Origin: Candidatus Thioglobus sp. NP1
GTDB lineage: Bacteria; Pseudomonadota; Gammaproteobacteria; PS1; Pseudothioglobaceae
Length of the DNA stretch: 64,000 nucleotides
NCBI RefSeq assembly: GCF_003326015.1
Contig: NZ_CP023860.1
Coordinates: 124,001-188,000 of the forward strand
Reading direction: 5' to 3'
Part shown: in pieces, positions 1-64,000 of the stretch
Position numbering within the stretch: the first letter of the stretch is position 1
Layout of the letters: each line of letters starts with the position of its first letter
Notes under the pieces: model-generated
What the model was told of the DNA's origin: nothing
Seen by the model: only the letters and a program-made list of their open reading frames with translations
The model's database searches: none
Translations under genes and position numbers: made by a program

Positions 1-261
1 TGGTCGTAAATTACGCTCCAATGACTCCCATTTTGGGCCTCCAACGGCACCTAATAAAATTGAGTCGCAGTTCTTAGCTAGCTTAATAGTTTCATCAGGT
101 AAGGGTGATCCAGTTTCATCATAAGCAGCTCCCCCAATAAGTCCATCTTCAAGACTCATGCCCATATCATTATTATCATTCAATGAATTAATTACCTTAA
201 TGGCCTGAGCAACGATTTCCTTACCAATCCCATCACCAGGAAGTATTAATATTTTTGACAT
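1..261 (-). CDS. leuB: 3-isopropylmalate dehydrogenase, N-terminal part (cut by window edge)
   Basis: Oxidises and decarboxylates 3-isopropylmalate in leucine biosynthesis. Only the first 87 codons lie in the window. I translated it from the reverse strand: it opens [16 protein letters not shown], the usual N-terminal nucleotide-binding strand of the isocitrate/isopropylmalate dehydrogenase family, and continues with [16 protein letters not shown] and [10 protein letters not shown], which are LeuB-type signatures rather than isocitrate dehydrogenase ones. The start is the ATG whose complement ends at base 261. It diverges from cysS across a 142-base gap. The rest of the gene, including the catalytic Lys and Asp residues, is outside the window. 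Confidence 0.88.
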
Positions 262-339
262 CTAATTATTGGTATTCTAGTTTCATTAAACATATATTAT
301 ACAATTTGTATATATTAAACAAAGACCAAACTTACTCAA

Positions 340-368
340 TTGAACTTTATCAAAATCATTTCTATTAA
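340..368 (+). promoter_or_regulatory. possible sigma70 promoter for cysS
   Basis: TTGAAC (340-345), a 17-base spacer and TATTAA (363-368), each 4 of 6 to consensus. This is the only well-spaced pair I found in the gap before cysS. The gap is so AT-rich that chance matches are likely; a second TATAAA near 391 is an alternative. Confidence 0.3.
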
Positions 369-403
369 ATATTAATTAAGACAAACCAGTATAAAATATT
401 GTC

Positions 404-1792
404 ATGCTAAAAATTTATAACACACTTACTAACCAGAAAGAAGTATTCAAACCCATTGATCCTAGTAAGGTTGGAATTTATGTATGTGGAATGACTGTTT
501 ATGATTTTTGTCATATGGGTCATGCCAGAGTATTGGTTATGTTTGATGTTATAACCAGACATCTTAGACGAAACTTTAAAGATGTTAAATATATAAGAAA
601 TATTACTGATATAGATGACAAGATAATTAGTAGAGCGATTGAAAATAACGAAGATATCTTTTCACTTACAAAGCGATTCATTGATGCCATGCATGAAGAT
701 GAAATTGCCCTTGGTGTTATTAGTCCAGATATTGAACCAAAAGCAACAGATTCAATAGAACAAATGATTAATATGATTGAACTACTTATAAAGAATAGGC
801 TTGCTTACCAAGGCAAAAATGGTGATGTATTCTATTCTGTTAGAAAGTTTAAAAATTATGGCAAGCTATCAGGTAAAAATTTAGATGATTTAGAATCAGG
901 TGCGCGTGTCGATATTGAAAGCAATAAAGAGGATCCTCTCGACTTTGTTTTATGGAAAATGGCTAAGCCTAATGAACCTAAATGGCCCTCTCCATGGGGA
1001 GATGGCAGACCTGGATGGCATATTGAATGCTCAGCAATGTCAACCCATTTTATAGATGATCATTTTGATATTCATGGTGGTGGAATGGATCTCACATTTC
1101 CTCATCATGAAAATGAGATAGCCCAGTCTGAAGGTGCTACTGGATGTAAATTTGTTAACACTTGGATGCATGTTGGCTTTGTAAATATTAATGATGAGAA
1201 AATGAGTAAATCTCTTAATAATTTTTTTACTATTCGTGATATTCTTGGAAAGTATGATGGTGAAACTCTTCGATATTTTTTAATTAGTAGTCATTACCGT
1301 TCTCCATTAAATTTTAGTAGTACTAATATTGATAGTGCAAAATCTGCTTTAAAAAGGCTTTATACAGCTACAAGAGGTCTTTCAGATAATGTTGGTATTA
1401 ATTATGTTTCAAATAATAATTTGGATTATGAAGATAGATTTAACTCAGCGTTGAATGATGATTTTAATACTCCTATTGCGATAAGTATCTTATTCGAAAT
1501 AGCTAAACAAATTAATGTTGAACGCTTAAATAATCTTAAAAAAGCCAATGCCTTATCCCAACTTCTGAAAAAATTAGCAAACTTTCTAGGTATTCTTGAA
1601 TATGATGCTGATGAGTACTTAAAACAAGGATCAGAGTTATCAGAAAATGAAATCTTAAATAAGATCAGTAAAAGAGAACAAGCAAGATTATCAAAAGATT
1701 TTGCTATGTCAGATCAAGTACGAGATGAACTTCTGGAGTTTGGAATTATCCTTGAGGATACTGTAGATGGAACTACTTGGCGCAGAAGATAA
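404..1792 (+). CDS. cysS: cysteinyl-tRNA synthetase
   Basis: Charges tRNA-Cys with cysteine in the cytoplasm; a class I synthetase. The HIGH motif appears as HMGH (residues 37-40) and the KMSKS loop at 266-270. The zinc site that selects cysteine is present: C28, C209 and H234 with the following HENE. Length of 462 residues is normal for the family. The C-terminal segment with REQARLSKDFAMSDQVRDEL and the ending DTVDGTTWRRR are typical CysS. The following nucleotidase gene starts at the base directly after its stop codon, so the two are probably cotranscribed. Nothing is unusual in the protein. Confidence 0.97.
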   Translation: MLKIYNTLTNQKEVFKPIDPSKVGIYVCGMTVYDFCHMGHARVLVMFDVITRHLRRNFKDVKYIRNITDIDDKIISRAIENNEDIFSLTKRFIDAMHEDEIALGVISPDIEPKATDSIEQMINMIELLIKNRLAYQGKNGDVFYSVRKFKNYGKLSGKNLDDLESGARVDIESNKEDPLDFVLWKMAKPNEPKWPSPWGDGRPGWHIECSAMSTHFIDDHFDIHGGGMDLTFPHHENEIAQSEGATGCKFVNTWMHVGFVNINDEKMSKSLNNFFTIRDILGKYDGETLRYFLISSHYRSPLNFSSTNIDSAKSALKRLYTATRGLSDNVGINYVSNNNLDYEDRFNSALNDDFNTPIAISILFEIAKQINVERLNNLKKANALSQLLKKLANFLGILEYDADEYLKQGSELSENEILNKISKREQARLSKDFAMSDQVRDELLEFGIILEDTVDGTTWRRR

Positions 1793-2470
1793 ATGAGCTC
1801 TAATGTGAATTGGAATAAAATTGAATCTATCCTACTTGATTTGGATGGAACTCTCTTAGATTTAAATTTTGATCTTCATTTTTGGCTAGAATACATTCCA
1901 AAAGTCTACTCCGAAAAACATAATATTAGTTTTCAAGATGCAAAAAAAATAATAGTTTCAAGGATTGAGTCTCAAGAAGGCAAACTAACCTGGTATTGCC
2001 TAGACTTCTGGGAGGAGAATCTTGAACTCGATATTATGAAATTAAAAAAAGATATTTCATATCTTATTCAAGTTCATAAATATGTCTTAGATTTTTTAAA
2101 TGCAGCTAAAGAAAACAAAAAACAAATCTTCTTAGTTACTAATGCTCATCGAAAAGGAATTGATTTAAAGATGGAGGCCTCTGGCCTTCAGAGCTACTTT
2201 GATAAAATTATTTCTTCACATGACTTTGGTTCTCCAAAACAAGATCAGAAATTTTGGATAGAGCTAGCTAATACTATTGATTTTGATAAAGATAGAAGTA
2301 TATTTTTTGATGATTCACTTGATGTTCTTGAGGCTGCCTCTAAATTTAGGATTAAAAACATAGTTGCAATAAATAAACCCAGTACTAAACTAGATAAAAA
2401 GAATATCCCTGGATTTATAAATATTGAAAATTTCTCTGAGGTTATGACTTTTAATTCAATTACTAATTAA
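1793..2470 (+). CDS. yrfG: HAD-family 5'-nucleotidase, YrfG-like (GMP/IMP nucleotidase)
   Basis: A cytoplasmic haloacid-dehalogenase phosphatase of 225 residues. Motif I is LLDLDGTLLDL (nucleophile and acid Asp near residues 16 and 18), motif II lies at LVTNA, motif III at the Lys in GSPKQDQKFW, and motif IV at FFDDSLDVLEAA. The LNFDLHFWLEYIP and TWYCLDFWEE stretches match the E. coli YrfG subfamily, which removes phosphate from GMP and IMP. That substrate is taken from the family and not provable here. The ATG follows the cysS stop with no gap, which implies translational coupling. Confidence 0.8.
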   Translation: MSSNVNWNKIESILLDLDGTLLDLNFDLHFWLEYIPKVYSEKHNISFQDAKKIIVSRIESQEGKLTWYCLDFWEENLELDIMKLKKDISYLIQVHKYVLDFLNAAKENKKQIFLVTNAHRKGIDLKMEASGLQSYFDKIISSHDFGSPKQDQKFWIELANTIDFDKDRSIFFDDSLDVLEAASKFRIKNIVAINKPSTKLDKKNIPGFINIENFSEVMTFNSITN

Positions 2471-2604
2471 CTAAAAGTATAGATTCTTGATGCATTTTGA
2501 CAAATGATTGGTATAAATTAAAATAAAAATTTTATTTAGTCTTAAAAAAATTAATTTAATTAAACTAAGCTTTAGAATATTTCTAAAGGACTTTTATCGT
2601 CAAA

Positions 2605-2613
2605 TGTTATAAT
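2605..2613 (+). promoter_or_regulatory. extended -10 promoter before the phosphofructokinase gene
   Basis: TGTTATAAT is a perfect extended -10 box (TGnTATAAT), 41 bases before the start codon and in the only sizeable gap (183 bases) on this strand. No convincing -35 is present, as is usual with extended -10 promoters. Confidence 0.5.
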
Positions 2614-2653
2614 ATTTAGTCTTAAATCTCTTAATAATAAACACTTACATATT

Positions 2654-3898
2654 ATGAAAAATGCTTTTTATGCTCAATCTGGAGGTGTAACTGCTGTAAT
2701 AAATGCTTCAGCATGTGCTGTCATAGAAACAGCTCGAAAATATCCAGACAAAATTAGTAAAGTGTTAGCTGGTGAAAATGGAATTATAGGTGCTTTAACA
2801 GAAAATCTTATTGATACGTCTCTTGAATCTGCAGCAGATATAACTGCTTTAAATCACACTCCATCTGGTGCGTTTGGTTCTTGTCGATATAAAATGAAAT
2901 CTCTAGAGTCAAATAGAAGGGAATATGAGCGTCTAATTGATGTTTTTAAAGCACATGATATTGGATATTTTTTTTATAATGGTGGTGGAGATTCAGCTGA
3001 TACATGCTTAAAAATTTCTCAACTATCAGAAAGTATGGGGTTCCCAATTCAGGCAATACATATTCCTAAAACTGTAGATAATGACCTCCCAGTGACAGAT
3101 AATTGTCCTGGATTTGGTTCTGTTGCAAAATATATTGCCGTATCGACTTTGGAGGCAAGTCTTGATGTTGCATCGATGGCTGCTTCATCTACTAAAATAT
3201 TTGTTCTTGAGGTGATGGGACGCCATGCGGGATGGATTGCTGCAGCTGGAGGCCTTGTTGACTCAACTATTCCTATTGTTATTCTATTCCCTGAAATTGA
3301 ATTTAACGAAAAAGCATTCCTTGCAAAGGTAGATAAAAATGTTAAGGATTATGGCTATTGTACTATTGTTGTGTCTGAGGGAACAAAATGGCCTAATGGA
3401 AAATTCTTAGCAGAACAAGAAACTAGAGATGATTTTGGTCATGCTCAACTTGGTGGAGCTGCACCTGTTGTTGCCAATATAGTTAAAAAATCTTTAGGTT
3501 ATAAGTTTCATTGGGCTGTTGCTGACTATTTACAACGTTCTGCAAGACATCTAGCTTCTAATGAAGATGTTAAGCAAGCATACGCCCTTGGGAAGGCTGC
3601 TGTTGAAATGGCTATTGAAGGCAAGAATGCTATTATGCCAGCAATTATTAGAACTTCTAATAATCCATATGAATGGGAAATTGGTTATGGAGAATTAAAA
3701 GATATTGCAAATGTTGAAAAAATGATGCCTGAGAATTACATTTCAAAGGATGGTTTTTCAATTACAAATGAATGTCGTGAATATTTACTTCCACTTATTG
3801 AAGGTGAGAATTATCCACCGTATAATAATGGATTGCCTGAGTATGTTGTTTTAAAGAAATCAAAAGTAAATAAAAAATTACCGCCCTTTAAAATTTAG
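2654..3898 (+). CDS. pfp: diphosphate-dependent 6-phosphofructokinase
   Basis: Interconverts fructose 6-phosphate and fructose 1,6-bisphosphate using pyrophosphate rather than ATP. It is 414 residues, longer than bacterial ATP enzymes (about 320). The decisive residue is visible: PKTVDND carries Lys where ATP enzymes have Gly in PGTIDND, which marks PPi-specific members. The phosphate loop reads NGGGDSADT. The MGRHAGWIAAAGG motif of the substrate site is intact. In chemoautotrophic and methylotrophic gammaproteobacteria this reversible enzyme is proposed to replace fructose bisphosphatase; whether that holds here is inference. adk follows after 15 bases. Confidence 0.88.
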   Translation: MKNAFYAQSGGVTAVINASACAVIETARKYPDKISKVLAGENGIIGALTENLIDTSLESAADITALNHTPSGAFGSCRYKMKSLESNRREYERLIDVFKAHDIGYFFYNGGGDSADTCLKISQLSESMGFPIQAIHIPKTVDNDLPVTDNCPGFGSVAKYIAVSTLEASLDVASMAASSTKIFVLEVMGRHAGWIAAAGGLVDSTIPIVILFPEIEFNEKAFLAKVDKNVKDYGYCTIVVSEGTKWPNGKFLAEQETRDDFGHAQLGGAAPVVANIVKKSLGYKFHWAVADYLQRSARHLASNEDVKQAYALGKAAVEMAIEGKNAIMPAIIRTSNNPYEWEIGYGELKDIANVEKMMPENYISKDGFSITNECREYLLPLIEGENYPPYNNGLPEYVVLKKSKVNKKLPPFKI

Positions 3899-3913
3899 GA
3901 GTTAGTCCCTTTT

Positions 3914-4567
3914 ATGAACGTTATTTTATTAGGTCCACCTGGTGCAGGAAAGGGCACTCAAGCATCCCATATTTGTGAAAAATTTAACATTCCTCAAATA
4001 TCCACTGGTGATATGCTACGAGCAGCTGTAAATGAGGGTTCACCTATTGGTATTAAGGCTAAGAAGATTATTGATGCAGGGAATCTTGTTTCTGATGAAA
4101 TTATTATTGCATTAGTTAAAGACAGAATTCAGTCGCCTGACTGCAAAAATGGCTACTTACTTGATGGTTTTCCAAGAACTATCCCACAGGCTGACTCTCT
4201 TAAATTAGAGGGCATTCACATTAATTATGTAGTTGAAGTTAAAGTCCCAGACGATGATATTGTTATAAGAATGTCAGGTCGACGAGTTCATTTAGCTTCT
4301 GGAAGAACTTATCATATCGTTTTTAATCCACCAAATGAAATAGGGAAAGATGATTTAACAGGTGAAGACTTAATTCAGAGAGTTGATGATAGTGAGGATA
4401 TTGTCAGGGGACGCTTAAAAATCTATCATAAGCAAACTGAGCCTTTAGTAAAGTATTACAGCAATGATGCTAATGATGATAAAACAGTTACAAAATTTAT
4501 TGCTTTAGATGGAGTGGGCACTCTTAATGAAGTTAAAGAGCGCATTACCTCTGCACTTGCAAGTTAA
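3914..4567 (+). CDS. adk: adenylate kinase
   Basis: Equilibrates ATP, ADP and AMP in the cytoplasm. P-loop [10 protein letters not shown] at residues 7-16, AMP-binding TGDMLRAA and GFPRTIPQA, and a long-form LID domain starting [13 protein letters not shown]. The four zinc cysteines seen in some Gram-positive LID domains are absent, as in other proteobacterial enzymes. At 217 residues it is the usual length. It shares a run with the PPi phosphofructokinase, so energy-metabolism genes are together. It ends 13 bases before the convergent lptA stop, with no clear terminator between them. Confidence 0.96.
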
Positions 4568-4580
4568 TTACCCTAAAGTA

Positions 4581-5066
4581 CTATAGAGCAATTTTAAATT
4601 TCACTCTTTCAGTACCATCCTCAGAGCCTTTAACAATCACCTTATCATTATTTATATCATAACTTAATGAGTCACCACTAAATGAATCAAAACCTTGGAT
4701 CAAGTATGCATTACCAACCAAAAAAACCATCCCTTCATTAACATCGTACGTAATTAAATCTGCAGTAGCCTCAATAAAACGAGCTTGAGTCTCTTGACTT
4801 TGAATAAATTTCGCTGGCTTATCAGGAGCGCCTTTTGCAATCACTGTTTCAACTCCATCACTATTATTTTGAACTTGAATAAGCTCTGCTGTAATCAATA
4901 GTGATCCTTGTCTTACTTCAGCAGCTCCTAAAAACTCATTAAAGCCTGAAGTTTCATCAACTATTACTGAATTTGCTTCAATTTCTATAGGTTGTTTGGC
5001 ATCTTCAGGTAAAGCAATTGCAAAGGTTGTAAAAAACAAGGCAAACAATAAAATAATTTTATTCAT
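4581..5066 (-). CDS. lptA: LPS transport periplasmic protein LptA
   Basis: Forms the periplasmic bridge that carries lipopolysaccharide from LptC to the outer membrane. The N terminus MNKIILLFALFFTTFAIA is a signal peptide. The rest is an OstA/LptA jelly-roll: PIEIEANSVIVDETSGFNEFLGAAEV, then repeated short beta segments ending in YLIQGFDSFSGDSLSYDINNDKVIVKG. I chose the ATG at 5066, which overlaps the lptC stop by 8 bases (ATGAATAA), over an in-frame TTG at 5075 because the signal peptide then begins cleanly. lptB is not in the window. Confidence 0.85.
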   Translation of the reverse strand: MNKIILLFALFFTTFAIALPEDAKQPIEIEANSVIVDETSGFNEFLGAAEVRQGSLLITAELIQVQNNSDGVETVIAKGAPDKPAKFIQSQETQARFIEATADLITYDVNEGMVFLVGNAYLIQGFDSFSGDSLSYDINNDKVIVKGSEDGTERVKFKIAL

Positions 5067-6018
5067 AAACAGCAAAAACCTTTCCCGTTAATTCGAGTCT
5101 TTTTGAAGCAGCATCATAATACATTTGTTTAGATTTTATTTCACTATTACCTGATTGGAAATGACTTGGCTCGTTAGATTTAAAAAATTCACCACCATTT
5201 GAGCGATCTACTACAAGGTTTGATGTCTTAATTTTACTACCTGAGGAGGGATTTAGGATTTCTACTTGGCCCAAAAAGTTCATTAAATTTTGATTCGCAT
5301 CCATATCAAAGCCTTTTTCAGAATTTACTCTATTACCAGTTGATTGAAAACTAGTTTTACCCTTACTATTATATTTCTTTTGACCATTAGTATGACTAAT
5401 ATAGAGATCTGTTGTGTCAACTCTTGTATCTGACGTTTGCAAGATCTGAACCTCTCCCTTTAGAAACATTGTATTACTATCAATGTCCATCTCCATCTCT
5501 TGAGCATTAATTTTTGAATTTTCACCTAAATAAGTTATCTTTTTATTACTCTTAATTTTACCATTATTTGAAAACACAATTAATGACTCAGTATCAAGCT
5601 CATGAGAAATACCACTTTTAGTTTTAATATTAACCTCACCATTAAAAGATATCACTCGTGATTCGAGCATCTCAGCCTGATTTGATTTTAATACAATCCC
5701 CTCTTGTCCAGATTCATTAAATGTTTTAACTTCAACATTAAGGAGCTGAATTGGAGAGTTTTTATAACTATAGTAAGTTTCTGCTTTAATGGTACGTAAT
5801 AAAATTAGCTTTTCAGAATACTCTTTAATTATAAAGTTATCAATTTTTTCAAGATATGCAATCTCTTTATCCATCAGATTAGTGCTAGATGATTGATCTA
5901 TTTTTTTTTGAAAAACTAAAAGCTTTAAATAATTATTTTGAAATAACCATATACTAACTACCAAGACTATAATAGCTATTATTAATGATTGAATCTTCTT
6001 AGATTTAAAAAATGTCAT
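5059..6018 (-). CDS. lptC: LptC-like LPS export protein, unusually long
   Basis: Inner-membrane-anchored part of the Lpt machine that hands LPS from LptBFG to LptA. One N-terminal membrane segment (about residues 10-27, IQSLIIAIIVLVVSIWLF) precedes a beta-rich periplasmic domain with LptC-like features (ETYYSY, LKSNQAEML, SGEVNI-type strands). At 319 residues it is well above the roughly 190 of E. coli LptC: about 130 extra C-terminal residues repeat the OstA-like pattern (DTTDLYISHTNG, KIKTSNLVVDRSNGG, EIKSKQMYYDAASKRLELTG). Its start lies only 3 bases from the divergent thiE start. Position directly before lptA supports the call. Confidence 0.75.
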   Translation of the reverse strand: MTFFKSKKIQSLIIAIIVLVVSIWLFQNNYLKLLVFQKKIDQSSSTNLMDKEIAYLEKIDNFIIKEYSEKLILLRTIKAETYYSYKNSPIQLLNVEVKTFNESGQEGIVLKSNQAEMLESRVISFNGEVNIKTKSGISHELDTESLIVFSNNGKIKSNKKITYLGENSKINAQEMEMDIDSNTMFLKGEVQILQTSDTRVDTTDLYISHTNGQKKYNSKGKTSFQSTGNRVNSEKGFDMDANQNLMNFLGQVEILNPSSGSKIKTSNLVVDRSNGGEFFKSNEPSHFQSGNSEIKSKQMYYDAASKRLELTGKVFAVYE

Positions 6019-6021
6019 ATT

Positions 6022-6594
6022 ATGTTAAATCAAAAAATACAAGGTTTATATGGAATTACACCTAATAAAGATTTGAATATTAGTCTTATTAAAAATGTAA
6101 TCAAAAAACATAAAGTCAATATACTTCAATATCGACATAAAACTCAAGATGAAAAAATAAAGCTAGAAGAAGCAAAATATTTGCTTACACTATGCAAAGA
6201 ACATAATACTTTATTTCTTGTCAATGATGATATTAACCTATGCGAGAAAGTTGGAGCTGATGGAGTTCACTTAGGTAAAAATGATATTGAAATAAGCCTT
6301 GCAAGAAAACAACTTGGTGAAAAATTTATAATTGGAGTATCTTGCTATAATAATCCAGAACGAGCAATAGAGGCTCAAGATATTGGTGCTAATTATGTTG
6401 CTTTTGGATCAATTTTTAACTCTAAAACCAAGCCAAGTGCCCCTCATTGTTCACTTTCAATAATTGAAAATATTAAAAATGAAATAAATATACCTATTGT
6501 TGGAATTGGAGGTATTACATTTGAAAATCAAAAATATGCTTATGCTGCTGGTTGTGATTCTGTAGCAATGCTTGAGGGTCTCTTTAATTATTAA
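6022..6594 (+). CDS. thiE: thiamine-phosphate synthase
   Basis: Joins hydroxymethylpyrimidine pyrophosphate and thiazole phosphate to make thiamine phosphate. TIM-barrel protein with the expected marks: GLYGITPN at the start, LQYRHK, FLVNDDINLCEKVGADGVHLGKND, GVSCYN, YVAFGSIFNSKTKP and VGIGGIT. I start it at the ATG at 6022 (190 residues) instead of an in-frame TTG at 5989 that would extend it into lptC with unrelated sequence. Its end overlaps the convergent cfa by 11 bases. No TPP riboswitch can fit in the 3-base gap upstream; its promoter must lie inside lptC. Confidence 0.88.
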   Translation: MLNQKIQGLYGITPNKDLNISLIKNVIKKHKVNILQYRHKTQDEKIKLEEAKYLLTLCKEHNTLFLVNDDINLCEKVGADGVHLGKNDIEISLARKQLGEKFIIGVSCYNNPERAIEAQDIGANYVAFGSIFNSKTKPSAPHCSLSIIENIKNEINIPIVGIGGITFENQKYAYAAGCDSVAMLEGLFNY

Positions 6595-7720
6595 ATCTAG
6601 GATTATTTTTATAGTTATAACCTCCCTTCACACCATTTTTTGACATTACGAGTTGCCATAATTGATTTCTTCTTGAGCGAAAAGTTCCTGCACACATCAA
6701 CAGATAATATTCCCACATTCGCTTAAACCTTTCATCGTAGTTTCCCGTTAAACTATCGAAATTTTTTTGAAAATTCTCATTCCAAGACATTAATGTTGTG
6801 TCATAGTCCTGTCCAAAATTATGCCAATCTTCAACAACAAAAAAACCTTGTAAAGCTTCACTAATCTGACTTGAGGAGGGCGTCATCCCATTAGGAAAAA
6901 TATATTTATTAGTCCATGGGTCAGTTGAGAAACCTGGTGTATTTCTCCCTATTGTATGCAACAAAAATAACCCATCATCTGTTAAGCATCGATTTGCAAC
7001 ATTCATAAATGTTTTGTAATTTTTATATCCCACATGTTCAAACATACCTATAGAAACTATTGCATCATATTTTGCATCTAGATCTCGATAATCCTTTAAC
7101 TCAAACGATGTTTTCAACCCTTCACAAGATTTCTTCGCAAAATTCATTTGCTGTTTTGATACAGTAACACCATGAACAGTAACACCATATTTTTCAGCAG
7201 CAAACTTTGCAAATCCACCCCATCCACATCCAATTTCGAGGACATTCATTCCAGGCTCAAGGTGAAGTTTCCTACAAACTAAATCCAGCTTATTTATTTG
7301 AGCTTGCTCTAAACTGCTGGCATTTCTCCAATAACCACAGGAATAATTCATCCTTTCGTCAAGCATAAGTGAAAATAAATCATTGCCAATGTCATAATGC
7401 TCTTTACCTACGATATAGGCTCTTTTTTTAGATTGCGCATTAAAAATGTAGGCTTTAATAACGTGAGAGAAAAATGCAGGATTTTTTACTTTAACTTGTT
7501 TATCTATCTGGCCACTTAATAACTTGTCACTGAACTGATCTAGTGCTTGACAATCCCACCAACCATCCATATAACTTTCACCTAAAGCTAATGAACCCCC
7601 ACTAATTGCCCGTGCATAAAAAAACTCGTTATGAATTTGTGGATCACATGGACGCGAACCATTGATATTGATGTCAACAGAATCAAATAGTTTTTTTACA
7701 GTTTCTTTAAAATTAGCCAA
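6584..7720 (-). CDS. cfa: cyclopropane-fatty-acyl-phospholipid synthase
   Basis: Transfers a methylene group from S-adenosylmethionine to unsaturated acyl chains of membrane phospholipids. The 378 residues are the E. coli Cfa length. The SAM-binding motif LEIGCGWGGFAKFAAEKYG lies near residue 160, followed by GVTVSKQQ. Other family stretches are MNYSCGYW, SIGMFEHVGYKNYKTF and LLHTIGRN. The N-terminal domain with YARAISGGSLALGESYMDGWW is also canonical. The stop overlaps the thiE stop on the other strand by 11 bases. It has its own 82-base upstream gap before dsbB. Confidence 0.95.
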   Translation of the reverse strand: MANFKETVKKLFDSVDININGSRPCDPQIHNEFFYARAISGGSLALGESYMDGWWDCQALDQFSDKLLSGQIDKQVKVKNPAFFSHVIKAYIFNAQSKKRAYIVGKEHYDIGNDLFSLMLDERMNYSCGYWRNASSLEQAQINKLDLVCRKLHLEPGMNVLEIGCGWGGFAKFAAEKYGVTVHGVTVSKQQMNFAKKSCEGLKTSFELKDYRDLDAKYDAIVSIGMFEHVGYKNYKTFMNVANRCLTDDGLFLLHTIGRNTPGFSTDPWTNKYIFPNGMTPSSSQISEALQGFFVVEDWHNFGQDYDTTLMSWNENFQKNFDSLTGNYDERFKRMWEYYLLMCAGTFRSRRNQLWQLVMSKNGVKGGYNYKNNPRFNN

Positions 7721-7802
7721 ATCTTAAAAATTACTCTACCCAATTGGTAAATAATCTTACCACATAAGTAATTATTTTGGAAATCGTCCTAATTTTTTAG
7801 AT

Positions 7803-8315
7803 TTAAGAAATTGTGCTAGACTTTCTAATAGCTAAAATGCTTAATATAAAAATTACCACAAACCATATTAATGACCAACCCGCCATACTAAGGCCTAGAA
7901 ACTTCCAAGGAATTTCAGCACAGTTCCCATCACCCATAAATAAAGCATTAAGAACATCAGCAAATGGAAAAACATCAATGATGTATTCAAGTGGTGGACC
8001 ACATAATGGCACCTCATCTTCAGGCAATCCCTGGAGCCAAACTTGACGACCTGAAATCCATATTCCTGCAACTGCAGCTAATGAAATAAATACTGAATAA
8101 AAACGACTATATGAAGGCTTTGGGTTATTTAGAAAGGCAATAAAAGCTGAAATGCCAATTACACAATAGAAGAATTGTTGGGTTATACAGAGAGTACAAG
8201 CTTCTAAACCCAAAATTTTCATACTATAAGCGGCATAGCCAAGAAGAGAGCCAACTAGTATAAAAATAATTAAGTGTATTTGTCTTGGTAAAAGCTGAAG
8301 TAAAAAATTAATCAT
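7803..8315 (-). CDS. dsbB: disulfide bond formation protein B
   Basis: Inner-membrane quinone reductase that reoxidises periplasmic DsbA. All four catalytic cysteines are present: the CxxC pair C40 and C43 (ACTLC) in the first periplasmic loop, and C105 and C132 in the second loop (VPLCGPP and GNCAEIPW). Four hydrophobic membrane segments are visible. The ending KFLGLSMAGWSLIWF is typical. At 170 residues the length is normal. It follows the HD-domain gene by 29 bases on the same strand and could be the last gene of that transcript. Confidence 0.93.
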   Translation of the reverse strand: MINFLLQLLPRQIHLIIFILVGSLLGYAAYSMKILGLEACTLCITQQFFYCVIGISAFIAFLNNPKPSYSRFYSVFISLAAVAGIWISGRQVWLQGLPEDEVPLCGPPLEYIIDVFPFADVLNALFMGDGNCAEIPWKFLGLSMAGWSLIWFVVIFILSILAIRKSSTIS

Positions 8316-8344
8316 TTTTAGTAAGTTAATTTATCCATAAGATA

Positions 8345-8914
8345 TCATACAAGTTTTTCTGGTTCCTTGAACTTTGGTCTTGAAAAAAAATCATTAATCA
8401 TAGGAACAAAAAATTCGAGGGTCTTTGATTTGTAACTTGGATCAAAACAATTCTGATCATATTCATGACAGAATTTTATTGCATCTTGATACCATGGACT
8501 GTCAATAAATAATTCTCTAGCATTTCTATCTCCACCAGAATGATGGGCATAATAGTACATCTGAAAAATACCATGATGTTTTACAATCCAATAAATTTTT
8601 TCTGATACAAAAGGTCGAAGTATTGCAGCTGCCATTTCTGAATGGGAGTAGGGAGCTAGGCCATCTCCAATATCGTGAAATAAAATTGCAATTACCATTT
8701 CCAAATCTTCACCAGCATAGTGAGCTCTTGTAGCGCCTTGTAAACTATGCTCTAGTCGACTAATTTGATAACCAGAAAAACTTGAATTGAGACCCCTAAG
8801 CGAAGCAATTAAGCGGCTAGGAAGTTCTAAATTAAATTCACTTTCAAGGCCATTTAGAAAGGCGTACTCCTCAGCAGTCCCATTTTCCATACTTTTAAAG
8901 CTAACTTTTTTCAT
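8345..8914 (-). CDS. HD-domain protein resembling PhnZ/TmpB diiron oxygenases
   Basis: A 189-residue HD-fold protein, commonly annotated as a phosphohydrolase. The possible metal set is Y49-E55-H56 (RLEHSLQ), H80-D81 (FHDIG), H91 (SHSEMAA), H113/H114 (KHHGIFQ) and D153 (EYDQNCFD). From memory, the LEHSLQ...GED.EMV....HD pattern is close to PhnZ, a mixed-valent diiron oxygenase that cleaves an aminoethylphosphonate, and to TmpB, which releases glycine betaine from a trimethylammonio-phosphonate. It lies 29 bases after soxG in the sarcosine oxidase run. A role in making a betaine or glycine precursor is inference; ordinary phosphohydrolase activity is the alternative. Confidence 0.55.
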   Translation of the reverse strand: MKKVSFKSMENGTAEEYAFLNGLESEFNLELPSRLIASLRGLNSSFSGYQISRLEHSLQGATRAHYAGEDLEMVIAILFHDIGDGLAPYSHSEMAAAILRPFVSEKIYWIVKHHGIFQMYYYAHHSGGDRNARELFIDSPWYQDAIKFCHEYDQNCFDPSYKSKTLEFFVPMINDFFSRPKFKEPEKLV

Positions 8915-8943
8915 AATAAATTAATTTGTATGTGGCTTCTTCC

Positions 8944-9531
8944 TTATATTCTTTGCGCGCTATCTTTTAATAACCCAGAAACATAATGTGAAAATGAGTG
9001 TCTAACCATCATCAATATGTTTCCATTACTATTTCGATAAACACATACTGGCGCCTGACCACAAGTTGTTGACACAACTTTTCCTATTGTCAATAAGCCA
9101 TTTAAATCATAGCTCATCCATCTAGACAATAAAGCTTCCACATTACTGCCTGTTAACTCAAGAATACCATAAGCTCCAGAACTATCTGTCATTGACATGC
9201 CTTTAGGAAGCGATTTAAACTTTTTAAGAAAATTATCCTTCTTATCCCTATTGTGGAGCAACCAAATTTCATCTGGACTAATCCATAGAAAGGAATCCCC
9301 TTTATTATTTGAACTAACAGACAAAGTTTTTGGCAGCTCTGCATTAAAAATATCCTTAAGGGTTTTAGTATTTTTATTATTATTTTTTGATATTCTTAAA
9401 ACCATTAAAGATAAATCTTTAATCTCTCGACAAACTAGATTATCTTGGTTAATAAGAAATCCATCCTGATCGATAAGAGGCTGAAAAGTTGATCTGAATT
9501 CAGTTTGACTATTTTCTAATAAGCTACTCAT
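8944..9531 (-). CDS. soxG: sarcosine oxidase gamma subunit
   Basis: Small structural subunit of heterotetrameric sarcosine oxidase. Recognised from the C-terminal DSSGAYGILELTGSNVEALLSRWM and VSTTCGQAPVCVYRNSNGNILMMVRHSFSHYVSGLL, which belong to the SoxG/YgfZ-like family, and from its place after soxA. I start it at the ATG at 9531 (195 residues): an AAGGTGG ribosome site lies six bases upstream, and the start overlaps the soxA stop as ATGAGTAG (8 bases). Starts at 9537 or 9570 are possible but lack that spacing. Expected order soxB-soxD-soxA-soxG is kept. Confidence 0.87.
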   Translation of the reverse strand: MSSLLENSQTEFRSTFQPLIDQDGFLINQDNLVCREIKDLSLMVLRISKNNNKNTKTLKDIFNAELPKTLSVSSNNKGDSFLWISPDEIWLLHNRDKKDNFLKKFKSLPKGMSMTDSSGAYGILELTGSNVEALLSRWMSYDLNGLLTIGKVVSTTCGQAPVCVYRNSNGNILMMVRHSFSHYVSGLLKDSAQRI

Positions 9532-12500
9532 TTCCATCCACCTTTTCACCTTCAATATCATAGAAAACACTTCTTGAAACTTCGCAAGGTATTTCTTTTA
9601 ATCCCCGTTTTTCTTGAACAATCTTAACTAAAACTATTTGGCCAATTTGCGACAATCCTGATTTCAGTTGAGCCAATGCAATTGACCTTCCAAGGATAGG
9701 GCTATAATAACTAGAGGTCACATAACCAACAGATTTACCCTTATTATTAATAATATGAGAACCTTCTGGAAGAACAACAAGCTGATCCTTTGTCAAAAGC
9801 CCAACTAATTGCAGCCTTTCGTTGGAATTAAGTGCAGAGATGCTAAAAGATCTTTGACCAATATAAGAAAAAGGTTTATTTTTAGCTAGAATCCAATCCA
9901 TATTAACATCTGATGGAGTCATCGATCCATCAGTATCTTGACCAACAATAATAAAGCCTTTTTCAGCACGAAGAACATGCATAGTCTCTGTACCATAAGG
10001 TGTTATATTCCATTGTTTACCTGCAAGTAAAACTTTGTCCCATATATAACGACCATAGTTAGCTTCTATATTGATTTCATATGCTAGTTCACCAGAAAAA
10101 CTTATCCTCATAATACGGGCATTTACTCCAGATACTGTTCCAGGCCTCCATTGCATAAATTTAAAATTCTCTCGCTCAAAGTCAATATCTTGGCACAATA
10201 GTTTCATTAAATGTCGCGCATTAGGGCCAACTACTGCAACTGTTGAGTATTGATCTGTAACACTACTTAAATGAACATCTAATTCACTCCATTCCGTTTG
10301 AAGCCACATCTCTAAAGTAGAAAAAACACTAGCAGCGCCACCAGTAGTAGTTGTCATAATAAAATGATTATCATCGATGCAAGTTGACACACCATCATCA
10401 ATAACCATTCCTTTTTCATTACACATTAAGCCATATCTACAACTCCCAGGAGCAAGCTTCATCCATGCATTAGTATAAACTCTAGACAAAAACTCTCTTG
10501 CATCTGCTCCCTGAACATCAATTTTTCCAAGTGTCGATGCATCCATCATCCCAATAGAAGTTCTGACAGCAAGGCACTCCCTATTTACAGCTTGCTCCAT
10601 ATTTTCACCATCCTGTGGGTAAAACCATGGACGATACCATTGCCCAACTAATTCAAATTCTGCACCACTTTCAATATGAGAATCATGAATAGTCGTAAAC
10701 CTCTGAGGATCAAAGAAATCTCCAATCTCTCTTCCTGCCATGGCACCGAAATCAACTCCAGTATAAGCGGGACGAAATGTCGTAGTCCCAACTTCTGACA
10801 TTGGCACTCCTAAAAATTCAGCAGCAACAGCAATGCCATTTATATTACCTGTCTTACCTTGATCAGTTCCAAAACCCATTGCAGTGTATCGTTTAATATG
10901 CTCAATTGAGCGATAACCTTCTTTAATAGCAAGGGCAACGTCTAAAGTAGTTACATCATTCTGCATATCTATAAATACTTTTGGCCTGTTGAGAATTTCT
11001 CGCGGCATGAAAAATTTACTAGCATTAAAAAAGTTTAAGTAATTTGTACTCAATTTTGTGTGATTTACTTCTTCAATAATTCCAAGTGAATTTAAAGTTA
11101 ACTGAGCTTTATTTTTAGCATCAATAACAACATCTTGCCATTTTCCTAATCCATTAACAGATCCACAAATCTGTCTATTATTTCGCTCTTTTTGAGGTAG
11201 AAAAGCTTGAGCATCTTCATCAAAAAAAGTTTTAGCACCACAATGGCAATCGAGATGAACAACAGGATTAAAGCCACCAGATGTTGCTAATAAATCACAT
11301 TTTAATTTTTTTATAATACCAGTAAGTTTCCAGTTTGATTCCCACTTAGGTGGCTTAGCTTTCATCTCAACTTGAGAGATCTCAATTCCTTTAACAAAAT
11401 TTGTTCCATTTGCTTTTATTACTGCATAGCCTTGAAATACTTTAACTCCAGAATTTTTTGCATTTATGACAACTTCACTCTCATTTCCAGAAGGTCTGAC
11501 GTCTACAACACTACAATTAATTTTTTGATTATTCAGATCTATTGCAGTGCTATAAATACTATCATTATTGCCATATAAAATAACATTCTTCCCTGATACT
11601 ACTCCATACTCATTTAAGTACCTTCTAACAGATTGACTAAGCATAATATTTGCCAAGTCATTTGTTTCAAATAACATAGGGCGCTCATGTGCACCTGTTG
11701 CCAAGATAACTTCCTTTGCTCTTATCTTATGTAATATTTTTCTAGCAGACTGAATTCCACTTGAAATCATTGACTCACCACTCGTATTAGCCTGCAATAC
11801 TTCAATATAATTATGATCATACCAAGCATATGCTGTCGACTGAGTAAGAAGGGTAAGACGACTATTTTCTTCATTTTTAAATGCTAAGAGCTCATCTAAG
11901 CCTTCATTATGCCACTTGACTGCAGAATCATCAGATGAAAACTCATTAAACAACTCTCCACCTAAATTTTTACGCTCATCAACTAGAATAACACGTTGAT
12001 CTTTAGAATTTTTAAGTACTTCTAATGCAGCGGCAATTCCACCTACACCTCCTCCTATAACAAGTACTTCAGTGTGTTGGAAGACATGATCATAAACATC
12101 TTCATCAACTTCTGTAGGTGATTTAGAAAAGCCTGCAAGTGCTCTTAAACTACCCTCAACCATTGCCCATACTTTTTGCTTAATGAAAGTTTTATAATAG
12201 AAACCAACAGGCATAAAACGATGCAATGGCTTAATTAAAGCTCGTAAATCTAATGCATGAGGATTGCTTGCGCTAATTGCACTTAAACCGTTATAGAGCA
12301 GAACTTCAGTAGCCTTAAGGTTTGGAGTATAACGTCTTCCTATTTCCAAAGATACAAGAGCATTAGGCTCTTCAACACCTGCACCCATAAGACCACGTTT
12401 ACGACCATATTTAAAACTTCTAGCAAAAAATAATACGTCATTTGCTATTAATGCTGAAGCCAAGGTATCACCCTTAAAGCCCTTATAGGTTTTGTTATCG

Positions 12501-12562
12501 AATACAAAAGTTAGAGGTTCTGAATAGTCTATTTGGTGACTTTTATGATTCTTTAACCTCAT
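9524..12562 (-). CDS. soxA: sarcosine oxidase alpha subunit
   Basis: Large subunit (1012 residues) of the enzyme that oxidatively demethylates sarcosine to glycine and moves the methyl carbon to tetrahydrofolate as 5,10-methylene-THF. Domains in order: an N-terminal ferredoxin-like fold (GFKGDTLASALIANDVLFFARSFKYGRKRG), a two-part dinucleotide-binding oxidoreductase domain (VIGGGVGGIAAALE near 170; VILYGNNDSIYSTAIDL near 325), then an aminomethyltransferase-like folate domain (about 615-1000: MMDASTLGKIDVQGADAREFLSRVYTNAW, LRAEKGFIIVGQDTDGS). Length and order are standard. The stop overlaps soxG, and the start shares ATGA with the soxD stop. Confidence 0.95.
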   Translation of the reverse strand: MRLKNHKSHQIDYSEPLTFVFDNKTYKGFKGDTLASALIANDVLFFARSFKYGRKRGLMGAGVEEPNALVSLEIGRRYTPNLKATEVLLYNGLSAISASNPHALDLRALIKPLHRFMPVGFYYKTFIKQKVWAMVEGSLRALAGFSKSPTEVDEDVYDHVFQHTEVLVIGGGVGGIAAALEVLKNSKDQRVILVDERKNLGGELFNEFSSDDSAVKWHNEGLDELLAFKNEENSRLTLLTQSTAYAWYDHNYIEVLQANTSGESMISSGIQSARKILHKIRAKEVILATGAHERPMLFETNDLANIMLSQSVRRYLNEYGVVSGKNVILYGNNDSIYSTAIDLNNQKINCSVVDVRPSGNESEVVINAKNSGVKVFQGYAVIKANGTNFVKGIEISQVEMKAKPPKWESNWKLTGIIKKLKCDLLATSGGFNPVVHLDCHCGAKTFFDEDAQAFLPQKERNNRQICGSVNGLGKWQDVVIDAKNKAQLTLNSLGIIEEVNHTKLSTNYLNFFNASKFFMPREILNRPKVFIDMQNDVTTLDVALAIKEGYRSIEHIKRYTAMGFGTDQGKTGNINGIAVAAEFLGVPMSEVGTTTFRPAYTGVDFGAMAGREIGDFFDPQRFTTIHDSHIESGAEFELVGQWYRPWFYPQDGENMEQAVNRECLAVRTSIGMMDASTLGKIDVQGADAREFLSRVYTNAWMKLAPGSCRYGLMCNEKGMVIDDGVSTCIDDNHFIMTTTTGGAASVFSTLEMWLQTEWSELDVHLSSVTDQYSTVAVVGPNARHLMKLLCQDIDFERENFKFMQWRPGTVSGVNARIMRISFSGELAYEINIEANYGRYIWDKVLLAGKQWNITPYGTETMHVLRAEKGFIIVGQDTDGSMTPSDVNMDWILAKNKPFSYIGQRSFSISALNSNERLQLVGLLTKDQLVVLPEGSHIINNKGKSVGYVTSSYYSPILGRSIALAQLKSGLSQIGQIVLVKIVQEKRGLKEIPCEVSRSVFYDIEGEKVDGNE

Positions 12563-12843
12563 AATTCGTCCTCACTCATAACATCACCAAAAGCTGCAAC
12601 TTTAATAACCTCATGACTAATTGTTGAGCGCTTAACTAAAAGATATTTTCGGCAACCATTAGTGTGGACCCATTGCTCCCAATGATCACCCTTATGGTTA
12701 GTCCTATAAAAAACATAATCAGCCCACTCATCATCACTCAATTGTTCTGGATTCTTTGGTCTAGCAATAAAAGCTTCACCAGCTGGAGAAAACTCGTTTT
12801 GATCTCTCGCTTCTTTACAATATGGACAATCAATTAAAAACAT
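12559..12843 (-). CDS. soxD: sarcosine oxidase delta subunit
   Basis: Small zinc-binding subunit of heterotetrameric sarcosine oxidase (94 residues). Zinc ligands are visible as the N-terminal CPYC pair (C6, C9), a His in HTNGC and the Cys of the same motif. GDHWEQWVHTNGCRKYLLVKR is a SoxD hallmark. It sits between soxB and soxA and overlaps soxA by 4 bases (ATGA), so translation is probably coupled. Confidence 0.95.
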   Translation of the reverse strand: MFLIDCPYCKEARDQNEFSPAGEAFIARPKNPEQLSDDEWADYVFYRTNHKGDHWEQWVHTNGCRKYLLVKRSTISHEVIKVAAFGDVMSEDEL

Positions 12844-12863
12844 AATATTACCTAATTAGACAA

Positions 12864-14114
12864 TTAATGAGCTACGCCTGCAGCTCCATGTTCATCAATA
12901 AGTGCTCCACTTGTAAAGCGATTGATATGAAAAGGGATAGCCAATTCATGTTGCTTATCCTGTGCTATAGTATGAGCAAAAACATTGCCAGATCCTGGCG
13001 TGGCCTTGAATCCTCCAGTTCCCCAACCACAATTAAAATAAAGACCTTCGACCTTTGTTGGACTAATAACAGGGCAAGCATCAGGACAAACATCAACTAT
13101 ACCTCCCCATTGCCTATTCATACGAACTCGTGAAAATATTGGAAATAGTTCTAAAATAGCAGCAGCACAATGCTCTACAATTTTGGCACTTCCTCTTTGA
13201 GCATAGGAGTTATAGCCATCAATTCCTGCACCAATAACCAAATCTCCTTTGTCACTCTGACTGACATAACCATGGACTGCATTAGACATCACAACAGTAT
13301 GCAGAATTGGTTTCATCGCTTCAGAGACAAAAGCTTGTAATGGATGGCTCTCAACTGGAAGTCTTAAACCTGCCATTTTTGCTATTACTGAAGAATGTCC
13401 TGCACTGACACAACCAATTCGATCAGCAATAATATCACCCTTTGTCGTTTTAACTCCCTTTACTCGTCCTGACTCAACCTCAATATCTATTACTTCGCAA
13501 TTTTGAATAATATCAACACCAAGGATTGAAGCTGCTCTAGCGAAACCCCAAGCAACCCCATCATGACGTGCAACTCCAGCACGAGACTGAAATGAAGCTC
13601 CCATAATTGGGTACCTTGCATTTCTTGAAGTATTAATTATTGGTATTTGTTCTTTAATTTCCCTAGAGTCAACTACTACAGCATCAACACCATTAAGAAC
13701 GTTTGCATTTACTCTTCTCTCAATATCTCTCATATCTTGAAGAGTATGGCCAAGATTGTAGACCCCTCTTTGACTAAACATAACATTAAAATTTAAATCT
13801 TCACTTAGCCCTTCCCATAGACTCATAGAGTGCTCATAAAGACTGGAAGCCTCATCCCTCAGATAATTTGAGCGGATAATGGTAGTATTCCTTCCAGTAT
13901 TTCCCCCGCCTATGTAGCCTTTTTCAAGAACAGCAACATTTGTAATACCACACTCTTTCGCCAGGTAATAAGCAGTTGCTAAACCATGGCCACCACCTCC
14001 AATTATGATGACATCATACTTAGACTTAGGCTCTACCATAGGGATTGCTTGAGCCCAGTCTTGTCCACTTAAGCCGGCTTTTAATAGCGAGTACCAGGAG
14101 TATTTTTTTTGCAT
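12864..14114 (-). CDS. soxB: sarcosine oxidase beta subunit
   Basis: Flavoprotein subunit that oxidises sarcosine. N terminus [17 protein letters not shown] is typical SoxB. The FAD-binding fold is [21 protein letters not shown] at residues 34-54. H184 in [10 protein letters not shown] is the expected site of covalent FMN attachment in heterotetrameric enzymes. Later family motifs include [16 protein letters not shown] and [17 protein letters not shown]. At 416 residues it is full length. It follows the GbcB-like reductase by 25 bases, and soxD follows by 20, so the whole reductase-soxBDAG run looks like one transcript. Confidence 0.96.
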
Positions 14115-14139
14115 AATAATTTAAACTTGAACAATAAAA

Positions 14140-15246
14140 TTATAAGTCAAGAACAACATCACTTGTTGGATAAGAACAACAAGTAAGTATAAAACCTTCT
14201 TCCTCATGTGACTTTAATAGCCCACCTTGTGAATCCATTTCTACTGTACCTTCTATCAATTTTGTACGACAGGTTCCACACATACCTGCTGAACATGCAA
14301 AGGGTACTGTAATGCCTTGCTTTTGAATTGAAACCAATATATTGGTATTACTTCCACAAACTAAAGATTCACCACTCTTTGATAGGGTCACATTATATTC
14401 GTTAATATTGGTATCTGTAACATTATGCTCGGGCAATTCAATATCAATAGCCATATTATTCTGAGCAGTTGAGCTCTCAATATCAAAGCTTTCTTGGTGG
14501 TATGAGGACATAACAAATTCATAGGAGCCCAGAATTTTTTTAACATTTTGCATATATGGTTCTGGCCCACAACAATATATCTCTCTATTTTTAAAATCAG
14601 GTACTAATTCTAAAAGCATTTCTGAACTTAAAAAACCGCTAGGTCCAACCCAATCATTACCTCCAACATCACATATAAAATGTCTTTTAAAATTTGACTG
14701 ATTTAGTTGGTAGAACTCAAGCTCATCCTTAGAAATTAGATCGTTGGGTGATTGTGCGTTATGGATAAAAACTATATCTACATCTAAAGAAAGATCAACA
14801 AAATATCTTGTCATGGAAAGCATTGGTGTTATTCCACTCCCCCCTGACATAAGCAATATTTTAGATTTTGGCTGATCAAGAGCTACACTGAATGAACCAC
14901 CAATATCAAGCGCATCAACACAATCACCAATCTTTAAATTATCATGCATCCAGTTTGTGACAACTCCATCCTGCATTCTTTTATTAGTAATTGTAATTGT
15001 ATGGGGTCGAGTTGGACTTGATGCAATCGTATAAGTTCTCATGACTTCATTGCCATCTATATTCAAGAATAAAGTAGTATGTTGGCCTGGCAAAAACTGA
15101 AACCAAGCATCTTTCTTTGATTTAAAAGTAAAACTCTTAACATTATGTGTTTCATCTTTTATTTCAACGCATTCAAGAGGAGAATAGTCACCAACCCATC
15201 GATCAAGATTTTCAATATTAATATTAGGAAAAACTAATTCATTCAT
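14140..15246 (-). CDS. gbcB: GbcB-like ferredoxin reductase (FAD, NAD and 2Fe-2S domains)
   Basis: Three-domain electron-transfer protein of 368 residues: an FAD domain (RTYTIASSP near 70), an NAD(P) domain (LLMSGGSGITPMLSM; YCCGPEPYM) and a C-terminal plant-type ferredoxin with cysteines C318, C323, C326 and C356/357 (CSAGMCGTC ... LTCC). Such proteins drive Rieske oxygenases. Next to sarcosine oxidase the best match is GbcB, the reductase of glycine betaine demethylase; it has almost the same length as I remember for the Pseudomonas protein. The partner Rieske oxygenase GbcA is not in the window, so the substrate is not proven. It is the first gene of the sox run. Confidence 0.72.
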   Translation of the reverse strand: MNELVFPNINIENLDRWVGDYSPLECVEIKDETHNVKSFTFKSKKDAWFQFLPGQHTTLFLNIDGNEVMRTYTIASSPTRPHTITITNKRMQDGVVTNWMHDNLKIGDCVDALDIGGSFSVALDQPKSKILLMSGGSGITPMLSMTRYFVDLSLDVDIVFIHNAQSPNDLISKDELEFYQLNQSNFKRHFICDVGGNDWVGPSGFLSSEMLLELVPDFKNREIYCCGPEPYMQNVKKILGSYEFVMSSYHQESFDIESSTAQNNMAIDIELPEHNVTDTNINEYNVTLSKSGESLVCGSNTNILVSIQKQGITVPFACSAGMCGTCRTKLIEGTVEMDSQGGLLKSHEEEGFILTCCSYPTSDVVLDL

Positions 15247-15301
15247 TTAATTTAAACTGTTAAAACAATCAATTGTAGCATTAGACTAGTTAAATATAAC
15301 A

Positions 15302-15338
15302 AATTACAATAAAAATTACTTGTAATTGTTAATTACAA
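15302..15338. repeat. inverted repeat upstream of the gbcB-sox run, possible operator
   Basis: TTGTAATT-GTT-AATTACAA (15320-15338) is a perfect 8-base inverted repeat, and a third copy of AATTACAA lies at 15302-15309. It sits 56-92 bases upstream of the gbcB-like start, where an activator or repressor site would be expected. The region is AT-rich, so chance is a real alternative. The rest of the 206-base gap holds nothing I can call firmly. Confidence 0.3.
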
Positions 15339-15452
15339 ATATTGTTTCTTCTGAACAAGACTGAAAGACACCGAAGGTTGAGAATTTTATCAATAAAAAA
15401 TACCCAGTGCAACACCTTTGGTTTAAAACAAAAACAAATAAATTCCAAGAAC

Positions 15453-16349
15453 TTACGGCATTGGGATAATGTGTTTCTTTCTAGCATAGAATCCCTGCAG
15501 CATTATTGCTAAAATAATAGCAAAACCACCAACTAAAGTATTACTACTAGGGACCTCATTGATACCCAAAATTGGTAGCCATGCCCAGTAAATACCTAAA
15601 ACAACCTCTAACAAAGATAGCATAACAAGTTCACCGCTAGGTAAATATTTTGCACCTAAGCCATACAGTAATAAACCAAGTCCAACTACTAAACCATGCA
15701 TCATACTAATACCTATATTTAGTGTTGGCATTTCAAAACTATTACCACTTATGACAATTAATATTATTGCCCATAACATGCAAAAAAAGCCAGCAAGTGC
15801 AGGTGTCAATAATTTGGGTATTTCAGGATTCTTTCTAAGTGTAATGGTATATATTGCAAAACCTAAAGCAACAAAGAAACCATATATAACTCCTAATAAT
15901 GTAGTTGATTTTTCAGCATCCCAAACCATCACTGTTATTCCAGCTCCAACAATTATCATATTGATGAAAGTCACACGACTTAATCTCTCACCAAGAATTA
16001 AATAACCTAAAAATGCCGAAAGAACAGGTGATAAGGCTAACATCAGAAGAGTTATGGCAACAGTTGTTGTTGTTAAAGCATAAATCCAACCAAAAAAAGT
16101 AAATGACATTACTATACTTCCAACTAAGCTCCAAGAATCAATTCGCTTAAATGTATTGAAAAAATCTTTACCTTCTCTAAATGCAATATAGATAAGTATT
16201 ACTAATGTAATTATCAGCCCTCTATAAAGAAGATATTGAAGTCTATAACTCTCTGCATCTTCTAATAGACGAACAAGTGGAGCACCAAAACTCCAAATAA
16301 CCCCACTAAAAACAACTAGGATAAAGCCTAGTAAGTATTTATTCTGCAT
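15453..16349 (-). CDS. EamA-family (drug/metabolite transporter) permease 1
   Basis: Inner-membrane protein of 298 residues with about ten hydrophobic segments in two EamA repeats, the usual architecture of DMT exporters. Visible marks are VFSGVIWSFGAPLVRLL at the start of repeat one, a conserved ALSPVLSAFLGYLILGERLS block ending it, and LLEVVLGIYWAWLPILGINEVPS in repeat two. DMT members move amino acids, metabolites or methylated amines; the substrate cannot be read from sequence. It lies between the sox run and the creatinase gene and diverges from a second EamA gene. Confidence 0.85.
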   Translation of the reverse strand: MQNKYLLGFILVVFSGVIWSFGAPLVRLLEDAESYRLQYLLYRGLIITLVILIYIAFREGKDFFNTFKRIDSWSLVGSIVMSFTFFGWIYALTTTTVAITLLMLALSPVLSAFLGYLILGERLSRVTFINMIIVGAGITVMVWDAEKSTTLLGVIYGFFVALGFAIYTITLRKNPEIPKLLTPALAGFFCMLWAIILIVISGNSFEMPTLNIGISMMHGLVVGLGLLLYGLGAKYLPSGELVMLSLLEVVLGIYWAWLPILGINEVPSSNTLVGGFAIILAIMLQGFYARKKHIIPMP

Positions 16350-16361
16350 ATCTACCCCTCG

Positions 16362-16385
16362 AAATACATAAAGAAAGATGTATTT
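16362..16385. repeat. AT-rich inverted repeat between the two EamA genes
   Basis: AAATACAT (16362-16369) and ATGTATTT (16378-16385) form 8-base arms with an 8-base loop, 13 bases upstream of the minus-strand EamA start. It could be an operator for this gene. Composition makes coincidence plausible. Confidence 0.2.
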
Positions 16386-16545
16386 ATTTCCGCATTTTGT
16401 TCCTAAAATATATATCTGTCAATCATTATTTTAGGTCTCATGTTGAAACATTTAATCTACCAAATAAATCTATTATTAAAATAAGTATTTAAAAATCATA
16501 GTTACAGTTAAAATTCAACTTTAATCCAATGGATCTAAAAAAATC

Positions 16546-17412
16546 ATGGAAAACTTGAGGGGAATTTTATTCATGATTCTTGCTATGGCTGGTTTTGCAT
16601 TTGAAGATTTATTTATCAAAATGCTCTCAGCTTATTTCCCGATATCTGAAGTAATAATGATTCTTGGCTTTACTGGAAGTATCGTTTTTCTAATTATTGC
16701 TATATTTCAAAATGCTCCAATCATTCATAAAGATCTTCTAGATAAGTATGTAATAATGCGAACAATCTGTGAGCTTTTAGGGGCAGTTTTTTTTGTTACA
16801 GCAATTGCCTTAACACCTCTATCATCAGCTTCAGCTATTCTTCAAATAACGCCATTATTAGTCACTATTGGAGCAGTAATATTTTTTAGAGAAAAAGTAG
16901 GTTGGAGGCGTTGGAGTGCAGTATTTGTTGGTTTTATGGGTGTGTTATTGATTTTACGTCCTGGCTTTGGAGGATTTATGCCTGCATCAATATTTGCACT
17001 CCTTGGTTCAGTATTTTTAGCAGCAAGAGATTTATCAACACGAGCAATGAAGGTTGATCTTCCTTCCGTAACAATTGCTTTGTATGCCTTTATAGCTTTT
17101 GGAATCTCAGGCATCTTAATTATTCCATTTAACTCGCCGATGGTAATTCCATCATTAAATCAGATTATGTATTTTATAGGTGCATCAACTTTTGGAGTAT
17201 TTGCTTATTACTCACTTGTTATTTCTTCACGTATTGGAGAAATGTCAGTAATATCCCCATTCAGGTATTCAAGAATCGTATTTGCAATGTTATTAGCAAT
17301 TATTATCTTAGGAGAGAGGCCTGATAGCTTCACGTTAATTGGGGCAGCAATCATTGTACTTTCTGGCATGTATACGTTTGTTCGTGAAAATCTTCTCAAA
17401 AAAAGTAATTAA
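16546..17412 (+). CDS. EamA-family (drug/metabolite transporter) permease 2
   Basis: Second DMT-type inner-membrane protein (288 residues, about ten membrane segments). Repeat one opens GILFMILAMAGFAFEDLFIKML and ends TPLLVTIGAVIFFREKVGWRRW; repeat two has SALFGI-like VISPFRYSRIVFAMLLAIIILGERP. It resembles the RhaT/YdcZ-like group often named S-adenosylmethionine or amino-acid/metabolite exporters, but the substrate is unknown. It is divergent from EamA 1 with a 196-base shared control region, and is followed on the same strand by the creatinase gene after a 126-base gap that has its own promoter. Confidence 0.85.
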   Translation: MENLRGILFMILAMAGFAFEDLFIKMLSAYFPISEVIMILGFTGSIVFLIIAIFQNAPIIHKDLLDKYVIMRTICELLGAVFFVTAIALTPLSSASAILQITPLLVTIGAVIFFREKVGWRRWSAVFVGFMGVLLILRPGFGGFMPASIFALLGSVFLAARDLSTRAMKVDLPSVTIALYAFIAFGISGILIIPFNSPMVIPSLNQIMYFIGASTFGVFAYYSLVISSRIGEMSVISPFRYSRIVFAMLLAIIILGERPDSFTLIGAAIIVLSGMYTFVRENLLKKSN

Positions 17413-17481
17413 AGCCTAAAGTATTTATTACTATCTGTTTTAATTCGACTTATCTATATTTAATATGGTGATTTAAAAGCT

Positions 17482-17490
17482 TGCTATACT
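17482..17490 (+). promoter_or_regulatory. extended -10 promoter before the creatinase gene
   Basis: TGCTATACT is a near-perfect extended -10 (TGnTATAAT), 48 bases before the start codon. An AAGGA ribosome site follows at 17528-17532 with six bases to the ATG. No strong -35 is present. Confidence 0.45.
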
Positions 17491-17538
17491 TAAAGAAATT
17501 GACTAACATCCGCAACATTAACTTATTAAGGAATCGCT

Positions 17539-18744
17539 ATGAATATGCCAAGAACAAAACTAATACCTAATGGTGACAATATAGTTCATACCTTTAGTGA
17601 TAAAGAATACCAAAATAGGCAAGATAGCCTTAGAAAACATATGGCTAGTAGTAATATTGATGCAGTCATATTTACTTCTATTCATGGCATTAATTACTAT
17701 AGTGACTTTCTATATTGTTCATTTGGTCGCCCATATGCATTGGTTATTACACAAGATAAAGTAACAACTGTAACTGCTAATATAGATGGTGGGCAGCCAT
17801 GGCGCCGAACTTTTGGTGAAAACTTGGTTTATACAGACTGGCAGAAAGACAGCTTCTTTTATGCACTTCAACAGTTAGTAAAAAATAGTAGCAAGATTGG
17901 TATTGAATATGATCATATTACTAAAGAGCGTCTAGATAAACTTCAAGATGCCTTTAATAATGCGGCATTTATTGATATTTCAGTTGACTGCATGAGAATG
18001 CGTTCAATTAAATCAGATGAAGAAATAGCCCATATTATTAATGGTGCAAATGTATGCGATATTGGCGGTGCAGCTCTTGTTGAAGCAGTGAAAGAAGGTG
18101 TTCCAGAACATGAAGTAGCCCTCCACTCGACTCAAGCTATGGTTAGAGAAATCGCTAAACGCTATCCACATTCAGAGTTGATGGATACTTGGACTTGGTT
18201 TCAGTCGGGTATAAATACTGATGGTGCGCATAACCCTGTTACTTCTAGGCAAGTTCAAAAGGGTGATATTCTTAGCCTTAACTGTTTTTCAATGATTGCA
18301 GGTTATTATGTTGCACTCGAAAGAACATTATTTTATGACCATGTTGATGATGCTTCTCTGAAACTGTGGGAAGTTAATGTTAAAGTTCATGAAGAAGGAA
18401 TGAAACTAATTAGGCCTGGTGTTGCTTGCAAGGAAATTGCATTAGAGCTTAATAAAATTTTTGAAGAATATGGCTTACTAGAAAGTCGAACTTTTGGTTA
18501 TGGACATTCATTTGGTGTTCTTTCTCACTATTATGGAAGAGAAGCTGGAGTAGAGTTACGAGAGGATATAGATACTGTCCTTCAAAAAAATATGGTGGTC
18601 TCGATGGAACCAATGATTATGATTCCTCATGGGCAACCTGGGGCTGGAGGCTATAGAGAACATGATATTATGGTAATAACTGAAGGCAGTGCATATGATA
18701 TTACTAAATTCCCTTTTGGGCCAGAACATAATATTATTACTTAG
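17539..18744 (+). CDS. creatinase (creatine amidinohydrolase)
   Basis: Hydrolyses creatine to sarcosine and urea in the cytoplasm. It has the M24 'pita-bread' fold, but the match is to true creatinase along its whole 401 residues, not to Xaa-Pro peptidase: NIDAVIFTSIHGINYYSDFLYCSF-type N terminus, ANIDGGQPWRR, MDTWTWFQSGINTDGAHNPVT, GYGHSFGVLSHYYGREAG and EPMIMIPHGQPGAGGYREHDI. H231 corresponds to the catalytic His232 of the Pseudomonas enzyme. The aspartate metal ligands of M24 peptidases are replaced (SLNCF), as expected for this metal-free enzyme. Its product feeds the sarcosine oxidase encoded nearby. No urease is in the window. Confidence 0.9.
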   Translation: MNMPRTKLIPNGDNIVHTFSDKEYQNRQDSLRKHMASSNIDAVIFTSIHGINYYSDFLYCSFGRPYALVITQDKVTTVTANIDGGQPWRRTFGENLVYTDWQKDSFFYALQQLVKNSSKIGIEYDHITKERLDKLQDAFNNAAFIDISVDCMRMRSIKSDEEIAHIINGANVCDIGGAALVEAVKEGVPEHEVALHSTQAMVREIAKRYPHSELMDTWTWFQSGINTDGAHNPVTSRQVQKGDILSLNCFSMIAGYYVALERTLFYDHVDDASLKLWEVNVKVHEEGMKLIRPGVACKEIALELNKIFEEYGLLESRTFGYGHSFGVLSHYYGREAGVELREDIDTVLQKNMVVSMEPMIMIPHGQPGAGGYREHDIMVITEGSAYDITKFPFGPEHNIIT

Positions 18745-18766
18745 TTTTATTACAAAAAAAAGAAAA

Positions 18767-19537
18767 ATGCAAACTATTGACTATTCAAAATTATTGATAG
18801 ATCTGCAATTAACTGCTCGAGATGCTGGCGATAAAATAATGAAGATCTATGCCAAGTCAACAGAAGTTAATTTTAAAGAGGATGGTTCACCAGTTACTCT
18901 TGCTGATCAAGCAGCAGAGGTTGTAATTCTTGATAAGCTTAAAGTTATTGCACCAAAAATACCAATAATCTCTGAAGAAAATTTTACTAGTCATAATTTA
19001 ACTGCAACTGATCAATTTTTTTTGATTGACCCTCTAGATGGAACTAGGGAATTCCTCAAAAAAGATGGTCTTGGTTCTTTTACAGTTAATATTGGACTTA
19101 TAGAAAACAACATTCCAACTCTTGGTGTGGTATATGCTCCGGCACTTAATCGAATGTTTTTTGCCTCAACTTTAACAGGAGCATTTGAACACTCTAATGA
19201 CTTGGTTAGACCTATCTCTATTAGAGAATTACCAAAAACAGGTGTTATAGCTGTTGCAAGTGTTTCTCATAGAGATGAAGCAACAAATAAATGGCTAAAA
19301 AATAATAATATAAAACAAACAACCTCTATCGGTTCTTCATTAAAATTTTGCTTAGTTGCTTGTGGTGAGGCTGATGTGTATCCACGATTTGGTCCAACAA
19401 TGGAATGGGATACTGCAGCAGGAGATGCTATTCTAAGATGTGCTGGAGGATCAGTAAGACTTCCAAATAATGAACCTTTTATGTATGGAAAAGATAACTA
19501 CAGAAATGATTCATTTATAGCTCATGGTAGCTTCTAG
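18767..19537 (+). CDS. cysQ: 3'(2'),5'-bisphosphate nucleotidase, CysQ-like
   Basis: Removes the 3'-phosphate from PAP, a by-product of sulfate assimilation and other sulfo-transfers; inositol-monophosphatase fold. Metal-binding motifs are visible: SEEN, DPLDGTREF and EWDTAAGDAI. I use the ATG at 18767 (256 residues, close to the 246 of E. coli CysQ); a longer reading from 18689 would overlap the creatinase gene with sequence that does not look like the family. It starts 22 bases after creatinase and is probably on the same transcript, although the functions are not obviously linked. Confidence 0.86.
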   Translation: MQTIDYSKLLIDLQLTARDAGDKIMKIYAKSTEVNFKEDGSPVTLADQAAEVVILDKLKVIAPKIPIISEENFTSHNLTATDQFFLIDPLDGTREFLKKDGLGSFTVNIGLIENNIPTLGVVYAPALNRMFFASTLTGAFEHSNDLVRPISIRELPKTGVIAVASVSHRDEATNKWLKNNNIKQTTSIGSSLKFCLVACGEADVYPRFGPTMEWDTAAGDAILRCAGGSVRLPNNEPFMYGKDNYRNDSFIAHGSF

Positions 19538-19567
19538 AAAAATATATCAGCTTTTAGTAATATTTAT

Positions 19568-20089
19568 TTAGTTATCACTCTCATAGGAATAAATTTCAAC
19601 CATCATCTCGTCCGCAATTTGCTCAAGCTTATCTCGAACTAAATTTTCATCCATAGTGATTGGCAAATGAAGAGTGATCTGAGCTTTAAAAAGCTCCTCA
19701 CCTGACATTGATGCATCAATGATTTCAGTTTTTAACTCTTCAACATTTGATTGCAATTCATCTGCTAAAACATGAGTGAGTTTATTGATAATACCAACAT
19801 GATTTTGGCCTATGAGCTCGATGTTATAACTCTTAAAATCACCTTGCTGTGATGGTGATGTTTCTTCACATGCTATCTGCAAGCCTAAAGAAGAAGACAC
19901 TAACTCTTTCTTCAATTTTGCAGCATTATTAGATGGTACATTTACCTTTAAGATGCCTGCAAATTTTCCCTCAAAACTAGACATACGGCTCTCAATCCAA
20001 TCACCATTATTGCCTAAAATGATTTCTGACAAGCCATCAACTAAGCCAGGTTTGTCATCTCCTAAAACGCTAATCAAAAATGATTTCAT
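19568..20089 (-). CDS. gcvR: GcvR-like double-ACT regulator
   Basis: A 173-residue protein made of two ACT domains: the first from MKSFLISVLGDDKPGLVDGLSEII, the second from YNIELIGQNHVGIINKLTHVLAD. In enterobacteria GcvR binds GcvA to repress the glycine cleavage operon and senses glycine. Here it lies 6 bases after gcvP, at the end of the gcvTHP run, which supports a glycine-sensing role. No GcvA-type LysR regulator is in the window, so the mechanism is inferred. It has no DNA-binding domain of its own. Confidence 0.7.
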   Translation of the reverse strand: MKSFLISVLGDDKPGLVDGLSEIILGNNGDWIESRMSSFEGKFAGILKVNVPSNNAAKLKKELVSSSLGLQIACEETSPSQQGDFKSYNIELIGQNHVGIINKLTHVLADELQSNVEELKTEIIDASMSGEELFKAQITLHLPITMDENLVRDKLEQIADEMMVEIYSYESDN

Positions 20090-20095
20090 AAGAAC

Positions 20096-22948
20096 TTATT
20101 TATAATCTTCAATACTTGGACAAGAACAAATTAGATTCTTGTCACCATATACATTATCAACTCGAGAGACCGGTGGCCAATACTTTACTCTTCGTAAACT
20201 TTCCAAAGGGTACGCAGCATCTTCTCTACTATAGGAAAAATCCCATGCAGTAGATGTTACCATTTCTAGAGTATGGGGCGAATTAATTAATGGATTATCT
20301 TCAGTTGAATACTCACCAGATTCAACCTTTATTATTTCTTTTCTAATTTGTATCATTGCATCACAAAATCGATCAAGCTCATCTAAGGATTCAGACTCTG
20401 TTGGCTCAATCATTAGGGTTCCTGCTACTGGAAAAGACATGGTAGGAGCATGAAAACCATAATCAATTAAACGTTTTGCAACATCATCCACACTTATGCC
20501 CACTGAGTCTTTGATTGGTCGAATGTCAATGATACATTCATGAGCAATCCTACCATTTTCATCACTATAAAGTATTGGGTAATGCTCTTCTAACCTCTTA
20601 GCAATATAGTTTGCATTTAGGATTGCATTACATGTAGCTTCATAAAGCCCATTCTTTCCTAGCATTGCAATATACATCCAACTAATTGGGAGAATACTGC
20701 CAGAACCCCAAGGCGCACCAGAAATACTTCCAACATCAGTATTATTTAATGGTGTTGTTGGTAAAAAATGAACCAAATGCTCTTTAACACCAATAGGTCC
20801 AACACCTGGCCCTCCACCGCCATGGGGAATAGCAAAAGTTTTGTGAAGATTAAGGTGTGAAACGTCTCCTCCAAATTCACCTGGAGCTGAAACTCCAACC
20901 ATAGCATTCATATTTGCCCCATCAATATAAACTTGTCCACCCGCATTATGAATAATGTCGCAGACCTCTTTTACATCCTTCTCAAATACTCCATGAGTTG
21001 ATGGATAAGTAATCATAATTGCCGCTAGATTATCAGCATATTCTTTCGCCTTTAATTTCAAATCCACAATATCAATATTCCCATCGGCTGCACTATCAAT
21101 CACTACTACTTCCATTCCTGCCATCTGAGCAGAAGCAGGATTAGTTCCATGCGCTGAAGAAGGAATGAGACAGATATTTCTGTTTTCATCACCTCTACTT
21201 TTATGATATGCACGGATTGCGATAAGACCTGCATACTCTCCCTGTGCGCCTGAGTTAGGTTGCAATGAAATAGCTGAATAACCAGTTGCCTCGCATAGCA
21301 TTTCTTCAAGCTCACTAATCATTTGCTGATAACCTATAACTTGATTCATCGGAACGGCTGGATGTATTTGAGAAAATTCAGGCCACGATACAGGTATCAA
21401 CTCTGCTGCTGCATTTAGCTTCATTGTGCACGAGCCTAGAGGGATCATAGAACGATCAAGTGCAATATCCTTATCTCCCAAATAACGAATATATCTCATC
21501 ATATTAGTTTCTGATCGATAGGTATTAAAAACCTCATGTGTTAAAAAACTTGATTTTCTTTTTAAATTCTTATTTATTTTTGTCTTATTTTTCTCAAATA
21601 TATTTTGCGTATTAAGATCTGATTCTTTATTAAATATTTTCCATAAAAACTCAATATCTTCAGGAGTACTAAGTTCATCAAAAGAAACTGAAACAAGTGT
21701 TTTACTAAATACATTTATATTGTAGCCATTTTTTTCAGCTTGCATTACAATAGCATCAGAGTTTTCAACCTCAATTGTTAATGTATCAAAAAAAGATTCA
21801 TTTGATATTTTGAATCCCATTTCAGTTATACCATCAGCAAAAACAGATGCATATCGAAAAACCCGTCCTGCAATATTTTTAAGACCTTCAGGTCCGTGAT
21901 AAACTGCATACATGCTTGCCATTATTGCAAGAAGTGCTTGTGCTGTACAAATATTACTTGTCGCTTTTTCACGTCTAATATGCTGCTCACGGGTTTGCAA
22001 AGCAAGACGATATGCCAATCTCCCCTTTGTATCAATTGAGGCACCTATTATTCTCCCAGGCATTGACCTCTTATACTTTTCATTAATAGACATAAAAGCA
22101 GCATGTGGTCCTCCATATCCAATTGGAACACCAAATCTTTGCGAGTTGCCAACTACAATGTCTGCTCCCATTTCACCAGGTGGCTTTAAAAGCATTAAGG
22201 ATAATAAATCTGCAGAGACAGCAACTAGAGCTTTTTTATCATGGACTAATTCTATTAAATCTGAATAATCACTATAGCCACCATATGTATTAGGATATTG
22301 TAATAACACCCCAAAACAATCTAGATCCTTTAATTCAACAAATGGATCACCAACAACAACTTCAATATCTAATGGCTCCGCTCTAGTTTTTATAACTTGA
22401 ATATTTTGAGAAAAACAGTCATTTGCTACAAAAAAAACATTACTCTTAGACTTGCTTACTCTATGGCACAATGTCATTGCCTCTGCACAAGCAGTTGCCT
22501 CATCAAGCATTGATGCATTTGCTAAATCCATACCAGTTAGATCAGAAATCATTGTTTGAAAATTCATTAATGCTTCTAAACGACCTTGAGATATTTCAGG
22601 CTGATAAGGCGTGTAAGCAGTGTACCAAGCTGGATTTTCTTGAATATTACGCTGAATTACTGGGGGTGTAATTGTATTGTAATAGCCCTGACCTATAAAT
22701 GATTTATAACGAATATTCATTCTAGCTAAATTTCTTAACTCTTTAAGAGCAGCCAATTCTGACTTGCCCTTAGCAATTTTCATTGGGCTTTTACGGCGAA
22801 TAACATCTGGCACAATGGCATCTATTAACTTATCTAAGTTCTCAAAACCAAGATAATCGAGCATCTTCTTTTTTTGCTCACTTGAAGAACCAATATGCCT
22901 AGTTGTAAAGGCATCATTATTTAGCAAATCTTCTATCTTTTTAGCCAT
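20096..22948 (-). CDS. gcvP: glycine dehydrogenase (decarboxylating), P-protein
   Basis: PLP enzyme that decarboxylates glycine and loads the aminomethyl group on the lipoyl arm of GcvH. The 950-residue single-chain form carries both halves; the PLP lysine is in [18 protein letters not shown]. Other family segments: FTTRHIGSS near the N terminus, [29 protein letters not shown], and [16 protein letters not shown]. The C-terminal [21 protein letters not shown] is standard. It starts 12 bases after gcvH. Nothing is truncated or altered. Confidence 0.97.
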
Positions 22949-22960
22949 TGGACTCTACCC

Positions 22961-23332
22961 TTATTCCTCAATAAAATTTTTGTATGCACTTTCATCCATC
23001 AAGTCATCTAACTCTTCAGGACTCGATAATTTCACTTTAATAAACCAACCTTCACCCATTGAATCCTCTGTAACAAGCTCAGGTTCATCTTCCAACCGGC
23101 CATTAACCTCAACAATAGTGCCAGATACTGGTGCAACTAAGTCTGAAGCCGCTTTGACCGATTCAATAACGGAAATATTTTCCCCACGACTACACTCATC
23201 TCCAGCCTCAGGAAGCTCAACATAAACTAAGTCACCTAATTGCTCTTGAGCAAAATCAGTAATTCCTATTACAACCATATCATCACCTTTTGGCTCAACC
23301 CACTCATGGTCTTCTGAAAATTTAATACTCAT
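22961..23332 (-). CDS. gcvH: glycine cleavage system H protein
   Basis: Lipoyl carrier of the glycine cleavage system. The lipoylated lysine is in ENISVIESVKAASDLVAPVSG. N terminus SIKFSEDHEWV and the GWFIKVKLS segment are canonical. It is acidic and 123 residues long, as expected. It lies 21 bases after gcvT and 12 before gcvP, so the T-H-P order typical of gammaproteobacteria is kept. Confidence 0.97.
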   Translation of the reverse strand: MSIKFSEDHEWVEPKGDDMVVIGITDFAQEQLGDLVYVELPEAGDECSRGENISVIESVKAASDLVAPVSGTIVEVNGRLEDEPELVTEDSMGEGWFIKVKLSSPEELDDLMDESAYKNFIEE

Positions 23333-23353
23333 GACTTCTCCTTTTTTTAATTT

Positions 23354-24460
23354 TTATCCTCTAAAATAATTCTGCTTAACAAATGGAAGTTTGACAATCT
23401 CAATTGGAATTTTTTTTCCGCGGACTAAAGCAAAGAGTTTGGATTTATTGTCAATAGATTTTATTCTCACTCTTGCGATAGCTATTGGCTTCTCAAGACT
23501 AGGTCCGAAACCTCCACTAGTAACTTTTCCTACTTCAGTACCTGATTCATCTTCAATCAAAGCACCGTCTCTAACAGGCATTCTGCCATCAGGTTTTATG
23601 CCTACAACTTTATTTTTTACTCCTTTATCTAGATGATTCATAATCACTTTATCTCCAAGATAGCCGCCATGACGGATACCTCCCGTCCTTCTAACGCTTG
23701 ATAATGCCCAAGTTAACGAGGACTCGACAGGACTATGATACGGATCTAGTTCATGACCATATAAAGACAATCCAGCTTCTAAACGAAGTGAATCACGCGC
23801 TCCAAGACCAACCCACTCAACTGCATCATCAGATATAAGAAGTCGAGCTAACTCTTCAGCATGCTTTGATGGAAGAGAAATTTCAAAGCCATCTTCTCCT
23901 GTATAGCCTGATCTACTAACCATACATTTAATTCCATTAATATCTATATATTTAGCAGTCATAAATTTCATATCATCAACTTCTGGCGTAAGTCTTTCTA
24001 ATACAGTAAATGCTTTTGGGCCTTGGAGTGCTAATAAATCCATATCATCAAGATACTCCACATTACAATCGGTACCTATCTCTTTTTTAAGGTGCTTAAA
24101 ATCGACATCTTTGCAAGCAGCATTTACAACTAAAAATAAACTGTTGTCACCAAGGTTTGTAACCATGAGATCATCTATCACTCCTCCATGTTCATTAGTG
24201 AAAAGGGCATACCTAAGTCTCATTAAAGGCAGATCAATGATATCAACTGGTACCAGAGATTCTAGAGCCTCTTTTACACCACTCCCTGTAAGTTTAATTT
24301 GGCCCATATGTGAGACATCAAAAAGACCAGCATTATTACGAGTGTGAAGATGTTCTTTTTTTATTCCAAGGGGATAATTAACAGGCATTTCATAACCTGC
24401 AAAAGGCACCATCTTAGCGCCTGCATCAAGATGCATTTGATGCAAAGAAGTAGTTAACAT
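23354..24460 (-). CDS. gcvT: glycine cleavage system T protein (aminomethyltransferase)
   Basis: Moves the aminomethyl carbon from GcvH to tetrahydrofolate, giving 5,10-methylene-THF and ammonia. Family motifs: HLDAGAKMVPFAGYEMPVNY, AGLFDVSHMGQI, YTGEDGFEISLP and LGARDSLRLEAGLSLYGHELD. The 368 residues are normal. It is the first gene of the gcv run, with 177 bases of upstream sequence. I looked there for a glycine riboswitch on the minus strand and found none; control may instead come through the GcvR-like protein. Confidence 0.96.
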   Translation of the reverse strand: MLTTSLHQMHLDAGAKMVPFAGYEMPVNYPLGIKKEHLHTRNNAGLFDVSHMGQIKLTGSGVKEALESLVPVDIIDLPLMRLRYALFTNEHGGVIDDLMVTNLGDNSLFLVVNAACKDVDFKHLKKEIGTDCNVEYLDDMDLLALQGPKAFTVLERLTPEVDDMKFMTAKYIDINGIKCMVSRSGYTGEDGFEISLPSKHAEELARLLISDDAVEWVGLGARDSLRLEAGLSLYGHELDPYHSPVESSLTWALSSVRRTGGIRHGGYLGDKVIMNHLDKGVKNKVVGIKPDGRMPVRDGALIEDESGTEVGKVTSGGFGPSLEKPIAIARVRIKSIDNKSKLFALVRGKKIPIEIVKLPFVKQNYFRG

Positions 24461-24615
24461 TTATATACCTTTGACATAAGATTTATCTTAAAGAATAATA
24501 TTATATAAGAATAGTTTCTTTAGTTGAATTCAATTAGGTTTGAAATCATATAAATAATATTTATTAATTAAATATTACTTTTAACGTTTATTGATCTACA
24601 ATTTAACTCGTGATT

Positions 24616-24629
24616 ACTTTCTAGAAAGT
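24616..24629. repeat. perfect 14-base palindrome between ghrA and gcvT
   Basis: ACTTTCTAGAAAGT is a perfect gap-free palindrome placed just after the ghrA stop and 156 bases upstream of gcvT. It has no loop or T-run, so it is not a normal terminator; it could be an operator for the gcv run or a coincidence. Confidence 0.25.
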
Positions 24630-24637
24630 TGGCCTAA

Positions 24638-25576
24638 TTAATATCCGTTTTCATTGCTATATATAGGATATGGTAATTTTCCCTTTTGAATATTATGTAT
24701 ATTTTCAGCAATAGTTTTTGCAGCAGATTTAGGATTACTTTGCCCTGCTATATGGGGTGTAATATATACTGAAGGATGGCTCCAAAGTGAATTATTTTCT
24801 GGCAAAGGCTCCTCTGTAAAGACATCTAAAGCAGCTGCCGCAATATGGTTATTATCTAATAGTATTAATAAATCTGATTCATCAATAATTCCACCTCTAC
24901 CAATATTAATAATAAAAGAACCTTTGGGTAAACATTCAAGCTCTTTTTTTGAAAGGAGATTAGCAGTATTCTGAGTTTTTGGAAGAACATTAATTAGAAT
25001 ATCTGCTCTACTAAGGAAACTAGAAAGTTTGTCTTTACCAAATGAATAATCTATTAATCCAAGAGCCTCTTTTTTTCTAGCGCCCCAACCAATAACTTTA
25101 AAATCTAAATTAACTAACAAGTCACCAATACTTTTTCCAATATTCCCGAGCCCCATAATACCAATTGTTCGATCTTCACTCTGGATAGAACTTTTCTGAT
25201 TCCACTCATGGTTAAATTGTTGGATTCTATATAAATATTGATCACTATGAAAATGCAAAACCCAGTGTAATGCATGAAGACACATTTCATGAGTTAATTT
25301 TTTATCAACTAAACGAATTATCGGCAACCCTTTAGGGAGGTCAGGATCACTAATAATATGATCAACTCCAGCACCTAAGGATAGAATTGCTTTTAAGTTT
25401 GGATATTTTTTTAGTATTCCTTTTGGATGCTTCCAAACTACAGCATATTCAACTTTATTAATGTCACCTTCATCAGGATAAACATTTATATCCATCTCAG
25501 GCATTGCCATTCGAAGACTATTTGACCATACATCCATGTCCTCCCAAAAATCAGTGGATGCTAATATTATTGACAT
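24638..25576 (-). CDS. ghrA: glyoxylate/hydroxypyruvate reductase A
   Basis: Reduces glyoxylate to glycolate and hydroxypyruvate to glycerate with NAD(P)H. D-isomer-specific 2-hydroxyacid dehydrogenase fold, 312 residues, the same as E. coli GhrA. Cofactor motif GIMGLGNIGKSIGDLL near residue 140; catalytic Arg in INIGRGGIIDE, Glu in FTEEPLP and His in ITPHIAGQ. GhrA-specific stretches are SLGAGVDHI and VLHFHSDQYLYR. It is the last gene of the ltaE-aldehyde dehydrogenase-ghrA run, which suggests handling of glycine- and serine-derived two- and three-carbon products. Confidence 0.87.
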   Translation of the reverse strand: MSIILASTDFWEDMDVWSNSLRMAMPEMDINVYPDEGDINKVEYAVVWKHPKGILKKYPNLKAILSLGAGVDHIISDPDLPKGLPIIRLVDKKLTHEMCLHALHWVLHFHSDQYLYRIQQFNHEWNQKSSIQSEDRTIGIMGLGNIGKSIGDLLVNLDFKVIGWGARKKEALGLIDYSFGKDKLSSFLSRADILINVLPKTQNTANLLSKKELECLPKGSFIINIGRGGIIDESDLLILLDNNHIAAAALDVFTEEPLPENNSLWSHPSVYITPHIAGQSNPKSAAKTIAENIHNIQKGKLPYPIYSNENGY

Positions 25577-25628
25577 AATTTAACCTTTATTTAGGTTGTA
25601 ATTAACTTTGAAAGACCTAAAAGGCCTT

Positions 25629-27116
25629 CTAAAGATTAAACCAAATTGTTTTAGTTTGCAGATATTGATCCATAGCTTCAGTACCATTATCACGTGCCAA
25701 AGATCCCGATTTTTTAAATCCACCAAAAGGTGTTTTAATATCTCCCTCTGTAAAACCATTAATACCAACTGTACCAACAGGCAAGTGCCGAGCCATATGA
25801 AATGCTCTGCCAATGTCTTTGGTAAAAACAGTTGCATGTAAACCATATTCTGTATCACGTGCAATTCGAAGAGCCTCATCCATTCCATCAACGGTAACAA
25901 CTCCCAAAACAGGGCCAAATATTTCCTCTTTGGCAATAGTTGATTGGGGATCAACATTATCAAAAATTGTAGGCTGGATAAAATAACCCTCTCGATCCAT
26001 TGCACCATTTTTTCCTGCTATCAGGTTTGCGCCCTCATCGCAGCCCTTAGCAATATAACTTAAAACACGTTGTTGATGCTCTTGTGTAATCATCGATCCT
26101 AAATCAGTATTTGGATCAAGTGGTTCTCCAACCTTATATGATTCAGTAAGTTTAATAATGCGATGAAGATAATCATCTTTTAAGCGTTTATCAACTATTT
26201 GTCGCATGTTTGCAGAGCAATTTTGACCACCATTCCAAAATGCAGAAGAGACTGCATTTTCTATTAAATCGTCAGTTATTTCTGCATCATCAAGAATTAT
26301 AAATGGACTCTTACCACCCATCTCTAACCCAACTGTTTTCAAGTTACTTTCACTAGAATATTTTAGGAAATATCCGCCAACTTCTGTAGAGCCAGTAAAA
26401 GACATAACATCAACATCTGAATGTCGCCCTAATGCTTCTCCAGCCGTTTCACCAAACCCTGGCAAAATATTAATTACCCCTGGTGGAACTCCAGCATCCT
26501 CAGCCAACTGAGCAAGACGAATTGCTGTCAATGGTGTTTGCTCAGCTGGTTTAACAATAACTGAACACCCTGCGGCTAATGCGGGAGCCATCTTCCATGC
26601 TGCCATAAGTAGTGGGAAATTCCATGGAACAACCAAACCAACAACACCTACAGGCTCTTTAACAATAAAAGCTGCAGCATCTTCACCAGTTGGAACAACT
26701 TTACCAAAAGTCTTATCAATAAGTTCACCATACCACTGGAAAAAATCAGGCACCTCTCCACCAATTTCATCTAAACAATCCGTAATAGTTTTCCCACTAT
26801 CCAAACTTTCTATAACAGCCAGCTCATCAGCATTTTGACGGATAAGATCTGCAAGTTTCATTAAGACTTCTTTTCGTTTTTCTGGTGCACACCTTGACCA
26901 TTCCCCATTATCGAAGGATTTACGAGCTGCTTTAACAGCAATATCAACATCAAGATGGTCACAATGAGAAACAGTACCCAAAACTTCAGCTGTTGCAGGA
27001 TTAATATTTTCAAACACATTTCCTGAAATTGCATCTTGATATTTGCCATTAATATAGGCCTGTGATGGATATTTTATGGTGCTTGCAATGGACTTATAAA
27101 AGTCAAGATTTTCCAT
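25629..27116 (-). CDS. NAD-dependent aldehyde dehydrogenase, PuuC-like
   Basis: Oxidises an aldehyde to a carboxylate. The 495-residue protein has the family marks PWNFPLLMAAWKMAPALAAG, LEMGGKSPFI (general-base Glu), FWNGGQNCSANMR (catalytic Cys) and EEIFGPVLGV. The ending PFGGFKKSGSLARDNGTEAMDQYLQTKTIW resembles the PuuC/aminobutyraldehyde and betaine-aldehyde group. The true aldehyde cannot be read from sequence. It lies 24 bases after ltaE, whose reaction gives acetaldehyde; oxidation of that product is one simple possibility. Confidence 0.85.
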   Translation of the reverse strand: MENLDFYKSIASTIKYPSQAYINGKYQDAISGNVFENINPATAEVLGTVSHCDHLDVDIAVKAARKSFDNGEWSRCAPEKRKEVLMKLADLIRQNADELAVIESLDSGKTITDCLDEIGGEVPDFFQWYGELIDKTFGKVVPTGEDAAAFIVKEPVGVVGLVVPWNFPLLMAAWKMAPALAAGCSVIVKPAEQTPLTAIRLAQLAEDAGVPPGVINILPGFGETAGEALGRHSDVDVMSFTGSTEVGGYFLKYSSESNLKTVGLEMGGKSPFIILDDAEITDDLIENAVSSAFWNGGQNCSANMRQIVDKRLKDDYLHRIIKLTESYKVGEPLDPNTDLGSMITQEHQQRVLSYIAKGCDEGANLIAGKNGAMDREGYFIQPTIFDNVDPQSTIAKEEIFGPVLGVVTVDGMDEALRIARDTEYGLHATVFTKDIGRAFHMARHLPVGTVGINGFTEGDIKTPFGGFKKSGSLARDNGTEAMDQYLQTKTIWFNL

Positions 27117-27140
27117 GTTAATTACTCCTGTCTAATAAAT

Positions 27141-28172
27141 TTATTTTGAATGCTCTTTTATAACATCCAGTAATTGATCAACATCTTTCAACTCAGTGTT
27201 CCAAGCAGTTACAAATCTAACAGCTTTTCCATCGAGCTCTTCTTCATTTATATTATAGCCAGCATTATTTAAATAATCTATAAGCTCTCGTGGAAGATGG
27301 ATAAAAACCTCATTAGACTGAGTTGGATAAGCTAGCTCAATACTAGAAAAGGCGTTCAAACCCTCACTCAGTTTTTTTGCCATTAAGTTTGCATGACGTG
27401 CATTTCTAATCCATAAATCATCTGTCAAATAGGCTTTTAGCTGAGAAGAAACAAAGCGCATTTTTGAAAGAAGTTGGCCAGATCTTTTGTGCAAATACGG
27501 AAAATTACCAACCATTTCTGGTTTAAAAAATACAATTGCTTCAGCTGCAAGACAACCATTTTTTGTGCCACCTAATGTTAGAACATCAACACCAGATTTC
27601 CAAGTCATTTCTGCTGGACTGACATTAAGAGAAACAAGAGCATTTGCAAACCGGGCTCCATCCATATGCACGCTCATTTTATGTTCCTGTGCTATTTTAG
27701 AAATAGCTTTTATCTCATCTAATTGATACACTGTTCCAGTTTCACATGACATAGTAACACTAACTACTGAAGGCTGAGTAACATGAACATTCCCTGATCC
27801 TCTTATCATTTCTGAAAGATCTTTAGGCTTAATTCTTCCATCACTACTTTGCATAGGAATTAGCTTTGCTCCACCTGTAAAAAGCTCAGGAGCTCCACAC
27901 TCATCAGTATTAATATGTGACAATTCGTGGCAATAAATTTTACCAAAAACTGGCGCTAATGCTGAGAGCGCTAATGCGTTAGAGGCAGTTCCAGAAACTG
28001 CGAGAAAAACCTCAACTTCAGTTTCAAAAATTTCAGATAATTTAGTTTTTAAAGCTTTAGACCATTCATCATCTCCATAGGATTCTGCAATGCCAGAATT
28101 TGCTGCAATTAAAGCATCCATAACCTCAGGACATGCGCTAGTAACGTTATCTGATGCAAACAAAGCATTCAT
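27141..28172 (-). CDS. ltaE: low-specificity L-threonine aldolase
   Basis: PLP enzyme that splits threonine or allo-threonine to glycine and acetaldehyde. The 343-residue protein has the cofactor lysine in TLGGTKNGCLAAEA, HMDGARFANAL before it, and the N-terminal FASDNVTSACPEVM signature with YGDDEWSKAL. ELSHINTDECGAPELFTGGAKL and VTQPSVVSVTMSCETGTVY are family-typical. It begins the run ending in ghrA and diverges from sdaA. Together with gcvTHP it makes glycine a hub of this region. Confidence 0.9.
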   Translation of the reverse strand: MNALFASDNVTSACPEVMDALIAANSGIAESYGDDEWSKALKTKLSEIFETEVEVFLAVSGTASNALALSALAPVFGKIYCHELSHINTDECGAPELFTGGAKLIPMQSSDGRIKPKDLSEMIRGSGNVHVTQPSVVSVTMSCETGTVYQLDEIKAISKIAQEHKMSVHMDGARFANALVSLNVSPAEMTWKSGVDVLTLGGTKNGCLAAEAIVFFKPEMVGNFPYLHKRSGQLLSKMRFVSSQLKAYLTDDLWIRNARHANLMAKKLSEGLNAFSSIELAYPTQSNEVFIHLPRELIDYLNNAGYNINEEELDGKAVRFVTAWNTELKDVDQLLDVIKEHSK

Positions 28173-28318
28173 TCAAATCTCCTAAATAAAATATGACTGT
28201 AAATAATTAATTATATATTTGAATAGATGTAAAACAATTCATTATTCGATGAAATTTATTAATAGCGTCAAATCAATCAATAATGTAGAATATATTCTTT
28301 TAGCCGTTTTGCTTTCTT

Positions 28319-29698
28319 ATGTTTATCAGTGTATTAGACCTCTTTAAAGTTGGTGTTGGACCATCAAGCTCACATACGATGGGACCTATGATCGCAGCTA
28401 ATGAATTTATGAAGCATGTTAGGTTCTTTGTAGAAACAAACACTAAGATTGATAAATATCATATTAGGTGCACCTTAAAAGACTCTTTAGCATATACAGG
28501 AGTAGGTCATGCAACTGATAGGGCTGTAACACTTGGTCTTCATGGATACCTTCCACACACCATAATTAAAGAAAATATGGATGAAGTTATTGATTACACT
28601 TGGAACTCCAAAAGTCTTGATATAAATGAGGGCCAAAAAGCAGCATTTTTTTCTGAAGAAGATATTATTTTTGATACCAGAAACTCATTGAAACAAAATC
28701 CTAATGGCCTAGTTTTTGACCTTCTGGATAAATCAGATAAGATACTTATTTCCCATACCTATTTCTCAATAGGTGGAGGATTTATATCAACGCTTAATGA
28801 AATAGAAAATATTGAAGCTCCGATAGCATCAGAACCAAGTTCGGCATATCCCTATCCTTTTGACAACTCAGATCAAATGCTAGAAATGTCTAAAAAAAGT
28901 AACAAAAAAATCTGGGAGATGAAGCTTGCAAATGAACTAGAAAATATGCCTGAAGAAATTCTTAATAAGAAACTTGATGAGATATGGGATGCAATGAAAA
29001 GTTGTGTTGAACATGGTCTTTCAACAGAAGGCATTCTTCCAGGTGGATTAAATACAAAGAGGCGGGCAATGAGGTTACATCAAAGTTTACAAAATGATTT
29101 AGAAAATGCAAATACTAGTGATTGGCTTTGTGCCTATGCAATGGCAGTTAACGAAGAGAATGCAGCAGGGCATATGGTTGTAACAGCCCCTACTAATGGT
29201 GCAGCAGGAGTGGTTCCAGCTACCTTATATTATTACTATAAACATAAATCAGCAACTCCCGAACAAATTCGTCAATTCCTTTTATCAGCCTCTGCAATTG
29301 GTGGACTAATTAAGCATAATAGCTCAATATCAGGTGCAGAAGTTGGCTGTCAAGGGGAAGTTGGCTCAGCATCTTCTATGGCTGCTGCTGGACTATGTGC
29401 CTCAAGAGGTGGTTCTTCTGCTCAAATCGAAAATGCTGCAGAAATGGCTTTAGAACATCACATAGGAATGACTTGTGATCCAGTAAAAGGGCTTGTCCAA
29501 GTCCCATGTATTGAAAGAAATGGTTTTGGTGCTGTTAAAGCATATACTGCTAGCTCACTATCTCTTAGGGAGAGTGGTGAACACTTAATTTCACTTGACC
29601 AGTGCATCGAAGCAATGCGAAAGACAGGCCTAGATATGTCAAATAAATATAAAGAGACATCTTTAGGTGGTTTAGCTGTTAGCTTTATTGAGTGCTAA
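28319..29698 (+). CDS. sdaA: L-serine ammonia-lyase (iron-sulfur type)
   Basis: Deaminates L-serine to pyruvate and ammonia using a 4Fe-4S cluster. Single-chain form of 459 residues: beta domain first (FKVGVGPSSSHTMGPM), then the catalytic alpha domain (TAPTNGAAGVVPA, GAEVGCQGEVGSASSMAAAGL, CDPVKGLVQVPCIERN). The cluster cysteines are those in GCQGE, TCDPV and PCIER. Start ATG at 28319 gives the expected N terminus although no good ribosome site is visible. Its stop is one base from the convergent DUF3726-like stop. Confidence 0.95.
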   Translation: MFISVLDLFKVGVGPSSSHTMGPMIAANEFMKHVRFFVETNTKIDKYHIRCTLKDSLAYTGVGHATDRAVTLGLHGYLPHTIIKENMDEVIDYTWNSKSLDINEGQKAAFFSEEDIIFDTRNSLKQNPNGLVFDLLDKSDKILISHTYFSIGGGFISTLNEIENIEAPIASEPSSAYPYPFDNSDQMLEMSKKSNKKIWEMKLANELENMPEEILNKKLDEIWDAMKSCVEHGLSTEGILPGGLNTKRRAMRLHQSLQNDLENANTSDWLCAYAMAVNEENAAGHMVVTAPTNGAAGVVPATLYYYYKHKSATPEQIRQFLLSASAIGGLIKHNSSISGAEVGCQGEVGSASSMAAAGLCASRGGSSAQIENAAEMALEHHIGMTCDPVKGLVQVPCIERNGFGAVKAYTASSLSLRESGEHLISLDQCIEAMRKTGLDMSNKYKETSLGGLAVSFIEC

Positions 29699-29699
29699 T

Positions 29700-30431
29700 C
29701 TAGTCCGAGTCAACTAATCCTGCACCTGCGCCTGAAGCTCTTGACTCAGCGCTTGACTTAACGAGACAGCGTGAAAAATAATCATAAATTTCTTGCCAAT
29801 TCTCTTTGACCTCAACACCATTATTAAGTATTTCTAATTTTTTTTCAGTTATATTAAATTTTTTAATTGAATTATCTTTATGAATTATATGATCTGACTC
29901 TATAGGTGAAATAAATATATCAGCATTAGAACTTAACTCTATTGGATTTGTTGACGAACTTACAATTTCCCATTCTTCACTATCGATAAAGTTAACTTGA
30001 TAATTATTCTTGTCTTGATCAATCCATAATACTTTTAGGCCTATAAGTTTATTTGCTCCTAAAGCTGATATGACCAGAAATGGAGAGTCAACATTACTAA
30101 TTTTTAGTTGACTAGAGGAGCCTTTAACTTCAAACCAATCAACACAACTTACAGAAGCTTTAAGGGCTGATAATAATTTATTCTCAGGACAAAATAAATG
30201 TGGATCTTCATTTGCTTTTTCAAACTTAATTGACAGACTGCTTGTTTTAGAATCAAGATTATCAAGCGCTTGAAGACTTACTAAAGAAGGATCAAAACCA
30301 TTTTCTGAAATCCAGATATTACTTCTAGCAAAGTCTTCAGACAAACCAATCGGCACATCTACCCCAGATGCTGCTCTCGTGAAATAAAAAAGAATCTCAT
30401 TTAATGAAATCTTTAAATAACTTTTTGACAT
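29700..30431 (-). CDS. DUF3726-like protein of unknown function
   Basis: A 243-residue protein without signal peptide or membrane segment. The N terminus (SLNEILFYFTRAASGVDVPIGLSEDFARSNIWISENG) and the glycine-rich tail (SAESRASGAGAGLVDSD) resemble DUF3726 as I remember it; I cannot run the profile. It has no catalytic motif that I recognise. It is the last of four genes (aldehyde dehydrogenase, M19-like, 571-residue protein, this one) packed within 8 bases of each other, so it should act in the same process. The tail SRASGAGAG is striking enough to be a binding or active-site loop. Confidence 0.6.
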   Translation of the reverse strand: MSKSYLKISLNEILFYFTRAASGVDVPIGLSEDFARSNIWISENGFDPSLVSLQALDNLDSKTSSLSIKFEKANEDPHLFCPENKLLSALKASVSCVDWFEVKGSSSQLKISNVDSPFLVISALGANKLIGLKVLWIDQDKNNYQVNFIDSEEWEIVSSSTNPIELSSNADIFISPIESDHIIHKDNSIKKFNITEKKLEILNNGVEVKENWQEIYDYFSRCLVKSSAESRASGAGAGLVDSD

Positions 30432-30438
30432 TTAAAAG

Positions 30439-32154
30439 TTATTTAAGAATATGATTTGGTCTTTCCGCAATTGGAAAAGACCAAGAGTCATAGTTTGGCT
30501 GTGACAACTGATCAGGCATTGGGGCGCCTTGATACATTGAAACCCTGGTCCATAAGTCCGACTTTGGATCAAACTTTGAGGCACCAAAAAATGCTAATTT
30601 AAAACGCAAAAGATCTATTGGTCGCATAGATTCACTCAGTAAGTTATCTTGAACTTCAGAATAAGGTCTTAAAAAAGTGTTCTGAATTCTTCGAATAATA
30701 TGTCTAAATTCTGGGTACATCATTACAAATTCACTGATTGAAATATCATTAGATGTGACTGATAGTAAGTTGTTAAGTTCGCTCACGTCTCTTCCAATAG
30801 CTAATGGCATCTCTTGCTCAACACCATCATCAACGCCTTTAGAGCCAAATCTAGGCTCCAATTTATCCTCTGAATAATACCAAAAATGATGTTGTGATTC
30901 TTTCAAAGAAAAATCAATATTAGTAGCCCATTGGTATGAATCTTCAACAACCTCTTTTAACTGGGCTAATGACATATCTGCGTCAAATTTTGGAATCATG
31001 TTAGTTGACATTGTCTCAGCAAGATCGTCCACTAACAAACCATGAGGCTCAATTATTAAGGAAACTATCATCTCTTGACACTCTAATGAGAAATTATCCT
31101 CTACAAAATGATAAATTCCATTCCAAGGATATGGTCTGGATATATTTAACTCATCCTCACACCAAATTCTTAGAGCTTGTATTTCGTCAGTTAGGCATAA
31201 AATTCTATCAGACTGAAGAGCATCATCAACATTCCACTCATCGATATGTTGACTAACTTGAAGTAGGGATTTATGGAAAGCTTCAAGAGTCCCCTCAAGA
31301 GGTGTTTCAATTGACCTTACCCTAGCTAATGCAGTCTCTTTAGCAACAACCCAGTTATGAATTAATGCTGGGTGTTTAAGTAAAAATGGGGCCATTCCAA
31401 GTCCCGTAGCATTTCCCACACCAATAAATTGCCTTGAAGTTTTATTAAGTTTAACTGCTTTTTTACCACCCCTTTCCTTTGCAAGCTCTTCAACTGAGTC
31501 AATTGTAAACCAGCGAATTAAGTAAACAGTTAATAACTCCATTTGAAATGGAGCTTTGCACTCTTCTCGATCAGCAATTTTTGCTCTATCAGCGCAGCCA
31601 AATTTACCACTTCCATAAACTGCAGAAGTTCTCATCAAATAACCAACAGATTTTAATAAATCAAAATCAGGTTGCTGACCTTTTGATAATGAATCAACTG
31701 CATTTTTAAAAACTCTTAAACTTTTATTTGCTCTTGCCAAAGCAAGCTCACTTGGTCTATACCGACCCCCCTCCTGTTTAGGAGTGTTGATTGCTAAATA
31801 ATCAATATCATCTTGTGTTGGCACGCCATCAAAGAGATTAAAGGTTGCATCCCAAACTTCTGCAATAACTCGATCCGTTCTCATTTCATCAGGTATTTTT
31901 TGAGTAAACCCTACTAATGAATATGTCCTATGAGGTGTAGTAACTGCATAAATACTTAAGCCATAACCATCTTTATCAACTTCACGACGGGTTCTTTCAA
32001 ACTTCCAATTTTCCCGAGCCATACGCCTAATCAGAGTTCGCATAAAACTTAAGCGAGTAGGGAATGAAGAACCCATTCTATCGAGACGCATGACCTTTTC
32101 AGGGGATCTCATAAAATCAGATTCATTATCAATAGTTAAAGTTTCTGTAGTCAT
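30439..32154 (-). CDS. conserved-looking protein of unknown function (571 residues)
   Basis: I do not recognise a family. It is soluble (no signal peptide, no long hydrophobic segment), helical in look and well expressed by codon use. Features: an Arg-rich N-terminal block (RLSFMRTLIRRMARENWKF, residues 34-52), a probable beta segment (YAVTTPHRTYSLVGFTQ, 69-85), a cysteine-containing stretch (SGKFGCADRAKIADREECK, 182-200), a glycine-rich NATGLGMAPFLLKHP (248-262) and a Trp-rich C-terminal half. It is 8 bases from the M19-like gene and 7 from the DUF3726-like gene, so the four genes are surely one transcript. Confidence 0.75.
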   Translation of the reverse strand: MTTETLTIDNESDFMRSPEKVMRLDRMGSSFPTRLSFMRTLIRRMARENWKFERTRREVDKDGYGLSIYAVTTPHRTYSLVGFTQKIPDEMRTDRVIAEVWDATFNLFDGVPTQDDIDYLAINTPKQEGGRYRPSELALARANKSLRVFKNAVDSLSKGQQPDFDLLKSVGYLMRTSAVYGSGKFGCADRAKIADREECKAPFQMELLTVYLIRWFTIDSVEELAKERGGKKAVKLNKTSRQFIGVGNATGLGMAPFLLKHPALIHNWVVAKETALARVRSIETPLEGTLEAFHKSLLQVSQHIDEWNVDDALQSDRILCLTDEIQALRIWCEDELNISRPYPWNGIYHFVEDNFSLECQEMIVSLIIEPHGLLVDDLAETMSTNMIPKFDADMSLAQLKEVVEDSYQWATNIDFSLKESQHHFWYYSEDKLEPRFGSKGVDDGVEQEMPLAIGRDVSELNNLLSVTSNDISISEFVMMYPEFRHIIRRIQNTFLRPYSEVQDNLLSESMRPIDLLRFKLAFFGASKFDPKSDLWTRVSMYQGAPMPDQLSQPNYDSWSFPIAERPNHILK

Positions 32155-32162
32155 AATTATTA

Positions 32163-33149
32163 TTATAAAGGTTTAAATGATGCCTCAAAAAAGTTTAGCC
32201 AGTTTTTACCCATTATGAGATCTACATCACTATTATTAAAACCAACACTCACTAGACCATTAGCAATATTAATAAAATCGCGGTTATCACGGAACCATTG
32301 AGGCTGGTCAGGAAAACCTGCAAAACTAGCAGATCCCTCTCCATAATCTCGCTCATTTGTCCAAGTTCCATTTCTCATCCATTCAACAATACTATCAGGC
32401 TGATTCTGGCATAAATCAGTACCTATGCCAATATTTGTAACACCCATAATTTCAGCAGTTTCGGCAACCATATTGCAGAAACTTTCTAGTGAACAGTTAG
32501 TACCATCTTTAAGGTGGTGAGCATAAACTGAGAAGCCAAGCATACTGCCACTTTCTCCCAAAGCCTCAAGAACCTTATTAGATTTATTTCTTAATGCAGG
32601 ATGCCAAAAAGTTGGATTTGCATGAGTAATAGCAATAGGTCTTTCAGAAATTTCAATAGCTTCAAGTGTGGATTTCTCTGCTGAATGACTCATATCAACA
32701 ACCAGTCCAACTCTATTCATCTCTTTGATAACCTGCTTACCCATTCGTGTGATGCCAGGATCATTATCTTCATAACATCCAGTTCCTAACAAGCTCTGAT
32801 TGTTATAAGTTAATTGCATAAACCTGACACCTAGCTGATGACATATTTCTACTAGTCCAATATTATCCTCAATAGGAGAGCAATTTTGAAAACCAAAAAA
32901 TATTGCAGTTCTACCCTCTTTTTGAGCTTTTTCAACATCACTTGCTGTTCTTCCATGAAAAATCATATTTGAATAATTTTCAAAATACCGATTCCAATCA
33001 ATTACATTCTGAACCATTTCCTGAAAATCTTCATGATAGCAAATGGTGACATGAATTGCACTCAGACCACCTTCCTGAATTTGCTTAAAAACCTCCTCAC
33101 TCCAATTATTGTATTGAAGAGCGTCAATAAAAAGAGATTGATGCGCCAT
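32163..33149 (-). CDS. M19 (renal dipeptidase) family protein with altered metal site
   Basis: TIM-barrel protein of the membrane-dipeptidase family (328 residues), recognised from VEICHQLGVRFMQLTYNN, VVDMSHSAEK, HANP and GIGTDLCQ. The usual metal ligands are partly gone: the N-terminal HxD motif reads DALQY (residues 9-13) and the bridging Glu is Gln88 (FGFQN). H155 and H176 remain. From memory the M19 protein in the Pseudomonas dimethylglycine/sarcosine cluster has the same changes, so this may be a distinct one-metal subfamily tied to methylated-amine degradation. Start overlaps the aldehyde dehydrogenase stop as TAATG. Confidence 0.8.
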   Translation of the reverse strand: MAHQSLFIDALQYNNWSEEVFKQIQEGGLSAIHVTICYHEDFQEMVQNVIDWNRYFENYSNMIFHGRTASDVEKAQKEGRTAIFFGFQNCSPIEDNIGLVEICHQLGVRFMQLTYNNQSLLGTGCYEDNDPGITRMGKQVIKEMNRVGLVVDMSHSAEKSTLEAIEISERPIAITHANPTFWHPALRNKSNKVLEALGESGSMLGFSVYAHHLKDGTNCSLESFCNMVAETAEIMGVTNIGIGTDLCQNQPDSIVEWMRNGTWTNERDYGEGSASFAGFPDQPQWFRDNRDFINIANGLVSVGFNNSDVDLIMGKNWLNFFEASFKPL

Positions 33150-34597
33150 TAAGGATTGCCGCCAGAAATATAAGAAGTTTTAACTTGAGTATAAAGCTCT
33201 TTAGCATATGAGCCTTGCTCTCTAGGACCAAAACTTGAATTTTTTCTACCGCCAAATGGAACATGATAGTCAGTCCCTGCAGTTGGGAGATTAACCATAA
33301 CACATCCACTTTCAGCATTTCTTCTAAAGTGATTAGCTCTTGATAAAGACTTTGTTACAATTCCTGAAACCAGGCCAAAGTCCGTATCATTAGCAACCGT
33401 TAGTGCCTCATCATAATCTGCAACTTTGATAACGCAAGCCATAGGTGCAAATAACTCTTCGCGGTTTACGCGCATAGAGTTATTGCCACCAATTAATAAG
33501 GAGGGCTGCATGTAAAATCCAGGCTTTTCAAGCTCCAGCTGGTGTCCACCACAAACGATCTCGCATCCTTCTTCTTTTGCCAGGCTCATATAATTTAGAT
33601 TTGAGTCTAATTGCTGCTGACTCACTGCTGGTCCTATTTGAGTACCTTCCTCAAGAGCATGACCAACTTTAAGAGCTGAGGTGGATTGATGCATGCGCTC
33701 CACAAACTCATCATGAATTGCCTCGTGGACAACAAGCCTAGAAGAAGCTGTGCATTTTTGCCCAGTACTTCCAAATGCTCCAGCAGAGGCAACACTAACT
33801 GCCACCTCAATATCAGCATCATCCATAACAACTAATGGATTTTTTGAGCCTAACTCTAATTGAAACTTAGTCAAATTTTTTGCTGCTGCATTAGCAATCT
33901 GGAGGCCAACATTATAGGAGCCTGTAAAACTTATTGCATGAACCTTAGGACTTTCAGCTAAAGTTTGGCCAATAGAGGGACCAGATCCCATTACTAGATT
34001 AAATAGACCCTTAGGTATGTCCTGTCTTGAAATTATTTCAGTCAAAGCAACTGCACTTGCAGGTGTCAAGTTTGCAGGCTTCCAAATTACAGCATTTCCA
34101 AAAGCTAATGCTGGGGCAATTTTCCAACTTGCTGTAGCTGTAGGAAAATTCCAGGGTGAAATAATTGCAACAGTTCCCATCGGCTCTCTTCGAATATCAA
34201 TCTCGATTCCTGGTCTGACTGAATCAGCAGTATCACCGGTTTGACGCAAGACTTCTGCAGCAAAATACGTGAAAAACTGTCCAGCTCGATAAACCTCTCC
34301 TTTACCTTCTGCAAGTGGTTTTCCCTCCTCTCGAGATAATAATTCGCCTAGCTCAGAGCTTCGAGACATCATCTCCTCACCAATCTTCATCAATACTGCT
34401 TGACGCTGTTCTAAGCCTGTAGTTGCCCACTCTTTTTGAGCTATTTGAGCAGCATTTAGTGCATCATCTAAATGTGCATTACTTGCTTGAGCAAACTGTC
34501 CGATAATATCATTAGTATCCGAAGGATTAATGTTTGCTATCGAACTAGTGCCCTGCACCCAGTCACCAGCTATAAAATTATTTGATTGGTTTGACAT
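33149..34597 (-). CDS. NAD(P)-dependent aldehyde dehydrogenase (semialdehyde type)
   Basis: Aldehyde dehydrogenase of 482 residues. Motifs: SPWNFPTATASWKIAPALAFGNAVIWKPA, LELGSKNPLVVMDDA (general base Glu) and FGSTGQKCTASSR (catalytic Cys). The SRxxxAEGGCVMVNLPTAGTDYHVPFGG-type C terminus is closest to alpha-ketoglutaric/succinic semialdehyde dehydrogenases. The substrate is not provable. It is the first gene of the four-gene run with the M19-like, 571-residue and DUF3726-like genes, and it diverges from the first MttB-family gene over a 143-base control region. Confidence 0.85.
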   Translation of the reverse strand: MSNQSNNFIAGDWVQGTSSIANINPSDTNDIIGQFAQASNAHLDDALNAAQIAQKEWATTGLEQRQAVLMKIGEEMMSRSSELGELLSREEGKPLAEGKGEVYRAGQFFTYFAAEVLRQTGDTADSVRPGIEIDIRREPMGTVAIISPWNFPTATASWKIAPALAFGNAVIWKPANLTPASAVALTEIISRQDIPKGLFNLVMGSGPSIGQTLAESPKVHAISFTGSYNVGLQIANAAAKNLTKFQLELGSKNPLVVMDDADIEVAVSVASAGAFGSTGQKCTASSRLVVHEAIHDEFVERMHQSTSALKVGHALEEGTQIGPAVSQQQLDSNLNYMSLAKEEGCEIVCGGHQLELEKPGFYMQPSLLIGGNNSMRVNREELFAPMACVIKVADYDEALTVANDTDFGLVSGIVTKSLSRANHFRRNAESGCVMVNLPTAGTDYHVPFGGRKNSSFGPREQGSYAKELYTQVKTSYISGGNP

Positions 34598-34678
34598 GTA
34601 TTAATAACAATTTAAGAAAAATATTAATTTTACTCTTTAATAGCTATTTATCAAGGTTTTAGCTGCTCATTATTTAAG

Positions 34679-34707
34679 TTGACCTTATCGAGTAACTGTC
34701 ATAGAAT
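34679..34707 (+). promoter_or_regulatory. sigma70 promoter for the MttB 1 operon
   Basis: TTGACC (34679-34684), exactly 17 bases, then TAGAAT (34702-34707); each hexamer is 5 of 6 to consensus. It lies 34 bases before the start, and an AAGGA ribosome site follows. This is the best-formed promoter in the window. Confidence 0.65.
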
Positions 34708-34740
34708 AGTTATATTAAGGGAGTAGTAAGGATAAATTTT

Positions 34741-36282
34741 ATGGCACACAATAATGAACGCCTTGGTAGGGATGCTAGAAGATCAGATAGATTAAAAGTC
34801 AAAATTAATATGCTTCCAACATTGAAGCGAAACCTACCTCTAACTGAACCAATGAGTGAAGAGCAAATAGAAAAGATGGATGATGCTTCCTTGTCAATTC
34901 TAGAGGATGTTGGGGTTGAATTTCATGATCCTATTGCTCTAGAGCATTGGAAAGAAGCTGGAGCAGATGTAGATGGTGAGCGTGTTCGCTTTGATAGAGG
35001 TCTAATACGCGAACTGATTGCGACAATTCCTGAAAGTATTACAATGAATGCTCGCGATTCAAAAAAATCTCTTGAAATAGGGGGCAACAACTCCATTTTT
35101 GTTCCAATGACTGGTGCGCCCTTTCTTACCGATCTAGAAAATAAAAGACGCATGCCAACACTGGATGATCTTGCTAATTTTCATAAGCTTTCTCATATGC
35201 TTCCAGCAATTCACTCAAGTGCTCATCATATTGTTGAGCCCATGGATCACGCCATATCACACAGACACCTTCGTATTACCTATTCATCAATGAAACACTC
35301 TGATAAAACTTTTATGGGCATGACAAGTAGTGGAAAAAATGCTGAAGATGTTATCGAAATGTGCAAGATTCTTTTTGGAGAAAAATACATAGACTCAAAT
35401 CCAGTAGTTACAGGAAATATAAATGGAAATTCACCACTCGTTTGGGATCAAACTATGCTCTCAGCACTAAGAGTATTTTCAGCACACAATCAGCCTGTTT
35501 TATGCTCCCCATTTGTTCTTGGTGGAGCCAATACACCTGCAAGTGTTGCTCCAACAGTAGCTCAAGTTAATGCTGAAGCACTTTCAGCACTTGCCTATAC
35601 TCAGGTGATTCGTAAAGGTGCACCCGCAATATATGGACATTACTTGGCAACTGTATCAATGCAATCTGGAGCACCAATGGCTGGAACACCTGAAATTTCA
35701 TTAATGAATTTTATGATTGGACAAATGGCACGACATTATAAAGTCCCTTGGAGAAGTTCAAATACACTGGGTGGCTCAAAACTTTTTGATGCCCAATCAG
35801 GTTATGAGAGTGCCTCAACAATGATGGCAGTTCTTTTATCAGGAGCAAACTATATTTGGCATTCTGCAGGATGGAATGAAGCTGGAATGCATTGCTCAAT
35901 GGCTAAATTTGTTGTTGATGCAGAGCAATGTGAAATGGGATACAGAATGGCTGAGGGAATTCGTTGGGATGATTTTAATGAAGGCTTGGCTGCAATTAGG
36001 GATGTTGGTCCAGGAGGGCATTATCTTGGACATGAACATACAATGGAAAATTTTCAAAGAGCCTTCTTTATGCCTAAATTATTTGACAATAACTCTATTG
36101 AACAGTGGCAAGCTGATGGCAGCAAAGACACAATTCAAAGAGGTCTTGAAACTGCTAAGAAATTATTAGATGACTACCAAGAGCCAAAACTAAGTGAGGA
36201 TAAAGATGAAGAGCTTCTAGACTATATAGCCAGAAGAGAAATTTCAATTCCAACAATGGAGGCTCTAAATCAAGAATATTAA
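34741..36282 (+). CDS. MttB-family (trimethylamine/quaternary amine methyltransferase) protein 1
   Basis: A 513-residue TIM-barrel protein of the MttB superfamily, seen from LSILEDVGVEFHDPIALEHWKEAGADVDGERVRF, NINGNSPLVWD, GAPAIYGHYLATVSMQSGAPMAGTPE and ARHYKVPWRSSN. There is no in-frame amber codon, so it lacks the pyrrolysine of true trimethylamine methyltransferase. Non-pyrrolysine relatives demethylate glycine betaine, proline betaine, carnitine or gamma-butyrobetaine with a corrinoid protein. No corrinoid protein is encoded in the window, so either the partner is elsewhere or it does something else. It heads a plus-strand run with two SDRs and a flavoprotein. Confidence 0.8.
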   Translation: MAHNNERLGRDARRSDRLKVKINMLPTLKRNLPLTEPMSEEQIEKMDDASLSILEDVGVEFHDPIALEHWKEAGADVDGERVRFDRGLIRELIATIPESITMNARDSKKSLEIGGNNSIFVPMTGAPFLTDLENKRRMPTLDDLANFHKLSHMLPAIHSSAHHIVEPMDHAISHRHLRITYSSMKHSDKTFMGMTSSGKNAEDVIEMCKILFGEKYIDSNPVVTGNINGNSPLVWDQTMLSALRVFSAHNQPVLCSPFVLGGANTPASVAPTVAQVNAEALSALAYTQVIRKGAPAIYGHYLATVSMQSGAPMAGTPEISLMNFMIGQMARHYKVPWRSSNTLGGSKLFDAQSGYESASTMMAVLLSGANYIWHSAGWNEAGMHCSMAKFVVDAEQCEMGYRMAEGIRWDDFNEGLAAIRDVGPGGHYLGHEHTMENFQRAFFMPKLFDNNSIEQWQADGSKDTIQRGLETAKKLLDDYQEPKLSEDKDEELLDYIARREISIPTMEALNQEY

Positions 36283-36285
36283 AAC

Positions 36286-37056
36286 ATGAAAAAAATTAAA
36301 GATTCTAAAATTGCCTTGATTACTGGAGCATGTGGTGGCATTGGTAAAGCGCTTGTTCATAAATATGCTAGTCAAAATATTACTCTTGCTCTTGCAGATA
36401 AGTCTCAAGATCAACTCGATAAACTTGTAAAAGAGATCCAAAAAAATGGTGGAACAGCTGTTGCTTTTCCAGGTGATCTTAGTGACAAGAATTATTGTGA
36501 TAATTTAGTTAATAACGTTATGATGGAATTTAAAAAAATAGACATATTAGTAAATAATGCTGGCTTAATGAGACGAGGTGACATTACTAATACATCTGAT
36601 GATGATTACGAGATGTCAATGGCTATTAATGTTGAGGCTCCATTTCGTATTGTTCGATCTATAATTCCGTTGATGTCAAATGCTGGTGGTGGTTCAATTG
36701 TAAATGTCTCATCATGCTGGGGTATAAATCCAGGTCCTAACCACCTAATTTACTGTACTACAAAAGCTGCTTTAGCCACTATGACGAAATGTTTGGGACG
36801 GGATCATGCTCATCAAAATATACGTATTAATGCCGTTTGTCCTAATGAGGTTAATACTCCTATGCTCAGAACTGGTTTCGAAATACGTGGTCTGGATTCT
36901 AATGATGCAATTAATGAATTAAACCAATCAGTTCCTATTGGTCATATAGCGGAGCCTGAAGAAATTGCAGATGTTATTACATTTTTAACTTCAAATGAAG
37001 CAAGATATATATGTGGTTCTCTAGTGGAGATTAATGGTGGAAAAGCGGTTTACTGA
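36286..37056 (+). CDS. short-chain dehydrogenase/reductase 1 (MttB operon)
   Basis: NAD(P)-dependent oxidoreductase of 256 residues. Cofactor motif TGACGGIG near residue 13, NNAG near 91, active-site Ser in NVSSCWG and YCTTK for Tyr and Lys. It ends in the usual LTSNEARYICGSLVEINGGKAVY. It starts 3 bases after the MttB-family gene, so coupling is likely. The alcohol or ketone it acts on is unknown; with a second SDR and a flavin oxidase it may oxidise an intermediate of the same compound. Confidence 0.88.
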   Translation: MKKIKDSKIALITGACGGIGKALVHKYASQNITLALADKSQDQLDKLVKEIQKNGGTAVAFPGDLSDKNYCDNLVNNVMMEFKKIDILVNNAGLMRRGDITNTSDDDYEMSMAINVEAPFRIVRSIIPLMSNAGGGSIVNVSSCWGINPGPNHLIYCTTKAALATMTKCLGRDHAHQNIRINAVCPNEVNTPMLRTGFEIRGLDSNDAINELNQSVPIGHIAEPEEIADVITFLTSNEARYICGSLVEINGGKAVY

Positions 37057-37780
37057 TAAAGTTATCGTCATTACAGGGGCCTCTAGAGGTATTGGTTTGG
37101 CTTGTGCAAAACGCTTTGAGATGGAGGGGGCAAAAGTTTGCACTATTCAGCGCAGTAAATCTAAATTATTTGACTCATATGAATTTAACTTAAAACATGA
37201 ACAAGAATGTTTAGAGAGTATTAGTACAATTTATAAAAAATATGGATATATTGATGTTCTGGTTAATAATGCAGGGATGATGGAGGAAGCATTAATCCAA
37301 GATACATCAATTGATAGTTGGAATAACACCCTCTCTTTAAATCTAACTGCGCCTTTTTTAATGAGCAAATTTGCTATGCCACATCTTATTAGGTCAAAGG
37401 GTTGCATAGTTAATATTGGCTCTATCGAGGGCATTGGAGCTAATCCAAAGCATGCTGCTTATTGTGCAAGTAAGGCTGGTCTTCATGGCCTTACAAGAGC
37501 AGTTGCAATCGATCATGGAATTGATGGTGTTCGCTGTAATGCAGTTGCACCTGGATGGATTGATACTAAACTCAATGAAGATTTTATTAATTCAATGCCA
37601 GATCCAAGTTCTTTTAAAGATAATATAGCTTCGATACACCCACTTAATAGAACTGGAAAAGTCGAAGAGGTAGCCGCTTTAGTCTCATGGCTTGCTTCCA
37701 ATGAGTCAAGCTTCATAACTGGAGAGGTTTATACCATTGATGGGGGGCGCATGTCAAAAATTACCTTACCAAATAATTAA
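37034..37780 (+). CDS. short-chain dehydrogenase/reductase 2 (MttB operon)
   Basis: Second SDR of the run (248 residues). Motifs: TGASRGIG, NNAGMM, NIGSIEGIG and YCASK. The C terminus SSFITGEVYTIDGGRM is standard. Its ATG lies inside the end of the first SDR gene: the two overlap by 23 bases in different frames, with GGAG four bases before the start. It is not a simple duplicate of SDR 1; the sequences differ throughout apart from motifs. Confidence 0.88.
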   Translation: MVEKRFTDKVIVITGASRGIGLACAKRFEMEGAKVCTIQRSKSKLFDSYEFNLKHEQECLESISTIYKKYGYIDVLVNNAGMMEEALIQDTSIDSWNNTLSLNLTAPFLMSKFAMPHLIRSKGCIVNIGSIEGIGANPKHAAYCASKAGLHGLTRAVAIDHGIDGVRCNAVAPGWIDTKLNEDFINSMPDPSSFKDNIASIHPLNRTGKVEEVAALVSWLASNESSFITGEVYTIDGGRMSKITLPNN

Positions 37781-37782
37781 CA

Positions 37783-39138
37783 ATGGCTAGTAATATTAAG
37801 ATTCCTATAAATCCTGGAAGAACTGGCTGGAAAGAAATCCTTCCAACCAGAACAGTTAACCAAAATCTTTTGGATAATATCAATGCAGATTATTTAATTA
37901 TTGGAGGTGGGTTTGCTGGCTTGTCAGCCGCTCGAAGACTAAATCAAATAGATGCAAGTGCAAAAATTGTTTTAGTTGAAGCCTGTGAAATTGGAGAGGG
38001 GCCTGCAGGAAGAAACTCTGGATTCATGATTGATCTTCCTCACAACTTAGCCTCTGATGATTATCTAGGAAGCCTCGAAAAAGATCGCGAACAAACCCTG
38101 ATTAATCGCTCTGCAATTGAATTCGCTAAGAGAGCTTCAGAGGAATATGAAATGCCAGCTGAAGCGATACAACTTGTCGGTAAAACGAACGCAGCAGCAT
38201 CAAAAAAGGGTATGAAATTCAATACTGATTATGCAAAACATCTAGACAAAACGAGTGAAGCTTACAAAATGCTCGATGCACAAGAAATGAAAAGTCTAAC
38301 CGGCACCGACTACTATATAAATGGACTATGGACTCCAGGTACAGCAATGCTTCAGCCTGCACTTTATATCCAATCATTAGCAGATGGTATTTCTAAAAAA
38401 TCAAATGTAGTCATCTATGAAAACTCACCAGTCATTGCACTAGAGGATGAAGGGCGTCATGATGGACTAAAGATTTGGAAAGCGAAAACCAACTATGGGT
38501 CAATTTCAAGTCCAAAAATTATATTAGCAGTTAACGGCATCGTTGAGCGTTTTGGTTATTTTAAAAATAGCTTAATGACAATTTTTACATACTCCTCATT
38601 AACAAGAGAATTAACCTTGGATGAATCTAATTCCCTAGGAGGCTCTCCTGAATGGGGATTAACTTCAGCAGATGCTATGGGTTCTTCTGTGAGGCGCATC
38701 TCTGGAATTGGTGGTGATAGAATTTTGGTAAGAAATAGGTGGTCATATAATCCAAGTATGGAGGCTAAAGATTCATTTATGAGCGCAGCAGCTAATAGTC
38801 ATAATGAATCATTCAAAGCACGCTTTCCAATTCTCAAAAAAATGTCTATGGAATACTCCTGGGGAGGAAGACTTTGCCTTAGCCTTAATAATGTCTTTGC
38901 TCAAGGTGAAGTTGATGAAGGAGTTTATTCAGCTTGCTGCCAAAATGGTCTTGGAACTGCTAAAGGAACCGCTATTGGAATTATTACAGCTGAAAAAATA
39001 AGTGATGAAAAAAATAGCCTTATTCCAAACTTTAAAGATGAAGAATCTCCAAAAAAACTAATGCCAAAACCTCTTATGTGGGTTGGAGTTAGTAGCTATG
39101 TCCTCTGGAAAGAATTTATGGCAGGTAAAGAAAAATAA
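37783..39138 (+). CDS. FAD-dependent oxidoreductase (DAO superfamily, PuuB/OrdL-like)
   Basis: Flavoprotein of 451 residues that should oxidise a secondary amine or amino acid. FAD-binding motif DYLIIGGGFAGLSAARRL near residue 33, then GEGPAGRNSGFMIDLPH, which fits the GRNSG motif of PuuB/OrdL-like oxidases. LWTPGTAMLQPALYIQSLADG and a C-terminal CCQNGLGTAKGTAIG support the family. Last gene of the MttB 1 run, 2 bases after SDR 2. It ends 12 bases from the convergent MDR gene. The amine substrate cannot be named from sequence. Confidence 0.82.
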   Translation: MASNIKIPINPGRTGWKEILPTRTVNQNLLDNINADYLIIGGGFAGLSAARRLNQIDASAKIVLVEACEIGEGPAGRNSGFMIDLPHNLASDDYLGSLEKDREQTLINRSAIEFAKRASEEYEMPAEAIQLVGKTNAAASKKGMKFNTDYAKHLDKTSEAYKMLDAQEMKSLTGTDYYINGLWTPGTAMLQPALYIQSLADGISKKSNVVIYENSPVIALEDEGRHDGLKIWKAKTNYGSISSPKIILAVNGIVERFGYFKNSLMTIFTYSSLTRELTLDESNSLGGSPEWGLTSADAMGSSVRRISGIGGDRILVRNRWSYNPSMEAKDSFMSAAANSHNESFKARFPILKKMSMEYSWGGRLCLSLNNVFAQGEVDEGVYSACCQNGLGTAKGTAIGIITAEKISDEKNSLIPNFKDEESPKKLMPKPLMWVGVSSYVLWKEFMAGKEK

Positions 39139-39150
39139 TCTTATAAGAAA

Positions 39151-40227
39151 TTAAGGGATAAGAACAAGTTTTCCAGTATATTTTTTTGATATAAAGTCTT
39201 TTTGGGCATTAACAATATCTTTAAGCAAGTAGCTTTTTGCAACTAGTGGTTTAATCTCATTTCTTTCGATATATCCAATTAAATTTTTGAAAACCTGTTC
39301 ATCTTGAACAGTACAACCCATTAAGGTAAGATCTTTTAAATATAGTGTTCTAATATCAAGCTCTACGATTGGACCAGCTATAGCACCAGCAGTAGCATAC
39401 CTAGAACCCCTTTTGAGAACTTCAAGCAGCTCACTCCATTGACTTCCAGCAACTAAATCAAGAACCACATCAATACTTTCAGCCTCCAGAGCTCCAGTAA
39501 TACTCTCACCTCGGTTTATAACAATATCTGCGCCTATTTTTTGGACTTCAAGAGATTTTTCTTTGCTTGCAATTGCAATTACCTTAGCACCTCTTCTTTT
39601 TGCTAATTGAATCGCAGCAGATCCAACACCTCCAGAGGCTCCTGTAATTAATACAACTTCATCCTTTTTAACATTAGAGCGCTCCAAGAGATTCTCTGCA
39701 GTCGAGTATGCACAAGGAATTGTTGCTAACTCTAGATCACTCCAATCACTATCAATCTTGAAAGTCTCTTTGCTAAAAGCAACCATATATTGTGCAAAGG
39801 CTCCATCACACTCTGAACCCATTGTCCAACATTCATATGGCCTATAGTCAACTGCATATTGTTGCATAGTTCTAACTAAAACTCTCTCACCAACTCTATG
39901 AGCATCAACCTGATCACCAACCAAAACAATTTCACCACAACAATCAGCGCCTTGAATAATAGGAAAATTAAGAGGCACGCCCTCCCAACCACCATCCTTA
40001 TAATGGCCATAGGAATCATTTAAATTAGTTTCGCCTGAAACTGACTTTGAATACCAAGCAGTACGAGTATTTATGTCGGTATTATTTAACCCAGCACCTA
40101 GGACTTTTATTAATACTTGATCAGACTTTGGATGAGGAATTTCAATATCATTTCGAAACTCAAGTACTTCAAATCCTCCATGACCAGTTGTTATAACTGC
40201 ACTCATTGTATTTGGAATTGTATTCAT
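39151..40227 (-). CDS. MDR-family zinc-type/quinone-like oxidoreductase
   Basis: Medium-chain dehydrogenase/reductase (358 residues). GroES-like N-terminal domain (FPIIQGADCCGEIVLVGDQV, about residues 95-115), then the Rossmann motif TGASGGVGSAAIQLAKRRGAKVIA (about 200-225), and KYTGKLVLIP at the end. It is 5 bases after the DddP-like gene. In other DMSP degraders an MDR enzyme (AcuI) detoxifies the acrylate product as acryloyl-CoA, but this protein is longer and does not look like AcuI, so I leave the substrate open. Confidence 0.8.
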   Translation of the reverse strand: MNTIPNTMSAVITTGHGGFEVLEFRNDIEIPHPKSDQVLIKVLGAGLNNTDINTRTAWYSKSVSGETNLNDSYGHYKDGGWEGVPLNFPIIQGADCCGEIVLVGDQVDAHRVGERVLVRTMQQYAVDYRPYECWTMGSECDGAFAQYMVAFSKETFKIDSDWSDLELATIPCAYSTAENLLERSNVKKDEVVLITGASGGVGSAAIQLAKRRGAKVIAIASKEKSLEVQKIGADIVINRGESITGALEAESIDVVLDLVAGSQWSELLEVLKRGSRYATAGAIAGPIVELDIRTLYLKDLTLMGCTVQDEQVFKNLIGYIERNEIKPLVAKSYLLKDIVNAQKDFISKKYTGKLVLIP

Positions 40228-40232
40228 AATAT

Positions 40233-41549
40233 TTAGAGGAGTAATTCAGACTCAAAAGGGTAGTTAGTTAATAATTCATAACCATTATCAGTGACTAAAA
40301 CCTGCTCCTCAAGCTTAACACCTGGACCTCCATCATAGCGACCAACATAGGTCTCAACACACATAACCATGCCAGGCTTTAAGATTCCATCAAAACTGTT
40401 CTCATTTAACTCCCAGCTAAATGGTATAGCAGGAAATTCATCACATAAGCCTACACCATGAAAAAGTACTGAGTAATGTCGAAATTCATCCTTTAAATAC
40501 TCCTTAGAATTTAAAGTTAATTCCTTAAAAGTTGTACCTGGTTTTAATAACTCCATATTATTTTGTATTTGTTCATAACCCATAGTGTAAATTTCTTTTT
40601 GCTCATCAGTCGGCTTCCCATCACCACACAACCAAGTTCGAGACATGTCTGTGCAGTATCCATATGAGCCAACCAAGTCAGTATCAAAACCCATTAACTC
40701 TCCACTTAAAATGGGGCGTGATGAGCACTCTTGATACCAAGGGTTTGCTCTGGGTCCTGAGGCAAGTAATCTAGTTTCAATCCATTCTGCACCTCTAGAG
40801 ACAGCCTCCATCTGAAAACGACTCCAAAGCTCTTGTTCAGTAATTCCAGGCTTAAAGTGATTTCGCATAAGCTCAATTGACTTTTCACATGCAAAAATAG
40901 ACCGCTTCATAGCTTTTATCTCATCTTCTGATTTAATAAGCCTAGCAAGCTCCATCACTTCCTCTCCATTTTTCAACTTAAGGCCATTTATTTGAAGTTC
41001 ATGAATGCCCTCGGGAGCACAATGATCTATTGCTAAGTTTTTGTTTCCTTTACCATATTCATTAACTATATCAACAATTTCAGATGCCCATATCTTAGCC
41101 CTCTCTTTGCTTTTATCTCCAGCAGTAAAGTATAAATAGGTGACTGCATGTCTGACTTCAGTAATTAAAGGATTGTGGTTTGATAGAAAATCATGGGCAT
41201 CAAACTCAAAAATAATGACAGGACCATCCGTCATTACAAGTGCGTAACGAGCAGCGTTATGGGAGGTCCACAAAGACATATTTGTACTGTCTGTTGCGTA
41301 ACGAATATTTAATGGATCGTAGAGAAGAATGCCAGCATAGTCATGCTCAACAAGTTTCTCTCGTACTCTTTTTAATCTATATTGTCTTATTTTTGTCATA
41401 TCTGGGTTTGCCAAACCAGCCTCTAGCCATTCAGACTCAGCAAGCTCTCCGGGGCCTAATGCATGTTTATTTAGACTATAGATATCCTCTTCACCTTTTA
41501 GGTGAGAGCCTATTTTTGCATGGTGTCTTTTAGCTGATGTAAAACTCAT
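40233..41549 (-). CDS. dddP: DddP-like M24-fold protein, candidate DMSP lyase
   Basis: 438 residues with the M24 peptidase fold. It resembles the Roseobacter DMSP lyase DddP along its length: PLNIRYATDSTNM..W..HN, WIETRLLASGPR.NPW.QEC, FDTDLVGSYG.C.D.SR and HGVGLCDE. By my alignment from memory all described active-site residues are kept: metal ligands D289, D291, D301, H364, E399 and E414, plus Y359 and the proposed catalytic base D370. DddP splits dimethylsulfoniopropionate into dimethylsulfide and acrylate. Neighbours are a DMGDH-like flavoprotein and an MDR enzyme. Distant DddP relatives can have other substrates, so activity is a strong candidate, not proven. Confidence 0.7.
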   Translation of the reverse strand: MSFTSAKRHHAKIGSHLKGEEDIYSLNKHALGPGELAESEWLEAGLANPDMTKIRQYRLKRVREKLVEHDYAGILLYDPLNIRYATDSTNMSLWTSHNAARYALVMTDGPVIIFEFDAHDFLSNHNPLITEVRHAVTYLYFTAGDKSKERAKIWASEIVDIVNEYGKGNKNLAIDHCAPEGIHELQINGLKLKNGEEVMELARLIKSEDEIKAMKRSIFACEKSIELMRNHFKPGITEQELWSRFQMEAVSRGAEWIETRLLASGPRANPWYQECSSRPILSGELMGFDTDLVGSYGYCTDMSRTWLCGDGKPTDEQKEIYTMGYEQIQNNMELLKPGTTFKELTLNSKEYLKDEFRHYSVLFHGVGLCDEFPAIPFSWELNENSFDGILKPGMVMCVETYVGRYDGGPGVKLEEQVLVTDNGYELLTNYPFESELLL

Positions 41550-41566
41550 TTAATAATCCTCAATGG

Positions 41567-43981
41567 TCATCTCATTTTAGATCCAGACGGATCATAAAGG
41601 GGCTCCATGACAATGGATGCCTCTTTGAACTCTCCCAATATCTCTACTTCAAGTTTTGCATTGGAGTCAATTAATTCAACTGGAAGATAGGTCATCGCAA
41701 GTGATTTTTTAACCGAATGTCCATAGCCCCCTGAAGTAATATAGGAAACACACTCCCCATTATGCATCACTGCCTCGTCACCACTGACATCGGTTTCAGT
41801 ATCGATATGTATTACTGAAAGCTTTTTGCTTGGTCCATTCTTTTTCTCAATTAATGCTGCTTTTTTTCCTATAAAGTCTTTATCCCAGTCCACAAAGAAA
41901 TCAAGTCCTGACTCCATTATTGTAAAGTCTGGCCTGAAGTCCATAGTCCATGCACCCCAACTTTTCTCAAGCCTCATAGACATCAAAGCTCTTCCTCCAA
42001 ACCACTTGAGGTTAAGATCTACCCCTAACTCTTCTATAGCCTCAAAGAGTTTCAGTTGGTACTGAGGCGCCACATAAATCTCATAGCCAAGCTCTCCAGT
42101 AAATGAAATTCGGGTGCAGAGTGCCGGCACGCCCCCAATAAATGTATCTCTGATATCTCTGAATTTAAATGTCTCTAAACTCACATCTTCCCGAGTAAGC
42201 CTTGATAACAGTTCTCGAGAGTTTGGACCCGATATCGCAATGCCATGAAAATCATCTGTCATATTCTGATAGAAAACATCTTGAACACCCTCAAGATGCA
42301 TCTCAAACCAGCGAAGATGCATATTTTGTGCAACGCTTGAACCGAATAAGTAGAATGTTTCTTCGTCAATACAGGCAACTGTGAGGTCGCCATTGAGCTT
42401 ACCACTCTCCAAAAGCATAGGTGTCAAATTCACTCTTCCGGGGCCTGGAATCCTACCTGCCAATAACCTATTCAAAAATGCTTTAGCACCCTTACCAGTA
42501 AACTTGTGATTGGCGAAGTTAGCAACCTCACTTGCTCCAACAGACCCCCTCACAGCTTCGACTTCCTTAGCTACGTAATCATGAGATCTTGATCTGTGAA
42601 ATGTTGGCTCTTCATAAGCATCATCTGGAGAGTTGGCAAACCAAAGTGCATTTTCAAGTCCAAAAGTATCTTGCCATACAGCTCCTTTCTGGGTAAGGCG
42701 GTCATAAATTGATGTTGTTTTCTGAAGCCTGCCTTTTGGTAGTGTCTCATTTGGAAAAGTCATCACAAAGCGACGTTCATAATTTTCTGAGGACTTAATC
42801 ACACCCCATTCAGGTGTTGCAAAATCTCCAAAGCGGGCAATATCCATTGCCCAAACATCGACAGAAGGCTCTCCATCAATCATCCATTCTGCCAAAGTTT
42901 TCCCAACACCTCCTGCTTGACAGAAGCCTGCCATTACCCCAACTGCAGTCCAGTAGTTTTTCATTCCTGGAACAGGTCCTATCATTGGATTCCCATCGGG
43001 TGAAAAAACAAATGGGCCATTAATTATATTCTTTATACCTGTAGTTCCTAGTACTGGAATTCGCTCAAAAGCAAGCTCTAATCGATCCGCAATACGATCC
43101 AAGTCTGGCTCCAGTAGATCATGACCAAATGTTTGTGGTGTTCCATCTAAAGACCAAGGGGTTGAGCGAGGCTCATATGTTCCCAACAACATGCCCGTAC
43201 CTTCTTGTCGGGTATAAATATTAGCCTCAAAGTCAATACAACTTGGCAGTCTTTGCCCATCCTTCAAGTTCGCGACTTGTTCAATTTCTTCAGTAATTAA
43301 ATAATGATGTTCCATTGGAACTACAGGTAAATGAATTCCAGACATACGACCAAGCTCTCTAGCCCACAGACCACCAGCATTAACTATATATTCAGCATGA
43401 ATATTTCCTTTTTCAGTTACAACATCCCAAGAACCATCAGATCGCTGATTAGTCTCTATAACAGGCGTATGAGTATAGAATTCTGCACCATGAACTCGTG
43501 CTGATTTTGCGTATGCATATACAACTCCTGAAGGATCAATATCACCATCAGAAGGATCCCAAAGTGCTGCAACATAATGATCAGGATTAATTAATGGGTG
43601 TTTTTCTATGACTTCATCTAAAGAAACAAATTCTTGATTTAAACCTAAAGATCTAGCATTCGAGCGCTCTCGCTTGAGATAATCATGCCAATTTTGATTA
43701 GATGCTAAGTAATAGCCTCCAGTTTTATGCATACTGATTGAATGACCTGAAGTCTCTTCAATTTCTTTATAAAGATTAATTGTGTAATCTTGTAATTTTG
43801 AAACATTAGGATCAGAACTAATAGTGTGGAACGAGCCAGCTGCATGCCAACTAGAACCTGAAGTAAGTTCATCCCTTTCAAGCAAGATGACATCTTTCCA
43901 ACCCATTTTTGCAAGATGAAATAGGATAGAGCACCCAACTACTCCACCTCCAATTACTACAACCCGAGCCTGATCTTTCAT
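41567..43981 (-). CDS. dimethylglycine/sarcosine dehydrogenase-like flavoprotein
   Basis: An 804-residue fusion: FAD-dependent DAO domain (VVVIGGGVVGCSILFHLAKMGWKDVILLERDELTSG, residues 7-42), FAO_M linker, and an aminomethyltransferase-like folate domain (about 430-790, with DMRL-type MSMRLEKSWGAWTMDF and FIGKKAAL). H46 in GSSWHAAG matches the His that carries covalent FAD in dimethylglycine and sarcosine dehydrogenases. The expected reaction is oxidative N-demethylation with transfer of the methyl carbon to tetrahydrofolate. It follows MttB 2 and precedes the DddP-like gene by 17 bases, so it may share a substrate family with them. Confidence 0.85.
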   Translation of the reverse strand: MKDQARVVVIGGGVVGCSILFHLAKMGWKDVILLERDELTSGSSWHAAGSFHTISSDPNVSKLQDYTINLYKEIEETSGHSISMHKTGGYYLASNQNWHDYLKRERSNARSLGLNQEFVSLDEVIEKHPLINPDHYVAALWDPSDGDIDPSGVVYAYAKSARVHGAEFYTHTPVIETNQRSDGSWDVVTEKGNIHAEYIVNAGGLWARELGRMSGIHLPVVPMEHHYLITEEIEQVANLKDGQRLPSCIDFEANIYTRQEGTGMLLGTYEPRSTPWSLDGTPQTFGHDLLEPDLDRIADRLELAFERIPVLGTTGIKNIINGPFVFSPDGNPMIGPVPGMKNYWTAVGVMAGFCQAGGVGKTLAEWMIDGEPSVDVWAMDIARFGDFATPEWGVIKSSENYERRFVMTFPNETLPKGRLQKTTSIYDRLTQKGAVWQDTFGLENALWFANSPDDAYEEPTFHRSRSHDYVAKEVEAVRGSVGASEVANFANHKFTGKGAKAFLNRLLAGRIPGPGRVNLTPMLLESGKLNGDLTVACIDEETFYLFGSSVAQNMHLRWFEMHLEGVQDVFYQNMTDDFHGIAISGPNSRELLSRLTREDVSLETFKFRDIRDTFIGGVPALCTRISFTGELGYEIYVAPQYQLKLFEAIEELGVDLNLKWFGGRALMSMRLEKSWGAWTMDFRPDFTIMESGLDFFVDWDKDFIGKKAALIEKKNGPSKKLSVIHIDTETDVSGDEAVMHNGECVSYITSGGYGHSVKKSLAMTYLPVELIDSNAKLEVEILGEFKEASIVMEPLYDPSGSKMR

Positions 43982-44058
43982 ATAACAAACCTTAATGTGT
44001 TACTAAAAATAGATGTTAATTCAAAAATTAACAAAATTCAAGTGGAGAAATTAAACCC

Positions 44059-45579
44059 TTATAAGGCTGGTGCTCCACCCTCTGAGACCCTCCTATCAAC
44101 AAAACTTTTGAGCTCTTCTTCAACTTCCATCTTAAGCTTTGGCTCTTCATAATCATCTAAAAGTTGCTTCCATATTTTGTTTGCTCTTTGAGAAGCGGTA
44201 ACTGATCCACTGTCTCTCCAAGACTCAAAATTTCTCCAATCTGAAAGTAGTGGATTGTAGTGCTCAGTCTCATAACGTTCCAATGTTTGTTGAGCAGCAA
44301 AAAAATGATTTGCAGGACCTACTTCAGCAATTGCTTCAACCCCTAAAGTGTCTTTGTTAGCAGGTGAAGGCTGCATAAAAGCCTCCATCATTTGATTCAT
44401 TTCAGCATCTAAGATTATTTTTTCATAGGATGCACAAAGCCCTCCTTCAATCCATCCATGACCATGCAAAATGAAGTTTACTTGGCCCAATAAACAAGCC
44501 CATAATGACATCTGAGACTCATAAACTGACTGCTCATCAGGAGCGTTTGAAGCATTAGCATTTGACGCTCTAAGGGGAATCTTATATTTCCGAGCTAACT
44601 GGCCACTTGCAATTGTAGCTTTTGTATATTCAGGAGTTCCAAAAGCTGGCGAGCCAGATTTCATATCAACATTAGATGTGAAGCTACCATAAATAGCTGG
44701 AGCTCCAGGGTTCACACACTGATGAAAGGCCAGTCCTGCTAAAGCTTCTGCATTTTGTTGCACTAGTGCCCCTGCTATAGTAATAGGTGCCATAGCTCCG
44801 GCAAGAGTAAATGGGGTATAGATAACTGGCTGGTTATTTTCAGCCATTTCAATAGCGCCTTCTAAAAGAGCCCTGTCATAAACTAGTGGAGAATTTGCAT
44901 TTACCACTGTTGTAATAGAAGGCTCTTTTAACAAAGTTTCTTTATCAATACCTCTCCCAATTCTAACAATTTCAATTGCATCAAGCATTCTTTCACTTCC
45001 AATTGCATAGCCAAAAAGGGGTTTAGTTGAAAGCCGAGATGCTGCAGATATAGCGTGAAGATGACGAACTCTTACATCAATGTCACAAGGCTCAACAGGA
45101 TAGCCACCAAGGGCATGAACAGTATTTAAAATCTCTCCAAGTTTAATTAAATTTGAATAATCTTCAAAGTTACCTAGAATTCTCCCTCTCTCTAAATCTG
45201 AAACATTAGGTGCACTTGAAACCAAAGTATTAACTACAGAATTTCCACCAATATGGACATGTCTTTCTTTATATCTTCCATGAAGAGTAAACTCACTTGG
45301 AGTTGTTGCTATTTTTTCCATAACAAAACCAGGCTCAAACCTTACGCGCTTTCCATCACTAGCAATATTAGCTCCAGCTTTTTTTAGAATTTCTACTGCA
45401 CGAGGGGATTGGAAATCCAAACCAGTATCACATAAAACTTTTAATGAAGCTTGATGAATTGACTCAATCTCATCCTCTGAAAATATAGTCATTGGCTGAA
45501 AAGGATTCTTTTTTTGGCTATAAGGAGCCTGCTTGAAGTCTACTACCTCTCTAGAAACTTTAGCTCTACCTCTTCTCAT
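44059..45579 (-). CDS. MttB-family (quaternary amine methyltransferase-like) protein 2
   Basis: Second MttB-superfamily protein (506 residues), clearly related to but distinct from the one at 34741. Shared marks: LKVLCDTGLDFQSPRAVEILKKAGANIASDGKRVRFEPG, VVNANSPLVYDRALLEG, GAPAIYGSFTSNVDMKSGSPAFGTPE. No in-frame amber codon. Upstream, TTGAGT and TAACAT 17 bases apart (45636-45641 and 45613-45618, minus strand) are a weak promoter. It heads the run MttB 2, DMGDH-like, DddP-like, MDR. A corrinoid partner is missing here too. Confidence 0.8.
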   Translation of the reverse strand: MRRGRAKVSREVVDFKQAPYSQKKNPFQPMTIFSEDEIESIHQASLKVLCDTGLDFQSPRAVEILKKAGANIASDGKRVRFEPGFVMEKIATTPSEFTLHGRYKERHVHIGGNSVVNTLVSSAPNVSDLERGRILGNFEDYSNLIKLGEILNTVHALGGYPVEPCDIDVRVRHLHAISAASRLSTKPLFGYAIGSERMLDAIEIVRIGRGIDKETLLKEPSITTVVNANSPLVYDRALLEGAIEMAENNQPVIYTPFTLAGAMAPITIAGALVQQNAEALAGLAFHQCVNPGAPAIYGSFTSNVDMKSGSPAFGTPEYTKATIASGQLARKYKIPLRASNANASNAPDEQSVYESQMSLWACLLGQVNFILHGHGWIEGGLCASYEKIILDAEMNQMMEAFMQPSPANKDTLGVEAIAEVGPANHFFAAQQTLERYETEHYNPLLSDWRNFESWRDSGSVTASQRANKIWKQLLDDYEEPKLKMEVEEELKSFVDRRVSEGGAPAL

Positions 45580-45654
45580 TTTTTTAGCTCTAAATTTATT
45601 ACTGTAGAACTGATGTTAATTTAAAAAAGCATTAAACTCAAGTTAAAAATATTT

Positions 45655-45685
45655 AATAAAAATAGTGAGCTGTATTCAGCTCACT
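45655..45685 (-). terminator. intrinsic terminator at the end of operon A
   Basis: On the minus strand a 9-base perfect stem (AGTGAGCTG / CAGCTCACT, bases 45664-45672 and 45677-45685) with a 4-base loop is followed by TATTTTTATT. It lies 10 bases after the SnoaL-like stop, so it ends the solute-binding-protein operon before MttB 2. Confidence 0.75.
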
Positions 45686-45694
45686 TAGAAATTT

Positions 45695-46705
45695 TTAAGT
45701 TCTTGGAGTTTTTTTGATTCGATCTAAAATATCAACGCCCTGTTGATTCCAAAAATGCAAAAGATCAATGAAAATCCAGTTTTCAGAGAGTTTATCACCT
45801 TCACGTCGATACATGTCTATTACCCTCATATCTCCAGGTTTTTCAGAAGCAGGCATTCCCATAAAACCACCTGTTGGAGTAAGAGTAAGGTTAGGCCATC
45901 CAAAAAAACCTCCAAAATTACCTTCTGCAAGTTTACAAAGATGGCCATTAGAGATACGGTCTTTAAAACTAGCCCTAAATGGGCCGGAGTGCTGCTCAGC
46001 ATACCTTTCAATTGTATAACTTGAACCAATACCAGCAGGGCCCCACCAGATCATATCTTCATTCCAGCTAGCTCTAAGTTCATCAACAAGTGATATTTTT
46101 CCTGAATGCTTCCAATCCTTAATATCTTCAATCATAAAGTTTATTGAAGCTAGTGTCTTTTCACCTTCCTCTATATTTTGCTCTTCGAACAACAAACCCT
46201 CATGAGTCATTGGCCCAGGCTGAACAAGATGGGCGCCTGTTTGAGGTGGAAAGGGGTTTAATCCAACCTGCAGCATGACATGGGGAATATCAAAAAACAT
46301 TGCAGTTTCAGTTATCTTTCCATTTACAACCTTATTAAATTCGCAGTAACGTAATAAAGCCATCTTTCTTGATGGAGCAATTCCAAGCCATTCATTATCA
46401 AATAGACCCATAAGATGACCCATAGAAACTACCCAGACAGATTCAAATCCATCAATTTGATTTTTTCCTGCAATAAAAATATCCATACGTCTTTGAATAT
46501 TTTTAAATGCATGACGAAATGGCTGCCAGAAAATTTCTGAAACTTCTTTAGCATCTGTAATCTCATTAAAAGGATGGAATCCTCTCCAAATATAGTCATC
46601 ACTAATATATTTGTTTAAAACCTTTGTAATATCATTACCATGTGCAGAGTCTAATGATTTGTAGTAATCCAATACAATTTTTTTTTCTTGTTGAAAGTTA
46701 TTCAT
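45695..46705 (-). CDS. SnoaL-like (NTF2-fold) protein A, two domains
   Basis: 336 residues made of two NTF2-like/SnoaL domains, roughly 1-165 and 180-336. Each has the family pattern of W(F/L)..., GIAPSRK or MGMPASE and a charged D.YR..G.K..ENW strand. SnoaL proteins are cone-shaped cavity enzymes for aldol, dehydration or hydrolysis reactions; no cofactor is needed. The sequence resembles the 351-residue protein at 58988 (GWPN... and NWIFIDLLHFWNQQGVDIL versus NWVMIDILDIYDQMGVDVL). Last gene of operon A, 50 bases after the GMC oxidoreductase. Function in the pathway is unknown. Confidence 0.7.
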   Translation of the reverse strand: MNNFQQEKKIVLDYYKSLDSAHGNDITKVLNKYISDDYIWRGFHPFNEITDAKEVSEIFWQPFRHAFKNIQRRMDIFIAGKNQIDGFESVWVVSMGHLMGLFDNEWLGIAPSRKMALLRYCEFNKVVNGKITETAMFFDIPHVMLQVGLNPFPPQTGAHLVQPGPMTHEGLLFEEQNIEEGEKTLASINFMIEDIKDWKHSGKISLVDELRASWNEDMIWWGPAGIGSSYTIERYAEQHSGPFRASFKDRISNGHLCKLAEGNFGGFFGWPNLTLTPTGGFMGMPASEKPGDMRVIDMYRREGDKLSENWIFIDLLHFWNQQGVDILDRIKKTPRT

Positions 46706-46755
46706 AATCGTTCATCCTATTTAATATATGTGGCAGTTTTAAGTTATCCATACTT

Positions 46756-48360
46756 CTATTTATTTTCCAAAATTATTCTTGCGCCTCGCTCTGCAATCAT
46801 CATCGTTGGGGCAGAGGTATTTCCACTTATAATGCTTGGCATAATTGAAGCATCTATAACTCGAAGATTACGCATCCCTTTAACCTTTAAATTATCAGGT
46901 GAAACGACTGACATATCATCAACTCCCATTTTGCAGGTCCCCACAGGATGGTAGACAGTGACTGCAGTCTTACGAATATATGCCAATAAATCTTCATCTG
47001 ATTGGATAGAATTTCCTGGAGCTATTTCTTCTCCCCTAACCACATCAAACTCTTTGGACGATAATATATCTCTCGCTTTTTTAATTGCCTCAACAATGCT
47101 TTTTTCATCCCTAGAATCAGACAAGAAATTATGGTCAACAATAACCTTATGCTTGTCACCATCCTTCTTTATCTTAACTGACCCTTTACTATGGGGTCTC
47201 AATAGACATGTGAATAGAGAATACCCATGCCCAAATTCAAACCTTCTTCCACGATGACTTCGGTAAATAGGTGTAAAGTGAAACTGAACATCAGGATATT
47301 CAGGGCTTCCAAGTTTTGTATATGCAAAACCTCCTGCCTCAACAAAATTACTGGTCCACCAGCCCATTCTCCTAAATAAGTAGTTAAAAGGAGATGTAAC
47401 GACTTGTGGAAATAAAGTCTTCCAAGAAACTCCAATTGATTCTGTTTTTTTTGAACGAACAGTGACCATTGTGTCTAAATGGTCTTGGAGATTTTCACCA
47501 ACCCCTGGAACATTATGTTTACAAGTTACGCCTACTTTTTTAAGCTCTTCTCTATCACCAACTCCAGATGATAAAAGTATTCTTGGTGATTCAATTGCCC
47601 CAGCAGATAGAACAACCTCTTTATTACAAAGCAATTGGTTATCTATGCCATTGACTTGAAGCTTAATAGATTGGGCACTATCACCCTCAATCTCTATTGA
47701 CTGAACCCTGGAATTTGTCATTATTGTAAGGTTTGCTCTTGAAGAAATTGGAGCAATAAAAGCTTTATAGGAGTTTACTCGAGCTCCTTTATCTTGATTA
47801 ACCTTATAAATTCCCAAGCCCAGTTGAGACTCGTCATTAAAGTCAGGATTATTTGGTAGCCCTATATGAGAACCAGCCTCAATAAAACGCATAGCCGTCT
47901 TATTGACATCTTGTGGCATGACAACTGGCCACTCACCAGAGGTTGAATGATACTTAGGGTCTGCACCTGTTTGATCTTTCTCAAGTTTTTTAAATATCGG
48001 CAATACATCATTATAAGACCATCCATCACAACCAAGAGCCTTCCAATTATCATAATCCTTTTTATTTCCACGAATATAAATCATTCCATTGATTGAACTA
48101 GACCCACCAAGACACCTACCTCGATTAACAGTAATTACACGATTGTTTAATTTTTTTTGTGGCGCTCCCTTATAGGCATAGTCAAGCTTTTTATGTCCGT
48201 ACGCAAATGAAAGGCCAGCAGGAATTTGAACCAATGGACTCTTATCACTTCCACCTCCCTCAATCAAACAGACAGTGGTTTTGGGATTTGCGCTGAGTCG
48301 ATTCGCTAAAACACATCCAGCAGAGCCTGCACCAATGATAATATAATCAAACGAGGACAA
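46756..48360 (-). CDS. GMC-family FAD oxidoreductase (choline/alcohol dehydrogenase-like)
   Basis: 534-residue flavoprotein that oxidises a primary or secondary alcohol. FAD motif DYIIIGAGSAGCVLANRLS at residues 5-23; GMC signatures GRCLGGSSSINGMIYIRGNKKDYDNW and GAIESPRILLSSGVGD; catalytic His in VYHPVGTCKMG and the ISGNTSAPTMMIAERGA end. It looks like the BetA/AlkJ group, but choline is only one of many possible substrates and no BetB-type partner is adjacent. Within operon A it is 3 bases after the second permease, so its substrate is probably what the transporter imports. Confidence 0.87.
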   Translation of the reverse strand: MSSFDYIIIGAGSAGCVLANRLSANPKTTVCLIEGGGSDKSPLVQIPAGLSFAYGHKKLDYAYKGAPQKKLNNRVITVNRGRCLGGSSSINGMIYIRGNKKDYDNWKALGCDGWSYNDVLPIFKKLEKDQTGADPKYHSTSGEWPVVMPQDVNKTAMRFIEAGSHIGLPNNPDFNDESQLGLGIYKVNQDKGARVNSYKAFIAPISSRANLTIMTNSRVQSIEIEGDSAQSIKLQVNGIDNQLLCNKEVVLSAGAIESPRILLSSGVGDREELKKVGVTCKHNVPGVGENLQDHLDTMVTVRSKKTESIGVSWKTLFPQVVTSPFNYLFRRMGWWTSNFVEAGGFAYTKLGSPEYPDVQFHFTPIYRSHRGRRFEFGHGYSLFTCLLRPHSKGSVKIKKDGDKHKVIVDHNFLSDSRDEKSIVEAIKKARDILSSKEFDVVRGEEIAPGNSIQSDEDLLAYIRKTAVTVYHPVGTCKMGVDDMSVVSPDNLKVKGMRNLRVIDASIMPSIISGNTSAPTMMIAERGARIILENK

Positions 48361-48363
48361 TGA

Positions 48364-49245
48364 TTAACCCTTGACAGCGCCGGCTGTTAATCCACTAACA
48401 AGCTGTCTTTGAAAAAACATAACCAGAATAAACAATGGAATTATGGCAGATACAACTGCTGCAACTGCAAACATAATATTACCTTCTGTTTGAGTAGTAC
48501 CCATAAAGCTAGCAATTTTAGGGACCATAGTTTGGTTTTCCTGGGATAGCAGAATTGCTGTAACAGCAAAATCATTATATGCCAAAAGAAATGAGAAGAG
48601 TCCAGCAGTAATAACACCTGGCCACATCACTGGAATTATTACATGTCGAAATGCTTGGAACTGAGTACAGCCATCAACTTTTGCACTCTCATCAAGCTCT
48701 TTCGGAATTGTTTGAAAAAATGAGTGCAGCATCCATAATGTAAAAGGCTGGTTAATTGCCACTAAAACAATAATAGTAGTCGGAAGTGTTCCCCAAACAT
48801 TCCAATCGTAGAAGGGTTGTAAATACCCAGAAACAAGAGTGATTGGAGGCAGAGCACGAAAAACAAGTGCGATTATTAGCAGCCAAAAAGAATAACGAAA
48901 GCCAGACCTTGAAAGCGCATAACCACCTAAAGTTGCAAGAGTTAATGATATGAGTACTGTGAAAAAACAAACTATCGCTGTATTAAGAAAAGCGCGCCAA
49001 AACTCTTCTTGGATCCATGCGCCCTCATAACCAGCGCCTGTAAAAGATTCTCCATATACTGCTTGAGTTCTTACTCCAGAAAATACATTAGTCCAGTCTG
49101 CTTTTGAGAAAAAATCCAGCTCTACTTTAAATGAGCCCCACATAGTCCAAATAAATGGAAAGGCTGCCAAAATTAACCAGAATAATACAAAGCCATATAT
49201 AAGTAGTTGGAGTCCTAATGGTCTTTTTATTTGATTTGAAGTCAT
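48364..49245 (-). CDS. ABC transporter permease 2 (MalG/UgpE type)
   Basis: Inner-membrane subunit with about six membrane segments; the coupling EAA loop is ESAKVDGCTQFQAFRHVIIP. I start it at the ATG at 49245 (293 residues): GGAG lies seven bases upstream and the codon follows the first permease's stop directly, while the GTG at 49269 has no such site. The carbohydrate-type (CUT1) class moves sugars, polyols, glycerophosphodiesters and related solutes. Paired with permease 1 and the solute-binding protein; the ATPase is in operon B. Confidence 0.86.
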   Translation of the reverse strand: MTSNQIKRPLGLQLLIYGFVLFWLILAAFPFIWTMWGSFKVELDFFSKADWTNVFSGVRTQAVYGESFTGAGYEGAWIQEEFWRAFLNTAIVCFFTVLISLTLATLGGYALSRSGFRYSFWLLIIALVFRALPPITLVSGYLQPFYDWNVWGTLPTTIIVLVAINQPFTLWMLHSFFQTIPKELDESAKVDGCTQFQAFRHVIIPVMWPGVITAGLFSFLLAYNDFAVTAILLSQENQTMVPKIASFMGTTQTEGNIMFAVAAVVSAIIPLFILVMFFQRQLVSGLTAGAVKG

Positions 49246-49246
49246 A

Positions 49247-50272
49247 TTATTTCTCCGGGTTAAATTCACGCCATGTTCTTATCAAAACAGGCATAAGAAG
49301 TATGACGACGCCAATTATTGTCAACACTGATGTGGTTGCCGCCGAAGAAAGAAGTCTTATCTCTTGGCCAATATCATTCCATATAATCCATGAAAGAGAA
49401 GTCGCATGTGCCGAAGCACTAAAACCAACTATCGGCTCAAATACTCGAAAATTATCCATCAGCTGAATTAAAGCCACAAATGCCACTAGTGGAGATAAAT
49501 GAGGCACAATAACATGAATAGTTTGCTGAAAACGTGTGGCCCCATCAATCATTGCTGCTTCTATAGTTTCTTGCGGAACAGTCTGAAGTCCAGCATAAAA
49601 AACAATGAATGCAAAAGGGGCAGAATGCCAAACACCGTAAACAATAAGTGTTATCCATGTTAGGTTAGTTGATGCTTTTAATGACAGCATTGGATCTGCA
49701 AATAATTCTTGGAGACCTGAACCAATAATACCTCGTGCATCAATCATCCAAAACAGAATCAACGAACCGATCAAAGGGGTAACAATCATTGGCAACAATG
49801 AAAAGAACACCATAAATCCTTTCAAGTGACGATGCAGTGAGTTAACTGCTAGTGCAATTATAAATCCAAATAATATAACCAGTGGGGTTACCACAGCAGT
49901 ATAAGTCAAAGTAAAGCCCATTGCTCGATAAAATGGAAGATTCTTTAGACTGGAAAAAAAATCAATGAAGTTTGTCTTATTCTCCCATAACTCACCAACC
50001 TCTTTAAAGGCTAGGTGATTTCTATCAGTATAGATTTGAAATCCAACCCACTTCCCTTGTGGCTTATCTTTCTTAATTTGTTGACTTGCCTGATGGTCAA
50101 TAGTTGTTTCAGATTTACAACCAAATGGATCACATGATTCAACAACAATCAAAACTGCGTCATGAGGTGTATGAAGTGATTGGCTTACAATCGAAGTTAA
50201 GGGTAAGGCAATGAACAAAAACATTGCTAGTGCTGTAGGTAAAAAAAACCAAAAAAAAGTCTTATGCTTCAT
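49247..50272 (-). CDS. ABC transporter permease 1 (MalF/UgpA type) with a long periplasmic loop
   Basis: 341 residues, longer than typical UgpA (about 295). One membrane segment (7-32) is followed by a loop of about 80 residues with two cysteines (C47, C52; ESCDPFGC) before the second segment near 118. The coupling loop EAAMIDGATRFQQTIHVIVP is canonical. The loop insertion is the odd part; the cysteines could form a disulfide in the periplasm and contact the binding protein. It is 99 bases after the binding-protein gene, across a hairpin, and nearly abuts permease 2. Confidence 0.86.
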   Translation of the reverse strand: MKHKTFFWFFLPTALAMFLFIALPLTSIVSQSLHTPHDAVLIVVESCDPFGCKSETTIDHQASQQIKKDKPQGKWVGFQIYTDRNHLAFKEVGELWENKTNFIDFFSSLKNLPFYRAMGFTLTYTAVVTPLVILFGFIIALAVNSLHRHLKGFMVFFSLLPMIVTPLIGSLILFWMIDARGIIGSGLQELFADPMLSLKASTNLTWITLIVYGVWHSAPFAFIVFYAGLQTVPQETIEAAMIDGATRFQQTIHVIVPHLSPLVAFVALIQLMDNFRVFEPIVGFSASAHATSLSWIIWNDIGQEIRLLSSAATTSVLTIIGVVILLMPVLIRTWREFNPEK

Positions 50273-50307
50273 ATGGAAATAATAAGATTAGAGAAACTTA
50301 ATTATAC

Positions 50308-50340
50308 AAAAAAAGAAAAGGGCATGTGCAACACACGCCC
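50308..50340 (-). terminator. hairpin with T-run between binding-protein and permease genes
   Basis: On the minus strand a stem (GGGC.TGTG paired with CACA.GCCC, one mismatch, bases 50320-50340, three-base loop) is followed by TTTTCTTTTTTT (50308-50319). Placed 31 bases after the binding-protein stop, it looks like a partial terminator or RNA-stabilising hairpin that would leave the binding protein more abundant than the permeases. Confidence 0.7.
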
Positions 50341-50371
50341 TAATCTTAGGAGACAAACAACTTACAAAAGC

Positions 50372-51601
50372 TTATAAATAGCCTTTTTCTGTCGCAGCAG
50401 TTGTGTATGCCGCTTCTAAACCAGCTAAAGCTTGCTCAGCAGTTTCTTTGCCTTGCATGAAGTCAACTAATTCAGCACCTGCGGCTGAATGCATTAGACC
50501 TGCATATGGCAACATTGGATAAGGCTTAGTTCCCATTGCAGCAGCAGCAAATACACCTGCAGCAGCTGGAGTAGGCTCATAACCGTCAATTAACCAAACA
50601 GCTTGTGGCGAAGTCGTTTCGTTCAACATATCTGGACGAATTGCATGCATCAAAGCCATAAAAGTAGCCTCTGCATCTGCATCTGAAATATTCTTAGCTA
50701 CAGTAAATCCATCCCACCATAGAGTTGAAGCTGCAGTTGTTCCACCACCAACTGTCATAGGACCAGCAGTAGCTGTAGCAGCTACTACAGCTGCATCTAC
50801 CTCATCACCTCTAAGAGCACCGATACGTGATCCCCACATATTCATCAGAGCAACATTACCAGCTTTCCATTCGGCACTAGTTGCGTTTGAGTCATGCGTT
50901 AGGAAGTCAGGGTTCATATACTCAGATAAAGCTTTCATCATATTTAGTGCATCTACACCATGTTGGTTATTGACAGCAATTTCAGCTGTTCCTGGCTTAA
51001 AGAACTCACCACCATGACCAATATACATATTAACAAACTCTTCTGCTAAGTTCCAGCCTGAAGCATAAGCACCACCAAGTGGGTACTGCATCAAATTATA
51101 GTTACGAATTGTTTCAGCAGCTGCTAACATTTCTTCATAAGTCGAAGGAACATCAATACGTAACTCTTTCAAAACATCTGATCTATAAGTAAGATGTTGA
51201 GCATTTGCCATAAAGGCAATACCCATAATATTACCATCAATTGTAACTAACTGGCTTTTCTGAAGACCCTGTCCATGCTTAGCAACTAGATCATTCAAAG
51301 GTCTGATCACATCATTGTTCATAAGTGCAACAATTGATGAGTTAGCAACGATAGCTGCTGTAAATTCAGCTGGGTTACCAGTCATACCTGGAAGATTAAT
51401 TTTTTGATGATCAGCAGTTAGATTTGTTTCAACTGTAACACCACCACCTGCACATTCCATTGCTCCAGCACCAATAGTTTGGATCGCTGGAAACTCATTA
51501 CCAACAATACTAACTCTGCCTTCAGCAATTCCACATCCTGCCCAAGCACTAGAAGTTAGTGTTGTAATTGCTACTACTGTAGCGATTTTTCTTAAAAACA
51601 T
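50372..51601 (-). CDS. ABC transporter substrate-binding protein (CUT1 class)
   Basis: 409-residue periplasmic protein. Signal peptide MFLRKIATVVAITTLTSSAWA with likely cleavage before G22; a Cys follows (C23) but no lipobox fits, and a second Cys is at 50. The extracellular solute-binding fold is seen from NEFPAIQTIGAGAMECAGGG, GWNLAEEFVNMYIGHGGEFFKPG, ALMNMWGSRIGAL and TLWWDGFTVAKN. Many Trp, Tyr and small residues in the cleft region suit a small polar ligand. Start is supported by AAGGAG six bases before the ATG. First gene of operon A, directly downstream of a LacI-type operator. Confidence 0.88.
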   Translation of the reverse strand: MFLRKIATVVAITTLTSSAWAGCGIAEGRVSIVGNEFPAIQTIGAGAMECAGGGVTVETNLTADHQKINLPGMTGNPAEFTAAIVANSSIVALMNNDVIRPLNDLVAKHGQGLQKSQLVTIDGNIMGIAFMANAQHLTYRSDVLKELRIDVPSTYEEMLAAAETIRNYNLMQYPLGGAYASGWNLAEEFVNMYIGHGGEFFKPGTAEIAVNNQHGVDALNMMKALSEYMNPDFLTHDSNATSAEWKAGNVALMNMWGSRIGALRGDEVDAAVVAATATAGPMTVGGGTTAASTLWWDGFTVAKNISDADAEATFMALMHAIRPDMLNETTSPQAVWLIDGYEPTPAAAGVFAAAAMGTKPYPMLPYAGLMHSAAGAELVDFMQGKETAEQALAGLEAAYTTAATEKGYL

Positions 51602-51660
51602 ATAACACTCCTTATTTAATATTCTTTAATTTACATCATAGGAAAACAAATGTGTTTGTT

Positions 51661-51676
51661 TTGCATACGATTGCAA
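51661..51676. promoter_or_regulatory. LacI-type operator 1 (operon A)
   Basis: TTGCATACGATTGCAA: 6 of 8 base pairs symmetric, with a central CG, the typical form of LacI-family operators. The same 15-base core recurs at 62967-62981. It lies 60 bases before the binding-protein start and four bases after the -10 box, so it would cover the transcription start and block RNA polymerase. The likely protein is the LacI-type regulator at 57208-58221. Confidence 0.72.
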
Positions 51677-51680
51677 ATGA

Positions 51681-51686
51681 AGTATA
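51681..51686 (-). promoter_or_regulatory. -10 box of the operon A promoter
   Basis: TATACT on the minus strand (5 of 6 to consensus), separated from operator 1 by four bases. A clear -35 is not visible at 17 or 18 bases. Confidence 0.5.
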
Positions 51687-51799
51687 TCATAGACTGGTAT
51701 TCGCTACATAACTTTTTCATATCTTAATGAACATTATGGTTAATTTAGATATAGTCCTAATTCTCTAAGAATTAGCAAGAGGTTTTGTATACTATTAAG

Positions 51800-52618
51800 T
51801 CAATCAAAAAAATCGATAACTGAGTCCAAACTCGTGAAGTTAATAATAACATCACAATTTTTTTGTAATAAAGGTTTTGCTTTGTAGGCAATGGATAATC
51901 CCACAATTCTCATCATTTCTAGATCATTTGCACCATCGCCAATGGCTAGAACTTGGTTTTTTTTAAGGCCATAAATCATGCAGAGCTCATTAATGTAGTT
52001 TGCTTTTTCTTGAGGACCAACAACTGTCCCAATAACACTTCCTGTTAAATAATTATTTATAATCTCTACATTATTAGCTTTAAATGAATCAAGCCCCAGT
52101 TGATTTTGAAGTTGCTGAGCAAAATAAGATAGTCCACCAGAAACTAATGCAGTTTTAATATTCATTGATTTTAAAAAATCAATTAGTTCAATGGCTCCAT
52201 CACTGTAATTTAATTTTTCATCATATACTTGCTTTAAAATTTCAATTTTAGTGCCTCTTAGCATTAAAACTCTAGCTTTAAATGAAGAGCTAAAATCTTG
52301 GTATCCTAGCATAGTTTTTTTAGTGATAGATGCCACCTCATTTTCTATACCTACTAATTTAGCGATCTCATCAATGGTCTCAATTGTGACCAAAGTTGAA
52401 TCCATATCGCTAACAAAAAGTCCTATTTCAGAGTAGTTAAAATTATCTTTAAATAGATTTAAGTCAGCTCTATTTGATTGTCTTAATTGCTCTAAATTGA
52501 ATGACAGCTTTGTATGAATACGGAAGTGATTTTTTCTTTGTTCTAGCTCTCCATTTAAATTGGATGAAAGATTTTGAGCTAAAGCTAAATCTTGACTATG
52601 CAAAATGATTGTCTTCAT
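51800..52618 (-). CDS. serB: phosphoserine phosphatase
   Basis: Last step of serine synthesis: removes phosphate from O-phosphoserine. HAD-family with motif I SDMDSTLVTIETIDEIA (nucleophile Asp near residue 90), motif II LVSGG, motif III Lys in GPQEKANYI and motif IV AIGDGANDLEMM. The 272 residues include a degenerate N-terminal segment before the catalytic domain, shorter than E. coli SerB (322). It sits between the two LacI-linked operons on the same strand, 91 bases after the RraA-like gene. A possible hairpin (51757-51775) follows but has no T-run. Confidence 0.9.
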   Translation of the reverse strand: MKTIILHSQDLALAQNLSSNLNGELEQRKNHFRIHTKLSFNLEQLRQSNRADLNLFKDNFNYSEIGLFVSDMDSTLVTIETIDEIAKLVGIENEVASITKKTMLGYQDFSSSFKARVLMLRGTKIEILKQVYDEKLNYSDGAIELIDFLKSMNIKTALVSGGLSYFAQQLQNQLGLDSFKANNVEIINNYLTGSVIGTVVGPQEKANYINELCMIYGLKKNQVLAIGDGANDLEMMRIVGLSIAYKAKPLLQKNCDVIINFTSLDSVIDFFD

Positions 52619-52709
52619 TAAGATATTCGATACACTCCACTAAGTGCATCAATTAGATCGAGACATACTATGTGAAATTTCTTATTAACCTTACTCAAGC
52701 TTAAAAAAA

Positions 52710-53420
52710 TTATGTTCTTGATTTTTCGAAATCTTCCCATGCACTTTTAAAGCTATCAAAATTGAAATCTTTCTTTTCAGCAGGACCAAGTATTAACTGC
52801 TCTGAAGCAAATAACTTTTTGATAGCATCCTTTAAACCATTAATAACTTCTTTAGGAATTACAACTGCACCATGAAGATCGGCATGAATTAAATCATTTG
52901 GCGACACACTCATACCAAGAACACTAATTTTTGTATCAATTTCTCTTACGTGAACAAACCCGTGACTTGGACCGATAGAGCCTGCAACAACTGGAAAATC
53001 TACTGCAAGATCACCAAGATCTCTCATGACCCCATTAGTCAGCGCTCCAGAGAGGCCAAACCCTTTGTGGACCTTAGTATTAACCTCACCCCAATAAGCT
53101 CCAATACAATTTGGATAATCAACATCCTCAATTACTGCAACAGAAGGGCCAGTGACTTCTGACATATATTGGTAATAATTCATCCTTCGCTCTTTAGTTA
53201 TCTCTTGATCTTCTTGAGGAGGACTCAGCGCAGCAATTTTTGCAGTTTTAGCAAAACCTACCATTGCTCCACCCTTTGGTGCTGAGCAAATCATCGTTCC
53301 ATGAGTAAATTCTGAAAAACCACGCTTACCTTGTGCTACTTCAATTGCATTACATACTGTAGGCGTGTCAACTGATTTAAGAAGTTCAAGTAACTCTGAA
53401 TCTATCAATTCATTAGCCAT
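52710..53420 (-). CDS. RraA-like aldolase/decarboxylase family protein
   Basis: 236 residues of the RraA/HMG-aldolase fold: GGAMVGFAKTAKI, SGALTNGVMRDLGDLA (the R-D pair used in catalysis or metal binding) and NDLIHADLHGAVVIP. Members cleave 4-hydroxy-4-methyl-2-oxoglutarate or decarboxylate oxaloacetate; only some regulate RNase E. Context in a catabolic operon favours the enzyme role. Last gene of operon B; its start overlaps the alpha/beta hydrolase by 16 bases. No terminator is clear in the 91 bases before serB. Confidence 0.75.
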   Translation of the reverse strand: MANELIDSELLELLKSVDTPTVCNAIEVAQGKRGFSEFTHGTMICSAPKGGAMVGFAKTAKIAALSPPQEDQEITKERRMNYYQYMSEVTGPSVAVIEDVDYPNCIGAYWGEVNTKVHKGFGLSGALTNGVMRDLGDLAVDFPVVAGSIGPSHGFVHVREIDTKISVLGMSVSPNDLIHADLHGAVVIPKEVINGLKDAIKKLFASEQLILGPAEKKDFNFDSFKSAWEDFEKSRT

Positions 53421-54097
53421 TTCTTTAGTACCTCCGTGGTTTTTATAGGTTGCTCTAATGTTGGCATATGGCCAGCATTCTTAATTACCTCTAATTTAGA
53501 ATTACTAATAATATTATGCATCAACTCATGCCTATCTAAAGGACATAATTTATCCTCTAAACCACACATAATAAGCACTGGCATATTAAGTAATCTAAGT
53601 GTTTTTTGGTAATCCATTCTATCTCGAAGTGCTTTTGATTGATTAATAAAAACTTTAGGACCCAAAGACAGCGCCATTTCCATACAAGTATTTAAGATAG
53701 TATCTTGATTCTCACTATCAGCTAAATAATTAGGTTTCATTTCATCACGAATAACATTTATTAATTTACCAGAAAGTGCTTCGCTCATTTGTGGCCCCCG
53801 CTTAAGCTTAACTTCCTCTAATTCAGCATAAGGATTAGTATCAATAAGTGCTAATTTTTCAATACGTTCCGGTGCTTGTGCACATACAGCCATAGCAACG
53901 ATTCCACCCATAGAATGTCCAGCCAGGCAAAAATTTCTTGGCGCTTTACTTAAGACATATGCTGCCAAATCAGTCATATTTGAATGTTTAGATATATCTG
54001 CAATAGAAACTTCATAATATTTACCAAGCTCTTTTATTTGATGATTAAAAATACGCTCATCACACATCATTCCAGGAATCAGAACTAAGGCTGTCAT
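53405..54097 (-). CDS. alpha/beta hydrolase
   Basis: 230-residue serine hydrolase fold. Nucleophile S62 in the elbow GHSMGG, acid Asp in CGLEDKLCPLDRH and His in NAGHMPTLEQP; oxyanion region LIPGMMCDERIF. No lid domain of unusual size. It could hydrolyse an ester, lactone or enol-lactone made in the pathway; the sequence does not say which. Overlaps the MetE-like gene by 4 bases (ATGA) and the RraA-like gene by 16, so the three are translationally coupled. Confidence 0.82.
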   Translation of the reverse strand: MTALVLIPGMMCDERIFNHQIKELGKYYEVSIADISKHSNMTDLAAYVLSKAPRNFCLAGHSMGGIVAMAVCAQAPERIEKLALIDTNPYAELEEVKLKRGPQMSEALSGKLINVIRDEMKPNYLADSENQDTILNTCMEMALSLGPKVFINQSKALRDRMDYQKTLRLLNMPVLIMCGLEDKLCPLDRHELMHNIISNSKLEVIKNAGHMPTLEQPIKTTEVLKKWLMN

Positions 54098-55227
54098 AGC
54101 CGACTAGTTGCAAGTGCGGCACCCTCAGACAGCGACTTTAGTTTGGCAAAAGCAATGTCTGGATCCACTGCACCAAATCCAGCAAAGGTACCAAACCCGC
54201 AATCAGAACCCGCAATTACTCTCTCCTTGCCAACTATATTAACAAATTTTTCAATGCGCTCAGCGACTAACTCTGGATGCTCAATAAAATTAGTCGTAGT
54301 ATCAACGACTCCTGGAACAAGTATTTTAGTATCAGGTATGTCATTCTTTCGATCCCTAAATACAGTCCATTCATGGGCATGGCGTGGGTTTGAAGTTTCG
54401 AACAATGTATATCGAGCCTTCGCTTTCATTAATGTACCAAAGACCTTACTCATATCTATATCACAGCAATGAGGGCCCTCGTAGTTGCCCCAACAAATAT
54501 GAATTCTGACTTTCTCTTCTGGTACATTCTTAAGCGCATGATTCATAGCCTCAACATGAGAATCAGCAATCTTAATAAACTCTGAATCTGACAAATCATT
54601 AAAAAGCATATGTCTAGAAAGTGCTAGATCTGGACAGTCCAACTGAAGATCTAATCCTGAAGCAACAATAGTCTCATACTCGTCCCTCATTACATCAGCA
54701 AGTGCAGCAAGGTAAGCATCTCTTGAAGGGTAATAATCATTTTGCAAAAATAATGAAATAACACCTGGCGATGCTGCGTTCATAAAGCCTCTTTCAATGC
54801 CATTTGCATTCATCGCAGCTTGCAAATTCGAGATATCTTTTTGCAACTCCCCCTGACCTTTTGACTTAATCTCACTAGTACACATTGGGCGAGCATATTG
54901 AGGAGTTCCTCCCTCATCAGCCAATCTTTTTAGAAAGCCAGGAAACTGCTTCAAATCTTCTGGTGCATTTCGAGAGCTATCTCCAGAGAAACCTTCATAC
55001 CTATCTTTGACATAGGTTGCATAAGATATTTTTGATGTTTCACCATCACTAACGATATCAATGCCTGCTTTCTTTTGCTTTTCAACTGTATTTTTGACAC
55101 TTAGTTTCATACAATCATCAAATTTTTGCTCATCAAATTGCTGATTATTCTCTCGAGCAAAAATATAATCCACAACATCTTGTGATCGTGGCAATGAACC
55201 TACGTGACTAGTTAAAATTTTGCTCAT
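54094..55227 (-). CDS. MetE C-terminal-domain-like protein (cobalamin-independent methionine synthase II family)
   Basis: 377 residues, about half of MetE: it has only the catalytic barrel. Opening SHVGSLPRSQDVVDYI is typical of this short family. The zinc site is likely His and Cys in HICWGNYEGPHCCDID, a Glu in FETSNPRHAHEW and the Cys in SDCGFGTF. Short relatives include methyltransferases and epoxyalkane:coenzyme M transferase, not only methionine synthases. Within operon B a thiol-dependent transfer of a methyl or alkyl group is likely, but the donor is unknown. Follows the cupin gene after 31 bases. Confidence 0.75.
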   Translation of the reverse strand: MSKILTSHVGSLPRSQDVVDYIFARENNQQFDEQKFDDCMKLSVKNTVEKQKKAGIDIVSDGETSKISYATYVKDRYEGFSGDSSRNAPEDLKQFPGFLKRLADEGGTPQYARPMCTSEIKSKGQGELQKDISNLQAAMNANGIERGFMNAASPGVISLFLQNDYYPSRDAYLAALADVMRDEYETIVASGLDLQLDCPDLALSRHMLFNDLSDSEFIKIADSHVEAMNHALKNVPEEKVRIHICWGNYEGPHCCDIDMSKVFGTLMKAKARYTLFETSNPRHAHEWTVFRDRKNDIPDTKILVPGVVDTTTNFIEHPELVAERIEKFVNIVGKERVIAGSDCGFGTFAGFGAVDPDIAFAKLKSLSEGAALATSRL

Positions 55228-55258
55228 TTATTAACCCCTAATAATAATTTTTATAATA

Positions 55259-56224
55259 CTACCTTAACCAAGTTGATCCTGCAGGATCATCAGTATTAGT
55301 AACGCGAAAAAGACTAGCATTGCCTATCTTTCTGGGCACAAGTTTATGATCTAAATTAGGTGGAATTAAGCAAGTATCACCTGGCCCAAGATTAGTTTTT
55401 TTGCTATCCCACTGTAATTCCCACTCTCCATTCATAATCATATTAACTACATGATGATTAGTTGAATAGGTTTTGTTTAAAAATGAATCATCAGTAATAA
55501 AATCAACTTCAAAACCTGGACGATCCTTTAATATTGCTTCTCTTCCAATAACTTTTGCTGGTTTATTTTTTGATTTTTGATGTAATTCTGAAGAACTTAC
55601 AAAAAAGTTATTTAAAAAATCCTCAGTTGTTATTTCAGGAAAATTTTTCAATTCCTCATCAGTAAGTACAGGCATTGGATTAATATTATTTGGCAAAGAC
55701 TGGCCTTTTTTAGTGTCGTATAATAATCCATCTTCACCAAGAATAAGTCCAAAATCTTTAGCATCATTAATAACCTTTGGAGCCCATGTAACTCCACCTC
55801 CAGCATCATCTCCACCAAGGATAGCCATTAACATTCCATAGTCGCTTCCAACATTTTCAAATGCTCGAAATATACCTGTAGGGATATTTATAAGATCTCC
55901 CTCTTCAGCAATAACTTCACCAGCATTTCCAGACTGTCCCCAAAAAAAACGCCACTTACCCTTAAATACATAGAATACTTCAGCTGTTGTGTGCGTATGA
56001 AGCGAGTTAATACAACCTGGTGGTTGACCAGCAGCACCAATATTAAAGCCAGGTGTTTGTTTAATATGAACATGCTGATCAGGACTTTCTGATACCCCTG
56101 ATCCAATAATGGTAAAGTTTTCTTTCTGATTTGAACCGGGAGTGTGAGCATCAATAAAGGCTGTTTTACAAGGCTTTAAATCAGCATATCGAACTATACA
56201 TTTTTCCATCTGTTCTAATGTCAT
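55259..56224 (-). CDS. bicupin protein
   Basis: 321 residues with two cupin domains (about 55-150 and 220-315). In domain one motif 1 fits the metal pattern exactly (G(x)5HxH(x)3E(x)6G: GCINSLHTHTTAEVFYVFKG), but motif 2 GDLINIPTGIFRAFEN has Arg where a His ligand is expected, so the site would be HHE only. Domain two has NHHVVNMIMNGEW and GDTCLIPPNLDHKLV. Gentisate-like dioxygenases and isomerases share this fold. In operon B between the SnoaL and MetE-like genes, it may be an isomerase or dioxygenase; the reaction is unknown. Confidence 0.72.
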   Translation of the reverse strand: MTLEQMEKCIVRYADLKPCKTAFIDAHTPGSNQKENFTIIGSGVSESPDQHVHIKQTPGFNIGAAGQPPGCINSLHTHTTAEVFYVFKGKWRFFWGQSGNAGEVIAEEGDLINIPTGIFRAFENVGSDYGMLMAILGGDDAGGGVTWAPKVINDAKDFGLILGEDGLLYDTKKGQSLPNNINPMPVLTDEELKNFPEITTEDFLNNFFVSSSELHQKSKNKPAKVIGREAILKDRPGFEVDFITDDSFLNKTYSTNHHVVNMIMNGEWELQWDSKKTNLGPGDTCLIPPNLDHKLVPRKIGNASLFRVTNTDDPAGSTWLR

Positions 56225-56226
56225 TA

Positions 56227-57195
56227 TCAGCCCATCTTAATTAGTATTTGCTTCCATAATGCGGTTTCATCAAAAAGGGTGTATTCTCTCCTCAAGCCCG
56301 ATGGACCAAATTCAGCATGTGAAACTCCCATTACGTAAAGCTCAGCACCGGTTGGCTCGCCAAAAACACCTGAACCTTCATGTTTTCCTTTTAGACTCCA
56401 TCGAACTGCAGCTCGAGGAGACATTTTTTTATCCTCACGACCAATTTGATGTTCAACAGAAAATTTAGCACTTGGCATTGATGAGCGCAATCCCATCCAA
56501 AATTCCTCTGCATCAGGATAAGAATGTGCTGATACGCCTCCTGGATACTCGAGGTGGCAACCCCTGTCGTACTCGGAATGAATAACTGATTGATCAGAAT
56601 TCATTATCCGTTTCAATATGTCAACATACTTTTCGCCCCACTCATTATTATTGCCCTTACCTAAATATGGTCCTGGTTTATCTATGGTATCTGTAAAGGG
56701 TCTATTACAGTTACTCATACCTCCCTCTAAATCTATCTGTTTTCTAGCAAAGTCCTTAGGATGGTCACCTAATTGTCTTGCCATAGCACCCACATCACGA
56801 ATCAACCACTCATCATTGACCTGGTTATTAATCGCATGACAATCTGCAATAGTTCTAAAGACAATTTTTTTGCCAGTAGGCTTACCAAACTGGCCATCTC
56901 CTAAGTGTGTTGCAGTTGATATAATTCTATGCGAAGATAGCATTCCTGTTTCAGGAGTACCTGACCATATTACATCTTCACCTAAAAGTTGACGATCTGG
57001 AAACTCTGTTAATGTAGCATTGGTAGCATCGATAACAGGTTTGTTACCAATTACAAGTGCAGAGGGTGATCTTAAAATAATATCATCTGAATACAAGTAT
57101 AGTAACTTATCTACTCCTCGCTCCTCCCAAATTTCGTAAGTAATTCCATTTATCCAGTCTGGAAAATTTTTGTACTTTGGATCAAAATCTTTCAT
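56227..57195 (-). CDS. SnoaL-like (NTF2-fold) protein B
   Basis: 322 residues, two NTF2-like domains. Recognised from the first-domain block DKLLYLYSDDIILRSPSALVIGNKPVI, KIVFRTIADCHAINNQVNDEWLIRDVGAMARQLG, and a second domain with YDRGCHLEYPGGVSAHSYPDAEEFWMGLRSSMP. It is more diverged than the other three copies in this region. It begins 12 bases after the LacI gene and ends 2 before the cupin gene. The reaction is not known; an aldol-type or hydrolytic step is usual for the fold. Confidence 0.65.
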   Translation of the reverse strand: MKDFDPKYKNFPDWINGITYEIWEERGVDKLLYLYSDDIILRSPSALVIGNKPVIDATNATLTEFPDRQLLGEDVIWSGTPETGMLSSHRIISTATHLGDGQFGKPTGKKIVFRTIADCHAINNQVNDEWLIRDVGAMARQLGDHPKDFARKQIDLEGGMSNCNRPFTDTIDKPGPYLGKGNNNEWGEKYVDILKRIMNSDQSVIHSEYDRGCHLEYPGGVSAHSYPDAEEFWMGLRSSMPSAKFSVEHQIGREDKKMSPRAAVRWSLKGKHEGSGVFGEPTGAELYVMGVSHAEFGPSGLRREYTLFDETALWKQILIKMG

Positions 57196-57207
57196 TTAAT
57201 TAGCTCC

Positions 57208-58221
57208 TTATTTCTTTAAAATTTTTACTGATCCTCTTTGAATAAGAGGCCCATCTATTTCAATCCGTCTTGCGATAGTCGAATTATTTTCAATACAGTC
57301 AATGAGGATTGAAACTGTTTCTGCTACCATACGCTTAGCAGGCTGTCTAACTGTACTAAGGCTATAAGCTGGCCAAGCAGCAACTGGAACATCATCATAA
57401 CCAACCACTGAAACCTGTTCAGGTATTTTTATTCCAAGTTCAAAACGGATTACGTCCATTACTGCAAATGCCATGTGGTCATTAGCAACAAAAACTGCAT
57501 CTGGTATTTCGTCCTTAGAGAACATATTTCGTGCTGCTTGTCGAGCTTGTTCTAAATCAAAATTACCTACCTCTCTAGAGAAAAGACTTTGTCCATTTTT
57601 TTTAAGTTCATCAATAAAGCCTTTTTCTCTATCTCTTTGAGTAGAAGCTCCCTCCCATCCTGCAATATAAGCAATTCGCTTATGGTCATTTTTACACAGA
57701 AGTTGAGCAACTTTTTTTCCTCCAAGCTCGTTATCAGAAGTAACAGCTGATAATCTCTTATCATCTTGAGTACGGTTAAACAAAATAACAGGAACCCCCG
57801 CATCAGAACATCTTGCTGCCAAATTAGTAGACATACCTACTGAGGCTGCAATTATTCCATCAACTTGATAGTCTAAAATTTCATCTACAACATTATCAAT
57901 ATTTCCTGTGGTATTTGTCGCCATGAAGACCAGCACGTGGTAGCCATTTTTTTGAAGCGCTCCAGAAAGTAGCTCTAAAGCCTCAGGATAAAAATAATTA
58001 TCTAAGTAGGCAACAACTAATCCTATAATTTTTGACTTCCCAGTGATTAATGATCGAGCCAATACATTTGGCCTATACCCAAGATCCAAAGCAGCTTTTC
58101 GAACTAATGCATTAGTCTTTTTAGATGATGAAGCTCCAGGTGTAAAAACTCGAGACACCGCAGATTGGCTTACACCAGCAAGTTTTGCAACCTCTATTGA
58201 TGTTATTTTTTTATTTAACAT
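57208..58221 (-). CDS. LacI-family transcriptional regulator
   Basis: 337 residues: an N-terminal helix-turn-helix (ITSIEVAKLAGVSQSAVSRVFTPGASSSKKT, residues 5-36) with the hinge helix LGYRPNVLARSL, then a periplasmic-binding-protein-like effector domain (LVVAYLDNYFYPEALELLSGA; VFVANDHMAFAVMDVI; SVVGYDDVPVAAWPAYSLSTVRQP). I start it at ATG 58221, where it forms TAATG with the SDR stop; an upstream TTG at 58236 is less likely. Encoded inside operon B. The central-CG operators before both operons are the expected target. Confidence 0.88.
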   Translation of the reverse strand: MLNKKITSIEVAKLAGVSQSAVSRVFTPGASSSKKTNALVRKAALDLGYRPNVLARSLITGKSKIIGLVVAYLDNYFYPEALELLSGALQKNGYHVLVFMATNTTGNIDNVVDEILDYQVDGIIAASVGMSTNLAARCSDAGVPVILFNRTQDDKRLSAVTSDNELGGKKVAQLLCKNDHKRIAYIAGWEGASTQRDREKGFIDELKKNGQSLFSREVGNFDLEQARQAARNMFSKDEIPDAVFVANDHMAFAVMDVIRFELGIKIPEQVSVVGYDDVPVAAWPAYSLSTVRQPAKRMVAETVSILIDCIENNSTIARRIEIDGPLIQRGSVKILKK

Positions 58222-58985
58222 TAGTCTGCTGTCCAACCCCCATCTACCATAAGTGCAGATCCAGTAATCATTGAGGAGGCATCTGAAGCTAGAAAAACAA
58301 CTGCACCCATGATATCTTCAACCTCTCCAATTCGGCCTAATTTAATTTTGCTTTCAATCCACTCTTTCCGCTCAGGATTATCAAAAGTAGACTGTGTGAG
58401 AGGCGTCCTTATAAATGTTGGACAGATTGTATTGATTCTAATTTGATGAGGTCCCCACTCAATAGCCATCGCCTTAGTAAAACCCTCAACAGCATGCTTT
58501 GATGCAGAATAAACTGCTCGATCAATGCCACCAACATGTCCCATCTGCGAAGAAATATTAATTAAAGAGCCAGGTTTTTTTGCTGCTAACATTCCATTTG
58601 CTACCGCCTGAGTAAGGAAATATGCGCCACGGAGATTTACATTCATTACTGCGTCAAAATCTTCTACTGATGTGTCTTTAGAAGGTGCATGTCGTCCTAA
58701 GCCTGCACTATTAACTAGAATATCAAATGGGCCATTTCTGTCAATAATTTCTTTGATTAAATCTGTATCAGCAACATCCATCATCATTGCTTCAGCACTT
58801 AACCCTTTTGCCTTAATTGCATCAACAATTGAATCAAGTTTATCAATACTGCGAGCTGATACTACAACATGAGCACCTGCTTCAGCTAGAGCCACTGCAC
58901 AACTTAGGCCAATACCAGACGAAGCCCCTGTAATTAATGCAGTCTTATTTTCTAGCCTAAATGATGGTGTAGTTGGAAGTTTCAC
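58221..58985 (-). CDS. short-chain dehydrogenase/reductase (operon B)
   Basis: 254-residue NAD(P)-dependent oxidoreductase of the gluconate 5-dehydrogenase-like group. Cofactor motif TGASSGIG, NSAG in place of NNAG, catalytic Ser in NISSQMG and YSASK. The end SSMITGSALMVDGGWTAD is standard. It lies 2 bases after the second SnoaL gene and is joined to the LacI gene by TAATG. With the GMC and HisD-type enzymes it makes a third alcohol-oxidising activity in the regulon. Confidence 0.88.
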   Translation of the reverse strand: MKLPTTPSFRLENKTALITGASSGIGLSCAVALAEAGAHVVVSARSIDKLDSIVDAIKAKGLSAEAMMMDVADTDLIKEIIDRNGPFDILVNSAGLGRHAPSKDTSVEDFDAVMNVNLRGAYFLTQAVANGMLAAKKPGSLINISSQMGHVGGIDRAVYSASKHAVEGFTKAMAIEWGPHQIRINTICPTFIRTPLTQSTFDNPERKEWIESKIKLGRIGEVEDIMGAVVFLASDASSMITGSALMVDGGWTAD

Positions 58986-58987
58986 AA

Positions 58988-60043
58988 TTAATGCACCTTT
59001 ATATTTCTTGCTTTATTAAACTCTCTTACTCTACCTAGCACATCGACACCCATTTGATCATATATATCAAGGATATCAATCATGACCCAGTTTTCCCTTA
59101 TTTTTCCTTCTTCAAGTCTCCAGAAATCAAGTGAGCGAAGAACTACTTCTTTGTTATTTGGGGCTATACCCATCCAACCATCATGGGTCAGAGTTTGTTT
59201 CATATTTGGCCACCCAGTAACCGCCACATAGTCTCCATCTCCAAAAAAGTGGAAATCTACTTTATCTCCCGAGCCACCTTTATTAGTGAAGGTTGTATCC
59301 TTGCCCCTATCAGGCATAGCATTGAGAAATGGAATCTGATGCCAATTTCTAAAACCTTCAATTCCTCTTCCACTGCCAATAGCAGATGGACCATACCAAT
59401 TCATTTTTGGATGCCAATAGTAATCCATTTTCATAATTTCAGGACCACCCTGTGATGGATGCTTTTTCATAGCATCAGCCATTCCTAAAATGTGCTCCAT
59501 TGAAGAGTTGCTTTTTTCTAGATCATAAGGCTTATCTGAAATTCCATCCATCGTTGCTGGCCCTGGAACACACCATTCTCTTCCAAGTGATGGAGCCATT
59601 GGCCATGAATCTGATTGCATCATTAGTTCTGGTATATCCCATAAAGCCTGAACTTCTATTATTTTGTCACCCTTAAAGCAATAAAACTCATGAAATCTCA
59701 TATGGGCTATATGGCCTGTTGGTGGTATATCTAAAAAAGGCTTCAAGAAAGTACCATTATAAAAGCCAGCGCATCCTACCCACTCTATATCCCTTTCTGT
59801 TTTTCCAGCAATAACAATATAATCCCGCCTTTCTAGATCTGGTAATGACTCAAACAAGGGTTGCAGAGCCTGATTATAAAAATTAGTTGAGCCTGATATA
59901 TCCCCAAAAGGATGGGAAAGATGAATAATAGCTTCTTCATGAAATAAGGAGTCAAGGTTTTTTCGAACCCCATCTTCAGTAAAACTGTACATACTTAATC
60001 TTAGAGGCTTTATTAGATCCTTAAGATTATTTATTCTATGCAC
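58988..60043 (-). CDS. SnoaL-like (NTF2-fold) protein C
   Basis: 351 residues, two SnoaL-like domains (about 15-160 and 195-345). The second has the pattern GYVAVTGWPNMKQT, DGWMGIAPNNKEVVLRSLDFWRLEEGKIRENWVMIDILD, close to protein A at 45695. It appears to start with GTG at 60043, fused to the HisD-like stop as TAGTG, which implies coupled translation; the internal Met near residue 18 is less likely. No catalytic residues can be assigned with confidence. Confidence 0.68.
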   Translation of the reverse strand: MHRINNLKDLIKPLRLSMYSFTEDGVRKNLDSLFHEEAIIHLSHPFGDISGSTNFYNQALQPLFESLPDLERRDYIVIAGKTERDIEWVGCAGFYNGTFLKPFLDIPPTGHIAHMRFHEFYCFKGDKIIEVQALWDIPELMMQSDSWPMAPSLGREWCVPGPATMDGISDKPYDLEKSNSSMEHILGMADAMKKHPSQGGPEIMKMDYYWHPKMNWYGPSAIGSGRGIEGFRNWHQIPFLNAMPDRGKDTTFTNKGGSGDKVDFHFFGDGDYVAVTGWPNMKQTLTHDGWMGIAPNNKEVVLRSLDFWRLEEGKIRENWVMIDILDIYDQMGVDVLGRVREFNKARNIKVH

Positions 60044-61353
60044 TACTGCGCTGCCTTACCATAAGGCACATCCTCTCCACCATAACGCCTTACTCTTATA
60101 TTAGCTTGCTCTGCATGACCAACAAATGACTCAAGCATACAGAGTCGAGAACAGTACCTACCAATCTTAACGGCCGCCTCATCTGTAGTAATTTTTTGAT
60201 AGCTATGAGTTTTAAGATACTTACCAACCCAAAGTCCCCCGGTATAACGACCTGCTTTTTTTGTTGGTAAAGTATGATTGGTTCCAATTACTTTATCACC
60301 ATTAGAAACATTTGTTCTTGGTCCTAAGAATAATGCGCCATAAGAATGCATATTTTCTAAAAACCAATCATCACGATCTGTCATTACCTGGACATGCTCA
60401 GATGCAATTTCGTTTGCAACATCTAGCATCTCTTCATAAGTATCACACAGCACAATTTCTCCATATTCTTTCCAACTTACTGAAGCAGTATCCGCTGTGG
60501 GAAGGATTGTTAAAATTCTTTCGATTTCAGATATTGTCTCTTCAGCTAGACTTTTATTATTAGTTACTAGAACAGCTGGAGAGTTATATCCATGTTCGGC
60601 TTGACCCAACAAGTCTGTTGCACATAATTCTGCATCAACAGTATCATCAGCTATCACCATAGTCTCTGTTGGTCCAGCAAATAAATCAATCCCAACCTTA
60701 CCAAATAACTGCCTTTTAGCTTCGGCAACAAAGGCATTTCCTGGCCCAACAAGCATATCAACTGGATCAATTGTCTCAGTTCCTAAAGCCATAGCACCAA
60801 CAGCTTGAATACCTCCTATGACATATATTTCATGCGCACCACCAAAGTGCATAGCTGCAATAACTGCTGGATTTGGTGAGCCTTGATAAGGAGGAGTACA
60901 TGCAATTATCCTTGGAACTTTTGCAACACTAGCTGTAACAACCGACATATGTGCAGAGGCAACCATTGGGAATTTACCTGCTGGAATATAACATCCAACT
61001 GATTGAACAGGAATATTTTTATGTCCTAAAATAACTCCTGGCATAGTTTCAACTTCAATATCTTGCATTGAGTCACGTTGCGCTTGAGCAAAGTTTCTGA
61101 CCTGCTCCTGTGCGAATTTAATATCCTCAAGATCTTGCTTAGATACCTGATTTATTAGGTTATCGATTTCTGCTTGACTTAATTTAAAAGATTCTGGAGT
61201 GTAGTTATCAAACTTTTTCGCAAACTCTTTCACAGCTTCATCACCTCTTTCCTCAATAGCTTTTAAGGTGTTTTTAACAATTTCACTAACCTGGGCATCA
61301 TCTATAGCTTTGGCTGCATCAGTCTTTCCTTTTTTTAAATAATTAATTGCCAT
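60043..61353 (-). CDS. HisD-family dehydrogenase, HpsN-like (not histidine biosynthesis)
   Basis: 436-residue NAD-dependent alcohol-to-acid dehydrogenase. Histidinol dehydrogenase residues are conserved: zinc ligands Q251, H254, D353 and H413, catalytic E319-H320. Motifs: [47 protein letters not shown]. The sequence looks closer to HpsN, the sulfopropanediol 3-dehydrogenase of roseobacters, than to biosynthetic HisD, and it has no his genes near it. The likely role is four-electron oxidation of a terminal alcohol. The substrate is unknown: DHPS is one candidate, other polyols are possible. Confidence 0.8.
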
Positions 61354-61364
61354 AATGTCTCCAA

Positions 61365-61850
61365 TTAGTTAGGCTTTGAGGGAATTAATTCACCTCGATC
61401 ATATGATTCCCAACCTAAGCCGTTAAAAATATCAACACCCAGTTGGGATAAAATACTTGGGAAATCTACAGTTACCCAATTGTCTATTATGAGACCGTCT
61501 TTGACCTCCCAAAAATCTGTATAGTGAATTTTCACACGTTTGTTCGTAGGTGCTATACCCATAAATTCTCCACTATGGATTGCATCAATATGACCAAAGC
61601 ATGATGCCCAATTACCATCTACTAAAAACTTATCAGTATTATATATTCGATCAGAAAAAGCGGCCCTTAAGGGGAGTTGCCAATTATTTCGAAAATCTTC
61701 AAGATTCTTTTTTACACCACAACCTTGATTGCCCATCCAGCGAAAATCTTTATGAAAGTGCTTGTCCATACTGTTTGAATTAGCTCCCAATGCTTCTTCC
61801 ATTGCCTTAACTACTGCAAGGGTTTTTTGGGATTTTTCATCATAACTCAT
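61365..61850 (-). CDS. SnoaL-like (NTF2-fold) protein D, single domain
   Basis: 161 residues, a single NTF2-like domain similar to the second domains of proteins A and [51 protein letters not shown]. The family pattern of MGIAPTxK...DxW...G.I..NW is clear. It starts 15 bases after the ATPase gene and ends 11 before the HisD-like gene. Function unknown; it may form a hetero-oligomer with the two-domain copies. Confidence 0.72.
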
Positions 61851-61865
61851 TCCAAATCTCCAATT

Positions 61866-62918
61866 TTAGTCATCTAGCATCTTGCCAGTTTTTGAACTGA
61901 AAAGAAGGCACAAGTTTGCAGAAATATTTGCCATCACTTTAGAGCCAATTTCTACATGGAAATTTTTATCAGATTTAATTGATATAAGATCTCCACCAGC
62001 CTTTATTGAAACCATAGTCATATCTCCTAAAAGTTCCATAGAAAATGCTGGCGCTGAAATTGAGCCCTTACTTTTAACAATAGTAGCATCTTCAGCACGA
62101 AACCCCAACTGAACCTTCCCAGAATGTTTCTTACTTAAGCCTTCAATCTTTACGTTATCACATGTAAAAACGCCATCCTTAATTACGCCATTCATCAGAT
62201 TCATAGCAGGAGAGCCAATAAAACTAGCCACAAAACTATTGGCAGGTTTATTGTATATTTCTTGGGGGGTTCCAACCTGCTGAACAAGTCCATTGTTCAT
62301 CACAACAACACGATCAGCAAGGGTCATTGCCTCAACCTGATCATGCGTTACATAAATAGTTGTTACACGTAACTTATGCTGCAGGTTTTTAATTTGTGCA
62401 CGTGTTGAGACCCTTAATTTTGCATCAAGATTTGATAGTGGCTCATCCATTAAAAAAACTGTTGGTTCACGAACAATTGCTCTGGCTAAAGCAACTCTTT
62501 GTCTCTGCCCGCCAGAAAGTTCTCCTGGCTTTCGATGAAGGAAATCATTAAGTTCAACCATCTCGGATGCCCTCATTACCTTTTCTTTATGAAGAGCTTT
62601 ATCAATATTCCTGACCTTTAGAGGGAATCTTATATTTTCATATACAGTCATATTTGGATATAGCGCGTAGGATTGAAAAACCATCGCCACATCACGGTCC
62701 TTTGGCTCTAAATCATTAACAACTTTACCATTAATTGATACCTCACCATTTGTAACACTTTCAAGGCCAGCGATCATTCTCATAGTTGTCGTTTTGCCAC
62801 ACCCAGAAGGGCCAAGTAATACCAAGAATTCTTCATTAGGAATAGTCAGATTAAAATTATCTACCCCAACGAAATCTCCCCAGCGTTTTGTGAGGTTTTT
62901 TAGTTCAATTTCAGCCAT
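61866..62918 (-). CDS. ABC transporter ATP-binding protein (MalK/UgpC type)
   Basis: 350-residue ATPase of the CUT1 class: Walker A GPSGCGKTT, Q-loop in VFQSYALYPN, signature LSGGQRQRVALARA, Walker B FLMDEPLSNLD and H-loop in VTHDQVEAM, then a TOBE-type C-terminal regulatory domain (about 240-350). It is first in operon B and has no permease near it. The permeases and binding protein of operon A (45.7-51.6 kb) have no ATPase of their own, and both operons carry the same operator, so this is very probably their ATPase. Confidence 0.9.
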   Translation of the reverse strand: MAEIELKNLTKRWGDFVGVDNFNLTIPNEEFLVLLGPSGCGKTTTMRMIAGLESVTNGEVSINGKVVNDLEPKDRDVAMVFQSYALYPNMTVYENIRFPLKVRNIDKALHKEKVMRASEMVELNDFLHRKPGELSGGQRQRVALARAIVREPTVFLMDEPLSNLDAKLRVSTRAQIKNLQHKLRVTTIYVTHDQVEAMTLADRVVVMNNGLVQQVGTPQEIYNKPANSFVASFIGSPAMNLMNGVIKDGVFTCDNVKIEGLSKKHSGKVQLGFRAEDATIVKSKGSISAPAFSMELLGDMTMVSIKAGGDLISIKSDKNFHVEIGSKVMANISANLCLLFSSKTGKMLDD

Positions 62919-62965
62919 ATTTTTTTATGTATACTATTTATGATAAAGTTGCATCGAATTTTGAA

Positions 62966-62981
62966 ATGCATACGATTGCAA
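62966..62981. promoter_or_regulatory. LacI-type operator 2 (operon B and the divergent BKACE gene)
   Basis: ATGCATACGATTGCAA, differing from operator 1 only in its first base; the 15 following bases are identical. It lies four bases after the -10 box of operon B, at the same spacing as operator 1, and 48 bases before the ATPase start. A related TTGCATCG lies at 62949-62956. Bound repressor could also affect the BKACE gene, which starts 132 bases away on the other strand. Confidence 0.72.
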
Positions 62982-62985
62982 AAAT

Positions 62986-62994
62986 ATTATAGCA
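62986..62994 (-). promoter_or_regulatory. extended -10 promoter of operon B
   Basis: TGCTATAAT on the minus strand is a perfect extended -10 box. Its four-base distance to the operator is the same as in operon A. No strong -35. Confidence 0.6.
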
Positions 62995-63113
62995 CATGCT
63001 TTTTTCTTTTGTTACTGATGTTTAAAAAGTGTTCAATAAATCGTATATTATTTCAATCTAAATTTAGTATTAAATAAATTAAAATAACAAAAACCTATGT
63101 TTGGAGAAATCAT

Positions 63114-64000
63114 ATGACCAACCTACAACCTACACGGGAAGTGTTTATTACATGTGCTGTTACCGGTTCTGGTGACACGACAGGTAAATCAGATAAAGTA
63201 CCAATCACCCCGCAACAAATTGCTGACTCATGCATTGAGGCAGCTGAAGCTGGTGCAGCTATTGTCCATATTCATGTTCGCAACCCTAAGACTGGGGTGC
63301 CAGCTCGTGACCCTGCATTGTATGCTAAAGTTGTTGACATTATTCGTGAATCAAAAGTTGATATGGTAATCAACTTTACTGCAGGAATGGGTGGAGATCT
63401 GGTTTTTGGTTCTGCAGAAGAACCGCTTCCACTTAAAGAAGAAGGCACGGATATGGTTGGTGCATCTGAACGACTTGATCATGTTAGAAATATTCTTCCA
63501 GAAATATGCACGATTGATTGTGGAACAATGAATTTTGGTGAAGGTGGTTACGTTATGACTAACACTCCAGCTGTTCTTAAGGAGATGGCTGCTCAAGTTC
63601 AGGCACTTGGTGTAAAGCCAGAAATAGAATGTTTTGATACAGGACATCTGCAACTTGCGATCTGGTTAAAAAATCAAGGTTTGATTGATGACCCAGTAAT
63701 GATTCAATTATGTATGGGAATACCATGGGGAGCTCCAGATGATCTTCATACATTTCTAGCAATGACCTCAAGTATTCCTGAGGACTGGACTTTTTCAGCA
63801 TTCTCAATAAGTAGAAATCAGCTTCCATATGTAGCACTCGCGGTTTTAGCAGGTGGAAATATTCGTGTAGGCCTTGAAGATAATATCTATCTTAAACGTG
63901 GGGTCCTGGCTAGCAATGCTGATTTAGTTAAAAAAGCAGTGCAAACTGCTGAAGGTATGGGTTGTTCAATTTTGGGGCCACAACAAGTTCGTGATAATTT
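63114..64000 (+). CDS. BKACE-family beta-keto acid cleavage enzyme (cut by window edge)
   Basis: At least 295 codons; the C terminus is outside the window. I translated it directly. It has the zinc pair H52 and H54 in VHIHVRNPKTG, GNTMNFG-like DCGTMNFGEGGYVMTNTP, ECFDTGHLQLA, MGIPWGAP and VGLEDNIYL. These match the BKACE group that splits beta-keto acids with acetyl-CoA, in particular the type found in carnitine gene clusters (dehydrocarnitine to betainyl-CoA and acetoacetate). The exact substrate is inference. GGAG seven bases before the ATG supports the start. It is divergent from operon B and shares its operator region. Confidence 0.82.
   Translation, partial: MTNLQPTREVFITCAVTGSGDTTGKSDKVPITPQQIADSCIEAAEAGAAIVHIHVRNPKTGVPARDPALYAKVVDIIRESKVDMVINFTAGMGGDLVFGSAEEPLPLKEEGTDMVGASERLDHVRNILPEICTIDCGTMNFGEGGYVMTNTPAVLKEMAAQVQALGVKPEIECFDTGHLQLAIWLKNQGLIDDPVMIQLCMGIPWGAPDDLHTFLAMTSSIPEDWTFSAFSISRNQLPYVALAVLAGGNIRVGLEDNIYLKRGVLASNADLVKKAVQTAEGMGCSILGPQQVRDN

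Follow-up and report, generated by a model that had tools for sequence, protein, structure and literature searches.

A DddP-like M24 enzyme in a conserved MttB/DMGDH module of Candidatus Thioglobus sp. NP1: a possible onium lyase for N-methylated osmolytes

Introduction

In Tara data, about 65% of all ddd genes are dddP (PMC10686828), and maps of DMS production are drawn from this gene. Homologues have been accepted as dddP in published surveys at an HMM E-value of 1e-30 or lower (PMC8520302) or at an identity of at least 40% (PMC6309047). In the mechanism described for RlDddP, the carboxylate of DMSP binds to a mobile Fe, the sulfonium is held by a tryptophan and a tyrosine, and an aspartate takes the alpha-proton, leading to beta-elimination (PMC5395565). 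The Km of DddP for DMSP is 14-17 mM (PMC5395565), a millimolar value that leaves room for another natural substrate, though other DMSP lyases lie in a like range. Ratified DddPs are diverse: AoDddP and FgDddP are 50% and 32% identical to RdDddP, respectively, and because FgDddP is active (PMC4108388), distance alone cannot exclude activity.

MtgBCD, known from Ruegeria pomeroyi and SUP05, is an aerobic glycine betaine demethylation system (PMC12478193). A 2026 bloom study placed Pseudothioglobus among the predicted DMSP degraders and listed the PS1 order for dmdA, not ddd (PMC13310141).

Here we describe a DddP-like gene in a window of 64,000 nucleotides from the genome of Candidatus Thioglobus sp. 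NP1, a single contig of 1.69 Mb with a completeness of 99.9%. The original prediction noted a complete DddP active site next to genes for methylated onium compounds and proposed DMS release. The observation was confirmed, and its interpretation is only partly supported; the conserved MttB/DMGDH/DddP-like module is the more informative finding.

Results

The gene at 40233-41549 (minus strand) has an ATG start and encodes a DddP-like M24 metalloenzyme of 438 amino acids. A phmmer search of the PDB matched residues 29-436 to RlDddP (4RZY) with E = 2.5e-118, and the match to RdDddP (4B28) had E = 2.8e-114. The best non-DddP M24 family reached just E = 1.7e-20, about 100 orders weaker. The protein is 45% identical to RlDddP and 43% identical to RdDddP. 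An AlphaFold model (mean pLDDT 85, pTM 0.86) superposed on the RlDddP structures (4RZY, 4S00, 4S01) with a TM score of 0.89 and an rmsd of 1.8-1.9 A, and the full-length M24 fold was shared with RlDddP and RdDddP (TM 0.89-0.90), so that the predicted whole-length likeness to DddP holds and goes far past what chance would give.

The active-site residues also lie where they had been expected. In the alignment with RlDddP, the six metal ligands D289, D291, D301, H364, E399 and E414 correspond to D295, D297, D307, H371, E406 and E421, and Y359, the putative base D370 and the cation-binding W94 correspond to Y366, D377 and W95. The named residues do not vary among 31 homologues from Pseudothioglobus, as would be expected for an active, selected enzyme. 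Among named records with the gene, the closest are genomes and MAGs of the SUP05 cluster and of Candidatus Thioglobus (83-92% identity), which points to a Pseudothioglobus-like host within the SUP05 clade. In one MAG (G023 C4:94542-95856), the gene is split by an in-frame TGA, either an assembly error or a pseudogene.

On the NCBIfam DddP model (NF043017) the protein scored 480 bits, below the curated cut-off of 600. In a phylum survey of 399 genomes, the matches above the cut-off all scored at least 634 bits and came from a Rhodobacteraceae-type family (f56) and one gammaproteobacterium. The 40233-41549 protein and rhizobial relatives formed a step at 470-483 bits, and further DddP-like groups lay at 280-440 bits.

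A maximum likelihood tree, which left out the fungal DddPs, Oceanimonas DddP1 and DddP2, and the HWgs001 (scallop-symbiont) DddP, contained a canonical clade (support 100/99) with RlDddP, RdDddP, roseobacter DddPs, one DddP from Oceanisphaera and a second paralogue from Pseudothioglobus (L035/L167). The 40233-41549 protein fell outside this ratified bacterial clade. Its own clade comprised sequences from Pseudothioglobus, marine Anaerolineae (the closest non-Pseudothioglobus relatives, 65-66% identity), Chloroflexi, Denitromonas and Acidimicrobiia, and had a clade of Mesorhizobium, Roseibium and Ahrensia sequences next to it. A constraint that grouped the window and Anaerolineae sequences with canonical DddP to the exclusion of the rest was rejected (AU p = 2.3e-6), and the layout was unchanged when more sequences were added.

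In an alignment of 141 homologues, the six ligands and the equivalents of Y366 and D377 were invariant in each group examined, including groups that adjoin Rieske oxygenases, glycine betaine transporters and MttB clusters. W95 was invariant except in the most distant Pseudothioglobus paralogues, which have a phenylalanine there. The active-site residues thus do not DISCRIMINATE: they are shared with betaine-linked groups and so do not diagnose DMSP lysis. We therefore discarded them as proof of this activity, and the proposed step from residues to DMS release is not supported. A more distant M24 protein from the Sinorhizobium meliloti plasmid pSymA, added later, keeps all six ligands and has W95 replaced by Y and D377 by G. 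Since this protein belongs to the gene module described below, module membership does not track the residues associated with DMSP lysis.

Close to the metal site, A407 of RlDddP is replaced by T400 in the 40233-41549 protein, and the position is T or S across its clade. Other clade-specific changes relative to RlDddP are F155 to W154, H333 to Q327 and G282 to S276. The fixed MttB and DMGDH partners described below are a further difference from RlDddP and RdDddP.

The gene is part of a minus-strand array, and the predicted neighbours for methylated onium compounds are real. The first gene (44059-45579) encodes an MttB-superfamily methyltransferase of 506 amino acids that matches PF06253 over its full length (611 bits); its reading frame has no in-frame stop codon, hence the protein is without pyrrolysine. 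It is followed by a gene (41567-43981) for a DMGDH-like protein of 804 amino acids with DAO, GCV_T and GCV_T_C domains. The closest solved relative of this protein is human dimethylglycine dehydrogenase, to which it aligns end to end (572 bits) and with which it shares the FAD (DAO) plus GcvT architecture (human 5L46, rat 4P9S/4PAB). The M24 gene comes 17 bp further on, and an MDR oxidoreductase of 358 amino acids (39151-40227) follows after another 5 bp. A terminator-like stem-loop with a T-rich tail (45664-45685, minus strand, a consensus match only) lies between a SnoaL-like gene and MttB and suggests that MttB, DMGDH-like, M24 and MDR genes may form one transcription unit.

The MDR protein was considered as an acrylyl-CoA reductase (AcuI) and rejected with a score of 52 bits versus a cut-off of 440. 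It is 58% identical to the product of a gene adjoining a canonical DddP in Paracoccus yeei, but this link carries little weight, as MDRs with the same degree of similarity are frequent.

Further upstream on the minus strand are genes for a choline dehydrogenase-like GMC oxidoreductase (46756-48360; 553 bits, below the cut-off of 605) and for two ABC-transporter permeases of the MalG/UgpA type (48364-49269 and 49247-50272). This transporter region (48364-51601) also encodes a protein of 409 amino acids in the slot expected for a substrate-binding protein, without a match in Pfam (E <= 1e-10) or NCBIfam (E <= 1e-15). Beyond it, a minus-strand catabolic cluster (51800-61353) includes genes for HAD, RraA-like, hydrolase, methionine-synthase-like (Meth_synt_2), cupin and SnoaL-like proteins, a LacI-type regulator, an SDR and a HisD-like dehydrogenase (436 bits). 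On the other side, next to the module, the region 28319-39138 forms another island for compounds of the N-methyl or amino type, with a serine ammonia-lyase, an M19 dipeptidase, an aldehyde dehydrogenase, two SDRs, a DAO-type oxidase and a second MttB-superfamily methyltransferase of another subfamily (34741-36282, plus strand), which belongs to the neighbouring opposite-strand cluster.

The MttB/DMGDH/M24 trio recurred in named genomes: both partners lay close to M24 in 8 of 9 Pseudothioglobus loci (a contig end cuts the ninth) and in 51 of 57 Rhizobiales/Stappiaceae loci, against just 2 of the 22 loci with a DddP from the canonical clade. As the loci are related, these counts cannot be treated as independent; what is independent is that the trio recurs in separate families. 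In a set of 29 genomes from the host genus, a DMGDH orthologue (at least 80% identity) and the M24 gene were present or absent together, allowing for contig-end cuts: the mismatches (G009, G019 and G030) concern genes that lie at contig ends, and both genes are missing from five genomes. The hosts of the module include dozens of soil Mesorhizobium and Aminobacter species, and many hosts are soil or nodule bacteria.

Distant relatives have similar surroundings. A plasmid of Parasedimentitalea marina carries an M24 gene with DMGDH-like, MttB and sarcosine oxidase genes, and pSymA carries one with a DMGDH-like gene, MttB and a glycine betaine ABC transporter. Another DddP-like group, from Rhizobium, adjoins a Rieske oxygenase and a glycine betaine transporter, and MttB adjoins M24 at two Acidimicrobiia loci. 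DddP-like M24 genes are also carried by leguminosarum plasmids. MttB and DMGDH neighbours were absent from the Anaerolineae, Chloroflexi and Denitromonas M24 loci of named genomes.

When MttB was used as bait on plasmids, M24 was adjacent in S. meliloti and Parasedimentitalea. The idea that an M24 gene stands beside every MttB of this subfamily reflected ascertainment and was dropped, as M24 is absent beside MttB in Leisingera, Shinella and two Mesorhizobium plasmids.

The pSymA cluster (L270, 5176-19407) is flanked by LysR genes and encodes, besides the DMGDH-like protein, MttB and the substituted M24 protein, GlxA, an isochorismatase, the glycine betaine ABC transporter, a mandelate racemase/MLE-type enzyme and Ldh. 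It looks like an uncharacterised betaine catabolic operon.

Canonical DddPs also occur in the module. One case is Pseudothioglobus G028, where a DddP that clears the cut-off with 639 bits adjoins orthologues of the window MttB (81% identity) and DMGDH-like protein (82%), and the window-type M24 copy (70%) adjoins another MttB and an MDR gene. In two Rhodobacteraceae genomes (G308 and G650), DddPs of 796-797 bits, which form a long branch within the canonical clade, lie behind MttB (49-51%) and DMGDH-like (64-65%) genes. Other Rhodobacteraceae DMGDH orthologues are mostly paired with a different MttB subfamily and stand without an M24 gene. Either type of DddP thus seems able to fill this place in the module, an argument that both carry out chemistry of the same kind. 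Convergent active-site changes were sought in the canonical DddPs of the module (L193, L254 and L167) and none was found, which weakens an argument for a substrate switch based on residues.

Altogether, G028 (C1:66757-72522, L167, and C1:152000-158000, L181) has three DddP-family M24 paralogues: the canonical-type one (L167:9183-10523), the window-type one, and a third that is about 34-38% identical.

The genome encodes DmdA, the DMSP demethylation enzyme, above the cut-off; therefore the host meets DMSP. No AcuI for acrylate handling scored over the cut-off in the genome. There are four MttB proteins, and the DMGDH-like protein of the module is one of several paralogues. One corrinoid protein, a methyl-H4F methyltransferase and an AcsV/RamA-like reductive activase are encoded at C1:385-392 kb. 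There (C1:385000-393000, L165) they stand together with an MttB and a formate-THF ligase, and the set is the MtgBCD glycine betaine system of SUP05 (PMC12478193). The window locus resembles MtgBCD in having an MttB-superfamily methyltransferase, with corrinoid protein, methyl-H4F methyltransferase and reactivase elsewhere in the genome, and MttB 44059-45579 would presumably use the shared corrinoid protein. Unlike MtgBCD, the window MttB belongs to a subfamily split with 100/100 support from the MtgB-type group that includes the genome's own MtgB at the corrinoid locus, and the published description of MtgBCD consulted here does not mention an M24 enzyme (PMC12478193).

Discussion

The reading that we favour, at about even odds, is that the 40233-41549 protein is an onium lyase of the DddP family that serves a pathway for N-methyl osmolytes in particular; DMSP would be a possible, unproven substrate. 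It would be a dinuclear-metal M24 enzyme whose clade is the sister group of the ratified bacterial DMSP lyases, working as the fixed partner of the MttB-type corrinoid methyltransferase and the DMGDH-like demethylase. We infer reaction type and substrate by analogy with RlDddP: the metal pair would bind the substrate carboxylate, cation-pi contacts with W94 and Y359 would hold the methylated onium, and the alpha proton would be abstracted by D370, so that the onium would leave via beta-elimination. As the enzyme has every part of the RlDddP mechanism, our best guess for the reaction is a beta-elimination that starts from a beta-onium carboxylate, and a nitrogen onium is favoured because of the gene's neighbours. 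A quaternary or tertiary ammonium osmolyte would then be a more likely physiological substrate than DMSP, the simplest nitrogen analogue of DMSP cleavage would be the conversion of beta-alanine betaine to trimethylamine and acrylate, and cleavage of DMSP itself may be a side activity.

This N-onium function is favoured by the synteny of the trio, the co-occurrence of DMGDH and M24 genes, the betaine-linked distant relatives, the soil and nodule hosts, the partner parts for MttB and the absence of an AcuI over the cut-off. It is opposed by the intact W94, Y359 and D370, which have DMSP roles in RlDddP, by the DmdA of the host, by Anaerolineae relatives that lack such neighbours, and by the Rhodobacteraceae, where the majority of DMGDH orthologues have another MttB as partner and stand without M24. 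The DddPs above the cut-off that share the module in G028 and the two Rhodobacteraceae count against it as well, and a true DMSP lyase could therefore belong to a combined glycine betaine/DMSP osmolyte operon.

Such an operon is the core of the second reading, in which the protein is a DMSP lyase in the true sense, with DMS and acrylate as its products, and the operon groups the catabolism of co-imported glycine betaine and DMSP. We consider this a tentative alternative with appreciable weight. The conserved catalytic residues and fold, the sequence diversity of ratified DddPs, the substitution of above-cut-off DddPs for the window-type M24 protein and the DmdA gene all speak for it. Against it stand the placement apart from the canonical clade, the score of 480 bits against a curated cut-off of 600, the dozens of soil Mesorhizobium and Aminobacter species with the same module, the lack of an AcuI over the cut-off, and residues that are not diagnostic. 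L. aggregata without dddL loses about 97% of its DMSOP lyase activity (PMC10686828) and Labrenzia has a DddP homologue (PMC6309047), which, if this strain has a member of the clade, would be a sign against DMSP-type activity of the clade and is suggestive only. Judged from sequence, DMS release by the protein is possible; as its main role it is rather doubtful.

The protein might instead be a metal-dependent C-N hydrolase of an N-methylated compound, akin to creatinase or ectoine hydrolase, that would pass a methylated amine to the DMGDH-like enzyme. Creatinase and DoeA are M24 non-peptidases that act on small N-compounds and share the fold (TM about 0.7), and the module protein of S. meliloti has all metal ligands but no equivalent of D377. 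Yet both enzymes are less than 20% identical to the protein and deviate from its model by an rmsd of about 5 A, DddP is far closer than any hydrolase in sequence and structure, and the protein retains D291, the sixth ligand, which is missing from methionine aminopeptidases (PMC4108388), so that we regard hydrolysis as improbable. An ordinary Xaa-Pro peptidase, suggested by the M24 family and by the automatic annotation of relatives under this name, is hardly credible given the match to prolidases, whose E-value is about 100 orders weaker than that to DddP, the DddP-like W94 and D291, and the lack of peptidase activity in RlDddP (PMC5395565).

Extended beyond this locus, the N-onium function could mean that the DddP family consists mainly of N-osmolyte onium lyases in MttB/DMGDH modules of Pseudomonadota and possibly Actinomycetota, with DMSP lysis in roseobacters as one specialised or secondary use. 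We consider this rather unlikely, though not remote. If it were true, much of the dddP counted in surveys would be no marker of DMS production.

The published survey thresholds (PMC8520302, PMC6309047) would count the 40233-41549 clade as dddP, and its carriers include abundant SUP05 bacteria and marine Chloroflexi MAGs. If the clade breaks down N-osmolytes, dddP-based DMS estimates will have to be split by clade; if it cleaves DMSP, SUP05 will have a route to DMS, and DddP a fixed set of metabolic partners. A call of DMS production from sequence alone is not safe.

The module DddPs of the two Rhodobacteraceae (L193 in G308:C13 and L254 in G650:C17) are second, diverged DddPs that are still above the cut-off, and may serve as natural test cases for a DddP that has moved into an N-methyl pathway.

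Follow-up and report, generated by a model that had tools for sequence, protein, structure and literature searches.

Operons A and B of Candidatus Thioglobus sp. NP1, which lie at 45695-51601 and 52710-62918 of the window (the whole 64,000-nucleotide stretch of DNA analysed here), carry the same operator, and we consider it about an even call that a LacI repressor controls the two as a single regulon for the catabolism of a polyhydroxylated substrate, either sugar-like or a sugar acid, by the enzyme route proposed below. The sequences show one CUT1 transporter, one regulator, one operator repeated before each operon, and enzymes that form a conserved module. All genes of the two operons lie on the minus strand, and those named in the original prediction agree with it in both coordinates and family matches. 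Its author knew of no named pathway with this set, and our literature searches for the set itself or for HisD/SnoaL/cupin/MetE/RraA/OtnK combinations turned up no characterised pathway that has it. The prediction is partly supported: the reading of an undescribed pathway stands, as does that of a unit which imports and oxidises a substrate for catabolism, but the fixed reaction order and the ring opening that came with it are not demonstrated.

The operator is a 14-bp, CG-centred palindrome (TGCATACGATTGCA) found upstream of operon B (62967-62980) and, identically, upstream of operon A (51662-51675), with no strand assigned to either site. The two operons have in common the palindromic, CG-centred operator of a LacI-regulated regulon. 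The 1.69-Mb genome contains just two exact matches, one per operon, where 0.013 would be expected. Elsewhere, the exact palindrome occurs in 37 of 54 genomes searched, mostly at the cluster, and the reversed control in none of the 54; across 80 HisD-type loci there are 99 operator-like sites versus 2.7 expected. Because the identical operator stands before both operons and nowhere else, and because the genes are contiguous in related genomes, A and B are best treated as one system, as predicted. What separates them here is an inserted SerB gene (51800-52618) that is absent from a related SUP05 genome (L024). Operon B is tightly packed, with intergenic gaps of -16 to +31 bp, and contains the LacI-family regulator gene itself (57208-58236; PF13377/PF00356).

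The transporter is split between the operons. Operon A encodes a CUT1-type extracellular solute-binding protein (50372-51601), for which PDB searches gave weak matches to sugar-binding proteins only, and two sugar-type ABC permeases (49247-50272 and 48364-49269). The UgpC-type ABC ATPase at the head of operon B (61866-62918; NF008653, 443 bits against a cut-off of 432) is the ATPase otherwise missing from this transporter: the binding-protein and permease genes adjoin a UgpC-type ATPase gene in loci L016, L030 and L104, and orthologues of the binding protein lie next to HisD in L015 and L016. The remainder of operon A encodes an accessory, choline-dehydrogenase-like GMC dehydrogenase (46756-48360; top model 553 bits, below its cut-off of 605) and, from alignment, a tandem SnoaL-type protein (45695-46705), the fourth of its kind, whose counterparts elsewhere adjoin an operator and a lactonase-like gene. 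L-fucono-lactonase-like genes are found at the same operator in other genomes.

The set, of about 15 co-regulated genes, is shared with hundreds of other bacteria. Of 298 Rhodobacteraceae-type genomes, 124 carry the module, and more distant forms of it occur in Enterobacteria, Deinococcus and Priestia. Gene content, and largely gene order, is conserved across scores of genomes, far beyond chance. The 80 HisD-type loci include LacI in 76, SnoaL in 69, SDR in 65, aldolase in 60, hydrolase in 59, ABC components in 59 and MetE in 52. These counts give no support to the MetE-like protein as a required step, nor does the rarity of GMC genes near other clusters support GMC as a core oxidation step. 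Variants use TRAP, SSS or galactonate-type MFS transporters, and some loci have a COG3618-type lactonase. RraA and HpaI-type aldolases avoid each other across loci (Fisher p=0.0027), a partial mutual replacement, but nine loci have both, so the two need not be equivalent.

The HisD-type dehydrogenase (60043-61353) scores 436 bits against a cut-off of 243.8 (PF00815/TIGR00069; PF00815 listed at 455 bits) and keeps all of its Zn ligands (Q251, H254, D353 and H413), along with E319 and H320. It lacks the GSAPL-type substrate loop and the Tyr after the Zn Asp of histidinol dehydrogenase, having GKFPM and Lys354 in place of the GKAAY and Tyr seen in this genome's true HisD. Its nearest solved structures are of HpsN (best E 6.5e-112, PDB search), and it is 43% identical to the genome's own HpsN, with which it shares a Lys next to the Zn Asp. 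However, the sulfonate-binding His identified in GRY[AS]H by the HpsN structure paper (PMC11382572) is missing: the motif is GRYAH in the genome's HpsN but GKFPM here. Among the 87 sequences that are neither HisD-type nor the genome's own HpsN, the motif is GK[FY]P[ML] in 78, GR[FY]P in 9 and GRYAH in none. Met or Leu occupies the sulfonate His position in HisD-type proteins, the Zn/catalytic set and Lys354 are retained, and the proteins form a separate clade (support 99/97). A role as a DHPS dehydrogenase was rejected on these residues. Judged by its motifs, the protein is neither a histidinol nor a DHPS dehydrogenase but a member of a predicted third specificity class.

The same evidence bears on whether the module could be a second DHPS-type pathway, with this enzyme as a sulfopropanediol dehydrogenase for a related C3 sulfonate. 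The known HpsN/HpsO/HpsP system likewise has a HisD-fold four-electron dehydrogenase and an SDR in one operon, with identical Zn/catalytic residues, and the closeness of the HpsN structures, the retained Lys354 and a host that is a marine sulfur bacterium would all suit such a role. We nevertheless think it very improbable, since the GRYAH His is missing in all 87 of those sequences, the genome already carries a full HpsN/O/P cluster (L005), and the module lacks HpsP and a sulfo-lyase while adding LacI, aldolase, SnoaL and cupin genes.

In distant versions of the module, the tetronate pathway genes OtnK/C/I stand in place of HisD. Of the 22 loci that lack HisD, 6 have OtnK, against 0 of the 80 HisD-type loci (p=5.5e-5); the genomes counted include relatives of one another, and the exclusion goes along with a change of cupin subtype. 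Tetronate utilisation (OtnK/OtnC/OtnI, LtnD) resembles our system in that its genes partner this bicupin/hydrolase/aldolase triad, as seen in Vibrio, Thioclava, Ensifer and Rhodobacteraceae, but OtnK is missing in every HisD-type locus examined and was not found in this genome. We considered whether OtnK loci always lack a threonate 2-dehydrogenase, so that the triad would make 2-oxo-tetronate, and dropped this idea because L167 carries one. That the triad is partnered by either OtnK/C/I or HisD, that L-threonate and erythronate are similar in shape to DHPS, and that an L-threonate dehydrogenase gene adjoins OtnK in L167 could mean that the triad generates a C4 sugar acid of this kind and that the HisD-type enzyme replaces OtnK/C/I by oxidising it at C4 towards tartrate. 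This reading is rather unlikely, as it leaves SnoaL and MetE unexplained, its HisD/OtnK exclusion coincides with cupin subtype, and tartrate is unsupported as an end product here because no tartrate dehydrogenase scores above cut-off in this genome.

Operon B encodes one single-domain SnoaL-type protein (61365-61850; PF07366, 59 bits) and two tandem ones (58988-60043, PF07366 and PF12680; 56227-57195, PF07366, structure model pLDDT 95). The polyketide cyclase SnoaL uses a catalytic Asp121. In the single-domain profile aligned to 1sjw, the equivalent residue is Val, and a polyketide cyclase role was rejected on this basis for that protein. The fold is that of SnoaL/AknH cyclases, but this substitution in the single-domain protein, the tandem domains and the catabolic context set the proteins apart. 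Searches of PDB sequences gave only remote relatives for the SnoaL-type, bicupin, MetE-like, RraA-like and binding proteins; structure-prediction alignments were used with plasmid-derived rows left out.

The bicupin (55259-56224) has a fold whose nearest matches are quercetinase, oxalate decarboxylase and salicylate dioxygenase. Its first domain keeps H76, H78 and E82, but R120 replaces the further His in cupin motif 2 that a quercetinase-type site (HxH, Glu, His) would have, as it does in all homologues aligned. The RraA-like protein (52710-53420; PF03737) has the motif of RraA/HMG-CHA-type class II aldolases, an acidic residue-x20-Arg-Asp that serves metal and pyruvate binding, as E112-x20-R133-D134, with the three named residues invariant in 11 sequences; it scores 30 bits against the 304.5-bit curated LigK/PcmE equivalog cut-off. 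If the bicupin were a dioxygenase and the hydrolase split an ester or ring-cleavage product, the RraA and HpaI families could play the part that they have in meta-cleavage of protocatechuate and homoprotocatechuate, and protocatechuate 4,5-cleavage (LigI/LigK) does have an RraA-family aldolase and a COG3618-type lactonase, the latter also seen in some of our loci. Such cleavage of an aromatic or heterocyclic ring is unlikely, given the sugar-type transport and regulation, bicupin whole-fold TM-scores of at most 0.5, the Arg in every homologue and a module without ring-hydroxylating, ring-cleavage or hydratase genes.

The MetE-like Zn protein (54094-55227; Meth_synt_2, PF01717, of the cobalamin-independent methionine synthase II family) has invariant Zn ligands H243, C245, E277 and C343, and at 97.6 bits falls below the curated methionine synthase cut-off of 406. 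Its presence in 52 of the HisD-type loci, an amidase in 9 of the 80, C-N hydrolase genes in L112 and L155, and betaine- and carnitine-related (MttB- and carnitine-type) neighbours of the SUP05 locus could suggest an N- or O-methylated compound demethylated by the MetE-like protein, or an amide, with diol oxidation secondary. We find this quite improbable: the module can do without MetE and without amidase, and quaternary-amine neighbours occur only at the SUP05 locus.

For the sugar-like or sugar-acid regulon that we favour, LacI, the CUT1, TRAP, MFS and SSS transporters, the OtnK/C/I partners, lactonase and pyruvate-type aldolases together point to the class of substrate. After import by the binding protein, permeases and UgpC, the HisD-type enzyme would carry out four-electron oxidation of a terminal HOCH2-CH(OH)- group to a 2-hydroxy acid, and the SDR (58221-58985; gluconate/KDG 5-dehydrogenase-like, top NCBIfam model 233 bits, below its cut-off of 279; YxxxK and GxxxGxG present) would oxidise the 2-hydroxyl to a 2-oxo group. 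The alpha/beta hydrolase (53405-54097; GHSMG nucleophile elbow) may open a lactone or ester, and the RraA-like protein, or the HpaI-type aldolase elsewhere, may cleave the resulting 4-hydroxy-2-oxo acid, releasing pyruvate and a second, smaller carbonyl product. Dehydrations, isomerisations or lyase reactions that need no cofactor might fall to the SnoaL-type proteins and the bicupin, which could alternatively be an oxygenase; the MetE-like and GMC proteins would be accessory, perhaps removing methyl groups or oxidising further alcohols of some substrates. Non-phosphorylating sugar pathways (L-rhamnose/L-fucose lra type, galactarate GarL type) follow the same logic, in which an SDR and a lactonase or hydrolase work with an HpaI-type aldolase, a resemblance that family matches bear out in part, but we saw no acid dehydratase of known families, and the module's HisD, SnoaL, bicupin and MetE-like proteins are foreign to those pathways. 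We counted several observations against this model: amidase or C-N hydrolase in some HisD-type loci, needless for a plain sugar; the bicupin's missing third His; no OtnK or above-cut-off tartrate dehydrogenase here for the second fragment; and neighbouring genes that could be a sign of a methylated nitrogen compound.

Somewhat more tentatively, at a little under even confidence, we suggest that this is a previously undescribed catabolic route, widespread among marine and plant-associated bacteria, whose substrate is a polyhydroxylated part of dissolved organic matter that is abundant yet has gone unrecognised. It would use a third HisD-family substrate class, together with SnoaL-type enzymes that are catabolic, not biosynthetic, and have new chemistry. 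If so, an unassigned route of dissolved-organic-carbon uptake would be common to about 40% of Rhodobacteraceae-type genomes and to streamlined marine lineages, this SUP05-type sulfur oxidiser among them. Identifying the substrate would then add a new currency to those known in the marine carbon pool. It would also assign functions to the third HisD class, to a family of bicupins and to catabolic SnoaL proteins, for which the present annotations are histidinol dehydrogenase, cupin and ester cyclase. With the operator and the binding protein in hand, the question can be put to a direct test.

Two further observations concern genes near the operator or the HisD operon. In three genomes, a GH63 gene resembling glucosylglycerate hydrolase lies beside the HisD operon; it is only a lead to the substrate, because the adjoining HisD operon has its own operator. 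In L195, an operator match is next to an alpha-amylase gene and is perhaps part of the regulon of a related LacI protein.

The catabolic cluster proposed as undescribed from the sequence alone is real, conserved and co-regulated, and no description of it was found in the literature searched. Its gene content had been described accurately: operon B (52710-62918, minus strand) encodes, from the promoter end, UgpC, a single SnoaL, HisD, a tandem SnoaL, an SDR, LacI, a second tandem SnoaL, the bicupin, a MetE-like protein, an alpha/beta hydrolase and an RraA-like protein, with intergenic gaps of -16 to +31 bp, and operon A (45695-51601) encodes a binding protein, two permeases, a GMC dehydrogenase and a further tandem SnoaL protein. 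An identical 16-bp stretch stands 5' of the binding protein gene (51662) and of UgpC (62967), and the 14-bp core, TGCATACGATTGCA, occurs at these two places and nowhere else in the genome (expected 0.013), a single contig of 1.69 Mb in which the window occupies 124001-188000. Across 80 HisD-type loci, the window among them, 99 operator-like sites were observed versus 2.7 expected. Most of those that can be assigned precede HisD, SBP and UgpC genes; roughly one site in three is not followed by any recognised cluster gene, and 37 overlap called ORFs. The exact palindrome is present in 37 of 54 whole genomes, and the reversed control in 0 of 54. Most palindrome sites distant from the bicupin precede an operon of HisD, SnoaL or transporter genes that has split off; no operon of this kind accompanies the sites in L189, L195, L198, L199, L200 and L201. 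SerB separates the two operons in the window but not in locus L024, and transporter genes directly adjoin enzyme genes in L015, L016, L104 and many other loci. Because the operator is common to both operons and the transporter lies beside the enzymes elsewhere, operons A and B form a single LacI regulon served by one transporter.

The closest solved structures to the window HisD (60043-61353) are of HpsN, the sulfopropanediol (DHPS) dehydrogenase, whose published discriminator is the His that binds the sulfonate in GRY[AS]H (PMC11382572). HisD-type sequences retain the Zn ligands, the catalytic Glu-His pair and the Lys adjoining the Zn Asp, but that His is Met in the window HisD and Met or Leu in its class. 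The motif reads GK[FY]P[ML] in 78 of 90 sequences and GR[FY]P in 9; the genome's own HpsN has GRYAH, and its own HisD has GKAAY, with Tyr replacing the Lys. Proteins with GK[FY]P[ML] fall into a single clade (support 99/97, in a tree with one long-branched HpsN). Since the sulfonate His is replaced, the motif is distinct and the clade is their own, sequence comparison identifies these proteins as a third class. By analogy with the family mechanism, the window enzyme should oxidise a primary alcohol beside a Zn-binding hydroxyl to a carboxylate. A second subclass, with GR[FY]P (L032, L045, L056, L067, L106, L170), is often near an amidase gene and branches away from the main clade. The window's genome also carries a full DHPS-type cluster (L005:6806-16998; G000:C1:72805-82997) with UxaA/SuyB-like, HpsN (GRYAH), HpsO-like, HpsP-like, GntR and TRAP transporter genes.

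The RraA-like protein retains E-x20-R-D, and in other clusters an HpcH/HpaI-type aldolase replaces or accompanies it: 51 loci hold RraA alone, 18 HpaI alone, 9 both and 24 neither (Fisher p=0.0027). Some loci lacking HisD carry the tetronate utilisation protein OtnK, usually alongside OtnC and OtnI; 80 loci have HisD but no Otn, 6 have Otn but no HisD, 16 have neither and none has both (p=5.5e-5). Both tests count related genomes repeatedly, and their p-values overstate independence. Sugar-acid lactonase-like genes lie in the same operator region in L104, L203 and L204. Taken with LacI and the CUT1, TRAP, SSS and galactonate-type transporters, these findings favour a substrate of sugar-like or sugar-acid type. 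HisD followed by the SDR, in that putative order, would convert HOCH2-CH(OH)-R to a 2-oxo acid, the kind of compound on which both aldolase families act. The evidence narrows the substrate to a sugar-like class and offers a candidate first reaction. The order given in the original prediction (import, alcohol oxidation, methyl or thiol transfer, ring or ester opening and carbon-carbon cleavage) is not established by it. A glucosylglycerate-hydrolase-like GH63 gene lies with ABC transporter genes directly 5' of a HisD operon in three genomes (L190:2559-3854, L196:1934-3241, L197:2596-3891). Cluster variants L019, L020 and L154 carry an SSS symporter, accompanied in L020 by a TonB receptor and a sulfatase-like gene.

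The bicupin (55259-56224; model pLDDT 81.5, residues 20-59 poor) has a predicted fold similar to those of quercetinase and oxalate decarboxylase (TM-scores not exceeding 0.5), and its third cupin-motif His is Arg in every aligned homologue. The tandem SnoaL model, of excellent quality (pLDDT 95), consists of two SnoaL domains. Asp121 is the catalytic residue of SnoaL, but the single-domain protein has Val there. The MetE-like protein shares the Zn ligands of methionine synthase but scores far under its cut-offs. The MetE-like, GMC and amidase genes look accessory because they are absent from many clusters.

A bicupin-based scan of genome contigs found at least 578 relatives. Whole-genome searches place the cupin family in 25 of 399 genomes across the phylum. 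With some short single-cupin relatives included, the counts are 124 of 298 for the Rhodobacteraceae-type family to which genome G598 belongs and 42 of 385 for the class of G598. Two genomes from a different genus of the window's own family lack the cupin. Single-cupin relatives of ~175-200 aa, some tandem and some adjoining TRAP transporters, number up to five per genome in L174 (G1030), L175 (G1124) and L176 (G1278). The nearest HisD sequences among the matches listed are from SUP05/Pseudothioglobaceae genomes, and the nesting of the window HisD in a mainly alphaproteobacterial clade suggests lateral transfer into SUP05. Compact versions are found in plasmid records of Pantoea, Deinococcus, Priestia and Klebsiella, the last comprising LacI, HisD, SDR, MFS, hydrolase, HpaI-type aldolase and cupin.

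Divergent from operon B (63114-63998 and L004:3114-5506), a BKACE-type (DUF849) gene and a carnitine 3-dehydrogenase/thioesterase fusion (713 bits, above cut-off) are an L-carnitine degradation pair, kept next to the cluster in other SUP05 genomes. The region 34741-45579 encodes two MttB-like methyltransferases (under the trimethylamine model cut-off), an 804-aa oxidoreductase of DAO-GcvT type and an M24 protein close to the DMSP lyase DddP (480 bits versus a cut-off of 600). In two SUP05 genomes a 230-aa HAD-like protein with no NCBIfam match lies between bicupin and MetE (L023:5804-6496, L024:10954-11646); judged by eye, its apparent homologue in the window's genome lies elsewhere (L005:192-860).
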